Of a stretch of DNA of 50,341 nucleotides, positions 1-50,341 are shown piece after piece. Made by a program: the position numbers and the translations under genes. The first letter of the stretch is position 1. Every line of letters begins with the position of its first letter. The notes beneath the pieces are model-generated. The model ran no database searches. It worked only from the letters and a program-made list of their open reading frames with translations, and was not told the DNA's origin. The stretch is from Burkholderiales bacterium PBB2. GTDB taxonomy: Bacteria > Pseudomonadota > Gammaproteobacteria > Burkholderiales > Burkholderiaceae_C. The stretch lies in NCBI GenBank assembly GCA_002255955.1, contig NKIM01000034.1:1-50341 (forward strand), in the 5' to 3' direction.

Positions 1-136
1 AGAGCGCAGCGGAGCGGCTCAGGCGCGTGTACTCACGCGCTTCAAGCGCTGACTCGGCGCCACTGTTTGACCGCAGTGAGCGCAGCGAACGGAGGGAGTT
101 TGGCGCCGCTGAGCCGCGCAGTGAGCAGCGAGGGAA

Positions 137-156
137 GTCGGCTCGCTCGAGCCGAC
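137..156. repeat. Perfect inverted repeat (hairpin), 9-bp arms
   Basis: The arms GTCGGCTCG and CGAGCCGAC are separated by CT. No T-tract follows on either side, so it is not a canonical intrinsic terminator. It sits about 250 bp upstream of phnC. It could be a transcript-end hairpin of an upstream gene or a protein binding site. Confidence 0.5.
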
Positions 157-281
157 CCGCGAACCATGAGCACGGCGGCGGGCCGAGCCACCGCAGCGAG
201 AACGATCCCACACCAAAGGTCCGCCACTTACCCCTTCCTGGTCAAGCCAGCCCCGTCACCGCGCCGACGCAGCCCCGCCAC

Positions 282-290
282 GAATCTTTC
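282..290 (+). promoter_or_regulatory. GAATCTTTC motif shared with the phnF/phnG intergenic region
   Basis: The 9-bp word lies 113 bp before the phnC start. The same word occurs in the opposite orientation at 8077-8085, inside a Pho-box-like direct repeat between phnF and phnG. The extended sequence here (CTTTCAC, then a weak CTGCCTA half) only loosely resembles a Pho box. Sharing between two phn control regions is what makes it notable; the protein that binds is inferred, not shown. Confidence 0.3.
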
Positions 291-402
291 ACACAAGCTG
301 CCTAGCATCGCCGCAGCTCCACAGCGCCGCCGTTTCAGGCCCGGCCTTGTGGGCTGGATCGAAGTTCCCGACGGACGACAAAGCAAGCAAGCGAGGTGCG
401 GT

Positions 403-1278
403 ATGCAGCATGCCATCGAAGTGAATGCGCTGAGCAAGCGCTTTGGCGCGCGCCAGGCCCTGGACCAGGTCAGCCTGCAGCTGAGGCCCGGTGAGATGGT
501 GGCGCTGATCGGCGCCTCGGGCTCGGGCAAATCGACCCTGTTGCGCCACCTGTCCGGCTTTGTGGCGGGCGATGCCAGCTCGGGCGAGCTGCGCGTGATG
601 GGTCAGCTGGTGCAGTCGCAAGGCCGCATCGCCGCCAACATCCGCAGCGTGCGGGCCCAGATCGGCTTTGTCTTCCAGCAGTTCAACCTGGTCGGCCGCA
701 TGACGCTGCTGAACAATGTGCTGACCGGCCAACTGCACCGCATCCCGCTTCACCGCAGCCTGCTGCAGTGGTTCACCCGCGAGGAACGCGCCGCCGGCCT
801 GAAAGCGCTGGCCGAAGTTGGTATAGACGACTATGCCTTTCAACGCGCATCGACCCTTTCTGGCGGCCAGCAGCAGCGCGCCGCCATCGCGCGGGCCCTG
901 GTGCAAGGTGCCAAGGTGGTGCTGGCCGACGAGCCGATTGCCTCGCTGGACCCGGAATCCTCGCGCAAGGTGATGGACATGCTGGCCCGCGTCAACCGCG
1001 AGCATGGATGCACGGTGCTGGTGTCCCTGCACCAGGTCGATGTGGCGCTGCGCTACTGCAAGCGCGTGATTGCCATGCGCGATGGTCGGGTGGTGTTTGA
1101 CGGTCCCAGCAGCGCCCTCAACCCGGCCTTCCTCAACGAGCTCTACGCCAGCGATGCTGAGGCCCCGGCCCTGCCCAGCGGGCCCGAGAACCTGGACAGC
1201 CAACCCATGCCCCTGCCCGTGGCAGCGCCCGAGGCCCCGCGCGAGCCCGTGCCGGTTGCGGTGGCGGTGGCGGCCTGA
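403..1278 (+). CDS. phnC: Phosphonate ABC transporter ATP-binding protein PhnC
   Basis: ATPase of the phosphonate importer, working at the cytoplasmic membrane with PhnE and the binding protein PhnD. The 291-residue product starts at ATG 403, preceded by GAGGTG; the longer open frame upstream is low-complexity. Walker [10 protein letters not shown] lies at about 37-45, the signature LSGGQQQR in the middle, and Walker B is [12 protein letters not shown] followed by the switch His (SLHQVD). The order phnC-phnD-phnE is the usual one. Odd: a C-terminal Pro/Ala/Val-rich tail of about 35 residues after the ABC core, which is dispensable-looking and not usual for the family. Regulation is probably through Pho or PhnF sites upstream. 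Confidence 0.95.
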
Positions 1279-1337
1279 AGCCTCCCGCCCGCCCCATTTC
1301 ACCGTTTTCATTCCTGTTTGTTCATCGGAGATCCCCC

Positions 1338-2312
1338 ATGTTCCGCAAACTCCTGCTCGCGTCCTGCACCCTGCTGGCCAGCACCCTGAGCCACGCCCAG
1401 GACATCAACTTCGGCATCATCTCGACCGAATCGGCCGCCCACCTGAAAGCCGACTGGGCCCCCATCCTGGCGGACATGGAAGCCAAGACCGGCTACAAGG
1501 TCAAAGCCTTCTTCGCCAACGACTACGCCGGCATCATCGAAGCGATGCGCTTCAACAAGGTGCAGATGGCCTGGATGGGCAACAAGTCCGGCATGGAAGC
1601 CGTGGATCGTGCCGGCGGCGAAGTGTTCGCCCAAACCAGCTATGCCGACGGCGCCCTGGGCTACCACTCGCTGCTGATCACGCACAAAGAAAGCGGCATC
1701 AAGAACGTCGACCAGGTGCTCAAGAGCCCGCGCGAATACAACTACGGCGCCGGCGACCCGCAATCGACCTCGGGCACCCTGGTGCCAGGCTACTACCTCT
1801 ACGCCCTCAACGGCATCGACCCCAAGACCCACTTCAAGTCCAGCCGCGCCGGCAACCACGAGTCCAACCTGATGGCCACGGCCGCCAAGCAAGTCGATGT
1901 GGCCATCACCAACACCGAGGTGTTCGAGAAGTTCCAGAAGCGCGAGGCCGACAAGGCCAAGAACATCCAGATCCTGTGGAAGTCGCCCCTGATCGCCGCC
2001 GATCCCATGGTCTGGCGCGCCGACCTGTCGGCCGATATGAAGGCCAAGCTCAAGGGTTTCTTCCTCGGCTATGGCCGCGGTGAGTCCGAGCAGGCCAAGC
2101 GCGAGCTGGCCAACCTGGCCAAGCTGACCTTCGGCGTCTTCAACGAATCCAGCAACAAGCAGCTGGTGCCCTTCCGTCAGCTGGAGCTGTTCAAGGACAA
2201 GGCCAAGCTGGAAGCCGACGACAAGATGGACGCCGCCACCAAGCAAGGCAAGCTGGCCGAGATCCAGAAAAAGCTGGCCGAGCTGAACGCCCAGCTGGCC
2301 TCGGCCAAATAA
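1338..2312 (+). CDS. phnD: Phosphonate ABC transporter substrate-binding protein PhnD
   Basis: Periplasmic receptor that captures phosphonates and delivers them to PhnE. The 324-residue product has a clear Sec signal peptide (hydrophobic stretch LLLASCTLLAS, cleavage expected after SHA near residue 20), then the mature start QDINFGIIST. Family-typical segments include FFANDYAGIIEAM, the WMGNKSG region and GDPQSTSGTLVPGYY, which lines the ligand pocket. The C-terminal 50 residues are Lys/Ala-rich and probably helical. It lies 59 bp after phnC and 48 bp before phnE, clearly in one transcription unit. Length matches the family. Confidence 0.96.
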   Translation: MFRKLLLASCTLLASTLSHAQDINFGIISTESAAHLKADWAPILADMEAKTGYKVKAFFANDYAGIIEAMRFNKVQMAWMGNKSGMEAVDRAGGEVFAQTSYADGALGYHSLLITHKESGIKNVDQVLKSPREYNYGAGDPQSTSGTLVPGYYLYALNGIDPKTHFKSSRAGNHESNLMATAAKQVDVAITNTEVFEKFQKREADKAKNIQILWKSPLIAADPMVWRADLSADMKAKLKGFFLGYGRGESEQAKRELANLAKLTFGVFNESSNKQLVPFRQLELFKDKAKLEADDKMDAATKQGKLAEIQKKLAELNAQLASAK

Positions 2313-2360
2313 GCGCCCCGAAGCACGCGCACGCTGCCCCTACCTCTTGCTGAAACGGCC

Positions 2361-3173
2361 ATGAGCTCACGCCCCACCGCTTCTCTTCCCGCGCAGGCGC
2401 CCCACCCGAAACAGCCGCCGCGCGCCCACCTGGGCAGCCTGCTGCTCTGGGGCCTGGGCCTGGCCTTGCTGGCCTGGTCCTGGCGCGGCGCCGATATGCG
2501 CCCCGCCGCGCTCTGGGCGGATTCGGCCAATATGGCCAGCTTCGCCAAGGAGTTCTTCCCGCCCGACTTCAGCGAGTGGCGCACCTATGTGGCCGAGATG
2601 ATCGTCACCGTGCAGGTGGCCGTCTGGGGCACGGTGCTGGCCGTCATCTGCGCCGTGCCTTTTGGCCTGCTCAGCTCGGCCAATATCGCACCGGCCTGGC
2701 TGCACCAGCCGGTGCGCCGGCTGATGGATTCGGCCCGCGCGATCAACGAAATGGTGTTCGCCATGCTCTTCATCGTGGCGGTGGGTCTGGGGCCTTTTGC
2801 CGGCGTGCTGGCCCTGTGGGTGCACACCACGGGTATTCTGGCCAAGCTCTTCTCCGAGGCGGTGGAGTCCATCGACCCGCGCCCGGTCGAGGGCATACGC
2901 GCCACTGGCGCCAATGCGCTGGAAGAAATCGTCTACGGCGTGATCCCGCAGGTGATGCCACTGTGGGTGTCCTACACCCTCTACCGCTTCGAGTCGAATG
3001 TGCGCTCGGCCTCGGTCGTGGGCATGGTGGGTGCGGGCGGCATCGGCGTCATCCTCTACGAGGTGATCCGCAGCTTCCAATACGCCCACACCGCCGCGGT
3101 GATGCTCATCATCATCGCCTTCGTCACCGGCATCGATCTGATCTCGGCGCGCATTCGCAAGGTGCTGATCTGA
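2361..3173 (+). CDS. phnE: Phosphonate ABC transporter permease PhnE
   Basis: Inner-membrane permease of the phosphonate importer. The 270-residue product has an N-terminal cytoplasmic segment, a first membrane helix (about 25-45), and a cluster of further helices; the EAA-like loop that contacts PhnC is visible in [21 protein letters not shown] (split across about residues 175-195). A single phnE is present, whereas some species have two. The stop codon overlaps the start of the following transferase gene (TGATG), implying translational coupling. Start ATG 2361 is the first in the frame and fits the family N-terminus. Confidence 0.95.
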
Positions 3174-3847
3174 TGACGAGTTACCACATCGCAGCCCACA
3201 ATCTGCCCGAGCCGGTGCGCCTGAGCGAGGCACCGACCCTGGCCCATGACGCCATCGTGCGCGACAGCCGCTTCGGCCGCTGGTGCGAAGTCGGCGCCAG
3301 CACGCGCATCGAGCACAGCGTCTTCGGTGACTACAGCTATGTCGGCCACCACGCCGACATCATGGCCGCCGACATCGGCAAGTTCGTCAACATCGCCAAT
3401 CTGGTGCGGATCAACCCGGGCTTCCATCCGGTCGAGCGCCCCTGCCTGCATCACATCCTCTACCGCGGCAGCATGTATGGCGAGGGCTTTGGCGAAGACG
3501 ACGCCGAGCTTTTCCACTGGCGCCGCCTGCAGCGCGTCAGCATCGGCCACGATGTCTGGCTGGGCCACGGCGTGGTCATCATGCCCGGCGTCAAGATCGG
3601 CCATGGCGCCGTGATCGGCAGCGGCAGCATCGTCACCCGCGACGTGCCCGCCTGGACGATTGCCGCCGGCAACCCCTGCCGCCCTATCCGCCCCCGCTTC
3701 ACCCCCGCCATCGGCCGCGCCATCGAAGCCGTGGCCTGGTGGGACTGGTCGCACGAGGAGCTGCAGGTACGACAGGACGAACTCAAGGACGTTCGCCGAA
3801 TGCTGGCCGCGCATGAGCGGCGCCAGACCGGCATCCGCGGCAGCTGA
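3173..3847 (+). CDS. Phosphonate-locus hexapeptide-repeat acetyltransferase-like protein
   Basis: The 224-residue product belongs to the left-handed beta-helix (hexapeptide repeat) transferases, of the subgroup commonly found inside phn operons. Repeats such as VGHHADIMAADIGKFVNIAN and IGHDVWLGHGVVIMPGVKIG form the helix coils, and AGNPCRPIRPRF near the C-terminus is the usual end of such trimeric enzymes; the coils include a His-rich segment (GHDVWLGHG). Start ATG 3173 overlaps the phnE stop, so it is co-translated with the transporter. Substrate is unknown: acetylation of an aminoalkylphosphonate is a reasonable guess, not proven. A hairpin starts at its stop codon. Confidence 0.88.
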   Translation: MTSYHIAAHNLPEPVRLSEAPTLAHDAIVRDSRFGRWCEVGASTRIEHSVFGDYSYVGHHADIMAADIGKFVNIANLVRINPGFHPVERPCLHHILYRGSMYGEGFGEDDAELFHWRRLQRVSIGHDVWLGHGVVIMPGVKIGHGAVIGSGSIVTRDVPAWTIAAGNPCRPIRPRFTPAIGRAIEAVAWWDWSHEELQVRQDELKDVRRMLAAHERRQTGIRGS

Positions 3848-3878
3848 ATGGCGCCCGGCCTCCCGGCCGCGATTCAGC
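3843..3878. terminator. Hairpin at the end of the phnCDE-transferase unit
   Basis: Arms GCTGAAT (3843-3849) and ATTCAGC (3872-3878) pair perfectly and enclose an inner GGCC-rich stem. The upstream arm includes the TGA stop of the transferase gene. No T-run follows, so it is either a weak or factor-assisted terminator or an mRNA 3'-end stabiliser. It lies between convergent genes. Confidence 0.4.
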
Positions 3879-4012
3879 CCGGGGGCTCGATCTCGCCTTG
3901 CACCGTCACTGCCGCAGCAGGAAGCCCGGCCTGAGCCTGCCACGGCCCGCCGCTGAAGCTCGCGTGATGAGGGGGCAGGCGCGGGATTTGTTGCTGGAGG
4001 TGTCCATACCGC

Positions 4013-4390
4013 TCACATGCCCTCCGGCCGGTGGCACACCGCCTCAATATTGTGGCCATCGGGGCCGATGACAAAGGCCGCGTAGTAATGGGCGTGGTAC
4101 TGCGGTCGCAGGCCCGGCGAACCATGGTCACGGCCGCCTGCCGCCAGCGCCGCCGCGTAAAAGGCATCCACCTGCGCACGCGTCTCGGCCTTGAAGGCCA
4201 GATGCAAAGGCGCCGGCCGCTCCTGTGTCTCGAACAAGCACAGCGAGGCGTCCCCGCTGCCACAAAGCTCCACCCCATAGCTGGACTCGCCCTCGCCGCC
4301 CAGACTGACGCCGAGCGGCGCCAGGGCCTGCAGGAAAAAGCGTTTGCTGGCGGCGTAGTCGCTGACGCCGATCTTGACGTGATCGAACAT
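4013..4390 (-). CDS. VOC-family (glyoxalase/dioxygenase fold) protein
   Basis: The 125-residue product has a single vicinal-oxygen-chelate domain. It opens with MFDHVKIGVSDYAASKRFF, has a central HLAFKAETRAQVDAF segment and closes with YYAAFVIGPDGHNIEAVCH, the usual beta-alpha-beta-beta-beta halves. Candidate metal ligands are His4, the His in HLAF and the Glu in NIEAV. Such proteins are often annotated as lactoylglutathione-lyase-like or fosfomycin-resistance-like, but nothing here fixes the substrate. It is convergent with the hexapeptide transferase gene and divergent from the RGS-like gene, with 42 bp between starts. Confidence 0.87.
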   Translation of the reverse strand: MFDHVKIGVSDYAASKRFFLQALAPLGVSLGGEGESSYGVELCGSGDASLCLFETQERPAPLHLAFKAETRAQVDAFYAAALAAGGRDHGSPGLRPQYHAHYYAAFVIGPDGHNIEAVCHRPEGM

Positions 4391-4432
4391 GGTGGCCTTT
4401 CTTGAACCTGCTGCTCTTGCGGTCCATCCAGA

Positions 4433-5095
4433 ATGCCGCGCAAGTTCGAGCGCTTGCAGTTGCAGCAGCGGGTGGCGGGATTATTCCCGCCGAACTGCAA
4501 ACTCGCGTGTTTCGGACCTGGATTCAACGCTGATTCAACGGTGGGGGCGGAGCCTATCGCTCGTCTCTTGCTTCAAGCTCTACGCGCCAAGTCCACCACC
4601 TACCACCTCCACGAGATCGACGGCAAATTCGAGCTGCTGGCCGCCAACCCGCAGACCCTCGCCCGCTTCGCCTGTTTCTGCGTCAAGGAGTTTTCCACCG
4701 AAAACCTCCTCGCCTTCCTGCTGCTGCAATACATCGACTGCCGCGCCACTGCGGGGTACGACGTGGGCAACGAGTTCGGTGTCCTCCATGATGATTTCCT
4801 GCTCAAGGACAGCGCTTTGGAAGTGAACATCCAGAGCAAGGTGAGGCAGGTGATCTCACTCCAAACATTCAGCCAACCAGAACGCGAGTTTCGACTTGCT
4901 CTGCTCACTGACCTGACCGGCAACCTCAATGACACATGGTCCCGCTACAGTTTAAGCAACAAGCCCAACCCAGACGCGCAGTACCCGAAGGGATTCAGGA
5001 GGCCGAGGACTATCCCCAGCAAGGACATCATGACTGCCTATCTGACGGTGCGGCGCATAGCCGGTAAGGGCCCCCATCCCGCAAGGCAGAAGTAG
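4433..5095 (+). CDS. RGS-domain-like protein in low-GC island (hypothetical)
   Basis: The 220-residue product resembles the eukaryotic regulator-of-G-protein-signalling fold over residues about 65-176. EFSTENLLAF (86-95) corresponds to the E-[YF]-S-x-E-N hallmark, DDF (120-122) and EVN (130-132) to the [ND]-E-F...E-V-N block, and DTWSRY (167-172) to the D-S-Y-R-R-F block. Residues E90, N91, N132, D167 and R171 line up by eye with RGS4 E87, N88, N128, D163 and R167, which contact Galpha. The first 50 residues look unstructured and the true start may be further downstream. Base composition is visibly lower in GC than its neighbours, suggesting transfer into the phn region. There is no signal peptide or membrane segment. 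Function in a bacterium is unknown. Confidence 0.7.
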   Translation: MPRKFERLQLQQRVAGLFPPNCKLACFGPGFNADSTVGAEPIARLLLQALRAKSTTYHLHEIDGKFELLAANPQTLARFACFCVKEFSTENLLAFLLLQYIDCRATAGYDVGNEFGVLHDDFLLKDSALEVNIQSKVRQVISLQTFSQPEREFRLALLTDLTGNLNDTWSRYSLSNKPNPDAQYPKGFRRPRTIPSKDIMTAYLTVRRIAGKGPHPARQK

Positions 5096-5204
5096 CAGCA
5101 GCGCTTTGCCCGAAAGCAGGCCCACCGCATCAGACATTGAAGCCCGCACTTCACCGTTGAGCAAGGCCTGCGCGTCGCAGCTTGCCCCCTCCACGCAGCC
5201 TGAG

Positions 5205-5954
5205 TCAGGCGGAAAGCAAGTAACGCCGCACGCAAACGAAATCCGCGCCCGGCTCCGCCTCGACGAACAGGCCGAGAGCATCGATGCACAAAGGCTGATC
5301 AGCCACGGGCGCGCAAGCGCGCTGCAAGGCCACCTCGACCCCGGCCAGTTGCTCGGCATCAAGCGCGTCGCTGAGGGTCAAGTGGAAGCGAAACGCTTCC
5401 ATCACAAAGGGGTAGCCCCAGCGCTGCAGCAAGGCCTCCTGCTCGGAGCTGAGGCCGGCGCTGCGGCGGCGCTGCAGCTCGGCCAGGCTGGGCGAGCGGC
5501 GAAAGGGATCAAGCGATTGCACGCAGTCACTGGCCAGATCCATCAGGCGCTGGTTCACCGGGTGCTCCGCATGCGCGGTCGCATCATTCAGATGCGGGCG
5601 CCAGGCCAGGAAGTTGTGCAGGCGTGCCGGGCGCACCGGCAGCTCGAAGGCCGCATGGCGAGCGGCCAGGGAGTGCAGCGCCGCGTCCAGTTCCTCGAAA
5701 CTGCAGCCCTCGGCCAGCTCGAACGGCGGCTTGAGCGTGGCATGCAGGCCGTAGCGCCGCGCGCTGCGGCACAGGGCGGCGCGGGCCTCAGCCTCCAGCC
5801 CACCGAGAGACTCGGGAGGCAAGACGCGGCCGGGCTGCAGGGCATCGCGCCCCAGCCAGCGCGCACCCAGCTCGGCGTGCGGGCTGTCCGCCGCCGGCGC
5901 AAAGTAGACGGCATAACGGTGCACCGTGGCGGGCAGTGGGTGCAAGGCGCTCAC
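5205..5954 (-). CDS. DUF1045 protein, 2H-phosphoesterase-like, phosphonate locus
   Basis: The 249-residue product is the phosphonate-operon protein commonly called DUF1045. It carries two HxT motifs, HATLKPPF near residue 70 and FHLTLSD near residue 193, the signature of the 2H phosphoesterase fold (RNA ligase/cyclic phosphodiesterase-like). The start is GTG 5954, overlapping the phnM-paralogue stop as GTGA, so translation is coupled. A plausible role is hydrolysis of a cyclic ribose phosphate produced by C-P lyase, the job PhnP does in E. coli; this is inference from the fold and location. phnP itself is not in the window. Confidence 0.85.
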   Translation of the reverse strand: MSALHPLPATVHRYAVYFAPAADSPHAELGARWLGRDALQPGRVLPPESLGGLEAEARAALCRSARRYGLHATLKPPFELAEGCSFEELDAALHSLAARHAAFELPVRPARLHNFLAWRPHLNDATAHAEHPVNQRLMDLASDCVQSLDPFRRSPSLAELQRRRSAGLSSEQEALLQRWGYPFVMEAFRFHLTLSDALDAEQLAGVEVALQRACAPVADQPLCIDALGLFVEAEPGADFVCVRRYLLSA

Positions 5955-7117
5955 AGCAGACGCTCGCCTTCAGCCAGATAGACGATGCGGCCGGCGCAAA
6001 GCGTGGCCACCAGACGCGGGCGGCTGGGGTCCTGGGCATCGACCACCAGCACATCGGCGCGGCGGCCGGCGCTGAGCTGGCCGCGGTCGTGCAGACCCAG
6101 GGCCTGGGCCGGGTTGGCCGAGACCAGCTCCCAGGCCGCGGCAAACGGCATCACCTCGTCCTGCGCCAGCTTGAAGGCGGCATGCAGGGGCGCGGGGTAG
6201 TAGTAGTCGGACGCGAGGATCTTGCACAGGCCAGCGCCGGCCAGATCGGCCGCGCGCGGGGCGCCGACATGGCTGCCGCCACGCAGCACATTGGGCGCGC
6301 CGCAGACCACGGGCGAGCGCTCGGCGCTGGCCATGGCCGCCACCTCGGTGCTCAAGGGGAACTCGGAGATGCCGCAGCCCAGGGCCTGGAAACGCGCCCG
6401 GGTGGCCAGGCTGTCGTCGTCGTGCGAGGCCATGGGGATGCCCAGCCGCCGGCACTCGGCCGCCAGGCGCTCGATCAGGGCCGGCACCTCGGCGCCGCGC
6501 GCCGCGGCCTTCTCCAGCAGGGCGATGAAGCCGGCGCCGTCGGTGCCGGCGCGGTCGGCATAGTCCTGCAGCTTTTTGTCCAGCTTCCTGCGCATCATGG
6601 GCAGATGCTCGTTGAAGGCCAGCAGGCCAATGCGGCCGCTGCGCAGCCATTCCATGGCCTGGTCTTCGCCTTCGATGTTGTGGCACTCGAAGCGCAGATG
6701 CAGGCGGTGGTCCACCAGCAGGCGGCCCTCCAGCGAATCGAGCGCAGCCAGCAGCTCGCGCGCCGTGTCGCCGCCGCGCAGGCCGCCTTCCCAGGAATAG
6801 GTCAGGCCATGCAAGGCGGTGGTGATGCCATTGCTGGCCAGCTGCCGGTCGGTCTCCAGCAAGGCCAGATCGAGCGGGAAATGCACGCCGGGGCGCGGCA
6901 TGATCTGGCGCTCGAAGGCATCGCCGTGGAAATCGACGATGCCCGGCAGCACCAGGCAGCCGCTGGCGTCCAGGCCCGGGCCGGGCAAGGCGCTGTCGAC
7001 CAGGCGACCGTTCTGGATGCCCAGCACCAGTTCGTTCTCCTGCCATTGCTGGCCAGGGCGCAAGACCTGGCCCCCGCGGATGGTGGACAAGGCGGCAACG
7101 CGTTGGGGGCTCAGCAT
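5951..7117 (-). CDS. phnM: PhnM paralogue, amidohydrolase-family ribose methylphosphonate triphosphate diphosphatase
   Basis: A 388-residue amidohydrolase-superfamily protein of the PhnM type, expected to release pyrophosphate from ribose-1-phosphonate 5-triphosphate. Metal-binding segments are VDFHGDAFER, FECHN, LLAFNEH and ASHDDDS, and ASDYYYPAPL near the end. It is clearly a second, divergent copy: the operon copy at 12860-14026 has HCDAVEKE and SHDDDDP. I chose ATG 7117 because the family similarity begins a few residues later and the length then equals the other copy; in-frame starts also exist at 7144, 7171 and TTG 7174. It lies between phnF and DUF1045, all leftward. Confidence 0.88.
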   Translation of the reverse strand: MLSPQRVAALSTIRGGQVLRPGQQWQENELVLGIQNGRLVDSALPGPGLDASGCLVLPGIVDFHGDAFERQIMPRPGVHFPLDLALLETDRQLASNGITTALHGLTYSWEGGLRGGDTARELLAALDSLEGRLLVDHRLHLRFECHNIEGEDQAMEWLRSGRIGLLAFNEHLPMMRRKLDKKLQDYADRAGTDGAGFIALLEKAAARGAEVPALIERLAAECRRLGIPMASHDDDSLATRARFQALGCGISEFPLSTEVAAMASAERSPVVCGAPNVLRGGSHVGAPRAADLAGAGLCKILASDYYYPAPLHAAFKLAQDEVMPFAAAWELVSANPAQALGLHDRGQLSAGRRADVLVVDAQDPSRPRLVATLCAGRIVYLAEGERLL

Positions 7118-7248
7118 GGCAAGGCTCACTTCTCTCGTCTTCGGCATCACTTCAATCGATCGATCGATCATCAACAGAGTCTGTTCGCGATCGCCAGCCT
7201 AGCGCGGGGCTTTGACAGGGGCATGACGCGATTGGGCCGGCCTCACCA

Positions 7249-8022
7249 TCAGGGCTCGAACACCAGCTGCACCCAGTCACCACTGAACTGTGCCAGCGTG
7301 TGCTGGAACACCCGCCCTTGCTCGCTGCAGCAGTTGACCGAGTCGACCAGCAGCACCGGGCGCGAGCGCGGCTGAGCCAGCAGGCGCGCGGCCTCGGCAT
7401 CGGGCATGGCGGCCATCACCCGGGTCTGGCCGCGGGTGTAGTCCTGCACGCCGAAATGCTGCAAGGCCTGGGTGATGGAGCCGGTCTCGCGCAGCAGCAC
7501 GTCCAGGCCGGCGAAGCGGGCCGCCTCGAAGCTGTGCCGGGCCAGATTGATGGCGCGCGGCGCTGCCGCATCCTGCCCGCCGCTGCCCGCGCCGGCATGA
7601 CCCAGGGTCAGCAGCTGCAGCAGCGGCGTGCCCGGCGCCAGCTCCAGGGCCTGAGCCAGCTCGGGCGTAGCCGGCAGCTCGCTGGCGCGCAGCAACTCGA
7701 TGCGCCCACTGCGGCCCTGTCCGCTGAGGTTCTGCGAGAAGCGCGTGCGCTTGCCCACGCTGTAGGCAATCGCATGCTCCTGCACAAAAGTGCCGCGGCC
7801 CTGCTCCACGCGCAGCAAACCTTCGCGCTCCAGCACGCCCAGTGCACGGCGCACCGTGTGGCGGTTGCAGCCGAAGCGTTCGGCCAACTCGGTTTCGTTG
7901 GGGATGCGCTCACCCGCGGCGTAATGCCGCTCGCGGATGTCGCGCAGCAGCGCCGCCTCGATCTGGCGCCACACCGCCACGCCGGTGCCTCGTTCCACCA
8001 CCTGGCCACGCTGCTCTTGCAT
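7249..8022 (-). CDS. phnF: GntR/HutC-family phosphonate regulator PhnF
   Basis: The 257-residue product has a GntR winged helix (about residues 14-80: WRQIEAALLRDIRERHYAAG, NETELAERFGCNRHTVRRAL, EGRGTF-like wing) followed by a UTRA effector-binding domain (about 95-250, with RARF-like FSQNLSGQGRSG and VDSVNCCSEQGRVFQHT). It is read divergently from the C-P lyase operon and heads the leftward group with the second phnM and DUF1045. It most probably represses phn transcription and is released by a phosphonate-derived or phosphate ligand. The palindrome at 8146-8157 is a likely operator. Confidence 0.92.
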   Translation of the reverse strand: MQEQRGQVVERGTGVAVWRQIEAALLRDIRERHYAAGERIPNETELAERFGCNRHTVRRALGVLEREGLLRVEQGRGTFVQEHAIAYSVGKRTRFSQNLSGQGRSGRIELLRASELPATPELAQALELAPGTPLLQLLTLGHAGAGSGGQDAAAPRAINLARHSFEAARFAGLDVLLRETGSITQALQHFGVQDYTRGQTRVMAAMPDAEAARLLAQPRSRPVLLVDSVNCCSEQGRVFQHTLAQFSGDWVQLVFEP

Positions 8023-8069
8023 GCTGAGTCTCTATTCCCTGGATCACGGTTGCCAAACAGCTTAGAGAC

Positions 8070-8087
8070 GATTCACGAAAGATTCAT
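8070..8087. promoter_or_regulatory. Pho-box-like direct repeat between phnF and phnG
   Basis: Two 7-bp copies, GATTCAC and GATTCAT, are separated by GAAA, so the repeat period is 11 bp, as in PhoB binding sites (7-bp repeats with a 4-bp AT-rich spacer). The match to the E. coli repeat consensus CTGTCAT is only partial. The spacer region contains the complement of the GAATCTTTC word seen before phnC. PhoB control of phn operons is well established in other bacteria; here it is inferred. Confidence 0.4.
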
Positions 8088-8145
8088 GTCGGCCCTGAAG
8101 AATGCGCCGCATCGCCAGGGCTTGCCGGCACATGGCCGCCGCAAG

Positions 8146-8157
8146 TCGTCTAGACGA
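8146..8157. promoter_or_regulatory. Perfect 12-bp palindrome, candidate PhnF operator
   Basis: TCGTCTAGACGA is its own reverse complement and lies 24 bp before the phnG start and 124 bp before the divergent phnF start. GntR/HutC-type repressors commonly bind palindromes with a GTnTAnAC-like core, which this matches. Position suggests repression of phnG and possibly autoregulation of phnF. Confidence 0.55.
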
Positions 8158-8181
8158 TTAGATGCTTTGACGGGATCCGAC

Positions 8182-8661
8182 GTGTCATCACACATCCCTC
8201 TCGCGGCAGCGCAGGACGCACGCCGCCACGCCCTGGGCCTGCTGGCCCGCGCCCGGCCCCAGGATCTGGAGCAGCAGCTGGCCGAGCTGCAGCCCCTGCC
8301 CCACTTTGAATGGCTGCGCCGGCCCGAGACCGGCATGCTGATGATGCGCGGCCGCCTCGGCGGTGCCGGCCAGGTTTTCAATCTGGGCGAAGCCACCGTC
8401 ACTCGCTGCACCTTGCGTCTACAGGCAGCGGGCCTGCCGGCCAGCGTCGGCGTGGGCACCGTGCGCGGCAGCGACCCGCGCCATGCCGAGCTGGTCGCTC
8501 TGGCCGACGCCCTGCTGCAAACGCCCGACTGGGCGCCGCAGCTGCAAGCCCGGCTCTTGCGCCCCCTGGCCGAGGCCGAACAAGACCGCCACGCGCGCCG
8601 CGCCGCCGAAGTGGCGCGCAGCAAGGTGGATTTCTACACCCTGGTGCGGGGCGAGGACTGA
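8182..8661 (+). CDS. phnG: C-P lyase core subunit PhnG
   Basis: The 159-residue product is the small PhnG subunit of the PhnGHIJ C-P lyase core complex, which transfers the ribosyl triphosphate to the phosphonate. Typical segments are ARARPQDLEQQL, RPETGMLMMRGRLGG and FNLGEATVTRCTL, and the conserved ending ARSKVDFYTLVRGED. I chose GTG 8182 as start because it places SSHIPLAAAQDARRHA at the N-terminus and gives the family length (about 150); no in-frame ATG occurs nearby. It is the first gene of the rightward operon and lies 4 nt before phnH. Confidence 0.92.
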   Translation: MSSHIPLAAAQDARRHALGLLARARPQDLEQQLAELQPLPHFEWLRRPETGMLMMRGRLGGAGQVFNLGEATVTRCTLRLQAAGLPASVGVGTVRGSDPRHAELVALADALLQTPDWAPQLQARLLRPLAEAEQDRHARRAAEVARSKVDFYTLVRGED

Positions 8662-8664
8662 GCC

Positions 8665-9318
8665 ATGAGCATGAGCATGAGTGATGCGATGAACGCGAGC
8701 GCCCCCGCCGCCGGCCTGCGCCTCGAGCAGCTGCTGCCCGGCTTTGCCGACCCGGTGCATGACGCGCAGCAGGCCTTCCGCTGCCTGCTGGACGCCATGT
8801 CCCGGCCCGGCAGCCTGCAAAGCCTGCCTTTTGAATTGAGCGCACCCGCCGGCCTGCAGCCGGCCTTGACCGCCCTGCTGCTGGCCCTGGCCGACCGCGA
8901 CACGCCGCTGTGGCTGCCGCCCGGGCTGCGCAGCGGCGCCGCGGGGGAGCACCTGCGCTTCCATGCCGGCTGCCCCTTGGTCTCGGAGATGGGCGCGGCT
9001 CAGTTCCTGATGCTGCAGAACCTGGACGCGCTGCCGACGCTGGACGAGCTGCGCCTCGGCGATGCCGCCTACCCGGACCGTTCGGCCACCTTGTTCATCG
9101 AGGTGCCAGCGCTGGAAACGGGCAGCGGCCCGCTGCGCCAGCGCGGCCCCGGCATCCAGGGCGAGACGCGCATCGACGTAGCCGGTTGGTCCGCGAGCAG
9201 CCAGGCTTTTGTGCAAGAAAACCGCCGGCGCTTCCCGCTCGGCGTGGACCTGGTGCTGTGCGCAGGTCGGCAGCTGCTGGCCCTGCCGCGCACCACCCTC
9301 ATCGATTGGGAGCTCTGA
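8665..9318 (+). CDS. phnH: C-P lyase subunit PhnH
   Basis: The 217-residue product is PhnH, a dimeric subunit of the C-P lyase core complex. Recognisable segments are LLPGFADPVHDAQQAFRCLLDAMSRPG (in the first 50 residues), PLWLPPGL, and the closing RFPLGVDLVLCAGRQLLALPRTT. The N-terminus begins with a tandem Met-Ser repeat with in-frame ATGs at 8665, 8671, 8677 and 8689, so the exact start is uncertain. It sits 4 nt after phnG and 2 nt before phnI, in one operon. Confidence 0.93.
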   Translation: MSMSMSDAMNASAPAAGLRLEQLLPGFADPVHDAQQAFRCLLDAMSRPGSLQSLPFELSAPAGLQPALTALLLALADRDTPLWLPPGLRSGAAGEHLRFHAGCPLVSEMGAAQFLMLQNLDALPTLDELRLGDAAYPDRSATLFIEVPALETGSGPLRQRGPGIQGETRIDVAGWSASSQAFVQENRRRFPLGVDLVLCAGRQLLALPRTTLIDWEL

Positions 9319-9319
9319 G

Positions 9320-10417
9320 ATGTACGTTGCCGTCAAAGGAGGCGAGCGCGCCATCGAGGCCTCGCGCGAGCTGCTGGCCCAGGCGCGCCGGGGAGACAGC
9401 GCCCGGCCCGAGCTCAGCATCGAGCAGATCAAGCAGCAGCTGCGCCTGGCCGTGGACCGCGTGATGTGCGAAGGCGCGCTCTACGACGAGGACCTGGCCG
9501 CCCTGGCGATCAAGCAGGCACGCGGCGACTTGATCGAAGCGATCTTTCTGCTGCGCGCCTACCGCACCACCCTGCCGCGCCTGAGCGACAGCGAACCTCT
9601 GGACACCGGCCGCATGCGCCTGGAGCGCCGCATCTCCTCGGCCTTCAAGGACCTGCCCGGCGGCCAGCTGCTGGGCCCCAGCTTCGACTACACCCAGCGC
9701 CTGCTGGACTTTGGCCTGATGCGCGAGTCCTCCGGCAGCAGCGAGGCGCAGTCCTCTCACAGCGCCGCCCGCGCCGAGCCGCTGCACGCGCCCCGCGTGA
9801 CCGATCTACTCAGCCGCGAGGGCCTGCTGGAAGCGGCCGAGCCGGAAGCACCCGGCGCCCCGCCGCCGCCCGACCTGACCCGCGAGCCCCTGCTCTTCCC
9901 GGCCGACCGCGCCACCCGCATGCAGAACCTGGCACGCGGCGACGAGGGCTTTTTGCTCGCCCTGGCCTACAGCACCCAGCGCGGCTATGCCACCACCCAC
10001 CCGTTTGCGGCCGAGCTGCGTTACGGCGCCGTGCCGGTGGAGATGCACATCGAGGAGCTGGGCTTCGCGGTCGAGATCGGCGAGGTCGAGCTGACCGAGT
10101 GCCAGCTGATCAATGAGTTCCACGGCAGCGCCGACACCGCGCCGCAGTTCACCCGCGGCTACGGCCTGGCCTTCGGCCACGCCGAACGCAAGGCTCTGGC
10201 CATGGCCCTGGTCGACCGCTCGCTGCGCGCCGAGGAGTTTGGCGAAGACAGCGAGCTGCCCGCCAACAACGTGGAGTTCGTGCTCTCGCACAGCGACAAC
10301 GTCGAGGCCTCGGGCTTTCTGCAGCATCTGAAGCTGCCGCACTACGTGGACTTTCAAACCAATCTTGAGCTGCTGCGGCGCTTGCGGGCGGAGTGGGACA
10401 AGGAGCAAGCGAAATGA
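9320..10417 (+). CDS. phnI: C-P lyase core subunit PhnI
   Basis: The 365-residue product is PhnI, the nucleosidase-like subunit that replaces adenine of ATP by the phosphonate within the PhnGHIJ complex. It starts MYVAVKGGERAIEAS, with the conserved IEQIKQQLRLAVDRVM and the later GYATTHPFAAELRYG, GYGLAFGHAERKAL and NVEFVLSHSDNVEASGF segments. The initiator ATG at 9320 lies just after the phnH stop; the frame extends upstream, but only within phnH. The stop overlaps the phnJ start by ATGA. Confidence 0.95.
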   Translation: MYVAVKGGERAIEASRELLAQARRGDSARPELSIEQIKQQLRLAVDRVMCEGALYDEDLAALAIKQARGDLIEAIFLLRAYRTTLPRLSDSEPLDTGRMRLERRISSAFKDLPGGQLLGPSFDYTQRLLDFGLMRESSGSSEAQSSHSAARAEPLHAPRVTDLLSREGLLEAAEPEAPGAPPPPDLTREPLLFPADRATRMQNLARGDEGFLLALAYSTQRGYATTHPFAAELRYGAVPVEMHIEELGFAVEIGEVELTECQLINEFHGSADTAPQFTRGYGLAFGHAERKALAMALVDRSLRAEEFGEDSELPANNVEFVLSHSDNVEASGFLQHLKLPHYVDFQTNLELLRRLRAEWDKEQAK

Positions 10418-11304
10418 GCAGTGGGTACAACTTTGCCTACTTGGACGAGCACACCAAGCGCATGATCCGCCGCGCCCTGCTCAAGGCCGTAGCCCTGCCC
10501 GGCTACCAGGTGCCCTTCGGCGGCCGCGAGATGCCTCTGCCCTATGGATGGGGCACCGGCGGCATCCAGGTCACGGCCGCGGTGATCGGCCAGAGTGACT
10601 GCCTCAAGGTCATCGACCAGGGCGCGGACGACACCACCAATGCGGTCAACATCCGCAGCTTCTTCCAGAAGGTGACCGGCGTGCGCACCACCGAGGCCAC
10701 GCGCGAGGCCACGCTGATCCAGACCCGCCACCGCATCCCCGAGACGCCGCTGCAGGACGGGCAGATCCTGGTCTTCCAGGTGCCCATCCCCGAGCCGCTG
10801 CGCTGGCTGGAGCCACGCGAGACCGAGACCCGCACCATGCACGCGCTGAGCGAATACGGCGTCATGCACGTGAAGTTGTTCGAGGACATCGTGCGCCACG
10901 GCCGCATTGCCACCACCTACGACTACCCCGTGATCGTCAACGGCCACTACCTGATGCGGCCCTCGCCCATCCCCAAGTTCGACAACCCAAAGCTGCACCA
11001 GAGCCCGGCCCTGCAGCTCTTCGGCGCCGGCCGCGAGAAGCGGGTCTACGCCGTGCCGCCCTACACCGATGTGCGCTCGCTCGATTTCGAGGACCACCCG
11101 TTTGCCATCGAACGCTGGAGCGAGCCTTGCGCCCTGTGCGGCGCCACCGAGTCCTATCTGGACGAGATCATCCTCGACGACCAGGGCCAGCGCATGTTCG
11201 TCTGTTCCGACACCGAATACTGCAACACGCGCCAAGCCGAGGGCCACCGCGGCACGCAGAACAGCCCCACCAGCGCTGCTGACCTGGCAGGAGCGCAGGC
11301 ATGA
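10414..11304 (+). CDS. phnJ: Radical SAM C-P lyase PhnJ
   Basis: The 296-residue product is PhnJ, the radical S-adenosylmethionine enzyme that cleaves the carbon-phosphorus bond. The unusual cluster motif C-x2-C-x21-C is intact: Cys239, Cys242 and Cys264, and the further catalytic cysteine sits six residues on at Cys270 (CSDTEYC). The N-terminal MSSGYNFAYLDEHTKRMIRR and PYGWGTGGIQVT are hallmark sequences. Both ends overlap neighbours by ATGA (phnI upstream, phnK downstream). All catalytic cysteines being present, the pathway should be functional. Confidence 0.97.
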   Translation: MSSGYNFAYLDEHTKRMIRRALLKAVALPGYQVPFGGREMPLPYGWGTGGIQVTAAVIGQSDCLKVIDQGADDTTNAVNIRSFFQKVTGVRTTEATREATLIQTRHRIPETPLQDGQILVFQVPIPEPLRWLEPRETETRTMHALSEYGVMHVKLFEDIVRHGRIATTYDYPVIVNGHYLMRPSPIPKFDNPKLHQSPALQLFGAGREKRVYAVPPYTDVRSLDFEDHPFAIERWSEPCALCGATESYLDEIILDDQGQRMFVCSDTEYCNTRQAEGHRGTQNSPTSAADLAGAQA

Positions 11305-12074
11305 GCCGCCCCCTGCTGCAAGTCCGCGGCCTGGCCAAGCGCTACGGCGCCCGCATCGGCTGCGAAGGCATTGACCTCGATCTCTACCCCGGCGAGGTGC
11401 TGTGCATCGCGGGTGAATCGGGCTCGGGCAAATCGACCCTGCTCAACACCCTGGCCTTCCAGCTGCAGCCCGATGAAGGCCTGATCCAGTACGACCTGAA
11501 GGACCGCGGCCTCACCGACCTCGGCAAGCTGACCCAAGCCCAGCTGCGCGAGCTCTGGCGCACCGACTGGGGCTTTGTGCGCCAGAACCCGCGTGACGGC
11601 CTGCGCATGCAGGTCTCGGCCGGCGCCAATATCGGCGAGCGGCTGATGGCCGTGGGCGCACGGCATTACGGCGACATCCGCGGCGCGGCGGCCGACTGGC
11701 TGGCGCGCGTGGAGATCCCGGCCGAGCGCCTGGACGACGCGCCCAAGAGCTTCTCCGGCGGCATGCAGCAGCGCCTGCAGATCGCCCGCAACCTGGTCAG
11801 CCGCCCACGCCTGGTCTTCATGGATGAACCCACGGCCGGCCTCGATGTCTCGGTGCAGGCGCGCTTTCTGGACCTGCTGCGCGGCCTGGCCGCCGAGCTG
11901 GACCTGGCCGTGATCCTGGTGACCCACGACCTGGCCGTGGCCCGCCTGCTGGCCCAGCGCCTGATCGTCATGCGCCACGGCCGCATCGTCGAAACCGGCC
12001 TGACCGACCAGGTGCTGGACGACCCGCAGCACCCCTACACCCAGCTGCTGGTGTCTTCGGTATTGGCCGCATAA
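11301..12074 (+). CDS. phnK: C-P lyase-associated ABC-type ATPase PhnK
   Basis: The 257-residue product is the ABC ATPase that docks on the C-P lyase core rather than on a membrane transporter. Walker A is GESGSGKST, the signature is FSGGMQQR, and Walker B is RLVFMDEPTAGLD with the switch His in LVTHDLAV. The subfamily-specific QNPRDGLRMQVSAGANIGERLMAVG stretch (around 95-120) separates it from dipeptide transporter ATPases, its nearest relatives. It overlaps phnJ by ATGA and lies 14 nt before phnL. Confidence 0.94.
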   Translation: MSRPLLQVRGLAKRYGARIGCEGIDLDLYPGEVLCIAGESGSGKSTLLNTLAFQLQPDEGLIQYDLKDRGLTDLGKLTQAQLRELWRTDWGFVRQNPRDGLRMQVSAGANIGERLMAVGARHYGDIRGAAADWLARVEIPAERLDDAPKSFSGGMQQRLQIARNLVSRPRLVFMDEPTAGLDVSVQARFLDLLRGLAAELDLAVILVTHDLAVARLLAQRLIVMRHGRIVETGLTDQVLDDPQHPYTQLLVSSVLAA

Positions 12075-12088
12075 AGGAACCACGAGAC

Positions 12089-12832
12089 ATGTCTACCCAC
12101 AAGCAGCCCGCTCTTGAAGTCCGCGACCTGAGCAAGACCTTCACCCTGCACCAGCAAGGCGGCCTGGAGCTGCCGGTGCTGAACGCGGTGTCCTTCGAAG
12201 TCCACGCCGGCGATTGCCTGGTGCTGGACGGCCCCTCGGGCGCGGGGAAAAGCAGCCTGCTGCGCTGCCTCTACGGCAACTACCTGGCCAGCAGCGGCGA
12301 GATCCTGCTGCGCTCCGCGGGCAGCGATGAGATCCTGGACCTCTGCTGCATCAGCCCACAGCGGCTCACGGCTCTGCGCCGCGACACCGTGGGATATGTC
12401 AGCCAGTTCCTGCGCGTGATTCCGCGCGTGAGCAGCCAGGCCATCGTGGCTGAGCCTCTGCAAGCCCTGGGCGCCGGACGCGAGGAAGCCATGCAGCGCG
12501 CGGCCGAGCTGCTGGCGCGCCTGAACCTGCCCGAGCGGCTCTGGGGCCTACCACCGGCCACCTTCTCGGGCGGCGAGCAGCAGCGCGTCAATATCGCGCG
12601 CGGCTTCATCGCCCCCAAGCCCCTCTTGCTGCTGGACGAACCGACCGCCTCCCTGGACGCGGCCAACCGCGCCGTCGTCATCGCCCTGATCCGCGAGGCC
12701 TGCGCCGCCGGCCAGGCCGTGGTCGGCATCTTTCATGACGCCGAGGTGCGCGAGGCCGTGGCCACGCAGCGCCTTCCCCTGCAAGCCCTGAGCTCAGCCG
12801 CAAGCCACGCCGAGATGGCGATGGCCGCCTGA
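12089..12832 (+). CDS. phnL: C-P lyase-associated ABC-type ATPase PhnL
   Basis: The 247-residue product is PhnL, the second ABC-type ATPase of the C-P lyase system, which binds with PhnK to the core complex. Walker A is GPSGAGKSS, signature FSGGEQQR, Walker B LLLLDEPTASLD with His in GIFHDAEV. The segment TVGYVSQFLRVIPRVS is typical of PhnL. ATG 12089 is preceded by AAAGGAA. It is followed by phnM after 27 nt. Confidence 0.94.
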   Translation: MSTHKQPALEVRDLSKTFTLHQQGGLELPVLNAVSFEVHAGDCLVLDGPSGAGKSSLLRCLYGNYLASSGEILLRSAGSDEILDLCCISPQRLTALRRDTVGYVSQFLRVIPRVSSQAIVAEPLQALGAGREEAMQRAAELLARLNLPERLWGLPPATFSGGEQQRVNIARGFIAPKPLLLLDEPTASLDAANRAVVIALIREACAAGQAVVGIFHDAEVREAVATQRLPLQALSSAASHAEMAMAA

Positions 12833-12859
12833 ACATTGCCCGCGAAAGAAGTGCACACG

Positions 12860-14026
12860 ATGAACACCGCCTCCCCGCTCTACCTCACCCATGCCCACAT
12901 CGTCCTGGCCGAGCAGGAGCTGCACGACGCCTCGTTGCTGATCGGTGCCGACGGCCGCATCGCCGCCATCAACCCCGAGTCCGGCGGCGGCGCGCCCGAG
13001 CTGAGCCTGAGCGGCCAATGGCTGCTGCCCGGCATGGTGGACCTGCACTGCGACGCGGTGGAAAAAGAGGTTGAGCCGCGCGCCCGCGTGCTCTTCCCCC
13101 TGGACTTCGCCTGCATCAATATCGACCGCCGCAATGCCGCGGCCGGCATCACCACGCCCTACCATGCGCTGTCCTTCGCCCATGCCGAATGGGGCGTGCG
13201 CAACAACGAGACTGCCACCGAGCTGGTGCGCGCCCTGCGCCGCCTGAAGGCCCATGAGCTGATTGACAACCGCGTCCATGTGCGCTACGAGATCACCGAC
13301 CTCAGTGCTCTGCCCCATGTGCTGGGGCTGTTGGACGAAGGCGGCGTCGATCTGCTCTCCATCATGGACCACACACCGGGCCAGGGTCAGTTCAAGCATC
13401 TGGACAGTTATGTCGCCTACATGATGGGCAACCACGGCAGCAGCCAGCAAGCCGCCCTGCAAATGGCCGAGGAAAAGATGCAGGCCCGCCAAAGCGCCGA
13501 CGAGCGCGTGCTGGCCGTGATGGAGCGCGCCAAGCAGCGCGGCGTACCCACCGCCAGCCATGATGACGACGACCCGCAGCGCGTGTTGACCATGAAGAGC
13601 CTGGGCGCCCGCATGAGCGAGTTCCCCATCAATCTGGACACCGCCCGCGCCGCCCATGCCGCCGGCCTGGCCACCATCCTGGGCGCGCCCAATGTCATGC
13701 GCGGCGGCAGCCAGAGCGGCAATATGCGCGCCCTCGACGCCATCCACGCCGGCGTGGCCGACTGCCTCTGCGCCGACTACGCGCCCGCCACCATGCTGGC
13801 CGCCGTCGATGCCCTGGTCCATCGCGAAGGCCTGGGCCTGCCCCAAGCCACCCGCCTGGTCAGCCTGGGCCCGGCGCGCGCCGCTGGCTTGAACGACCGC
13901 GGCGAGATCGCCGTCGGCCTGCGCGCCGACCTGATCAGCGTGGCCCGGCCCGGTGGACAGGCGGCGGTGGAGCGCGTCTGGTGCGCGGGCAAGCCGGTGT
14001 TTGCCGTGGACTACCAAGGCCGCTGA
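12860..14026 (+). CDS. phnM: Alpha-D-ribose 1-methylphosphonate 5-triphosphate diphosphatase PhnM
   Basis: The 388-residue amidohydrolase removes pyrophosphate from the ribosyl triphosphate phosphonate before C-P cleavage. Metal sites are visible as VDLHCDAVEKE, the lysine/Asn region VHVRYEITD, SIMDHTPGQGQF and ASHDDDDP, with CADYAPATML late in the chain. ATG 12860 is preceded by GAAAGAAG and gives the family length; a TTG eight codons earlier is less likely. It ends the phnGHIJKLM operon. A second, divergent PhnM lies at 5951-7117; this copy is closer to the classical enzyme by motif. Confidence 0.95.
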   Translation: MNTASPLYLTHAHIVLAEQELHDASLLIGADGRIAAINPESGGGAPELSLSGQWLLPGMVDLHCDAVEKEVEPRARVLFPLDFACINIDRRNAAAGITTPYHALSFAHAEWGVRNNETATELVRALRRLKAHELIDNRVHVRYEITDLSALPHVLGLLDEGGVDLLSIMDHTPGQGQFKHLDSYVAYMMGNHGSSQQAALQMAEEKMQARQSADERVLAVMERAKQRGVPTASHDDDDPQRVLTMKSLGARMSEFPINLDTARAAHAAGLATILGAPNVMRGGSQSGNMRALDAIHAGVADCLCADYAPATMLAAVDALVHREGLGLPQATRLVSLGPARAAGLNDRGEIAVGLRADLISVARPGGQAAVERVWCAGKPVFAVDYQGR

Positions 14027-14115
14027 AGCTGAAGGTTTGCGAGCCTGGCCGGAGAGCGGGCGAGAATACTGCAGGTCTGCGGCATTCTCGTCTTCAAGCA
14101 CCCCTCTCGCCTGCC

Positions 14116-14637
14116 ATGCTCAGAGTCTTTCATTTCACCCCGCCGCGCCTGAGCGCACGGCGTCTGACATCCTGGATCACCGGCCTGAGCGCCTTGCTGC
14201 TGAGTTCCCTGCTGCTGATGGCCTGCAGCGAGCTCGGTGCCGGCACGGGGCAGATCAGCCAGCGCATCGGCGAGATCACGCGCGCCCCCTCTGCACAGCA
14301 GGTGGATCTGGCCCGGCTGACCAGCTTTGGCTGGGACCGGGTCTATCGCTTCGAACCCGGCAGCACGCGGGACGCGATCTGCGAGTTCATTCAGGCAGGT
14401 CGAAACATCTGCGGTCGTGTCATCCGCTACCCGGCGGTGCCGGCCGATCACCAGGCCCTGGTCTTTGCCCTCGGGCCGCAGCTGACCCATGTCGAGCTGC
14501 ATGCCCTGGCTCATGGCCGTTTGGAGCTGAGTGATGAACATGCCCGCAGCGGCCTGCCCAAAACTCAGGCCAAGCTGCGCATCCACCGGCTCAGCCTGGG
14601 CACGGCGCGGGAACAGATCGTGCTGGAGCCGAAATGA
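14116..14637 (+). CDS. Putative lipoprotein of unknown function
   Basis: I do not recognise the family. The 173-residue product has a long N-terminal segment with a hydrophobic core (GLSALLLSSLLL) ending in the lipobox LMAC, so Cys37 or so should be lipidated. The mature part contains two cysteines in DAICEFIQAGRNICG, possibly a disulfide, and is otherwise soluble, with a WDRVYRFEPG motif. It is coupled to the hydrolase gene behind it by a 4-nt ATGA overlap, and follows phnM by 89 bp, so it may be an independent unit. The upstream frame extension overlaps phnM and is rejected. Confidence 0.75.
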   Translation: MLRVFHFTPPRLSARRLTSWITGLSALLLSSLLLMACSELGAGTGQISQRIGEITRAPSAQQVDLARLTSFGWDRVYRFEPGSTRDAICEFIQAGRNICGRVIRYPAVPADHQALVFALGPQLTHVELHALAHGRLELSDEHARSGLPKTQAKLRIHRLSLGTAREQIVLEPK

Positions 14638-15605
14638 ACTGGGCGATCAAGTCTGGGCCTCGGTGGCGCCGCGGCGTGCTTGCACTCGTGATGCTGAGCG
14701 TCTTGACTGGGGCGGGGCTGTGGGTCGCTGGCGAGCAACTCAGCCGCCCCGCCCGTGCCAGCCTGGGCCCGCCGCCGGCCGATTTGCAAGCGCGCGCGGT
14801 TCGCATCCCCGTCCCCCGGCCCATCCCCGATGCTGAGGGCGAGCAAGCGCCCGGCCAGGTCAGCGGCTGGTTCTCCCCCGGCCAGCCGGGGCGCGGCGCG
14901 GTGCTGCTGCTGCACGGCGTGCGCAGCCATCGCGGCCAGATGCTGGCGCGGGCGCGCCTGCTGCATGAGGCGGGCTTGGGCGTGCTGCTGATCGACCTGC
15001 CGGCGCATGGCGAGAGCAGTGGCGAACGGATCAGCTTTGGCTGGCGCGAGTCGCAAGGCGTGGCCGCGGCGCTGAGCTTTCTGCGCCGCGAGCTGCCGCA
15101 AGAGAAGCTGGGCGTGATCGGCGTCTCGCTGGGCGGCGCCTCCCTGCTGCTCCTGCCACCGGCGCAGCGCGGGCCGCTGCAAGCGGTGGCGCTGGAATCG
15201 GTCTACCCGACCATCAAGGAGGCGGTGCACAACCGCCTGCGCGTGCGCCTCGGAGAGACCCTGAGCCGAGGCCTGACACCCCTGCTGCTGAGCCAACTGC
15301 CGCTGCGCCTCGGTGTGGAACCCTCGCAGCTGCGGCCCGAGCAGGCCTTGCGTCAGCTCGGCGAGACGCCGGTGTTGGTGGCGGGCGGGCAGCTGGACAC
15401 ACAAACACCGCCCACCGAAGCCCGCCGCATGGCCGCGGCCGCGCCTCAATTGCACGCGCTGTGGCTGCTGGACGGGGCCCATCACACCGATCTGCAGGCC
15501 TTTGCGCCCGAGGCCTACCGCCAGCAGGTGCTGGACTTTCTGATCCAGCGACTGCGCACTGACACTGACGTCGGCGCCAACACTGCACCCACCGCCACGC
15601 CATGA
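14634..15605 (+). CDS. Alpha/beta hydrolase, membrane-anchored
   Basis: The 323-residue product has one N-terminal membrane helix (about residues 14-33) and then an alpha/beta hydrolase domain. The oxyanion-side motif is LLLHGVRSHRG, the nucleophile elbow is GVSLGGAS, and the acid and His are expected in GQLDTQTPP and DGAHHTDL. It resembles uncharacterised hydrolases sometimes annotated as acyl-CoA thioester hydrolase/BAAT-like or dienelactone hydrolase-like. Substrate is unknown. It overlaps the lipoprotein gene and the GNAT gene by ATGA at each end, so the three genes form one operon. Confidence 0.85.
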   Translation: MNWAIKSGPRWRRGVLALVMLSVLTGAGLWVAGEQLSRPARASLGPPPADLQARAVRIPVPRPIPDAEGEQAPGQVSGWFSPGQPGRGAVLLLHGVRSHRGQMLARARLLHEAGLGVLLIDLPAHGESSGERISFGWRESQGVAAALSFLRRELPQEKLGVIGVSLGGASLLLLPPAQRGPLQAVALESVYPTIKEAVHNRLRVRLGETLSRGLTPLLLSQLPLRLGVEPSQLRPEQALRQLGETPVLVAGGQLDTQTPPTEARRMAAAAPQLHALWLLDGAHHTDLQAFAPEAYRQQVLDFLIQRLRTDTDVGANTAPTATP

Positions 15606-16171
15606 TCTCCATCCAACCCATCCGCCCCGAGGACCTGGCCGATGTGGCCCGTCTGCACCGCGAGAGCTGGCGCAGCGCCTACCGCGGCATCTTCAGCGAT
15701 GCCTTTCTGGACAGCGAGCGGGTGGTCGAAACCCGCCAGGCCCTGTGGACCCGGCGCCTGATCAGCGAGCCCTCGCCGGGCAGCTTTGGTTTCATCGCAC
15801 GCGCGGCCTCAGGCGAGGCGCTGGGCTTCACCTTTGCGTTTCCCGCCTTCGATGTGCAGTGGGGCAGCCTGCTGGACAACCTCCATGTGCGGCCCGATCA
15901 GAAAGGCCGGGGCATCGGGCGAAAACTGTTGGCGGCCTTGAGCGAACACTTCCTGCAGGAGCTCGGTGATGTGGGCGAGTTGGGCCTGTACCTCTGGGTG
16001 TTCGAGGCCAACACGGCCGCCCGCGCGGTCTACGAGCATCTGGGCGCACGGCCGGCCGAGCGGGTGGTGATCACCTTGCAAGATGGCAGCGAGGCGGCGG
16101 AGTGGCGCTATGTGTGGCGCTCGCCGGGGGAGTTGCTGCGGGCGCTGCGGGCGCCGCGCCGCGAGGCTTAG
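15602..16171 (+). CDS. GNAT-family N-acetyltransferase
   Basis: The 189-residue product is a GCN5-related acetyltransferase. It opens with the typical IRPEDLADVARLHRESWRSAY, and the acetyl-CoA pyrophosphate-binding loop is RPDQKGRGIGRKLL at about residues 98-111. The C-terminal NTAARAVYEHLGARPAERV is the usual last helix-strand pair. Target is unknown. It is the last gene of the lipoprotein-hydrolase-GNAT operon and is followed directly by a strong terminator. Confidence 0.9.
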   Translation: MISIQPIRPEDLADVARLHRESWRSAYRGIFSDAFLDSERVVETRQALWTRRLISEPSPGSFGFIARAASGEALGFTFAFPAFDVQWGSLLDNLHVRPDQKGRGIGRKLLAALSEHFLQELGDVGELGLYLWVFEANTAARAVYEHLGARPAERVVITLQDGSEAAEWRYVWRSPGELLRALRAPRREA

Positions 16172-16181
16172 CGAGAAACAG

Positions 16182-16219
16182 AAAAGCGCCCGGGTTTCGA
16201 GTTCGGGCGCTTTTCTTCT
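16182..16219 (+). terminator. Rho-independent terminator after the GNAT gene
   Basis: An 11-bp stem, AAAAGCGCCCG pairing with CGGGCGCTTTT, encloses an 11-nt loop and is followed by CTTCTTTG. It lies 10 bp after the stop codon. The A-run on the left also makes it usable in the reverse direction. Confidence 0.9.
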
Positions 16220-16220
16220 T

Positions 16221-16239
16221 TGACTCGATCCACGAGTCA
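16221..16239. repeat. Short perfect inverted repeat
   Basis: TGACTCG and CGAGTCA flank ATCCA just after the GNAT terminator. The GTGACTC word reappears near 16,426 beside the phaB stop. No role assigned. Confidence 0.4.
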
Positions 16240-16389
16240 CAACAAACACAGGCTCCAGCGGATGGTGGGCGTTTTGACTCCACCACCCCGGCCGGCCCGC
16301 GCGAGACGCGGCCCGGCGTGATCAGGGCGAGGCTGCAGCCTGTCCCTTTCTCTCCCCAGCCAGCCCACGCAAGATGTGGGCTGTCGTTC

Positions 16390-16431
16390 GTCACGGGTCG
16401 GCCAGTCCTCAGGACTGTCCTCGCTCGTGAC
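16390..16431 (-). terminator. Nested hairpin directly after phaB
   Basis: Outer arms GTCACG (16390-16395) and CGTGAC (16426-16431) enclose inner arms CAGTCC (16403-16408) and GGACTG (16412-16417). The structure begins 1 nt past the phaB stop. There is no clear T-run, so termination is plausible rather than sure. Confidence 0.4.
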
Positions 16432-17169
16432 TCACCCCATGTGCAATCCACCATTGCAGGAGAAATCGGCGCCGGTGGTGAAGCCGGAGTCTTCACCGGC
16501 CAGCCAGGCGACGATGGCGGCGATTTCTTCAGGCGTGCCCAAGCGCTTGATGGGGATGGTGGCGACGATTTTTTCCAGCACGTCAGGGCGGATGGCTTTC
16601 ACCATATCGGTGCCGATATAGCCGGGGCTGACCGTGTTCACCGTCACGCCCTTGCTGGCCACTTCCTGGGCCAGGGCCATGGTGAAACCGTGCATGCCGG
16701 CCTTGGCGGCCGAATAATTGGTCTGGCCGAACTGGCCCTTCTCGCCGTTGACCGAGGAGATGTTGATGATGCGGCCCCAGCCCCGATCCAGCATGTCCTC
16801 GATCACCTGCTTGGTAACGTTGAACATGGAATTCAGGTTGGTGTCGATCACCGCGTCCCAGTCGGCCCGGCTCATCTTGCGGAACATGCCGTCACGGGTG
16901 ATGCCGGCGTTGTTGACCAGCACATCGATGGGGCCGTGCTCGGCCTTGACCTTGGCAAAGGCTTCGACGGTGGAATCCCAATCGGCCACATTGCCGACCG
17001 AGACGTGGAAGGTGTAGCCCAGAGCGGCCTGCTCGTTGATCCACTTGGTGAAATCACGGCTGGGGCCGCAGCCGGCGATGACCTTGAAGCCTTCCTTGTG
17101 CAGGCGCTGGCACATAGCAGTGCCGATGCCACCCATGCCGCCGGTGACGTATGCAATCTTCTGGCTCAT
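16432..17169 (-). CDS. phaB: Acetoacetyl-CoA reductase PhaB
   Basis: The 245-residue short-chain dehydrogenase/reductase makes (R)-3-hydroxybutyryl-CoA from acetoacetyl-CoA with NADPH for PHB synthesis. The nucleotide motif is VTGGMGGIGTAM, followed by NNAGITRD, the catalytic serine in NISSVNG and the Tyr-Lys pair in YSAAKAG. SVNGEKGQFGQTNYSAAK and SPGYIGTDMV are characteristic of PhaB. AAGGAG precedes the ATG at 17169. It lies downstream of the thiolase gene in the same orientation, with 173 bp between. Confidence 0.96.
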   Translation of the reverse strand: MSQKIAYVTGGMGGIGTAMCQRLHKEGFKVIAGCGPSRDFTKWINEQAALGYTFHVSVGNVADWDSTVEAFAKVKAEHGPIDVLVNNAGITRDGMFRKMSRADWDAVIDTNLNSMFNVTKQVIEDMLDRGWGRIINISSVNGEKGQFGQTNYSAAKAGMHGFTMALAQEVASKGVTVNTVSPGYIGTDMVKAIRPDVLEKIVATIPIKRLGTPEEIAAIVAWLAGEDSGFTTGADFSCNGGLHMG

Positions 17170-17342
17170 ATCTAACTCCTTGCCTCCATGGCTTTGAACG
17201 TGTGAGTCCGCACCGCCGTCGCGTCCTACACGGCGGCCGGACCTCTGCTGTTGTGTGTTGCCAAAGACGCGATCAAAGCGTCCCGCAAGCCCCGTGCGGG
17301 GTCAAGCGGGGTTGGCCCTAGTGGGGTTTGCCGGGGGAACGA
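17170..17342. other. phaA-phaB spacer
   Basis: No gene is seen. The phaB ribosome binding site lies at the left end (complement of CTCCTT). The middle is rich in CCCCG/CGGGG words that could fold, but no T-tract terminator is evident, so read-through from the thiolase into phaB is likely. Confidence 0.4.
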
Positions 17343-18521
17343 TCAACGCTCCACGGTCAGCGCCACGCCCATGCCGCCGCCGATGCACAGCGAGGCGATG
17401 CCTTTCTTGGCATCACGGCGCTGCATCTCGTGCAGCAGGGTGACCAGGATGCGAGCGCCCGAGGCGCCGATCGGGTGCCCCAGGGCGATGGCGCCGCCGT
17501 TGACGTTCACACGGCTCAAGTCCCAGCCCATTTCCTGATGCACGGCGCAGGCCTGGGCGGCAAAGGCTTCGTTGATTTCCAGCAGGTCCAGGTCGGCCGC
17601 CTTCCAGCCGGCGCGCTCCAGGGCCTTGCGGGCGGCGGGCACCGGGCCCATGCCCATGATGGAGGGGTCGAGGCCAGCGCTGGCGTAGGACGCAATGCGG
17701 GCCAGCGGCGTCAGGCCCAGGGCAGCAGCCTTGGCTGCGCTCATCAGCACCAGGCCGGCGGCGCCATCGTTCAGGCCGGAGGCATTGCCGGCGGTCACGC
17801 TGCCGGCTTTGTCGAAGGCGGGGCGCAGGCCGGCCAGGGCCTCGGCATTGCTCTTGCGGTTGATGAACTCGTCAGCCTCGAAGACGATGGCGTCGCCCTT
17901 CTTCTGCGGAATGGTGACGGCGGCGATCTCGTCCTTGAAGCGGCCCGCGTCCTGGGCGGCCGCGGCTTTCTGCTGCGAGGCCAGGGCCAGCGCGTCCTGC
18001 GCTTCGCGGTTGATGCCGTACTGCTTGGCCACGTTCTCGGCGGTGATGCCCATGTGGTACTGGTTGTAGACGTCCCAGAGTCCGTCCACGATCATGGTGT
18101 CCACCATCTTCCAGTCGCCCATGCGCTGGCCGTCGCGCGAACCGGGCAGCACATGCGGGGACAGGCTCATATTCTCCTGACCGCCGGCGATGACGATCTC
18201 GCTGTCGCCGTCACGGATGGCCTGCGCCGCCAGCATCACGGCCTTAAGACCAGAGCCGCAGACCTTGTTGATGGTCATGGCCGGCACGCTGTTCGGCAGG
18301 CCGGCCTTGATGACGGTCTGGCGGGCCGGATTCTGGCCCGAACCGGCGGTCAGCACCTGGCCCAGAATCACCTCACCGATCTGGCCACCCTCCAGGCCGC
18401 TGCGGCGCAGCAGTTCCTTCACCACCACCGCGCCCAGCTCCGGCGCTGCGGTCTTGGACAGGCTGCCGCCAAACTTGCCAATGGCGGTACGGGCCGCCGC
18501 CACGATCACGATATCGGTCAT
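17343..18521 (-). CDS. phaA: Acetyl-CoA acetyltransferase (beta-ketothiolase), PhaA type
   Basis: The 392-residue thiolase condenses two acetyl-CoA into acetoacetyl-CoA. The nucleophile is Cys88 in [12 protein letters not shown], with the [11 protein letters not shown]is loop and the second cysteine in CIGGGMGVA, all at the positions known for biosynthetic thiolases. Start ATG 18521 gives [15 protein letters not shown]; the 16-residue upstream extension is discarded. It is followed by phaB and preceded by phaC, all leftward. A sigma70-like promoter lies just upstream. It could serve as a general AtoB-type thiolase, but the context favours PHB. Confidence 0.93.
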
Positions 18522-18579
18522 TTTCCAACTCCAGGGTGAGACTGCCTCTGGCCAGCGCCCGCGAATCAAGCACCAACAG

Positions 18580-18618
18580 ATAACAGGTTAGCAGATCAGG
18601 GTTTCAACTAGGTTTCAA
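18580..18618 (-). promoter_or_regulatory. Candidate sigma70 promoter for phaA-phaB
   Basis: On the minus strand TTGAAA (complement of 18602-18607) is followed after 16 bp by TGTTAT (complement of 18580-18585), 58 bp before the start codon. A second TTGAAA lies 11 bp further upstream. This is a short AT-richer stretch in a GC-rich context. Confidence 0.4.
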
Positions 18619-18650
18619 GATGCAGGCAATCGCTCACTCCGCATCCAGGA

Positions 18651-18690
18651 TAAAAAAACAGGACCGGCGCCAGAGGCACACGGTCCTGTT
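18651..18690 (-). terminator. Rho-independent terminator of phaC
   Basis: On the minus strand the arms ACAGGACCG and CGGTCCTGT (18681-18689 and 18658-18666 on the plus strand) are followed by seven T. It lies 6 bp past the phaC stop, so phaC is transcribed apart from phaA-phaB. Confidence 0.88.
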
Positions 18691-18695
18691 TGAGC

Positions 18696-20633
18696 TCAGG
18701 CTTTCTGTTTGACGTAACGCCCGGGCGCCGGCTCGATCACCGGGTAGCGCCGGTTGCCCGGGCCCTTGGGTGCGGCCACCTGGCGGCCGGCATGCCCAGC
18801 CAGCCAGGCGGCCCAATCGGTCCACCAGCTGCCCGGGTGCTCGGCTGCGCCCTCGAACCACTGCTCCGATGTGGCCGGCAAGGCCGCCGTCTTGCCCAGC
18901 CAATGGCTGCGCTTGCCCTTGGCCGGTGGGTTGATGACGCCGGCGATATGGCCCGAAGCGCCCAGCACAAAGCGCTTGGGCCCCTTGAACACCTGGGTGC
19001 TGCGGTAAGCGGCATCCCAGGGCACGATATGGTCCTCGCGCGAGCCGTAGATGTAGACCGGCGCCTCGATCAGGCCCAGGTCCAGCTTCTCGCCGCACAC
19101 GGTCAATCGGCCCGGGATCTTCAGCTCATTCTGCAAATAGGTGTGGCGCAGGTACCAGCAGTACATGGGGCCGGCCATATTGGTGGAGTCGCCGTTCCAG
19201 TACAGCAGGTCGAAAGCCGGCGGCGCTTCACCCTTGAGGTAGTTGCCCACCACATAGTTCCAGACCAGGTCATTCGGGCGCAGGAAGCTGAAGGTGGTGG
19301 CCAGCTCCTGGCCCTTGAGCAGGGCCGGGCCCTTGGGGTTGCCCATGCTCTTGTCGCCCAGGCTCATCTCGCGCATCTTGACCATGGCTTCGTCGATGAA
19401 GAGGTCGAGCACGCCATTGCTGGAGAAATCGATCAGCGTGGTCAGCAGGGTCAGGCTGGAGGCCGGCTGCTGGCCGCGCGCCGCCAGCACCGCCAAGGCC
19501 GTGGCCAGGATGGTGCCGCCGACACAGAAGCCCAGGGTGTCGATCTGCTCGGCGCCGCTGATGTCTTGCACCACCTCGATGGCCTTGATCGGCGCGTTCT
19601 CAATCACCTCATCCCAGGTCCAGGCGGCGCAGGAGGCATCGGGGTTGCGCCAGCTCAGCACAAAGACCCGGTGGCCCTGCTCGACCGCGTAGCGGATCAG
19701 CGAGTTCTCGGGCTGAAGATCGAGGATGTAGTACTTGTTGATGCAGGGGGGCACCAGCAGGAAAGGCCGCTCGTGCACGGTGGCGGTCAGCGGCTTGTAC
19801 TCGATCAGCTGGAAGAAATCGTTCTCGAACACCACCGCGCCTTCGCTGGTGGCGACATTGCGGCCCACCTCGAAGGCGCTCTCATCGGTTTGCGAGAGAT
19901 GGCCGCGCTGGATGTCGGCCCACAGCAGCTGCATGCCCTTGGCAATGCTCTCGCCCTGGGTCTCCAGCGCCAGCTTCTGCGCCTCGGGGTTCAGGGCCAG
20001 GTAGTTGCTGGGTGCCGCGGCGTCGACAAACTGCTGCACGGCAAAGCGGATGCGCTCGCGCGTCTTGGCCTCGCCTTCCAGCTTGTCCGCCATTTGCTGC
20101 AGGGTGCGGGCATTGAGCAGGTAGAGCTGGGCCAGAAAGCTCGAGGCCGGGTTGGCCGTCCAGGCCTCGCTGGCAAAGCGTCGGTCACCCAGAGACTTGG
20201 GCTTGGCCGGCGCCGCCGGGGCGGCTTCACCGCCGGCGGCGCCAAACATGGCGCCCATGCCGGCACCCAGGGCTGGCAGGGAAGAGTTCCACAGCTCGGT
20301 CGCCTGCTTGAGGTAATTGCTTTGCAGCTCGCTCAAGGCCTGAGGCGGGATCTGCAGGCCGGCCAGCGTGGACCACATCTCGCCCAGGCCGGCACCAAAG
20401 TCGGCCGCTGGGGCCGCCGGGGCTGCCGAAGCGGAGGCCGCAGGGGCGGATGCCGGCGCAGAGGCCGGCGCCGGCCCTGCGGCGGCGGCGAGCTTGGGGC
20501 GCGGGGCGGCCTGCTTCTTGGCGGCAGTCGTTTTCACGGCAGCCGAGGGCTGAGCAGCCTTCTTCACGGCGGCCCTCTTCACTGCGGCCTTTGGGGCGGG
20601 GCTGGCCGGTGTGGCCGGGTTCTTCCTTGTCAT
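18696..20633 (-). CDS. phaC: Class I polyhydroxyalkanoate synthase PhaC
   Basis: The 645-residue product polymerises 3-hydroxyacyl-CoA on the PHB granule surface. The lipase-like box GFCVGGT carries the nucleophile Cys370; the catalytic Asp and His are expected in YIYGSREDHIVPWD and LGASGHIAG. The typical segment PPCINKYYILDLQPENSLIRY (cut here for brevity at PPCINKYYILDL) is present. Oddly, the first ~80 residues are almost entirely Ala/Lys/Pro with AAVKRAAVKKAA-like repeats, reminiscent of histone-H1-like tails, and make it about 55 residues longer than the Ralstonia enzyme. A GAGGAG ribosome binding site precedes the ATG. Confidence 0.95.
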   Translation of the reverse strand: MTRKNPATPASPAPKAAVKRAAVKKAAQPSAAVKTTAAKKQAAPRPKLAAAAGPAPASAPASAPAASASAAPAAPAADFGAGLGEMWSTLAGLQIPPQALSELQSNYLKQATELWNSSLPALGAGMGAMFGAAGGEAAPAAPAKPKSLGDRRFASEAWTANPASSFLAQLYLLNARTLQQMADKLEGEAKTRERIRFAVQQFVDAAAPSNYLALNPEAQKLALETQGESIAKGMQLLWADIQRGHLSQTDESAFEVGRNVATSEGAVVFENDFFQLIEYKPLTATVHERPFLLVPPCINKYYILDLQPENSLIRYAVEQGHRVFVLSWRNPDASCAAWTWDEVIENAPIKAIEVVQDISGAEQIDTLGFCVGGTILATALAVLAARGQQPASSLTLLTTLIDFSSNGVLDLFIDEAMVKMREMSLGDKSMGNPKGPALLKGQELATTFSFLRPNDLVWNYVVGNYLKGEAPPAFDLLYWNGDSTNMAGPMYCWYLRHTYLQNELKIPGRLTVCGEKLDLGLIEAPVYIYGSREDHIVPWDAAYRSTQVFKGPKRFVLGASGHIAGVINPPAKGKRSHWLGKTAALPATSEQWFEGAAEHPGSWWTDWAAWLAGHAGRQVAAPKGPGNRRYPVIEPAPGRYVKQKA

Positions 20634-20794
20634 GAATCTCCTCTGACGCTCGCAAGCGGAACACGGGGAACAGGTATCGGAACAGGGTTCACAGGCCGCC
20701 CCAAACCCACAAAGTACATAGACACATGGACGCGCGGCGTGAGAAAGCGCACACGATGTTGTACGCTCGCCCGCTTACCTTGCCATGACATTTC

Positions 20795-21133
20795 ATGTAT
20801 CTGATCGCAATTGCCTGGGGCTATGTCGCTTTGATGATGGCCTTGGCCGAAGCCACCAGCAGCCAGGGCAGCATCCTGGGTGCTGTCATCACCTTGGTTC
20901 TGTACGGCCTGCTGCCGATCTCGATTGTGCTGTACGTGCTGGGCTCGCCGGCCCGCAAGGCCGCGCGAAAAAAGCAGGAGCAAATGCAGGCCCAGATCGA
21001 TTTCCCGCAAGAGCCCACCGAAGCCATGCCGCTGGACCCACTGGCGCGCACCGCCGCCCCCGCCTCAGAGCAGGCTGACGACCGCCGCCATGCGGCCGGC
21101 CCGGGCGTCATGCCGGTAGGAAAAGAACCTTGA
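20795..21133 (+). CDS. Small conserved-looking inner-membrane protein
   Basis: The 112-residue product has two membrane helices (about 3-20 and 28-47), then a basic Lys/Arg-Gln segment and a polar Pro-rich tail. I do not recognise a named family. No strong ribosome binding site precedes the ATG. Its last 69 bp overlap the 3' end of the convergent pgeF gene. The clean two-helix pattern followed by positively charged residues supports it as real. Confidence 0.7.
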   Translation: MYLIAIAWGYVALMMALAEATSSQGSILGAVITLVLYGLLPISIVLYVLGSPARKAARKKQEQMQAQIDFPQEPTEAMPLDPLARTAAPASEQADDRRHAAGPGVMPVGKEP

Positions 21134-21859
21134 GGGCTCGCTGAGCGTGCACCAGCGCCCGCCGCTGAGGGCCTGCACCCCGGCCGCACGCAAGCGCTGC
21201 CGTGCCAGAGCCGGCAGATCGGCCAGCCAGCGCGCCTCGCCGGCCGCATTCGGCCGGTAGACAAAGGCCTCGCCGGGCACCTGCGGGCTGGCGCCAAACG
21301 CCGCCAGCACCTCGGCCCCCACCTCGAACTGCTGCGGCCCAATGCAGGGGCCCAACCAGGCGTGCAGCTCGGCGGGCACGCAGCCGGCGGCGGCGCAAAC
21401 CTCGGCCACGGTGTGCTCCAGCACCCCGGCGGCCAGGCCACGCCAGCCAGCATGGGCGCCACCCACCGCGCCCGGCGCCGCGAACAGCACCGGCAGGCAA
21501 TCGGCCACCTGGATGGCACAGGCCAGCCCGGGCGTGCACGACACACTGGCATCGGCCACCGGCGGCTCCACGGCCTCGACATGATCGGCGCACAGGCGCA
21601 GCACATCGGCGCCATGCACCTGTTTCAGGAACACCGGCCGGGCACCCAGGGCCTGGGCCACCAGGGCCCGATTGGCCTGAACCATGGCGGGCTCATCGCC
21701 GACCGCGCTGCCCACATTCATGCTGGCATGGCTGCCCTGGCTGAGGCCTCCGGCGCGCGTGGTCATGAAGGCGCGAACCGGAGGCCAGGAGGGCGGCAGC
21801 TGCCAATCCGGCTGCAGCCAGTCCGGGTGGAAGGCCACCGGATTCACCTCACTCGGCAT
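21065..21859 (-). CDS. pgeF: Peptidoglycan editing factor PgeF (laccase-domain, YfiH family)
   Basis: The 264-residue product belongs to the YfiH/multicopper-polyphenol-oxidase-like family; members act as purine nucleoside phosphorylase-like enzymes or remove wrongly incorporated amino acids from peptidoglycan precursors. The metal ligands are visible in KQVHGADV, VADCLPVLFAA and HAGWRG, and GPCIGPQQFEVG is typical. ATG 21859 overlaps the end of maiA by 11 bp; an extension to 21922 lies wholly in maiA and is rejected. Family length fits. Confidence 0.9.
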   Translation of the reverse strand: MPSEVNPVAFHPDWLQPDWQLPPSWPPVRAFMTTRAGGLSQGSHASMNVGSAVGDEPAMVQANRALVAQALGARPVFLKQVHGADVLRLCADHVEAVEPPVADASVSCTPGLACAIQVADCLPVLFAAPGAVGGAHAGWRGLAAGVLEHTVAEVCAAAGCVPAELHAWLGPCIGPQQFEVGAEVLAAFGASPQVPGEAFVYRPNAAGEARWLADLPALARQRLRAAGVQALSGGRWCTLSEPSRFFSYRHDARAGRMAAVVSLL

Positions 21860-22481
21860 CGGGGCAGGCCGAGGGTTGGGTCTTGGCGAAGGCGTCCAGG
21901 GCCATGCAGTTGGCAAACACACGCATCACCTCGGGCACATGGTCGAGGCGGCAGTCGAAGCGCTTGGCATTGAAGATCTGCGGCACCAGCAGGCAATCGG
22001 CCAGGCCCGGCGTGTCGCCATGGCAGAACTGGCCGGCGTGCGCCTTGAGCCGTTGCTCCACCACCTCCAGACCGCCCTCGACCCAGTGGCGGTACCAGCG
22101 GTTCTTGGTGTCTTCGTCCAGGCCCAGGTCCTTACCCAGATAGCGCAGCACGCGCAGATTGTTCAGCGGGTGGATCTCGCAGGCGATGTCCTGCGCCAGC
22201 GCGCGCACCTGGGCGCGGCCCAGGGCATCGGCCGGCAGCAGCGGCGGCTCGGGATGGGTTTCATCGAGGTACTCGATGATGGCCATGGACTGGCTGACCA
22301 GCGCATCGCCGTCACGCAGCAAGGGCACCAGCTTGGACATGGAGGCGCTGGCATAGGCGGGGTCGAACTGCTCGTTCTTGGCCAGGTGCACGGCGCGGTA
22401 GTCGTAATCCAGGCCTTTGAGCGCCAGCGCGATGCGCACGCGATACGAGGCCGAGGAGCGGAAGTAGTTGAAGAGTTCCAT
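21849..22481 (-). CDS. maiA: Maleylacetoacetate isomerase (zeta-class glutathione transferase)
   Basis: The 210-residue product has a thioredoxin-like N-terminal half with the zeta-class active site SSASYRVRIAL, followed by MSKLVPLL, SQSMAIIEYLDETHP and a helical C-terminal half with ACEIHPLNNLRVL and LADCLLVPQIFNA. It isomerises maleylacetoacetate in tyrosine/gentisate-type catabolism using glutathione. No other gene of that pathway is in the window. It is cotranscribed with pgeF (11-bp overlap) and divergent from the Nudix gene (41 bp between starts). Confidence 0.95.
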   Translation of the reverse strand: MELFNYFRSSASYRVRIALALKGLDYDYRAVHLAKNEQFDPAYASASMSKLVPLLRDGDALVSQSMAIIEYLDETHPEPPLLPADALGRAQVRALAQDIACEIHPLNNLRVLRYLGKDLGLDEDTKNRWYRHWVEGGLEVVEQRLKAHAGQFCHGDTPGLADCLLVPQIFNAKRFDCRLDHVPEVMRVFANCMALDAFAKTQPSACPDAE

Positions 22482-22522
22482 GGCGCCGATGATGCCATGG
22501 GCAAACAGATAAACTGATCCGC

Positions 22523-23089
22523 ATGTGGCTCTCCCGACGTTTCAAGTTTTGCCCCAGCTGCGGTGCCGAAGTGCGCTACCAGGTGCCTGCCGACGACAAC
22601 CGGGAGCGCGCCACCTGCCCGAGCTGCGCCAGCATCCACTACGAAAACCCGATCAATGTGGTCGGCACCCTGCCCATCTGGGAGGGCGCCGGGGGCGGCG
22701 TGCAAGTGCTGCTGTGCCGCCGCGCGATCGAGCCGCGCCTGGGCAAATGGACGCTGCCGGCGGGTTTTCTGGAGCTGGGCGAAACCACCGAACAAGGCGC
22801 CCTGCGCGAGACCGATGAAGAAGCCGGCGCGCAGATCGAGCTGGGCCCCCTCTACGGCCTGATGAATGTGGTCAAGGCCGGGCAGATCCATCTGTTCTAC
22901 CGCGCCCGCCTGCTCTCCACCACCTTCAACCCCGGCCCGGAGACGCTGGAAGCCCGGCTCTTCCACGAGCACGAGCTGCCCTGGGACGAGATCGCCTTCC
23001 ACACCGTGCGCGACACCTTGCGCCACTTCTTTGCCGACTGGCGGGCCGGCCAGGGCTTTCCCCTGCACTGCGGCGATATCAGCTACTGA
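22523..23089 (+). CDS. Nudix hydrolase with N-terminal zinc ribbon
   Basis: The 188-residue product has a zinc-ribbon of two Cys pairs (CPSCG near residue 10 and CPSCA near residue 34), then a Nudix domain with the box GFLELGETTEQGALRETDEEAGA (G-x5-E-x7-REUxEExGU, about 93-115). This architecture is shared with NADH-pyrophosphatase-like and ADP-ribose pyrophosphatase-like enzymes. Substrate is a nucleoside diphosphate derivative; which one is not decidable. The gene is divergent from maiA. Confidence 0.9.
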   Translation: MWLSRRFKFCPSCGAEVRYQVPADDNRERATCPSCASIHYENPINVVGTLPIWEGAGGGVQVLLCRRAIEPRLGKWTLPAGFLELGETTEQGALRETDEEAGAQIELGPLYGLMNVVKAGQIHLFYRARLLSTTFNPGPETLEARLFHEHELPWDEIAFHTVRDTLRHFFADWRAGQGFPLHCGDISY

Positions 23090-23131
23090 GCAGCTACTGA
23101 GCCGCGACTGCGCCGCCCCTGCGGCAGCCGT

Positions 23132-25078
23132 TCAGGATTTGCCGCCCTGTGCCGTGGCCCAGGGTCCGGTCACACCGTCCACCTCGCAGTCCCACAGGGC
23201 CTGCACGTCCATGCCGTCTCGCAGGCCTTCGGCATAGACCTTGAGGGCCAGGCTGCGCAGCATCACCAGCATGCCGCGCACAAACGCGGCGCGCGCCGCA
23301 TCGCCCGACACGCCGCTGACGACCGAGGCATCCAGCTTCACGTAATCGAGCCCGGCCTGGTAGAGACGGTCCACCTGGGCCAGGCCGGCGCCTGCATGTT
23401 CCAGGCCCAGCTTGACGCCCAGCGGGCGCAGCTGCCGGCCCATCTCCAGCAGCAGATCGAAGTGCTGCACTGCCGCCGTCTCGGCCAGTTCCAGGCCCAG
23501 CTTGCGCGCCGCCTGCGGCGCCTGGAAGACCTGCTCGCGCACCCGCGCGACAAAGCCTCCATCGAGCAGGCTGGCCGGCGCAATATTGACGCAGCGCGCC
23601 TGGCCGTCGCGGTTGATGGCCTCCAGCGCCAGGCTGACCGCCAGCAGGTCCACCTCGGCCGTCAGGCGGCTGCGCACGGCCAGCGGCAGCCAGCGCGTCG
23701 CCGGCTCGAAGGGGCCGTCGGCCTCCAGCTGCAGTTGCAGCGGACATTCCAGATGCAGCAAGCGGCCCTCGCGGTCCAGCAGCGGGAACTGGCTCAGGCG
23801 GGCACGGCGTTCTTTCAGCGCGTCAAGAATCTGGGCGCGCCAGGCTTGCTCACCCTGTGCGCCGGCGGCGCTGCTGGCCTGGCCGGCCTCGGCCGGGACC
23901 GCGCCGCGGTGGAACTCGACCACAAAGCCGGCTTGGGTCTCGGCGCGCGCCAAGACCTTGTCGGCCTCGGAAAACCACTGACCCAAGAGCGATTCACGCG
24001 GCAGATCCACCGCGCCAAGCGACACCTGGATGCCCGGCCCGAAGGCTGGCAGGCTGAGACGCAGGGCGTCGGCCAGCGCCTGTGCGGTCTCGGCTGCCAC
24101 ATCGGGCGCCGGCAGCCAGAGCGCAAAGTCGGAGCCGTTGAGCCGGCCCGCGAGACAGCCACGCACCCGGTCGGGGTAGGCTTTGACCGCACGCGACAGG
24201 GTCAGCAGGGTTTGATCCACCGCCGGCCGGCCCAGGCGCTGATTGAGCAGGGCCAGATCACGCAGGCGCAGCAGCACCAGGCCGCCGCGCGCCGGGCCTT
24301 CGTCGCGCGTCAGCGCCGATTCCAGCTCGGCCAGAAAATGCTTGCGCGTGTTCATGCCAGTCAGCGCATCGCAGTGAGCCTGCAGGCGCAGGGCCTGGAG
24401 CTGCTCGCCCTGGGCCTCGAACATCAGCTTGACCCGGGCCACCATGGCGTTCATCGCCTCGGTCAGGCGCTGCAGCTCCGGCACATGGGGCAGCTCCATC
24501 TGCGCAAACTGGCCCTCCATCAGGCCGCGCGCCTGGGCCACGGCGTTGTCCAGCGGCCGGCGGATGCGGTGCAGAGCCAGGTAGGCACCCAGGCTGGCCA
24601 GCGCACCCAGGCCCAGCAGCAAGGCGCTCATGCGGGTGACGCTGCGCCAGAGTTCGTCGTGGGCATAGGCGCTATGGCTCAGTACCTCGACCGAGCCGAT
24701 GGCGTTCCAGCCATTGGAGAGCTGAGCCATGCCGGGCTGCACCGTGATCGGGCTCAGGGCCACAAACCAGGACGGGGCCTGGCTGGCCCGGGCCGGGGCG
24801 CGCCGCTCGAAGGCCAGCTTGCCATCGGGCTGGCGCCAAGCCACGCTCTCGTAATAGCCGGTGTCGAATTGGGCGGAAATCAGGAGCTGCATCAGCTCCG
24901 CATCGCCGCGCTGCTGGGACAAGGCCAGGGCCAGCGCGGCGGCGTTGTCGCTGTTCTTGATCTGCAGCTGGGTCTGCAAGAGCTGGCGGGTGGACATGGT
25001 GCTGACGGCCACCGCGCCCAGCAGCGAGGCCAGCACCACGCCGAGCACCAGCAGCCAGACTTGACGCATCAAGGACAT
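23132..25078 (-). CDS. lapD: LapD-type c-di-GMP receptor with degenerate GGDEF and EAL domains
   Basis: The 648-residue product has an N-terminal membrane helix, a periplasmic LapD/MoxY-N domain (about 26-150), a second helix, a HAMP region, a degenerate GGDEF domain (GSDF replaces GGDEF) and a degenerate EAL domain (ECP at the EAL position, EHAGAG where catalytic DDFGTG would be, but KLD and KVYAEG retained). Such proteins bind c-di-GMP without making or cleaving it and sequester the periplasmic protease LapG. The lapG-type gene lies directly upstream in the same orientation. ATG 25078 is preceded by GGAGGAG; an extension to 25114 is rejected. Confidence 0.9.
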   Translation of the reverse strand: MSLMRQVWLLVLGVVLASLLGAVAVSTMSTRQLLQTQLQIKNSDNAAALALALSQQRGDAELMQLLISAQFDTGYYESVAWRQPDGKLAFERRAPARASQAPSWFVALSPITVQPGMAQLSNGWNAIGSVEVLSHSAYAHDELWRSVTRMSALLLGLGALASLGAYLALHRIRRPLDNAVAQARGLMEGQFAQMELPHVPELQRLTEAMNAMVARVKLMFEAQGEQLQALRLQAHCDALTGMNTRKHFLAELESALTRDEGPARGGLVLLRLRDLALLNQRLGRPAVDQTLLTLSRAVKAYPDRVRGCLAGRLNGSDFALWLPAPDVAAETAQALADALRLSLPAFGPGIQVSLGAVDLPRESLLGQWFSEADKVLARAETQAGFVVEFHRGAVPAEAGQASSAAGAQGEQAWRAQILDALKERRARLSQFPLLDREGRLLHLECPLQLQLEADGPFEPATRWLPLAVRSRLTAEVDLLAVSLALEAINRDGQARCVNIAPASLLDGGFVARVREQVFQAPQAARKLGLELAETAAVQHFDLLLEMGRQLRPLGVKLGLEHAGAGLAQVDRLYQAGLDYVKLDASVVSGVSGDAARAAFVRGMLVMLRSLALKVYAEGLRDGMDVQALWDCEVDGVTGPWATAQGGKS

Positions 25079-25153
25079 GAAGGGCTCCTCCGGGACGGTC
25101 GGGCGGGTTCGCAATGAACGGGCGGGTTGTTCAACATCATCGTCGTCTTCATC

Positions 25154-25810
25154 TCAAAAGCCCTCGGCCCGGGCCTTGCTGAGCAAATCGCGCCACAGCG
25201 ACAAGCGCGCCAGCGGGTCACCGGCCGAGGTGGCGCCCACGCCCTGCCAAAGGCCCTCGCCATTGAAGCTGAACACCGGCTGCAAATCGGGCCGCTGCGA
25301 CGCGGGCCGCAGCTCGGGCACCAGGTTGTCCATGATCAGCGGCTCGGCGCCCGGCTCGGCATAGTAGGCCAGCACCATATGCGCCAGCGAGCGCCCACCC
25401 AGCTGGGCCCGCACATAGACCATGCGCAGCTTGGCCACCGGCGTGCCTGCATTGAGCAGGCTGAAATACTTGGCGATCGCATAGTCCTCGCAATCGCCGC
25501 GGCCCTTGTCCAGGCTTTCCAGCGGTGTGGCCCAGTAATCGATCCTGCCCCAGACCTCGCTGTCGTCGCGGAAGACCAGGTGCTTGTTGACGAAGTTGTT
25601 GACCAGGCTCAGGCGCGGCAGCTCTTCCACCGTGGCGGCGCGGTCGATCATCTGCAACAGCTGCTCGGCCTCGCCCGCGGTCCGCGGGCCGAAGCGGGCG
25701 GCGCTCTCCATCACCTTATTGCGATCGAGGGCCTGAGCCAGCTCGGGCCAGAGGGCCTGGGCGCCGATCAAGGCCAGCGCCAGCACGCTCCCGGCCAGCC
25801 AGGACCTCAT
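25154..25810 (-). CDS. lapG: LapG-type periplasmic transglutaminase-like cysteine protease
   Basis: The 218-residue product has a signal peptide (MRSWLAGSVLALALIGAQAL) and the bacterial transglutaminase-like cysteine protease domain. The catalytic Cys is in GRGDCEDYAIAKY, with the His in LAHMVLAYY and the Asp in LIMDNLVPE. WGRIDYWATPLE is typical for LapG. In Pseudomonas, LapG clips the surface adhesin LapA when c-di-GMP is low, under LapD control; the coupled lapD gene 75 bp downstream supports this role. No LapA-like adhesin with a cleavage site was recognised in the window. Confidence 0.9.
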   Translation of the reverse strand: MRSWLAGSVLALALIGAQALWPELAQALDRNKVMESAARFGPRTAGEAEQLLQMIDRAATVEELPRLSLVNNFVNKHLVFRDDSEVWGRIDYWATPLESLDKGRGDCEDYAIAKYFSLLNAGTPVAKLRMVYVRAQLGGRSLAHMVLAYYAEPGAEPLIMDNLVPELRPASQRPDLQPVFSFNGEGLWQGVGATSAGDPLARLSLWRDLLSKARAEGF

Positions 25811-26051
25811 CAGGCCACCGCGCAAGCTGGCAGGCAGGCCCCAACCGCGCCGACTGGCAAGCAGCGAGGCAGGCGAAGAAGCGCCAGACCGATCGACAGT
25901 GGGGCTGCATACGCAAAAATGCATGCGTCAGGGCGCCTCGTGAGGGCGAAGAAGGGTTCGGGCAGGCCGGCCTGTGGCGATAATTCAAACCACTGTACCG
26001 CTTGCACAAGCCTCCCAGCGCCACCACAGGCGCCAATTCGCCCCCCAGTTC
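25811..26051. other. Intergenic region between lapG and HDOD gene
   Basis: The divergent promoters of lapG and the HDOD gene should lie here. The open frames that extend both genes into it are low-complexity and lack support. I see no clear hairpin or repeat. Confidence 0.4.
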
Positions 26052-26915
26052 ATGAGCACTGCTTCAATCCGCCAAGAAATTGACAAGTCCCGCGCCAGCG
26101 GTGTGCTCAAACAAATCATCATCCCGCCCTGCCCCGAGCAACTGGCCCGCCTGCAGCAGGCCATGGCCCAGGCGGAACCCGACCTCAACGAGATCGCCCG
26201 CATCGCCGCCAGCGATGTGGCCATGTCGGCCACCCTGCTGCGCATTGCCAACAGCCCCATCCATCTGTCCGACGGCCTGCCCTGCACCACCGTCGGCCAG
26301 GCCATGACCCGCATCGGGCTGGAGGAAACCGCCGCCGTGATGACGGCCTTCCTGATGAAGAACGCGATTCCAGTCAACAGCCCGCATCTGGCGCGCTTCT
26401 GGGAGCGTTCGACCAAGCGCGCGATTGCCTGTGCCTTCATCGCGCGCCAACTGCCCGGGCTCTCGCCCGACCTGGCCCACACCTACGGTCTGTTCTGCCA
26501 CATCGGCATCCCCGTGCTGCTGCAAAGCCTGCGCGGATACGGCAGCACCATGGTCGAGGCTGCGGCCCGCATCGACCGCAGCTTCGTCGCCACCGAGAAC
26601 GCCAACCACCGCACCGACCACGCCGTGGCCGGCGCCTTGCTGGCGCGGGCCTGGAATATGGCGCCCGAGCTGATGGCCGGCATCCGCCTGCACCATGACC
26701 TGCAATCCCTGGGCCATGGCGGCATCGAGCCCGAAGTCCACACCCTGGTCGCCGCCGGCCTGGTGGCCGAGCAGCTGATGCGCCAGCACGAAGGCCTGAA
26801 CGAAGACGCCGACTGGGCCGCCCACCATGCGGCGGCGCTCGACTGGCTGCAGATCAGCCTCGATGACCTCGAGCACTGGGACGATCTGCTGCGCCCCCTG
26901 CTCGACGCGGCTTGA
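26052..26915 (+). CDS. HDOD-domain signalling protein
   Basis: The 287-residue product is a single HDOD domain. Typical segments are IPPCPEQLARLQQAM, DPxL-like ASDVAMSATLLRIANSP, QAMTRIGLEETAAVMTAF and the ARQLPGLSPDLAHTYGLFCHIGIPVLL block, and the variant HD-type region RTDHAVAGALLARAWNM. HDOD proteins lack phosphodiesterase activity and act as signalling scaffolds, often with c-di-GMP or chemotaxis pathways. It stands alone beside lapD-lapG. Start ATG 26052 gives MSTASIRQEIDKSR; the upstream extension is rejected. Confidence 0.88.
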   Translation: MSTASIRQEIDKSRASGVLKQIIIPPCPEQLARLQQAMAQAEPDLNEIARIAASDVAMSATLLRIANSPIHLSDGLPCTTVGQAMTRIGLEETAAVMTAFLMKNAIPVNSPHLARFWERSTKRAIACAFIARQLPGLSPDLAHTYGLFCHIGIPVLLQSLRGYGSTMVEAAARIDRSFVATENANHRTDHAVAGALLARAWNMAPELMAGIRLHHDLQSLGHGGIEPEVHTLVAAGLVAEQLMRQHEGLNEDADWAAHHAAALDWLQISLDDLEHWDDLLRPLLDAA

Positions 26916-26943
26916 AGGCAGGCGCGCCGAAGCGCAGGCCCGA

Positions 26944-27318
26944 TCAGGCCGGTGGCAGCAGCCGCCGCGTCGCGCCGGTGTGGAACGAGGCCTTGTGGAT
27001 CAGGCCCTCGCGCACCTCGTAAATGCACAGCAGCTCCACCTGCGCCAGCCCTTCGGGCAGGTTGCGGGTGATCAGCTCGCTGTCCACCACCATGGCCCCC
27101 ATCACCGTGCGAGAAACCAGCTGCGCATGCAGATCGGGCTCGGCAAAGCGCAGCTGAAAACGGGCGCGCAGCTCGGCATGCCCCTGGGCCAGGCGCTCGC
27201 CATGCAGCTGAAACTGCTCGGCATCGGGCGCGTAGCTGGCCAAGAGCCGCTCCATATCGCGGGCGTTGTAGGCGTCCAGCTGGGCTTGCACGACGGCGAG
27301 GGGCGAGAGGTGATCCAT
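26944..27318 (-). CDS. NTF2-like/SnoaL-like fold protein
   Basis: The 124-residue product has the nuclear-transport-factor-2-like cone fold: VVQAQLDAYNARDMERLLASYAPDAE at the N-terminus, then paired strands ending FHTGA. Related proteins are annotated as steroid delta-isomerase-like or SnoaL-like, usually of unknown substrate. ATG 27318 follows AGAAAGAG; the alternative start at 27345 is nine codons earlier. No operon partner; it is convergent with the HDOD gene and divergent from the YCII gene. Confidence 0.82.
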   Translation of the reverse strand: MDHLSPLAVVQAQLDAYNARDMERLLASYAPDAEQFQLHGERLAQGHAELRARFQLRFAEPDLHAQLVSRTVMGAMVVDSELITRNLPEGLAQVELLCIYEVREGLIHKASFHTGATRRLLPPA

Positions 27319-27444
27319 GACGCTCTTTCTGTTTGGCTGCGCCACATTGTGTCAAGCCCGTCTGCCAGTGAGACATGAGCTTTGGCATCATGGGCGCAGG
27401 CCCTCGATCCGAGGCCCCTCCCTCGCGCCCAGGAGTACCCCACC

Positions 27445-27945
27445 ATGCTGGCAGCCGCCACCCGCAAACTCAGCCGCCCGATGCTCATGCTCGTCGGCCT
27501 GTCCATCTGCCTCTTGAACGGCATGCCCGCATGGGCCCAGAACGCCGACAGCAAACCCGCAGCCTACGACCCCGCCCTGGCCCGCAGCCTCGGCGCCGAC
27601 GAGCGCGGCATGCGGCCCTATGTGCTGGTGATCCTCAAGACCGGGCCCAAGAAAATGGCGGCGGGCCCGGAGCGGGATGCCATGTTCAAAGGCCATTTCG
27701 CCAATATGAGCCGGCTGGCGGCCGAGGGCAAGCTGGCGGTGGCCGGGCCGCTGGACGGGGTTGACGGCTGGCGCGGGCTGTTCGTCTTTGCCACCGGCGA
27801 TCTCGAGGAAGCGCGCGCCCTGGCCGCCAGCGACCCGGTGCTGATCCAGGGCGAGATGGTGGCCGAGTTCCACAAGTTCTACGGCTCGGCCGCCCTGATG
27901 GCGGTGCGCGAGATCCACGACAAGATCCAAGCCAAGGCGCCTTGA
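27445..27945 (+). CDS. Exported YCII-domain protein
   Basis: The 166-residue product has a signal peptide (MLMLVGLSICLLNGMPAWAQ region, cleavage after AWA near residue 32) and a YCII-like domain (about residues 58-150) with YVLVILKTGPKK, HFANMSRLAAEGKLAVAGPL and EARALAASDPVLIQGEM. YCII proteins have a ferredoxin-like fold with a His-Asp pair; a periplasmic version is less common. AGGAG at 27431-27435 fixes the start. Function unknown. Confidence 0.85.
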   Translation: MLAAATRKLSRPMLMLVGLSICLLNGMPAWAQNADSKPAAYDPALARSLGADERGMRPYVLVILKTGPKKMAAGPERDAMFKGHFANMSRLAAEGKLAVAGPLDGVDGWRGLFVFATGDLEEARALAASDPVLIQGEMVAEFHKFYGSAALMAVREIHDKIQAKAP

Positions 27946-27970
27946 AACGGCGCCGCCCGCGGGCCAGGCT

Positions 27971-30358
27971 TCAGCCGCCGGCCGGGCGCATGGCGGCCCA
28001 CCACAGGGCTTCGGGCGCCGGCTTGTAGAGCGCATCGCCGGCCTCAGGCCGGGCGCTGCAGCAGAGCAGCCGGGCCTGCGGCGCCAGGGCCTGCGCGGCC
28101 GCCAGGCCCGAGCGGCCGGCCGATCCCAAGCTCAGCGGCTCCACCAGCAGCAGCTCCAGCACGGCGCCGGCCGGCAGGCCCATCAACACGCGCTGCGCCT
28201 GCATCAGATCGGCCGCCTGCACGCAGTCATAACCGGCCAGGCCCAGGCGCTCGACCAGGGCTTCGCGCGCCGCCGCGCAGGCGTCCAGCACCAGGGCCCA
28301 GCGCGCCGGCCCGCCGGCCTCCTCGCCCATCAAGCCCAACATGCCCAGCTCACGCAACGGCGGCCAGGCGACCTCGGACTCTTGGGCCGGGGCCAGCGGA
28401 ATCGCCAGCTCGAAACGGCAGCCCGCCCCCAGACGGCTGTGCAGCTCGATGCGCCCGCCCATGGCCTGCACGGTCTGACGCACGATGCTCAAACCCAGGC
28501 CCAAACCTGGCAGGCCCTGGCTGCCCTGCGCGCGCACAAAAGGCTCGAAGACCAGGGCCTGGTCGGCTTCGGCAATGCCAGGGCCTTGGTCGACCACGCT
28601 GAGCAGCAACTGGCCCTCACGGTAGGCGGCACGCAGATCGATCCAGCCCTCGCGCGTGAACTTGGCGGCGTTGGACAGCAGATTGAACAAGGCCTGGCGC
28701 AAACGCCGTGCATCGACGGCCAGCACGGGCGGCAGGCTGCCATCGATCTGCAAACGCAGGCGGTTGCCGCCGCTGCGCACCAGGGCCTGGGCCTGCTGGT
28801 CCAGCTCGCGCAGCAGGCCGTGGATGTAGACCGGCGCCGGCAGCAACTCGGGCGCGGCACTGGCCTCGGGAGCGCGGGCAAAGCGCTGCAGCTCATCGAT
28901 CATCTCCAGCAGCAGCTGGCTGCTGTGCTCGATGGCGCGGCGGTCGGCCTCGAAACCACGGTCAGGCTGCAGTTGCCGGGTGAGGTGCACCACCGAAGCC
29001 AGGGGCGCGCGCAGATCATGGCCGAGGTAGCCGAGCAAACGCCCCTTGGCCGCATCGCTGGCCTGGGCCAGCGCACTGGCCGCGGCCAGCTCGGCGGTGC
29101 GCTGCTGCACCGCGGTCTCCAGCGCCTGCTCATGCTGAAGGCGCTGCTGGCGCATGCGCGCCACCATGGCCAGCAGGACGATCAAGATGCCGAGCAGGCC
29201 GACCAGAGGCGGGCCGTAATCGGCCCCCACCGAATGCGGCTGCCAGCCCAGCAGGCTCAGGATGCGGGGCATCATGCCCAGGAACTGGCAGGCCAGGGCC
29301 AGGGTCCAGGCGCGCGCCAGCGGCAGGTTCTGGCCCACCGCGCGCAAGCAGGCCACCATCATCAAGCTGCCCTGCGCAAAATTGCAGGCGCCGGCCAGCT
29401 GGGTGCCCAGGCGGTAGTCCCCGAACACACAGACCAGCAGGGCCAGGGCATCCAGGGCCGCCACGCCCAGCATCAGACGGTGCCAGCGCGGCTGGCGGCG
29501 CGCCGTGTCCAGCAAGCGCGTCAAGGCAGCCACCTCACTCAGATGCGCAAGCACGCCAAAGCTGGCCAGCGCCCGCACGGCCCAATCCGTCGCCTGCGGC
29601 CAGAACAGCATGAAGGCGCTGCCGCGCATGCCGCTTTCGTAAAAGAACACGGCCATCAGGTAGAGGGCGATGTAGCCGTAGGTGCGCTCGCGCCAGGCCA
29701 GGGCCAGCAAGGCGCTGACCAGCATCAGCAAGAGGCTCAGGCCGGCGATCAGACCATCGGCCCAGAGCCGGGCCTGCTCTTCTTGCAACAGCTCGGCCGG
29801 TGGGTGCAGGCTCAGCTCCATCGCCAGGGCGCTGCGGCTGGCCACACGCAGCCACAGCTCCTGCGGCTGGGCGCCCAGCGTGAGGGCAAAGGCGCTGTCT
29901 CGCAGCGGCAGCGTGCGCTGATCAAAGGCCTGGTCGGTGCCGGCGCGCTGGGGCGGCAGATCCACCCATCTGCCATCGGCCAGGCGCTGCCGGGCGAAGA
30001 GCTGCACCTGCTCCAGCCGTGCCGGGCGCAGCTGCAGCCACAGCGTCTGCGGAGCGGCCGTCCCTTGCACACACCAGCGCAGCCAAAAGGCCGAGGCGCT
30101 GTAGCCGGGCGTCAGGGTGGCCGGCGTGGCCGGCCGCCAGGCGGCCTCGGGTTGCCCCTGGACCTGCGCCCAGCTCTGCTGCGCGCTGCGGTCTTCGAGC
30201 ACGCGCAGATGGGGCGCCAGCGCAGCGGCGTCCAGCCGGCGGCCGTCCGCCGCCACACAGTCCGGCAGGCCCTGCGCCCGCGCGCTGCCGAGCAGGGCCA
30301 AGGCCAAGGCAAAGGTCAAGGCCGGCGCGAGCCAGCACAGCCGCCTCAGCAGGCGCAT
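27971..30358 (-). CDS. 7TMR-DISM hybrid-like sensor histidine kinase with degenerate receiver
   Basis: The 795-residue product has a signal peptide, a periplasmic 7TMR-DISMED2-like domain (about 30-180), seven membrane helices (about 190-400), a coiled segment, a HisKA domain with His447 in YLGHDLRAPLAS, and an HATPase domain with LFNLLSNAAKFT, DQGPGIAEADQ and GLGLGLSIV. The last ~110 residues look like a receiver domain that lost its phospho-acceptor: the expected LLLD reads LLLVEP. It overlaps the stop of the response regulator gene (TGATG), so both are co-translated. The sensed signal is probably a carbohydrate or other extracellular ligand, by analogy only. Confidence 0.9.
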   Translation of the reverse strand: MRLLRRLCWLAPALTFALALALLGSARAQGLPDCVAADGRRLDAAALAPHLRVLEDRSAQQSWAQVQGQPEAAWRPATPATLTPGYSASAFWLRWCVQGTAAPQTLWLQLRPARLEQVQLFARQRLADGRWVDLPPQRAGTDQAFDQRTLPLRDSAFALTLGAQPQELWLRVASRSALAMELSLHPPAELLQEEQARLWADGLIAGLSLLLMLVSALLALAWRERTYGYIALYLMAVFFYESGMRGSAFMLFWPQATDWAVRALASFGVLAHLSEVAALTRLLDTARRQPRWHRLMLGVAALDALALLVCVFGDYRLGTQLAGACNFAQGSLMMVACLRAVGQNLPLARAWTLALACQFLGMMPRILSLLGWQPHSVGADYGPPLVGLLGILIVLLAMVARMRQQRLQHEQALETAVQQRTAELAAASALAQASDAAKGRLLGYLGHDLRAPLASVVHLTRQLQPDRGFEADRRAIEHSSQLLLEMIDELQRFARAPEASAAPELLPAPVYIHGLLRELDQQAQALVRSGGNRLRLQIDGSLPPVLAVDARRLRQALFNLLSNAAKFTREGWIDLRAAYREGQLLLSVVDQGPGIAEADQALVFEPFVRAQGSQGLPGLGLGLSIVRQTVQAMGGRIELHSRLGAGCRFELAIPLAPAQESEVAWPPLRELGMLGLMGEEAGGPARWALVLDACAAAREALVERLGLAGYDCVQAADLMQAQRVLMGLPAGAVLELLLVEPLSLGSAGRSGLAAAQALAPQARLLCCSARPEAGDALYKPAPEALWWAAMRPAGG

Positions 30359-31245
30359 CAAAGCGCGTGACCCGGCTGCGGCGTGGCGATCGGTGAATCA
30401 GTCGCAAGTGCCAGTGCGGGCGCCTCGCGCAAGCCCTGGCGAAAGGCCTGCGGGCTCAGGCCATGGCGCTCGCGGAAGGCGGTGGCGAAATTGCCCGGGT
30501 TGTTGAAACCCACGGCAAACGCAATGTCCTGCACGCTCATCAAGGTCTCGGCCAGCAGGCGTTGGCCGGTGCGCACGCGCTCTTCGGCGATGAAGCCCGA
30601 CACCGTCAAGCCCAGATGCTCGCGGAACAAGGCCAGCAGGCGCTTCTCGCTCAGGCCCACCTGCTGGGCCACATCGCCCACGCCTTGCAAACCGGCCAGG
30701 TGCTCGCGGATGTAGCGCATGGCCACCTCCAGCAGCGGCTGCTCGGGGTGGCGCGCGGCGGCCTCGGGCGGGGCGGCCGGCGCAGGCTGGCGTTGCAGCG
30801 CCAGCTGCAAATGCACCTGCAGCCGGGCCAGCACCTCCTCGGGATAAAAAGGCTTGCTGATGAAATCGACCGCGCCGGACTGCAGGCCGCGCACGCGCTG
30901 CTCGGGGGCGTTGTGAGCGCTCAGAAAGAGCACGGGGATCTCGGCCGTCAGCGGGTCGGCCTTGAGCAGGCGGCACAGGGCGTGGCCATCGAGATCGGGC
31001 AGGCCCACATCAAGCAGGATCACATCGGGCCGCAGCATCTGCGCGCGCTGCAGGCCTTGCTGGGCGCTGTCTGCCAGGCTCAGGCGGTAGAGCGGGCGCA
31101 GCAGCTGGGTCAGCCAACGCAGCTCCTCCAGCACATCGTCAATCAGCAGCACATGGGCTGCGTCGACCGCGGGCCCGTCCGCCGGCAGGCGCGGGCTGGC
31201 CGGCTTGGTGAAAAGTGACGTTGACACAGCAGGCGCAGAAAACAT
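30358..31245 (-). CDS. Response regulator with AraC-type DNA-binding domain
   Basis: The 295-residue product has a receiver domain (about 31-145) with acidic pocket LLIDD, phospho-acceptor Asp79 in VILLDVGLPDLDG and Lys in ISKPF, and then an AraC-type double helix-turn-helix (about 195-285) with VGDVAQQVGLSEKRLLALFREH and DIAFAVGFNNPGNFATAFRERHGLSP. It is the partner of the histidine kinase behind it and is divergent from the two-partner secretion genes, which are an obvious candidate target. ATG 31245 is chosen; the frame extends 21 codons further without support. Confidence 0.92.
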   Translation of the reverse strand: MFSAPAVSTSLFTKPASPRLPADGPAVDAAHVLLIDDVLEELRWLTQLLRPLYRLSLADSAQQGLQRAQMLRPDVILLDVGLPDLDGHALCRLLKADPLTAEIPVLFLSAHNAPEQRVRGLQSGAVDFISKPFYPEEVLARLQVHLQLALQRQPAPAAPPEAAARHPEQPLLEVAMRYIREHLAGLQGVGDVAQQVGLSEKRLLALFREHLGLTVSGFIAEERVRTGQRLLAETLMSVQDIAFAVGFNNPGNFATAFRERHGLSPQAFRQGLREAPALALATDSPIATPQPGHAL

Positions 31246-31467
31246 AGCCGCGCATTGTGCGGTCTGCACCCCGCGCTTGCTCCCCTGCAGTGCGGGGCTC
31301 CACGCCACGTTTGTATCGCAGAGCGCACAGGCAATGCCGGCATAAAACGGGCACCAGGGGTCTTGATCCGCTTCTGCAAAAGCGCGCGGCTTTTTGGCAA
31401 AACCCGGGCGCCTTCAGCGCTCCGATAAAGCGTGCATCCGCAACCCACACGCACAGCAAAGCAGCGC
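31246..31467. other. Divergent promoter region of response regulator and tpsB
   Basis: No gene is seen. The region is locally AT-richer near 31,320-31,430. It contains CCCCGCGC / GTGCGGGG words that can pair around 31,268-31,307 and an AAAAGCGCGCGGCTTTTT hairpin-like stretch near 31,378-31,396, which could be a terminator-like or regulator-binding structure. Confidence 0.4.
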
Positions 31468-33234
31468 ATGCAGCCTTTTTCTTCTTCCACTCACCCGTCC
31501 CCGTTCAAGTTTTCACCGAGCACGTTCAGCCTGGCCCTGAGCGGCCTGCTGCTGGCCCAGGCCGCCCTGGCCGCCAACAACCCGCCTGACGCCGGGCAGT
31601 TGCTCAACGAGCAGCAGCAGCTCAACAAAGCGCGCCAGAACCGCCCACTGCAGCCGCGCAATGACGAGGCCGCGCGCGCCGCGACCGACAGCGTCGGCGA
31701 GGGCTTCAAGGTGCTGATCCAGCGCATCCGCTTCAGTGCTGCCGAAGGCCTGGCCACGCCCGAAGAGCTGCAGTCCTGGGTGGCCGATGCACGCGGCCAG
31801 CGCCTCAACCATGCCCAGCTGCAAGCCCTGGCCGCGCGTGTCAGCACCCAGCTGCAGGCCAAGGGCTACAGCCTCGCACGCGCTTACCTGCCGCGCCAGG
31901 ACCTGAGCGAAGGCGAGCTGGAGATCGCCGTGCTGGCCGGCCAGCTGGAGCGCGGCGCCGGCCGCATCCAGCTGCACAACCGCAGCGCCCTGCCCGACGC
32001 GCAGCTGCGCGCCGTGGCCGATGCCGCCCTGCCCGAAGGTCCGGTGCGCGGCGATGACCTGGAGCGCGCCCTGCTGCTGATGAACGACCTGGCCGGCGTG
32101 GTGGCCCGCTCCAGCCTTGAAAAAGGCGAGCAGCTCGGCAGCAGCCGCCTGGTGGTGCGCGCCGAGGCCCAGCCGGCCCTGCGCGGCCAGGCCAGCCTCG
32201 ACAACTTCAGCAACCGCTACACCGGCCAGGCCCGCGCCGCCGCGCAGCTGGCCTGGGCCAACCCGGCCCAGCGCGGCGATCTGCTGGGCCTGTCGCTGAG
32301 CGCCACCGAGGGCAACCGCTCGGCCGCCCTGAGCTACGCCCTGCCGCTGACACCGCAAGGCCTGCGCCTGAACCTGGGGGCCTCGGCCCTGCGCTACCGC
32401 GTGGGCGAAGAGATGAAGGCCCTGGATCTGCGCGGCACGGCGCGCAGCCTGGGCGCCGGCCTGAGCTTCCCGCTGCAACGCAGCCGCATGAGCAGCGCCT
32501 GGGCCCAGCTCGATGCGGAAAGCAAGCGCCTGCAGGACGACAGCGCCAACGGCAATCTGCGCCAGCGCCGGGTCGATCGCCTGCAAGCCCAGATCAACGG
32601 CTCGCGCTGGGACGAGCTGGGCCAGGGCGGCGCGACCGAATGGCAGATCAACGCCAGCGTCGGCCGCGTGGACCTGAGCGGCAATGCCGCCGACCAAGGC
32701 GTGGATGCGCTCAGCGCCCGCACCCAGGGCAGCTTCAGCAAGGCCACGGCCCGGCTGGCGCGGCTGCAGACCTTGGATGCCGCCGGCAGCTGGTCGCTCT
32801 ACGCCAGCCTGAGCGCCCAGCTGGCCGGCCGCAACCTCGATTCCTCGGAGAAGTTCATGCTGGGCGGCCCCAGCGGCGTGCGCGCCTATGCCATCGGCGA
32901 GGCCAGCGGCGACGCCGGCTGGCTGGGCAGCGCCGAGCTGCGCCACGACTTCCGCATTGGCGAGCGCCTGCGCGCCCAGGGCCTGGCCTTTGTCGACGGC
33001 GGCCGCATCCAGCGGCATGCCCAACCCTGGGCCGGCGCCCTGCCCGCCGGCCAGAGCAACGGCTACAAGCTGGCCGGCGCCGGCCTGGGCCTGAACCTCT
33101 ACGGCGGCGAATGGCAGCTGCGCGCGGCCTGGTCACGCGCCATCGGCAGCAACGAGGGCCTGCAAAACGGCCGCGATGCCGAAGGCCGCAGCGCCCGCTC
33201 GCGCCTGTGGCTGCAGGCCAGCCTGAACTTCTGA
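31468..33234 (+). CDS. Two-partner secretion transporter TpsB (ShlB/FhaC family)
   Basis: The 588-residue outer-membrane Omp85-family transporter exports the TpsA protein encoded next. It has an N-terminal signal region (SLALSGLLLAQAALA, ending near residue 35), a POTRA region (FKVLIQRIRFS, then YSLARAYLPRQDLSEGELEIAVLAGQLE) and a 16-strand-type barrel. Family landmarks are GGPSGVRAYAIGEASGD (the VRGY/F tip motif) and LAFVDGGRIQ. ATG 31468 is chosen over an upstream in-frame start at 31432. It ends LWLQASLNF, a typical outer-membrane C-terminal Phe. Confidence 0.93.
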   Translation: MQPFSSSTHPSPFKFSPSTFSLALSGLLLAQAALAANNPPDAGQLLNEQQQLNKARQNRPLQPRNDEAARAATDSVGEGFKVLIQRIRFSAAEGLATPEELQSWVADARGQRLNHAQLQALAARVSTQLQAKGYSLARAYLPRQDLSEGELEIAVLAGQLERGAGRIQLHNRSALPDAQLRAVADAALPEGPVRGDDLERALLLMNDLAGVVARSSLEKGEQLGSSRLVVRAEAQPALRGQASLDNFSNRYTGQARAAAQLAWANPAQRGDLLGLSLSATEGNRSAALSYALPLTPQGLRLNLGASALRYRVGEEMKALDLRGTARSLGAGLSFPLQRSRMSSAWAQLDAESKRLQDDSANGNLRQRRVDRLQAQINGSRWDELGQGGATEWQINASVGRVDLSGNAADQGVDALSARTQGSFSKATARLARLQTLDAAGSWSLYASLSAQLAGRNLDSSEKFMLGGPSGVRAYAIGEASGDAGWLGSAELRHDFRIGERLRAQGLAFVDGGRIQRHAQPWAGALPAGQSNGYKLAGAGLGLNLYGGEWQLRAAWSRAIGSNEGLQNGRDAEGRSARSRLWLQASLNF

Positions 33235-33304
33235 GTCGCGCCGTCTTTCCCCCTCACCTTGTGCGCCGCCGCCTGGCGGCCCGAACCCTGAATTCACACA
33301 CGCC

Positions 33305-36300
33305 ATGAAAACCAAGAAATCCTCGTCCCTGAACCACAGCTACCGCCTGGTCTGGAGTGAGCTGAGCCAGGCCTTTGTCGCCGTGGCCGAACACACGGCC
33401 GGCCGCGGCAAGCGCGCCTCCGGCGCCCTGCTGCTCTCGACCGTCCTGGCCACCGGCGCGCAGGCGCAAGCCCCAAGCGCGCAAGCGCCACCGGCCCTGG
33501 CCCTGCCCAGCGGCGCCAGCGTGGTCGCGGGCCAGGCCCAGCTGGTGCAGAACCAGCCGGGTCAGCTGCGCGTGCAGCAGGCCAGCGACAAGCTGATCAT
33601 GAACTGGAGCCAGTTCAATATCGGTCGCGACGCGCAAGTGCGCTTCGAGCAACCGGGCAGCCAGAGCATCGCGCTCAACCGCGTCACCGGCAGCGAGGCC
33701 AGCGCCATCTTCGGCAGCCTTCAGTCGAACGGCCAGGTCTGGCTGGTCAACCCGAACGGCGTGGTCTTCGGCCGCACGGCGCAGGTCGATGTGGGCGGCC
33801 TGGTGGCCAGCTCGCTGAACATTTCGGATGCCGACTTTCTGGCCGGCCGCGCCCACTTCAAGGGCAGCAGCACGGCCGGCCAGGTCGAGAACAGCGGCCG
33901 CCTGAGCAGCAAGGCCGCAGGCGGCGTGATCGCCCTGATCGCGCCGCAGGTGGACAACAGCGGCCAGATCCACACGCCCGGCGGCAGCGCCCTGCTGGGC
34001 GCCGGTGAACAGGTCAGCCTGGACCTGAACGGCGACGGCCTGCTCAGCCTCTCGGTCGAGCGCGCGGCGCTGCAAGCCCAGATCGGCCACAGCGGCGAGA
34101 TCCACGCCGCTGGCGGCCTGGTGCAGCTGAGCGCCCAAGCCGCGGGCGCCCTGCGCGCCAGCGTGGTCAACAGCAGCGGCCTGATCGAAGCCAGCAGCCT
34201 GAGCCAGCAAGGCGGCCGCATCGTGCTGGACGGCGGCGCGAATGGCGAGGTGAGCCTCACCGGCACGCTCGACGCCCACAGCGAGGCCAGCCGCGGTGGC
34301 CGCATCGAGGTGAAGGGCGCGCAGCTGAGCCTGCGCGACGGCGCCGGGCTGGATGCCAGCGGCGCCACCGGCGGCGGCCAGATCCATGTCGGCGGCGGCT
34401 GGCAAGGCCAGGACGCCCAGCATCCGAACGCCCAGAGCCTGAAGGCCGACGCCAGCGTGCAAGCCCTGGCCAATGCCAGCAAGACCGGCGACGGCGGCGA
34501 GGTGGTGTTCTGGTCCGATGGCCGCACCGAATTCGCCGGCCGCATCGAGGTGCGCGGTGGCGCCGAGGGCGGCAACGGCGGCCGCGCCGAAGTCTCGGGC
34601 AAGCAGGAGCTGGCCTACAGCGGCCGCACCGATGCGCGGGCGGCAAAGGGGCGGACGGGGGATCTGTTGCTGGACCCCAGCACGCTCGAGATTCGCGGAG
34701 GCGGCTCCGGCAGCGGCAGTCTCAGCGGATCGGTGGTCTATGAGAAAGACTTGGAGGCCCAGTCCGCCAACATCGTGCTCGAAGCCACCAACAACATCAC
34801 CTTCAAGGACCTGCGCGCCACCGGCAGCACGGACGGTGTGCTGGATCTGGCCGACGGTGTGAGCTTCACCGCCGTGGCCGGCCGCGGCGGGCAAATGGGC
34901 AGCGATCCGGGCGACAAGATCGGTGTGATTCGCTTTGAACAGAAAGAGGACACCTTGCGCGTCAACGGCGCCGCCGGCATCTTGCTAATCGCCTCCAACT
35001 GGAACTCGGGCGAAACGGACGCAGTCAACGGAGGCAGGGCCTCGGTGATCAATGTCCCGCACCTGGTGGCAACGGGTGCAGGTGGTAACCCCTCCGGGTC
35101 GCTGCGCAACTATGACCTTCGCTCAGCAACGCCCGGTGCCGTCGATCCCGGCACCATCACCGTCTTCGGCGCCAACGGCATCACGATTGGCGGCAGCGTC
35201 AACAGCCAGGGCGGCTATGTTCGCCTGTGGGCCGATGCCGATTCGGGCACCGGGGGCGCCTTCACCCTGAACGCTCCGATCAGCACTGCAGGTGGCAACG
35301 TCTACCTGGCTTCGGGTCGCGGCGGCATCACCATGAATGGCCGCATCGATGTCGGCGCGGGGCGGCTGTTCTTTGACCGCGAGACCGGGTCCTACCCCGG
35401 CGGCGTCGGCCCGGACGGCCCCAAGATTCTGGCCGGCCAGATCCATGCCACCGGCGACATCGACGTCAACACCGCCTTCACTTTCAAGGGCGGCGCGAGC
35501 ATCTTCACTGACGGCACCATCCGTTTCGGCAGCGTCGGCGTCAATCTCGACACGGGCACCGGCGTCCTGACCCTGCGTGCCGACAAGGTCGACTGGGGCA
35601 CCGCCACCCTCAACAACCTGAGCACCGCCTCGCTGCGCCTGGAGCCCTACGACAAGGCCACCAATATGGTCTTGGGCGACGCCAATGGCTTCGCCTCGCC
35701 GGCCACGCTGAACAAGCTGCCCGGCGTCAAGAACCTGACCATCGGCCGCGAAGACGGCACCGGCACCATCAGCGTGCCGGGCAACTTCAGCTTCAGCGCC
35801 AGCGGCTCGTTCGAGATGGTCAACAAGACGGTGGACATCAGCGCCGGCACCCTGACCAACACCAGCGGCGGCATCACGCTGACCGGCGACACCATCAACA
35901 TCAGCCAGACCGTCACTGCCAACGCAGGCGCCGGCAAGGTCACCCTGCGCCAGATGACAGCCACCAACGAGCTGCATCTGGGCACAGGCCTGAGCAACGC
36001 CACCCTGGGCCAGATCAGCGCGGCCACGCTGGAGGTGGGCCGCAGCGATGGCGGCAATCTGGTCTTTGACAACGACATCAGCACCCTGGCCAGCACCGTG
36101 CACCTGAAGAGCGGGCAGCGCGTGATCGGCGTCAACGGCGGCGTGTCGGCCAGCCGCGTCGCCGTGAGCGCAGGCGCCGGCGCCACGCTGACCGACAGCC
36201 GCTTCGACTTCAGCACCCTGGCCCTTTCGGTCGGTGGCGACACCGAGGTGCAGCAGTTGGGCCATGCAGGCTGGAGCCTCGGTTCGGTTGACGGCTTGAA

Positions 36301-39300
36301 CGGCCTGACGGTCAAGGCTGGCAGCAGCCCGACGGTGCAGCTGCAGGCCCAGGGCCGCCTGGGCTTGAACGCCCCGCTGGCACTCAACAACAGCAGCGCC
36401 ACCCTGCAGCTGCAGTCGGCCAGCGGCTTCGACGCCGAGAGCGCCGCACTCAGCGGCCAGAGCCGCAGCACGCTGGAATTCAGCGTCAGCGGCGCGCAAA
36501 GCGCGGTGCACATCGGCGGCACGGGCGGCCAGCTGAGCGCGGCCTCGATCGCCAAGCTGGCCGGCGTGGACACCCTGCGCCTGCTGGCCAGCGACGACAC
36601 CGTGCTGGCCCATGCCTTCAGCGCCTCGGTGCAGAACAAGGTCGACATCCAGACCCAGCGCCTGACGGTGGACGGCGCCCTCAGCACCAGCAGCGGCAGC
36701 CTGCACCTGAATGCGGCCCAGGGCGGCCTGCAGCTGGACACAGCCGTCACGGCCGCCAACACCTTGTCGCTGAACGATCAGGCCGGTGTGGGCATCTCAA
36801 GCCGCGGCGTGTTGACGGCCCCCAAGCTCGCTGTGCGCAGCAGCGGCAGCGTGCAGCTCAAGCCGGGCAGCAGCGCCCATCAAGTGGACGAAATCGCCGC
36901 CGAGGTGGGGGACCTGGCCTTCAAGAACAGCCGCCGCTTGACCGTGGGCAGTGCCGACGGCCTGAACGGCGTGCGCGCCAGCGGCAGCGTGGACCTGCGT
37001 AGCAGCGGCGCCAGCAGCGATCTGGTGCTGAACCAGGCGGTGGTCGCCAGCAACAGCGCCAAGGTCGCCTTGCCCTTGCTGCTGGAAGCCGGCCGCCACT
37101 TCATCAACAACGCAGGCAGCAGCGCGGTCCAGGCCAGCGATGGCGCCTGGCGCATCTACTCGACCGACCCGCGCCAAGACGTACGCGGCGGCCTGACGCC
37201 AGCCTTCAAGCAGTACGACGCCAGCAGCGCCAGCACCGTGCTGGGCCAGGGCAACGGCATGCTCTACCGCGTAGCACCCGTGCTGCAAGCCCAACTCAGC
37301 GGCACGGTCAGCAAGATCTACGACGGCAACACCACCGCCACGCTGAATGCCAACCAGCTGCAGATCACCACGGGCGCCATCGACGGCGACAGCGTGAGCC
37401 TGGGCAGCGCACAAGCCGTGTACGACAGCAAGAACGTGGGCAATGGCAAGACCGTTTCGGTCAGCCATATGAACATCACGGCCAGCGCTCAAGCCGGCAG
37501 CGTGGCGGTCTACGGCTACCGAAGCCAGGCGGTGAGCGCCGACATCGGCGTCATCACCCCGCGCAGCCTCGACGCCACCGGCCTGCAAGTGGCCGACAAG
37601 GTCTACGACGGCAACAGCCGCGCCGAGCTGCTGGCCTCCAGCCTCAGCGGCATGGTGGAAGGCGATGCCCTGAGCCTCAGTGGCAGCGCCGCTTTTGCCG
37701 ACAAAAACGCGGGCCGCAACAAGGCCGTGGCCATCAGCGGCCTGGCACTCGGCGGCGCCGATGCCGGCAACTATCTGCTGAGCAGCGACCGGGCCAGCGC
37801 CCAGGCGACGATCACGGCCAAGACGATCTCCGCCGGCGCCTCCAGCGTGGCCGGCAAGGTCTACGACGGCAGCACGGCCGCCACCGTCACGGCAGGCGCC
37901 CTGCAAGGTGTGATCGGCGATGACCGCGTCGGCCTGCAAGCAAACGCCCAGTTTGCCGACAAGAACGCCGGCAAGGACAAGGCCGCCACCATTGCTCTGG
38001 CCTTGAGCGGCGGCGATGCCGGCAACTACCAGCTGGCCAGCGGCACGCAAGCCGCACAAGCCGACATCACGGCCAAGACGATCACGGCCGGCGCGTCGAC
38101 GGTGGCCGGCAAGGTCTACGACGGCAGCACGGCCGCCAGCGTGACGGCCGGCGCCCTGCACGGCCTGGTCGACGGTGACCGCGTCGGCCTGCAAGCCAGC
38201 GCCCAGTTCGCCGACAAGAACGCCGGCAAGGACAAAGCCGCCACCGTGAGCCTGGCCCTGAGCGGCGCCGGTGCCCGCAATTACCAGCTGGTCAGCAGCA
38301 CGCAAGCCGCCACCGCCGACATTGCGGCCAAGTCGATCACGGCCGTCGCCGCGATCGTGGCCGGCAAGGTCTACGACGGCAGCACGACCGCCAGCGTCAC
38401 AGCCGGCGCCCTGCAAGGCCTGGTCGGCAATGACCAGGTCGGCCTGCAAGCCAACGCCCAGTTCGCGGACAAGAACGCCGGCAAGGACAAAGCCGCGACC
38501 GTGAGCTTGAACCTGAACGGTGCCGATGCCGGTAACTACCAGCTGTCCAGCAGCACGCAAGCCGCCAAGGCCGACATCGCCCAGCGCCAGCTGAGCGCCG
38601 CGGACCTGCAAGCCGAGGGCAAGCGCTACGACGGCAGCACCCAGGCCAGCCTGGGCGCCTTGCAGCTCCAGGGCGTGCTGACCGGCGATCAGGTGCAAGG
38701 CCAGGTGCTGGGGCAGTTCCTGGATGCGGCCGTGGGCAGCGACAAGCCGGTGCAGATCAGCAGCGTGCAGCTGAGCGGTGCCGACGCACAGAACTACAGC
38801 CTGTCCGCGGCCAGCATCCAGGCCAGCGGCAGCATCAGCGCCCCACCAGCCAGCGATGCCACGGCCGCCACCTCCATCACCCCGCCGGGTGGCAACAGCA
38901 CGCGCTCGGGCGGCCAGGCCGGTGCCGGTGCGGGCACAGGTGTGGGTACGGGCGGGGCCATCTCGCCACTCGGCGGCGATGCCACGAACACGGCGGGCAG
39001 CCAACTGGTGGAGTTCAAAACGGGCCCGGGCGGCGCGACGCTGAGCGCCGACGCAGCTGGCGGCAGCCAGGGTCTGGGCGGCGCCGCTGCATCGGAACTC
39101 AAGGGTGGCGGCAGCGTCGCCCGCTTCGACACCGAGCAAGCGCTGTCGGCCCACGGCCGCGTCAGCATCGCCGTGGCGCAGGGCCCGCTGGAGCAGCCAC
39201 TGGCCGCCGATGTGCCGTTGTTCAGCCAACACGCCAGCGCGGCGCTGGAACCGCTGGGCCAGTTCAAGCTGACCGATCTGGGCGACAGCCTGGCCGTGGT

Positions 39301-39568
39301 GCGCGGCTCCCAGCAGCCCTCGCCCCTGCCGGAGCCGCAGCGCAGCCTGCGCTACAGCGGTGAAGCCTTGCTGGTGCTGCCTGGCGATCAAACCAGCAGT
39401 TTGCGCCTGAGCTTTGGTGAAGACGGCAGCCTGCGGGTGCGCACGCCGGCCGCCGCCGCCGAGCTGGGCCACGAGCTGCTCAGCGCCTACGCCTTGAGTG
39501 CGCTCAAGCGCGATGCCGGCATCGGCGTCGACCAGGTTCGCTCGGTGGTCCTGAGCTACGTGGAGTGA
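33305..39568 (+). CDS. Filamentous-haemagglutinin-type exoprotein TpsA with YDG repeats
   Basis: The 2087-residue product is the secreted partner of the TpsB gene 70 bp upstream. It has an extended signal peptide (ESPR: NHSYRLVWSELSQAFVAVAEH, then a hydrophobic segment ending ATGAQAQ), the TPS domain with NQPGQLRVQ, MNWSQFNIG and NPNGVVFG (about 149-156), a long beta-helix of Gly/Ser/Asn-rich repeats, and six YDG-type repeats starting near 37,306, 37,591, 37,849, 38,104, 38,359 and 38,614 (about 85 residues each). A Gly/Thr linker and a roughly 200-residue C-terminal domain follow. Likely a surface adhesin or matrix component. Confidence 0.92.
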   Translation: MKTKKSSSLNHSYRLVWSELSQAFVAVAEHTAGRGKRASGALLLSTVLATGAQAQAPSAQAPPALALPSGASVVAGQAQLVQNQPGQLRVQQASDKLIMNWSQFNIGRDAQVRFEQPGSQSIALNRVTGSEASAIFGSLQSNGQVWLVNPNGVVFGRTAQVDVGGLVASSLNISDADFLAGRAHFKGSSTAGQVENSGRLSSKAAGGVIALIAPQVDNSGQIHTPGGSALLGAGEQVSLDLNGDGLLSLSVERAALQAQIGHSGEIHAAGGLVQLSAQAAGALRASVVNSSGLIEASSLSQQGGRIVLDGGANGEVSLTGTLDAHSEASRGGRIEVKGAQLSLRDGAGLDASGATGGGQIHVGGGWQGQDAQHPNAQSLKADASVQALANASKTGDGGEVVFWSDGRTEFAGRIEVRGGAEGGNGGRAEVSGKQELAYSGRTDARAAKGRTGDLLLDPSTLEIRGGGSGSGSLSGSVVYEKDLEAQSANIVLEATNNITFKDLRATGSTDGVLDLADGVSFTAVAGRGGQMGSDPGDKIGVIRFEQKEDTLRVNGAAGILLIASNWNSGETDAVNGGRASVINVPHLVATGAGGNPSGSLRNYDLRSATPGAVDPGTITVFGANGITIGGSVNSQGGYVRLWADADSGTGGAFTLNAPISTAGGNVYLASGRGGITMNGRIDVGAGRLFFDRETGSYPGGVGPDGPKILAGQIHATGDIDVNTAFTFKGGASIFTDGTIRFGSVGVNLDTGTGVLTLRADKVDWGTATLNNLSTASLRLEPYDKATNMVLGDANGFASPATLNKLPGVKNLTIGREDGTGTISVPGNFSFSASGSFEMVNKTVDISAGTLTNTSGGITLTGDTINISQTVTANAGAGKVTLRQMTATNELHLGTGLSNATLGQISAATLEVGRSDGGNLVFDNDISTLASTVHLKSGQRVIGVNGGVSASRVAVSAGAGATLTDSRFDFSTLALSVGGDTEVQQLGHAGWSLGSVDGLNGLTVKAGSSPTVQLQAQGRLGLNAPLALNNSSATLQLQSASGFDAESAALSGQSRSTLEFSVSGAQSAVHIGGTGGQLSAASIAKLAGVDTLRLLASDDTVLAHAFSASVQNKVDIQTQRLTVDGALSTSSGSLHLNAAQGGLQLDTAVTAANTLSLNDQAGVGISSRGVLTAPKLAVRSSGSVQLKPGSSAHQVDEIAAEVGDLAFKNSRRLTVGSADGLNGVRASGSVDLRSSGASSDLVLNQAVVASNSAKVALPLLLEAGRHFINNAGSSAVQASDGAWRIYSTDPRQDVRGGLTPAFKQYDASSASTVLGQGNGMLYRVAPVLQAQLSGTVSKIYDGNTTATLNANQLQITTGAIDGDSVSLGSAQAVYDSKNVGNGKTVSVSHMNITASAQAGSVAVYGYRSQAVSADIGVITPRSLDATGLQVADKVYDGNSRAELLASSLSGMVEGDALSLSGSAAFADKNAGRNKAVAISGLALGGADAGNYLLSSDRASAQATITAKTISAGASSVAGKVYDGSTAATVTAGALQGVIGDDRVGLQANAQFADKNAGKDKAATIALALSGGDAGNYQLASGTQAAQADITAKTITAGASTVAGKVYDGSTAASVTAGALHGLVDGDRVGLQASAQFADKNAGKDKAATVSLALSGAGARNYQLVSSTQAATADIAAKSITAVAAIVAGKVYDGSTTASVTAGALQGLVGNDQVGLQANAQFADKNAGKDKAATVSLNLNGADAGNYQLSSSTQAAKADIAQRQLSAADLQAEGKRYDGSTQASLGALQLQGVLTGDQVQGQVLGQFLDAAVGSDKPVQISSVQLSGADAQNYSLSAASIQASGSISAPPASDATAATSITPPGGNSTRSGGQAGAGAGTGVGTGGAISPLGGDATNTAGSQLVEFKTGPGGATLSADAAGGSQGLGGAAASELKGGGSVARFDTEQALSAHGRVSIAVAQGPLEQPLAADVPLFSQHASAALEPLGQFKLTDLGDSLAVVRGSQQPSPLPEPQRSLRYSGEALLVLPGDQTSSLRLSFGEDGSLRVRTPAAAAELGHELLSAYALSALKRDAGIGVDQVRSVVLSYVE
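37591..38868 (+). repeat. Tandem 255-bp repeats encoding YDG domains
   Basis: The phrase coding GKVYDGST recurs with exact 255-bp spacing at 37849, 38104 and 38359, and a diverged copy starts at 38614; the copy at 37591 is 258 bp earlier. The three central copies are nearly identical in DNA over long stretches (for example the segment coding FADKNAGKDKAAT). This arrangement favours copy-number change by recombination. Confidence 0.85.
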
Positions 39569-39732
39569 GGCCCAACCCAAGGCGCTGAGCCCGCACGCAC
39601 GAAAACAACGGAGGAAAGCAGGCCCATCGCGGCCCTGTCGCCAAGCCGGCGCAAGACCGGCACATCTCGCTCTTCGCAGCAGCCCGGCCCAGACCGGCGC
39701 GCAAGAGCCCCCTGGCTGGGGGACGCAGCCCA

Positions 39733-39776
39733 AGGCCCCGAGACGCGCATCGCGCCGTCCGGGGCTTTGTCTTTTC
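39733..39776 (+). terminator. Rho-independent terminator after tpsA
   Basis: GGCCCCG (39734-39740) pairs with CGGGGC (39760-39765), with an inner GACGCG/CGCGCC-like pairing, followed by TTTGTCTTTT. It lies about 165 bp after the tpsA stop. Confidence 0.75.
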
Positions 39777-39796
39777 TGATGCGCTCGCCGGGGCAT

Positions 39797-39832
39797 AAAA
39801 AAAGGCCCCGCGGCTGGGCAGCCAACGGGGCC
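39797..39832 (-). terminator. Rho-independent terminator of the M35 peptidase gene
   Basis: On the minus strand a stem of GGCCCCG with CGGGGCC and an inner GGCT/AGCC stem is followed by TTTTTTT. It lies 85 bp past the peptidase stop. Confidence 0.85.
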
Positions 39833-39916
39833 AACGAGGGGAGAGGTCAAGAATCAGCAGTCCATCGAAACACGGCGTCCGGGACGGGCTCGTCCGCCAC
39901 GGACACCGCTCAAGCA

Positions 39917-40999
39917 TCAAGGCAGCGGCGGGCTGTTCTCCGCGAAATACTCGTGGCTGTCGGCGTTGTCCAGGGCCTTGGTCGGATTGGACAGGGCCAG
40001 GGACTTGGCCGCGCTCTGGCCATAGGCCCAATCGTCGGTGGCGGCCACCACATTGAAGTGCGTCATTTCGTGCACCAGGGTGCCGGCCTTGGAGTCGGTG
40101 CCGGTCAGCGGCGCGCTCCAGAAGGCATTGCAGACGTAGATCTTGTAAGGCTGGGTCGGGTAGACGTAGGCGAAGTAGCTCTGCTTGCAGCTGCAGTCCA
40201 GCGTGACGGCCTTGTTCTTGAAGGCGTCGGTGGCCGCGGCGTAGTGCGATTTGGCCGTGTTCCAGCGCGCGCTGGTGAATGCACCGAACCAGGTCTTGTA
40301 GCGGGTCGTGCCCGAGGGCGTGCCGCTCAGATAGCTCAGGGCATTCTGCGAATAGGTGGTGGCGGCGCTGAAGGCGCTGGCGAGGGTGGACTTCTGCGAT
40401 GCCGTGCAGTTGCCGGTGTAGCTGACGCTGCCGGCCAGCGAGGGGTTCTGCGGCTCGACCTGCACCCGGGACTCGGCCAGCGGGCTGCGGCCTTCCAGCC
40501 AGAGGTAGGTCGGTGCCAGCTCGCCGAGGGTGGCGGCACCCGACTGCTTGCCCAGGCCGATGTACTCGATGGCGTAGCGGCCGTTCTGGCTCAGATCGTA
40601 GGTGCCGGTCAGCTCGGCCTCGAAGGTCTGGGTTTCGCCGGCGGCCAGGGTCAGGTAGTCGGCCTCGGCCAGCGGGCCACGCTTGACCACCGGGCCGGTG
40701 TAGTCCACCGGCTGGCCGTCACGGCTGATGCGGAACAGCGCCGACATCGGCGCCGCGCCCGGCAGCTGCGAGCGCAGGATCTGGCGCGGCTGACGGCTGA
40801 TGTTGGTGATGCTGACGCTGACGTGCACATCGACATCGCCCTTGAGCACCGGTTGGGCCACCGACAGGCGCACCTCGAAGCCACTGGCAGCGGCAGCCTG
40901 GGCAGGAACGGCCACCGTGCAGACCAAGGCAGCCACGGCCACAGGCAGCAAGGAGCCGAGCGAGGCAGCGCGGGAACGCGAGGCAAAGGAACGGAACAT
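39917..40999 (-). CDS. Secreted M35-family (aspzincin) metalloendopeptidase, peptidyl-Lys type
   Basis: The 360-residue product has a signal peptide (SLLPVAVAALVCTVAVPAQA, cleavage near residue 37), a beta-sandwich-like propeptide/N-terminal domain and a C-terminal aspzincin protease domain. The zinc site is HEMTH (310-314), with the third ligand Asp in ATDDWAYGQ, and the closing NADSHEYFAEN segment matches fungal peptidyl-Lys metalloendopeptidases. Six cysteines in the catalytic part suggest disulfides. It would act outside the cell. ATG 40999 follows TTGGAG. A 23-bp motif shared with the lanthipeptide locus lies 130 bp upstream. Confidence 0.9.
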   Translation of the reverse strand: MFRSFASRSRAASLGSLLPVAVAALVCTVAVPAQAAAASGFEVRLSVAQPVLKGDVDVHVSVSITNISRQPRQILRSQLPGAAPMSALFRISRDGQPVDYTGPVVKRGPLAEADYLTLAAGETQTFEAELTGTYDLSQNGRYAIEYIGLGKQSGAATLGELAPTYLWLEGRSPLAESRVQVEPQNPSLAGSVSYTGNCTASQKSTLASAFSAATTYSQNALSYLSGTPSGTTRYKTWFGAFTSARWNTAKSHYAAATDAFKNKAVTLDCSCKQSYFAYVYPTQPYKIYVCNAFWSAPLTGTDSKAGTLVHEMTHFNVVAATDDWAYGQSAAKSLALSNPTKALDNADSHEYFAENSPPLP

Positions 41000-41128
41000 G
41001 GGGTGGGTACTCCAAAAAATAGCGGTCGAGAGGGGATGTGAGTTCGCAGAGCCCCTGGGCTTCAAGACGCGCTGAAGGCAGGGGCGAGGCGTGCCGCCAC
41101 TCTAGGCAAGCCCAGGCCCGGCTCACAC

Positions 41129-41151
41129 TGTCAGTTCTTACAGCTGGGAGC
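41129..41151. promoter_or_regulatory. 23-bp dyad motif, copy 1
   Basis: The motif has the dyad form CTGTCA-N4-TTACAG followed by CTGGGAGC. A second copy, identical at 21 of 23 positions, lies upstream of the lanthipeptide precursor at 45935-45957. Copy 1 sits 144 bp before the exported hydrolase start and 130 bp before the divergent M35 peptidase start, so it could control either. Confidence 0.55.
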
Positions 41152-41272
41152 CGTTCGCCCACACCGCTAGCCACCCGTCGCGCACTTCGGCCATTCGTCG
41201 CGCAGCGGCACCAGGCCACCAGGGCCTTGCCAACAATGCGATCCATTCCCAGCCACCTCAGCGGAGACCGCC

Positions 41273-42238
41273 ATGCACCAGCAACACCACGGCCTGACAG
41301 CCACCCTCTGCCACATCGGCGCCAGCCTGGTCTTCGCCGGCTTCACGGTGCTGAGCGATCATGCGAGCGCCCAAGCGAACGCTCAGGCCAGCGCTCAGAC
41401 GAGCGCTCAGGCCACACCCGAAAAATTCCAGGACCTGCAGATCAGCCGCAGCGGCGAGGGCCGGCCCGTGCTGATGATCCCCGGCCTGAACAGCCCCGCC
41501 AGTGTCTGGACCGAGACCTGCGCCCAGCTGCAACCGGGCGTACGCTGCCTGATGGTGCAGCTGCCCGGCTTTGCCGGCAGCCCGGCCCTGAGCAAGCCTG
41601 AGGACTTTCTGCAGCAGATGAAGGGGCAGCTGCAAGCCTTGCTCCAGCAGGAAGCGCCCCAGGGCGCCACCGTGGTCGGCCACAGCCTCGGCGGCGTGCT
41701 GGGCCTGATGCTGGCGGCAGACAAGCAAGGCCAGACGACGGTGAAGCAGCTGGTGGTGGTGGACTCCCTGCCCTTTCTGCCCGGGATCCAGAACCCGGCC
41801 GCCACGGTCGAGCAGGTCAAGCCCATGGCCGAGGGCATGCGTCAGGGCATGCGCAATGCCCCGGCCGAGGGCCTGCGCGCCCAGCTGACACCGATGATGG
41901 CCGGCATGACCCGCCAGAGCGAGCGCATCGAGGATCTGGTGCAGTGGGGCCTGAGCAGCGACCGCCACACCACGGCCCAGGCCATGTACGAACTCTGGAC
42001 CACCGATCTGCGGCCACTGCTGCCCCAGATCCAGGTGCCGACCACGGTGCTGGGCGCCTGGGCCGCTTACGAACGCATGGGCAGCACCCAAGCCAGCACC
42101 CGCGCCATCTTCGAGCGTCAGTACGCCGATCTGAAGGGCCTGAACCTGCAGATGAGCGACAAGGGCTACCACTTCCTGATGTGGGACGACCCGAGCCTGG
42201 TGGTCGGCGCCATCAAGAAAGCCCTGATCGCTAACTGA
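41273..42238 (+). CDS. Exported alpha/beta hydrolase
   Basis: The 321-residue product has a signal peptide (LCHIGASLVFAGFTVLSDHASA, cleavage near residue 34) followed by a repetitive Ala-Gln-Ser stretch, then an alpha/beta hydrolase domain. Motifs are LMIPGLNSPASVW, nucleophile elbow VVGHSLGGVLG, and a C-terminal DKGYHFLMWDDP with the catalytic His. Substrate is unknown; esterase-like. The last 8 bp overlap the convergent chrA gene. The ATG follows AGCGGAGA. Confidence 0.88.
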   Translation: MHQQHHGLTATLCHIGASLVFAGFTVLSDHASAQANAQASAQTSAQATPEKFQDLQISRSGEGRPVLMIPGLNSPASVWTETCAQLQPGVRCLMVQLPGFAGSPALSKPEDFLQQMKGQLQALLQQEAPQGATVVGHSLGGVLGLMLAADKQGQTTVKQLVVVDSLPFLPGIQNPAATVEQVKPMAEGMRQGMRNAPAEGLRAQLTPMMAGMTRQSERIEDLVQWGLSSDRHTTAQAMYELWTTDLRPLLPQIQVPTTVLGAWAAYERMGSTQASTRAIFERQYADLKGLNLQMSDKGYHFLMWDDPSLVVGAIKKALIAN

Positions 42239-43601
42239 TCAGTGCTACGGCATGCTGTGCGGCCAGGCCCAGCAGGGCGCTGGCCGCCAGCACGCGGGGC
42301 ACGCCCCATTTCCAGCGCAACAAAGCCCAGGCCGCAGCCAGCATCAGCGCAGCGGACACCCCATCAAAACGTCCGCCCCAGCCCAGCGGCCAGAGCAGGT
42401 GCAGGGCGAAGAACAGGGCCAGATTGAGGATGACGCCCACCACCGCGGCCGAGATCGCCGTCAGCGGCGCGGTGAAACCCAGGCGGCCGTGCGTCGCTTC
42501 AACCAGCGGCCCACCGGCCAGGATGAAGACAAAAGACGGCAGGAAGGTGAACCAGGTCACCACCCCGGCCGCCAGCGCCGCCCCGGCGAACTGCGCCTCC
42601 GGGCCCAGCAGCTGCGCGCCCCAGCCGCCGACAAAGCCGACAAAGGCCACCACCATGATCAGCGGCCCCGGCGTGCTTTCGCCCAGGGCCAGGCCGTCCA
42701 TCATCTGCGCGGCCGTCAGCCATTGCTGCTGCTCCACCGCGCCCTGGAACACATAGGGCAGCACGGCATAGGCGCCGCCAAAGGTCAGCATCGCCGCCTT
42801 GCTGAAGAACCAGCCCATCTGCGCCAGCACGCCCTCGCGCCCGCCCCAAAGCCAGAGCGCCGTCATGCTGAGCAACCACAGGCCCAGGCCCAGGCCCAGA
42901 ACGCGGGCCAGGCCGCGGCGGGTGAAGCGCGCATGGGCCGGCGTGGGCGTGTGGTCGTCGATCAGCGCCGGCCCTGCCGAGACCGCCTGCGCGCCGCCGT
43001 GGCCGCCGCCTGTGGCAAAGGCGTCCGGCCGCCAGCGCCCACCCAGCCAGCCAACCAGGGCCGCCGCGCCGATGATCAGCGGGAAGGGCAGCTTGAGCGC
43101 AAAAATGGCGACAAAGGCGGCCACGGCAATCGCCCAGAGCCAGCGATTGCGCAGCACCCGCCCGCCCAGGCGGTGGGCCGCTTGCAGCACCAGGGCGGTG
43201 ACGGCCGGCTTGATGCCGAAGAACAAGCCCGCCACCAGTGGCTGCTGGCCATGCACCACATACAGCCAGGACAGACCGATCAGCAATAGCAAAGAAGGCA
43301 GCACGAACAGCGCCCCTGCCATCAAGCCGCCCCAGCCGCGGTGCAGCAGCCAGCCGATGTAGGTGGCCAGCTGCTGGGCCTCGGGGCCGGGCAGCAGCAT
43401 GCAGTAGTTGAGGGCATGCAAAAAACGCCGCTCGCTGATCCAGCGCCGTCGCTCAACCAGCTCCTGGTGCATCAGCGCGATCTGCCCGGCCGGCCCGCCG
43501 AAGCTCAGGCAGCCCAGCCAGAGCCAGAACTTGAAGGCAGCCCAGAAGCTGGGCGCCTGCGGCGGCAGCAAGGCCGGTGCCGTCGGCTCGGCAGCACTCA
43601 T
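42231..43601 (-). CDS. chrA: Chromate transporter ChrA
   Basis: The 456-residue product is a two-domain CHR-family inner-membrane protein that exports chromate by proton motive force. The first CHR domain carries SFGGPAGQIALMH and LLPGPEAQQLATYIG, the second TFGGAYAVLPYV and ESTPGPLIMVVAFVG, separated by a hydrophilic linker around residues 195-230. Helices are regularly spaced through both halves. ATG 43601 overlaps the stop of the GNAT gene by ATGA, so the two are co-translated. Sulfate-analogue transport is an alternative for uncharacterised members. Confidence 0.93.
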   Translation of the reverse strand: MSAAEPTAPALLPPQAPSFWAAFKFWLWLGCLSFGGPAGQIALMHQELVERRRWISERRFLHALNYCMLLPGPEAQQLATYIGWLLHRGWGGLMAGALFVLPSLLLLIGLSWLYVVHGQQPLVAGLFFGIKPAVTALVLQAAHRLGGRVLRNRWLWAIAVAAFVAIFALKLPFPLIIGAAALVGWLGGRWRPDAFATGGGHGGAQAVSAGPALIDDHTPTPAHARFTRRGLARVLGLGLGLWLLSMTALWLWGGREGVLAQMGWFFSKAAMLTFGGAYAVLPYVFQGAVEQQQWLTAAQMMDGLALGESTPGPLIMVVAFVGFVGGWGAQLLGPEAQFAGAALAAGVVTWFTFLPSFVFILAGGPLVEATHGRLGFTAPLTAISAAVVGVILNLALFFALHLLWPLGWGGRFDGVSAALMLAAAWALLRWKWGVPRVLAASALLGLAAQHAVALIS

Positions 43602-44128
43602 GCTGCAGCTCGCGCCCGCCAGGCCGCCCGGTCCATCTCGTACACCGCCGTGTCCATCTCGTACCAGCGCTCCTGGCCGCGGTAGATCATGCCCAGCTTC
43701 TTCATCACATGGGCGGAGGCCTGGTTGTCGGGGTGGCAGACCGCGCAGAGCAGCGGCGCCTGCAGCGTCTCGAAGGCAAAGGCCGCCATGCCCTGCCCGG
43801 CCTCCGAGGCCAGGCCCTGACCCCAGCGGTCCTGGCGCAAGCGCCAGCCGATCTCCAGCGGTTGGGCCCGATCCCGCCCCAGATGCTGGATGCAGCCGGC
43901 ACCGACCACCTGGCCGCTGGCCACATCGATGAAGCTCCACCAGGAATAGCCCAACTCCGCCCAGCGCGCCTGCACCCGCTCGATCATGGCCTGGGTCTCT
44001 TCCAGGGTCTCGGCCCGGCCGGTGATGTAGCGCATCACCGCCGGGTCGCGGCTCATCTCGTGCAGGCCCGAGAGATGCGCCGGGCTGCAAGGTTCGAGGC
44101 GCAGGCGGGCGGTTTGCAGGACGGTCAT
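43598..44128 (-). CDS. GNAT acetyltransferase, RimJ/RimL-like
   Basis: The 176-residue product is of the ribosomal-protein-acetyltransferase-like GNAT subgroup. It begins LQTARLRLEPCSPAHLSGL, has the EIGWRLRQDRWGQGLASEAGQ acetyl-CoA loop (about 91-111) and the HPDNQASAHVMKKLGM motif. It is translated before chrA in a two-gene operon by ATGA overlap; no functional link to chromate is obvious. ATG 44128 is chosen; the very long frame upstream runs antisense through the alkA gene and is spurious. Confidence 0.9.
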   Translation of the reverse strand: MTVLQTARLRLEPCSPAHLSGLHEMSRDPAVMRYITGRAETLEETQAMIERVQARWAELGYSWWSFIDVASGQVVGAGCIQHLGRDRAQPLEIGWRLRQDRWGQGLASEAGQGMAAFAFETLQAPLLCAVCHPDNQASAHVMKKLGMIYRGQERWYEMDTAVYEMDRAAWRARAAA

Positions 44129-44308
44129 GGCGGACTCGCGCGTGTGAAGCGTGTGAATTGAGGCAGCGTGGTGGAACGCTTGCTTGGGCCCGCAGTCTAG
44201 CCAGCGATCGATGACATGACAGAAGACGGGCCGCCCGCGACGGAGCCGCGCGCCATTCACGTCCGAAAACCGCCAGCCGGCGCCGGCTGCGCGGCTGAAA
44301 ATCCCCCC

Positions 44309-45895
44309 ATGAGCCTCCTGCCCCTGGACCCCGACAGCTGCTACCGCGCCCTGGCCAGCCGTGACGCCCGCTTCGACGGGCGCTTCTTCATCGCCGTGCG
44401 CAGCACCGGCATCTACTGCCGGCCCATCTGCCCGGCCCCCACGGCCAAGCGCGAGAACGTCAGCTTCTTCGCCACGGCGGCCGCCGCCCAGGAAGGCGGC
44501 TACCGCCCCTGCCTGCGCTGCCGGCCCGAGGCCGCGCCCGATTCCGGCGCCTGGCGCGGTGTAGCCAACAGCGGCCACTCCCATGCGGTCACGCGCGCAC
44601 TGGAGCTGATCGAGCTGGGCGCGCTGGACAGCGCCGGCGTCGCCGATCTGGCCGAGCGCCTGGGCCTGGGCGAGCGGCAGCTGCGCCGCCTGTTTGCCGA
44701 TCATGTCGGCGCCTCGCCGCTGAGCGTGGCGCAAACCCGGCGGGTGCTGCTGGCCCAGCAGCTGCTGCGCGAGACCGCCCTGCCCTTGACCGAGATCGCT
44801 TTTGCCGCCGGCTTCGGCAGCATCCGGCGTTTCAACGAGGTCTTTCAGGCCCTGTTCCAGCGGCCACCGAGCGCGCTGCGCCATGGGCCCGGGGCGCGCA
44901 CGGCAGCACCGCGGGCCGGCGAGGTCAGCCTGCTGTTGCGCTACCGGCCGCCCTACGACTGGCCAGCCATGCTGGGCTTTCTGCGCGCCCGCGCCATCCC
45001 CGGGTTGGAGCAGGTGGACGATGCCATTGAGGGCGGGCGTTATGTGCGAGTGCTGGAGATCGCCGGTCAGCAGGGCCGGGTCTGCGTCAGCCACGCACCG
45101 GCCCAACAGGCCTTGCGCGTGCAGCTGCGTGCCAGCCAGCTGTCCCTGCTGCCCCAGGTGATCGCGCGACTGCGCCGCATGTTCGACCTGGGAGCCGACC
45201 CCGAAACCATCGCCAGCCAGCTGGGCGAGCGCGATGCCCTGATGGCCCGTCTGCTGCAGGAGCGGCCTGGTTTGCGCGTGCCCGGCTGTTGGGATGGTTT
45301 TGAGCTGGCCATCCGCGCCGTGCTGGGCCAGCAGATCACCGTGGGCGCGGCCATCCAGCTGAGCGGCAAGCTGCTGCAGCAACACGGCGTGGCCACTCAC
45401 TCGCCCGACCTGGAGTTTCCCGGGCTGAGCCATCTGTTTCCAAGCCCCGCCGCGCTGGCGGCGGTGGATCTCAGCCCCTTGGGCATGCCCCGCAGCCGCG
45501 CCGCCACCTTGTCGGCGGTGGCCCAAGCCTGCCGCGCCACACCGGCCTTGCTCGAACGCCAGACCAGCCTGGAGCAGGCTCTGGCCTCGTGGCGAGCCCT
45601 GCCCGGGATCGGCGACTGGACGGCCCAGTACATCGCCATCCGCCAGCTGCGCGAGCCCGATGCTTTCCCGGCCGCCGACGTCGGCCTGATGCAGGCGATC
45701 GAAAAGCTCGAAGGCAGCCGCCCCTGCGCCAGGCAGCTGGCCGAGCGCGCCCAGGCCTGGCGGCCCTGGCGGGCTTATGCCGCCCAGCATCTGTGGACGG
45801 CGATCGCAGCCCCGCTTCCTTCAGCATCTCCATCGGCGGCACCGCCCCAGGGCGTGGGTCGAAATGAGACGCTGCCGCTTCCCGCGACACACTAA
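44309..45895 (+). CDS. Ada-type metal-binding/AraC/AlkA fusion DNA repair protein
   Basis: The 528-residue product joins an Ada-like zinc phosphotriester-sensor domain (Cys ligands in GIYCRPICPAP and YRPCLRCRPEA, about residues 35-72), an AraC-type helix-turn-helix (about 90-190, with DLAERLGLGERQLRRLF and AFAAGFGSIRRFNEVF), and an AlkA 3-methyladenine DNA glycosylase (about 205-500) with the HhH-GPD region LPGIGDWTAQYIAIRQL and catalytic Asp in FPAADVGL. The methyltransferase domain of classical Ada is absent. ATG 44309 lies after CCCCCC without a good ribosome binding site; an in-frame start at 44216 is unlikely. Confidence 0.93.
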   Translation: MSLLPLDPDSCYRALASRDARFDGRFFIAVRSTGIYCRPICPAPTAKRENVSFFATAAAAQEGGYRPCLRCRPEAAPDSGAWRGVANSGHSHAVTRALELIELGALDSAGVADLAERLGLGERQLRRLFADHVGASPLSVAQTRRVLLAQQLLRETALPLTEIAFAAGFGSIRRFNEVFQALFQRPPSALRHGPGARTAAPRAGEVSLLLRYRPPYDWPAMLGFLRARAIPGLEQVDDAIEGGRYVRVLEIAGQQGRVCVSHAPAQQALRVQLRASQLSLLPQVIARLRRMFDLGADPETIASQLGERDALMARLLQERPGLRVPGCWDGFELAIRAVLGQQITVGAAIQLSGKLLQQHGVATHSPDLEFPGLSHLFPSPAALAAVDLSPLGMPRSRAATLSAVAQACRATPALLERQTSLEQALASWRALPGIGDWTAQYIAIRQLREPDAFPAADVGLMQAIEKLEGSRPCARQLAERAQAWRPWRAYAAQHLWTAIAAPLPSASPSAAPPQGVGRNETLPLPATH

Positions 45896-45934
45896 CCCAA
45901 CAATCCCGCGGCTCCGGAATTCGGGCTAACCCGC

Positions 45935-45957
45935 TGTCAACTCTTACAGCTGGGAGC
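45935..45957. promoter_or_regulatory. 23-bp dyad motif, copy 2, upstream of lanthipeptide precursor
   Basis: This copy has the same dyad CTGTCA-N4-TTACAG and tail CTGGGAGC as 41129-41151, differing only at the sixth and seventh bases. It lies 141 bp before the precursor start and 40 bp after the alkA stop, so the precursor operon is the likely target. Confidence 0.55.
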
Positions 45958-46085
45958 GATCTCGCCCCCTGAGAACAATGCCCTGGTGCCGGGCCGAGGG
46001 CTCACCCGCCGCTCGCCGCTTCTGCGCCCAGAAGGGGTCGGCTCACGCCGGACTCGGTCACAAGCCCATCGACTTTGAACCCCAC

Positions 46086-46091
46086 AAGGAG
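46086..46091 (+). promoter_or_regulatory. Strong ribosome binding site of the lanthipeptide precursor
   Basis: AAGGAG lies 6 nt before ATG 46098. It fixes the start at the internal Met rather than the upstream in-frame ATG at 45978. Confidence 0.85.
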
Positions 46092-46097
46092 ATTGTT

Positions 46098-46304
46098 ATG
46101 AGCACCACTGTTTCCCAGCACATCGAGAGCGAAGCCGCAGCCCTGGTTGCCCAATGGCGCAGCCAGGCCGACGGCAGCAACCCGGCCGGCCCGCTGTTCA
46201 TCGGCGGCGAGTACGCCGAAGCCGACATCGTTGGCGACACCAGCACCATCTCGGGCAAGTGCGGCACCGCCTGCTCGGGCTCGCGCACCCGCATGTGCTG
46301 CTGA
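46098..46304 (+). CDS. Class II lanthipeptide precursor peptide (LanA-like)
   Basis: The 68-residue peptide has an acidic-helical leader (MSTTVSQHIESEAAALVAQW), a NPAGPLFIGG segment with a Gly-Gly at 36-37, and a Cys/Ser/Thr-rich end. Cysteines are at 55, 59, 67 and 68, so the chain ends MCC; Ser/Thr available for dehydration are at 48, 49, 50, 52, 57, 60, 62 and 64. Four thioether rings are possible. It ends 6 nt before the LanM synthetase gene. Cleavage after Gly-Gly would leave a 31-residue core; the exact site is not provable. I have only a weak memory of similar NPAGPLF peptides being classed as DUF6229. Confidence 0.85.
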   Translation: MSTTVSQHIESEAAALVAQWRSQADGSNPAGPLFIGGEYAEADIVGDTSTISGKCGTACSGSRTRMCC

Positions 46305-46310
46305 TTCGCC

Positions 46311-49298
46311 ATGGCGTCTGTTCCTGCAGACGCCGGTGAATTCGACACCGTTCTGGCTTGCCTGATCCCGTCCGCGATGGACGGGCTGGCAAGCCAGCTG
46401 CGCGAGATCACCGGATTCCAGCCTGCCGAAGCGCAGGTGCTGCTCGCCGCCACGCGCGAGCAATTGCTAGCCCAGCTGCACAGCAAGCTCAGCCGCCTGC
46501 TGGTGCTGGAGCTCAATGCAGCGCGCGTCACCGGCCAGCTGCGCGCCGAGGACAGCGAAAGCCGCTGGCAAGAATTTCTTCAGTACGCGGCCACGCCCGA
46601 GTTCTGGGTCGGCCTGTGGGGCTGCGAGCAGTCGCCCGCCTCCTGCCCCTACCCCGATCTGCGCCAGCGCGTGCAAGGCTTGATCGAAGCCCGCTGCGCC
46701 AGTGCCGCCCGCTTTGCCCGGCGTTTTGCTCGCGACCGGGCGGGCTTGAGCGAGCTGCTGGGCCAGGACTGCGGCGCGCTGCAAGCGCTGGAGTTCGGCG
46801 CGGGCGACAGCCACAGCGGCGGCGAGACCGTGGCCCTGCTGCGCTGCCAAGGCGGCCGCCTGGTCTACAAACCGCGCTCGGTGGCCGTGGATCAGGCCCT
46901 GGCCGATTTCATTGCCGAGCTGCAGGCCGATCTGCAAGCCCGCGCCGAAGCACCCAGCAGCATGCGCGTGCCCCGGGTGCTGCGCGGGGCCGATGACGAC
47001 TGCGGCTGGAACGAGTTCATCCCCCACCGCCATGCCCAGGGTCGGGCCGAGCTGCAGGCCTTCTACCGAGGCATCGGCCACTGGCTGGCCTTGATGCGCC
47101 TGCTGTCGGGCAGCGATCTGCATGCCGAGAACCTGATCGCCCACGGCCCGCATCCGGTGGTGGTCGATTGCGAGACCCTGTTCACACCCAAGCCCACGCC
47201 GATTCCCTCGGGCCTGGGCGCGGCGGCCGACCGGGCCGCGCGCCTGGTCGGCGGCACCGTGCTCAATGTCGGCCTGCTGCCCGGCCGCGGCATGGGCCTG
47301 GGCTGGCGCGGCGTGGACAACTCGGCCCTCGGCGCCCTGCCGGGCCAGCAACCGCTGCTACCCCAGCCCGACATCCTGCAGAGCGGCTCCGACCAGGCCC
47401 ACATCGGCCACCGCCTGATGGAAGCGCCGCTGGCCCAGAACCACCCCAGCGCCGAGCCCGATCTGGCCGAGTACTGGCCGCAGGTGCTGCAAGGCTTCGA
47501 GGGCCTGAGCCGCCTGCTGCAAGCGCTGGATCAGGACGGCTTGCTGGCGCCACGCCTGCGCCGTTTCGAGCCCTGCCGCATCCGCGTGGTGCCGCGCGCC
47601 ACCGAGGTCTATGCCGAGCTGGCCCGCATGCTCTGGCACCCGGTCTCTCTGCACCGGCCCGCGCCGGCCATCGAGCGGGCCACCGACTTGCTGGCCCGCG
47701 CCGCGGCCCATCTGGCCATGGCCCCCAATGACCCGGCCGTGATTGCGGCCGAGGTCGAAGACCTGCGCCAGGGCGATGTGCCCTGCTTCAGCGCCCTGGC
47801 CGGCCAGGGCCGCCTGCAAGGCCCCGGCGGCACACATTGGCTGCCCGCCGGCAACTGGGTGGAGCAAGCCCTGCAGGACTGGCGCGCGGCCGACTTCGAC
47901 CTGGAGCGCCACTGCATCCGCGCCGCCCTGGTCAGCGCCTTCATCAACGAGGGCTGGATGCCGGCCGAATGCTCGCTGACACCGCAGCAGCTCGATCTGC
48001 ACGGGCTGGACACGCGGCGGCGGCAGCAGGCCGCGGCCATCATGCGCCAGTTGGTCGCCACCGCCATCCTGGCACCGGGCGAGCGCGGCCACACCGAGGA
48101 CCCAGGCCCCACCGTGGCCTGGATCGCCCCGGTGCTCAGCCCCACTGGCTGGGCGGTGCAGCCGCTGGACCCGGATCTCTACGGCGGCCTCTCCGGCATC
48201 GCCCTGCTGGTGGCGGCCTATCTGGCCGAGCAAGCGGCCGGGCGAGCTGATCCGGTGCCGGGCCTTGCCGCCCTGCTGCCCGCCCTGGTGCACAGCCTGC
48301 ACCGGGCCGAGGACCAGCGCCATGCCGAGCGCTTCCGGCAGCGCGGCAAGACGCGCCCTCCCGCTGCCGGCGCCTACCTGGGCCTGGGCTCGCAGATCTG
48401 GGCCTGGTTGATGCTGGCCCAGCTGGCCCCGCGCCTGCCCGAGCCCGGCGGTTTGCAGCCTCAGGAATGCCTGGAGCGGGCCTGCGCCCTGGCCGAGCTG
48501 CTGCCCGAGGCTTGCGCGGCCGATGACATCCACGATGTGCTCAGCGGCAAGGCCGGCGCCATCCCGCCCCTGCTGCTGCTGGCCCAGCGCAGCGGCCAGG
48601 CACGCTACCTGCAGATGGCTGTGGAGATCGGCGATCAGCTCTGCGCCCAGGCGCGGCGGGAACAGCGCGGCGGCCACAGCATCGCCTGCTGGACGCACAG
48701 CCAGTGGCCGGAGGGCATGGGCGGCTTTGCCCACGGCGCCAGCGGCATGGCCTGGGCCCTGCAACAGCTGGCACGGGCCAGCGGCGAGGCCCGTTTTGCC
48801 GAGACCGCCGCAGCCGCCCAGTCCTTTGAAGACCAGCTCTGGAGCGAGGAAGACGGCAACTGGCTGGACCTGCGCGGCCTGGAAGGCGCCAAGACGGCCG
48901 CCGCCTGGTGCCATGGCGCCGTGGGCATCGGCCTGGCGACGCTGGATCTGGACCCGCAAGCCCAGCAGCCACAACAGGCCGAACGCGTGCGCCGCGCCGC
49001 GGCTGCCAGCTGGCGCCTGGGTCTGGGCTGGAACCACTGCGCCTGTCACGGGGATCTGGGCGTTTGGGAGCTGATGTCGCGCGCCCTGGATCTGGGGCTG
49101 GCCCCGGCAGGCCTGAGCCACGAGCAGCTGCTCGCCACCCTGCTCGGCAGCCTGGAGACCCATGGCCCGATCTGCGGCATCGCCCGCGATGTCTTTGTGC
49201 CGGGCCTGATGCCGGGCCTGGGCGGCGTGGCCTACCAGCTGCTGCGCGCCCACCCGGACAGCCGACTGCCCTCCATCCTGATCCCGGCCACGGCATGA
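46311..49298 (+). CDS. Class II lanthipeptide synthetase LanM
   Basis: The 995-residue bifunctional enzyme dehydrates Ser/Thr in the precursor and forms the thioether rings. The N-terminal dehydratase domain (DUF4135, about 100-480) shows GGRLVYKPRSVAVD, SGSDLHAENLIAHGP and VVVDCETLF. The C-terminal LanC-like cyclase (about 600-985) has the zinc ligands Cys867 in WCHGAVGIG and Cys912-His913 in CACHGDLG. Other landmarks are DLYGGLSGIALLVAAYL and GFAHGASGMAWAL. Start ATG 46311 lies 6 nt past the precursor stop; the end overlaps the ABC gene by ATGA. All key zinc residues are intact. Confidence 0.95.
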   Translation: MASVPADAGEFDTVLACLIPSAMDGLASQLREITGFQPAEAQVLLAATREQLLAQLHSKLSRLLVLELNAARVTGQLRAEDSESRWQEFLQYAATPEFWVGLWGCEQSPASCPYPDLRQRVQGLIEARCASAARFARRFARDRAGLSELLGQDCGALQALEFGAGDSHSGGETVALLRCQGGRLVYKPRSVAVDQALADFIAELQADLQARAEAPSSMRVPRVLRGADDDCGWNEFIPHRHAQGRAELQAFYRGIGHWLALMRLLSGSDLHAENLIAHGPHPVVVDCETLFTPKPTPIPSGLGAAADRAARLVGGTVLNVGLLPGRGMGLGWRGVDNSALGALPGQQPLLPQPDILQSGSDQAHIGHRLMEAPLAQNHPSAEPDLAEYWPQVLQGFEGLSRLLQALDQDGLLAPRLRRFEPCRIRVVPRATEVYAELARMLWHPVSLHRPAPAIERATDLLARAAAHLAMAPNDPAVIAAEVEDLRQGDVPCFSALAGQGRLQGPGGTHWLPAGNWVEQALQDWRAADFDLERHCIRAALVSAFINEGWMPAECSLTPQQLDLHGLDTRRRQQAAAIMRQLVATAILAPGERGHTEDPGPTVAWIAPVLSPTGWAVQPLDPDLYGGLSGIALLVAAYLAEQAAGRADPVPGLAALLPALVHSLHRAEDQRHAERFRQRGKTRPPAAGAYLGLGSQIWAWLMLAQLAPRLPEPGGLQPQECLERACALAELLPEACAADDIHDVLSGKAGAIPPLLLLAQRSGQARYLQMAVEIGDQLCAQARREQRGGHSIACWTHSQWPEGMGGFAHGASGMAWALQQLARASGEARFAETAAAAQSFEDQLWSEEDGNWLDLRGLEGAKTAAAWCHGAVGIGLATLDLDPQAQQPQQAERVRRAAAASWRLGLGWNHCACHGDLGVWELMSRALDLGLAPAGLSHEQLLATLLGSLETHGPICGIARDVFVPGLMPGLGGVAYQLLRAHPDSRLPSILIPATA

Positions 49299-50335
49299 GC
49301 GGAGACGCCCTCAGCCCGGAACTGGAGCGCCCCTACTGGCGCTTGCAGGACGAGGCCGATGCCGCCCGCCCCGGCGGCGGCGGATTGAGCGCAACCCGCC
49401 TGCTGGGGCGCCTGGCCCAGGCCGCCGTGCCGCTGTGGCAGCTCTTGCGCGCGGCCGCACCCCGGGCCGGTGCGGGCCTGCTGCTGAGTCAGCTGCTGGT
49501 CGGCGCGGTCAGCGCCGCCGCCCTGCTGCTCAGCACCCGGGTGCTGGAGCCCCTGCTGGCCGGCGGCAGCGCGGCCGAGCGTCTGCAGGCGGCCTTGCCC
49601 GATCTGCTGGGCCTGGCCGGCCTGCTGGCCCTGGGCCTGGCCCTGGAAAGCGCAAGCGCGCGGGCGCGCGCCCATCTCGTGCCCCAGCTGCGCCGGCTGG
49701 CCGAGGAGCGCCTGTTCCGCGCCAGCCTGCAGGTGGACCTGGCGGCGTTTGACGACCCCGGCTTTTACGACCAGCTGCACCGCGCCCGCGACCGCGGCGT
49801 GCTGCACCTGGAAGGCGCGCTCGAGTGCGCGCTGGAGCTGCTGGCCGGCGCCATCGCCGTGCTGGCGGCCCTGCTGGCCCTGGCCTGGCTGCACGCCCTG
49901 CTGCCACCCTTGCTGCTCTTGGTTCTGATGCCCCAGGCCTGGGCGGTCTGGAGCGCGGCCCGTTTGCAGTACGCCAGCATGGCCGCCACGGTCCGCCTCA
50001 GCCGCGAGACCGAGATGATGGCCGAGCTGGCCACCCAGCGCGAGGCGGCGGCCGAGATCCGCGCTCAGCAAGCGCCCGATTTTGTGATCGAGGCCTATGC
50101 CCGCAGCGCCGATGCCCTGCGCGACCATCTCGTCAGCCTGGGCCTGGCCGAGGCGCGGCGCCAGAGCCAGGGCCGCTGGCTGGCCGGCGCCGGCCTGGCG
50201 CTCACACTGGCCGGACTGGGCCTGCTGCTGCAGGCCGGCGCCCTGCCCCTGGCGGCGGCCGGCACGGCCGTGCTGGCCCTGCGCAGCGCCCGCGCCGCCC
50301 AGGGGCGCCGGACCCGCGCCGCCCACGCGCTGTAA
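49295..50335 (+). pseudogene. ABC exporter membrane domain, truncated before ATPase domain
   Basis: The 346-residue frame has hydrophobic membrane helices (about 50-75, 95-115, 165-210, 285-325) and the type-I exporter loop FDDPGFYDQLHRARDRG, but no Walker motifs. It should belong to the lanthipeptide exporter/immunity family (PYWRLQDEADAA start). It ends at TAA 50333 in AAHAL-stop, followed by codons GAG AAC; homologues would continue with Tyr-Glu at this point. A single TAC to TAA change, or a sequence error near the contig edge, would explain it. There is no C39 peptidase domain at the N-terminus. ATPase domain, if present, lies beyond the window. Confidence 0.7.
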
Positions 50336-50341
50336 GAGAAC

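What the first reader, a model, noticed from the sequence alone, without database searches (positions are those of the whole stretch)
4433..5095. A bacterial protein with an RGS domain signature inside a phosphonate locus
Residues 65-176 align by eye with RGS4: EFSTENLLAF with E-Y-S-E-E-N, DDF...EVN with N-E-F...EVN, and DTWSRY with D-S-Y-R-R-F. Five residues that contact Galpha in RGS4 (E87, N88, N128, D163, R167) correspond to E90, N91, N132, D167 and R171. RGS domains are essentially eukaryotic, and bacteria lack heterotrimeric G proteins. The gene also has lower GC than both neighbours and interrupts the phn genes, suggesting acquisition from elsewhere. Its bacterial partner may be a small GTPase or something new.
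Basis: partly seen in the sequence, partly recalled or inferred. Interest (0 to 1): 0.82.

Follow-up and report, generated by a model that had tools for sequence, protein, structure and literature searches.

The report
Orphan bacterial protein resembling RGS domains
A lone bacterial gene encodes a protein whose middle part resembles the RGS domains with which animals, fungi and plants switch off G proteins; the likeness is probably real but falls below the usual acceptance score, and its fold and function remain untested.

Summary
RGS is the only Pfam match (E 0.014; domain alone 0.0037), but 16-18 bits is under Pfam's cut-off of 23.9. Of 24 PDB sequences matched, 22 are RGS domains. Shuffles, reversal and other frames score far lower. 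Against: Pfam scores near 17 bits also arise by chance, much of the signal lies in one motif, single-sequence AlphaFold models were poor with no meaningful RGS match, and no convincing homologue was found. The gene shares a variable slot between convergent phosphonate blocks with a glyoxalase-family gene. The genome has no recognisable G-alpha but carries an injectisome. Best reading: a laterally acquired, divergent RGS-like domain that may act on a eukaryotic G-alpha. It cannot be filed as an RGS family member.

The parts
4433..5095 (+). Orphan gene, 220 aa, with an RGS-like middle. Start uncertain (ATG 4433; in-frame alternatives TTG 4454, TTG 4460, GTG 4472, GTG 4541, TTG 4568)
   Evidence: translation, codon statistics, start contexts in the first 70 codons
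4625..4948 (+). RGS-like domain, residues 65-172
   Evidence: phmmer to GAIP 65-172; alignment A1 with one single-residue gap; Pfam RGS on residues 57-183: E 0.0037, 18.1 bits, cut-off 23.9
4700..4705 (+). Codons of E90-N91, matching the RGS4 pair E87-N88 (RGS4 numbering from the finding and recall)
   Evidence: invariant in all 7 rows of A1
4826..4828 (+). Codon of N132, matching RGS4 N128
   Evidence: N in 3 and S in 3 of the 6 RGS rows
4931..4945 (+). Codons D167 to R171 (DTWSR), matching D-S-Y-x-R of RGS (RGS4 D163 and R167)
   Evidence: D and R in 4 of 4 full-length RGS rows; fixed-register score of residues 147-172 reached by 108 of 20,000 shuffles and best of 25 registers (3.25; next best 0.25)
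4433..4624 (+). N-terminal 64 residues, no family match
4949..5095 (+). C-terminal 48 residues, no family match; the RGS rows used end at residue 172, so the last RGS helix was not compared
3816..5241 (.). Variable slot between convergent phn blocks: 1426 bp here; same-genus G009 has about 11.3 kb there with no match to it
   Evidence: blastn of window 1-14000 against L029
4013..4390 (-). VOC/glyoxalase-family gene in the same slot, divergent from the RGS-like gene
   Evidence: Pfam PF00903, E 5.3e-10

Best explanation
The gene encodes a divergent RGS-like helical domain (residues 65-172) with short unrelated ends, acquired laterally into a variable slot beside the phosphonate genes. SHOWN: frame, coding bias, similarity, position, and no relative found in the genomes and collections searched. 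INFERRED: it shares ancestry with eukaryotic RGS domains (about 0.65) and keeps their working surface, so it would bind the switch regions of a G-alpha subunit and speed GTP hydrolysis. As the bacterium has no recognisable G-alpha but has an injectisome, the likeliest target is a G-alpha of a eukaryotic host or grazer, reached by type III secretion. That last step rests on circumstance alone.
For: RGS the only Pfam hit, E 0.014, or 0.0037 for the domain. 22 of 24 PDB sequences matched are RGS, best E 0.004. hhalign against six RGS sequences: P 1.2e-6, probability 91%, residues 66-143. No shuffle among 20,000 reaches the score; Smith-Waterman z 7 to 12 against four RGS domains. An HMM of RGS17, CG5036 and RGS8 only, found through GAIP rather than picked directly by this protein, gives 18.0 bits, P 1.6e-7. 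Hydropathy correlates with RGS (r 0.41) only in the aligned register: 0 of 5000 permutations, and the other 20 registers give -0.20 to 0.21. All five named G-alpha-contact residues are present. G-alpha family: 0 over cut-off in the own genome. Injectisome: SctV and SctC over cut-off; SctN, SctD and SctL the best matches of their proteins but under their own cut-offs.
Against: Under Pfam's cut-off. PF00615 scores of 17.2-17.6 bits arise as noise in 2 of 698 genome searches (1 of 300 at E <= 0.01; 1 of 398 at E <= 0.02, plus 1 of 14 control genomes; samples overlap), and G000 itself was not listed at E <= 0.02. Masking EFSTEN cuts the score from 22.9 to 9.8 bits; residues 144-180 alone score -1.8, and 22-56% of shuffles of that stretch do as well in local alignment. 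C-terminal hydropathy in the aligned register is r 0.06, lower than in several other registers (0.49 at +5). AF2 mean pLDDT 35 and 57; Foldseek has nothing at E <= 0.001, no RGS in the 50 rows shown of 252 for the domain, and for the full length only p115RhoGEF RGS at rank 21, E 6.3, which is noise. No convincing homologue. No PIP-box-like site (recalled motif) near the gene. The injectisome lies on another contig.
Confidence: 0.4

Rival explanations
1. Chance resemblance: an unrelated orphan helical protein with a run (EFSTENLL, then DDF...EVN) that happens to suit RGS profiles.
For: Sub-threshold Pfam score; noise hits at 17.2-17.6 bits, one of them in an open frame that I read as CsgE-like; loss of most signal on masking EFSTEN; poor models with no meaningful RGS match; no family to confirm the residues.
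Against: That noise protein scores 3.5 bits on the RGS HMM against 22.9 here, and z 0.3-4.0 against 7.0-11.6. The next best of 249 window frames scores -0.5, and the best of 972 frames of other loci 3.5. C-terminal motif in register.
Confidence: 0.28
2. A genuine RGS-like fold that now serves inside the bacterium, as a protein-binding helical module or a regulator of a bacterial GTPase, with no host target.
For: Some eukaryotic RGS-like domains (axin, GRKs) are scaffolds without GAP activity (recalled). No secretion signal or regulatory site was shown. The gene sits beside metabolic genes.
Against: The named residues that make an RGS a GAP are kept. No Ras/MglA-sized candidate partner in the own genome.
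Confidence: 0.25
3. Non-functional remnant or unexpressed frame within foreign DNA.
For: No clear Shine-Dalgarno at any of six candidate starts, no terminator and no + strand promoter-like site found in 3800-5300, weak coding bias at both ends.
Against: Open frame with clear codon bias over about residues 41-140.
Confidence: 0.07

Closest known systems
RGS domain, Pfam PF00615 (GAIP/RGS19, RGS17, Drosophila CG5036, RGS2, RGS8, RGS16)
   Same: Alignment of residues 65-172 with one single-residue gap, 21-26% identity; nine columns invariant in all seven rows (F66 F79 F82 E86 S88 E90 N91 L96 E130); D-T-W-x-R-Y in place of D-S-Y-x-R-F
   Different: Bacterial, below Pfam's cut-off, F-W-L of the RGS rows replaced by A-F-L, fold unproven; the last RGS helix was not compared
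Type III secreted effectors that mimic eukaryotic GTPase regulators (recalled as a class; none fetched)
   Same: A eukaryotic-type regulator in a bacterium with an injectisome
   Different: Those recalled act on small GTPases; here the expected target is a heterotrimeric G-alpha, and secretion is untested

Membership tests
RGS domain (PF00615) | Score over Pfam's gathering cut-off (23.9 bits) | tested here: not met
   16.2 bits whole protein, 18.1 bits domain alone; 17.5 in the six-frame search of the own genome
RGS domain (PF00615) | Alignment over the RGS box without large indels | tested here: met
   residues 65-172, one single-residue gap; HMM local alignments cover only about 66-147; the last helix was not compared
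RGS domain (PF00615) | G-alpha contact residues E, N, N, D, R (RGS4 E87, N88, N128, D163, R167; numbering from the finding and recall) | tested here: met
   E90, N91, N132, D167, R171
RGS domain (PF00615) | Nine-helix RGS bundle | tested here: inconclusive
   AF2 domain model: seven helices, mean pLDDT 57, no RGS in the rows shown; full-length pLDDT 35
RGS domain (PF00615) | Conserved relatives with the same residues | tested here: not met
   no relative found (one search gave only two weak, probably chance matches)
RGS domain (PF00615) | GAP activity on or binding to G-alpha | not testable with these tools
   needs protein
RGS domain (PF00615) | Cognate G-alpha in the same genome | tested here: not met
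   0 of 9 matches at E <= 1 over cut-off; best 14.4 bits against 48.8
Type III secreted effector | Non-flagellar injectisome in the genome | tested here: met
   SctV 710.2 bits summed over the frame, cut-off 692.25; SctC 413.9, over cut-off 238.45; SctN 567.9 against 604.75, SctD 62.6 against 86, SctL 54.9 against 78.7, all under cut-off
Type III secreted effector | Co-regulation with the injectisome (PIP box TTCGB-N15-TTCGB, recalled; not known to be used by this organism) | tested here: inconclusive
   22 matches with one mismatch in the window, 17.9 expected; none between 1630 and 7011
Type III secreted effector | Injectisome-dependent secretion | not testable with these tools
   needs experiment

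The most novel reading that the evidence does not exclude
A bacterium has taken up and streamlined a eukaryotic RGS domain and injects it to switch off heterotrimeric G-protein signalling in its host or grazer: an RGS-mimic effector acting directly on G-alpha as a GAP.
Probability: 0.2. Interest if true: 0.88.

Novelty: new variant of a known kind. Interest (0 to 1): 0.52.

Why it matters
RGS domains are treated as a eukaryotic invention tied to G-alpha (established knowledge, recalled). A bacterial one would show that the domain can leave eukaryotes, would point to a direct bacterial way of damping host G-protein signalling, and would give a small soluble RGS for mechanistic work. In 698 searches of genomes of the same order and phylum with PF00615 (overlapping samples) none passed the cut-off, so even one proven case would be notable.

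Tried and rejected
Structure by AlphaFold2: full length gave mean pLDDT 35 and a random-looking Foldseek list (50 of 61 rows shown; p115RhoGEF RGS at rank 21, E 6.3). The domain alone gave one model at 57 and four at 38-41, with no RGS in the 50 rows shown of 252 (PDB) or 50 of 207 (viral).

Homologue searches that found nothing: genome contigs twice, viral contigs twice (19, 49), plasmids with the protein (10) and with an RGS8 domain (67), phages (11). The genome search with the protein: only G000 itself, 1 of 99 (8), 1 of 399 (50) and 1 of 398 (85); the samples overlap. With alignment A1, 3 of 274 (45): G000; G528 (20.5 bits, E 1.5e-4 for one genome, so about 0.04 over 274; model positions 130-184, in a frame of about 70 aa that holds DTFSRYSTS); and G586 (16.4 bits, positions 21-59, outside the RGS-like domain). 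I take both as chance, but G528 was read only as a translation (59) and not tested further. The pattern-based contig scans see only fairly close relatives.

NCBIfam, PADLOC: no match; PHROGs one at E 0.34. PF00615 noise hits: L028 has four stops; L032 is an open frame that I read as CsgE-like (recalled look; not searched by name).

Papers: ten searches, three of which returned nothing and two of which listed only 20 of 197 and 20 of 287 papers. I saw listings and starts of abstracts, and two passages of PMC4608122. Nothing seen described a bacterial RGS domain; only open-licence PMC papers are held, so this is weak evidence of absence.

The A2 HMM includes GAIP, RGS2 and RGS16 sequences picked because this protein matched them; one search repeats the test with only RGS17, CG5036 and RGS8 (found through GAIP), where the score falls from 22.9 to 18.0 bits.

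Full report
WHAT IS THERE. Window 4433-5095 (+) is an open frame of 220 codons. With a codon model from ten neighbouring genes it scores best of the six frames (-0.135 bits per codon; shuffles -0.97 +/- 0.13), with positive windows over about residues 41-140 and weaker ones at both ends. GC is 58.5% and GC3 75.6%, below each of the ten other genes measured (GC 62.2-71.3%, GC3 81-91%). So the frame is probably a gene and compositionally foreign. Its start is uncertain: none of six in-frame candidates has a clear Shine-Dalgarno sequence, and only 42 bp separate it from the divergent VOC gene.

THE RGS LIKENESS. Pfam gives one family for the whole protein, RGS, E 0.014, 16.2 bits, residues 66-147; for residues 57-183 alone E is 0.0037, 18.1 bits; the cut-off is 23.9. 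Of 24 distinct PDB sequences matched at E <= 10, 22 are RGS domains, the best GAIP/RGS19 at E 0.004 over residues 65-172; the other two are TT1467 protein. hhalign with six RGS sequences gives P 1.2e-6 and 91% probability over residues 66-143. MAFFT aligns residues 65-172 with four long RGS rows with one single-residue gap, and nine columns are invariant in all seven rows. The RGS rows end at the position of residue 172, so the last RGS helix was not compared.

IS IT MORE THAN CHANCE? An HMM of six RGS sequences scores 22.9 bits (25.1 for residues 61-180). Of 20,003 sequences given (20,000 shuffles of residues 61-180, the protein, its domain and its reverse), 17,073 were reported; the best shuffle scores 14.6 and the reverse -0.7. 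In the fixed register, residues 65-146 have z 8.2, and residues 147-172 z 2.8 (108 of 20,000 shuffles reach it), the best of 25 registers (3.25; next 0.25). Hydropathy correlates at r 0.41 over the domain only in the aligned register; in residues 147-172 alone it does not (r 0.06; 0.49 at register +5). A free local alignment of residues 144-180 with the RGS C-terminus is matched by 22-56% of shuffles. Among 249 window frames the next best scores -0.5, and the best of 972 frames of other loci 3.5. Limits: Pfam RGS scores of 17.2 and 17.6 bits turned up in 2 of 698 genome searches as evident noise (1 of 300 at E <= 0.01; 1 of 398 at E <= 0.02, where 1 of 14 control genomes also rang; samples overlap). 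So the Pfam score alone proves nothing, and G000 was not listed at E <= 0.02 although one search gave it 0.018. The noise protein L032 separates clearly on the finer test (3.5 against 22.9 bits). Masking EFSTEN lowers the score to 9.8 bits, and an HMM without the sequences picked by this protein gives 18.0 bits (P 1.6e-7; times 24,736 families about 0.004). I put shared ancestry with RGS at about 0.65.

STRUCTURE. AF2 from a single sequence gave mean pLDDT 35 for the whole protein and 57 for residues 57-183, in one of five models. The latter has helices at about residues 66-71, 73-86, 90-107, 112-123, 127-143, 148-162 and 165-172. Their order resembles my recollection of the RGS box, but Foldseek found nothing at E <= 0.001 and no RGS among the 50 rows shown. 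The full-length model met p115RhoGEF RGS only at rank 21, E 6.3. The fold question is open.

DISTRIBUTION. The protein was found only in its own genome: 1 of 99 relatives, 1 of 399 family and 1 of 398 phylum genomes, overlapping samples, and in none of the contig, plasmid or phage collections searched. A looser alignment search of 274 class genomes gave two further weak matches that I take as chance; one of them, G528 at E 1.5e-4 for that genome, covers the stretch with the DTWSRY motif in a frame of about 70 aa and was not tested further.

CONTEXT. The flanks are ordinary phosphonate genes: ABC ATPase, phosphonate-binding protein, permease and hexapeptide transferase on +; DUF1045, an amidohydrolase (phnM) and a GntR/UTRA regulator (phnF) on - (phn names by position and recall). 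Same-genus G009 matches the window at 86.8% over 1334-3815, 86.1% over 5242-7139 and 92.6% over 7248-9267, but holds about 11.3 kb where the window has 1426 bp, with no relative of this protein (best tblastn E 6.2). Of 17 other genus genomes, 11 matched some part of 3700-6000, and only G009 was compared in this detail. The slot is thus variable and the gene does not break an operon.

POSSIBLE PARTNERS. No G-alpha over cut-off in the own genome (best 14.4 bits, cut-off 48.8). The eight Ras-profile matches lie in frames of 408-1019 aa, three over cut-off, which I take to be housekeeping GTPases. The genome does carry a non-flagellar injectisome on another contig: SctV and SctC over cut-off; SctN, SctD and SctL matched but under their cut-offs. 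SctC is over cut-off in 2 of 18 genus genomes, G000 and G002. G002 is 76% complete and showed no relative of this protein. This makes a host-directed role possible, but nothing links the gene to the injectisome: no PIP-box-like site (recalled motif) between 1630 and 7011.

MECHANISM, COMMITTED. Most likely a divergent RGS-like domain, acquired laterally, that holds the switch regions of a eukaryotic G-alpha through E90/N91, N132 and D167/R171 and speeds its GTP hydrolysis. Shown: sequence likeness, retained residues, context. Inferred: fold, target, activity, delivery. Confidence 0.4 for the chain in this general form; 0.2 for the full injected-effector version.

MEMBERSHIP. It fails Pfam's cut-off and has no family around it, so I do not file it as an RGS protein; 'works like an RGS' stays open and is cheaply testable.

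Noticed in passing
window 46311-49298 (+): 995-aa frame with DUF4135 and LANC_like domains, the layout of a class II lanthipeptide synthetase (LanM, name recalled).
   Followed up: no
window 31432-39568 (+): ShlB/POTRA two-partner secretion transporter followed by a 2087-aa frame that may be its secreted partner (the large frame itself was not searched).
   Followed up: no
G000 contig C26, about 58.3-67.6 kb (L052, L053): Non-flagellar type III secretion genes (SctV and SctC over cut-off, weaker SctD, SctL, SctN matches); SctC over cut-off in only 2 of 18 genomes of the genus.
   Followed up: partly
L029 2561-13869 (G009): About 11.3 kb of other DNA in the same slot between the phn blocks of a same-genus genome; its genes were not identified.
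   Followed up: partly
window 8600-20000: Of 111 plasmid records matching this stretch, 5 match some part at 95-99% identity although the C-P lyase genes of the ten rows listed match at about 74%: a shorter, perhaps mobile, piece may lie here.
   Followed up: no
L032 1393-1785 (G894): Open frame that I read as CsgE-like gives 17.2 bits to Pfam RGS: a chance match, useful as a yardstick for weak RGS hits.
   Followed up: yes
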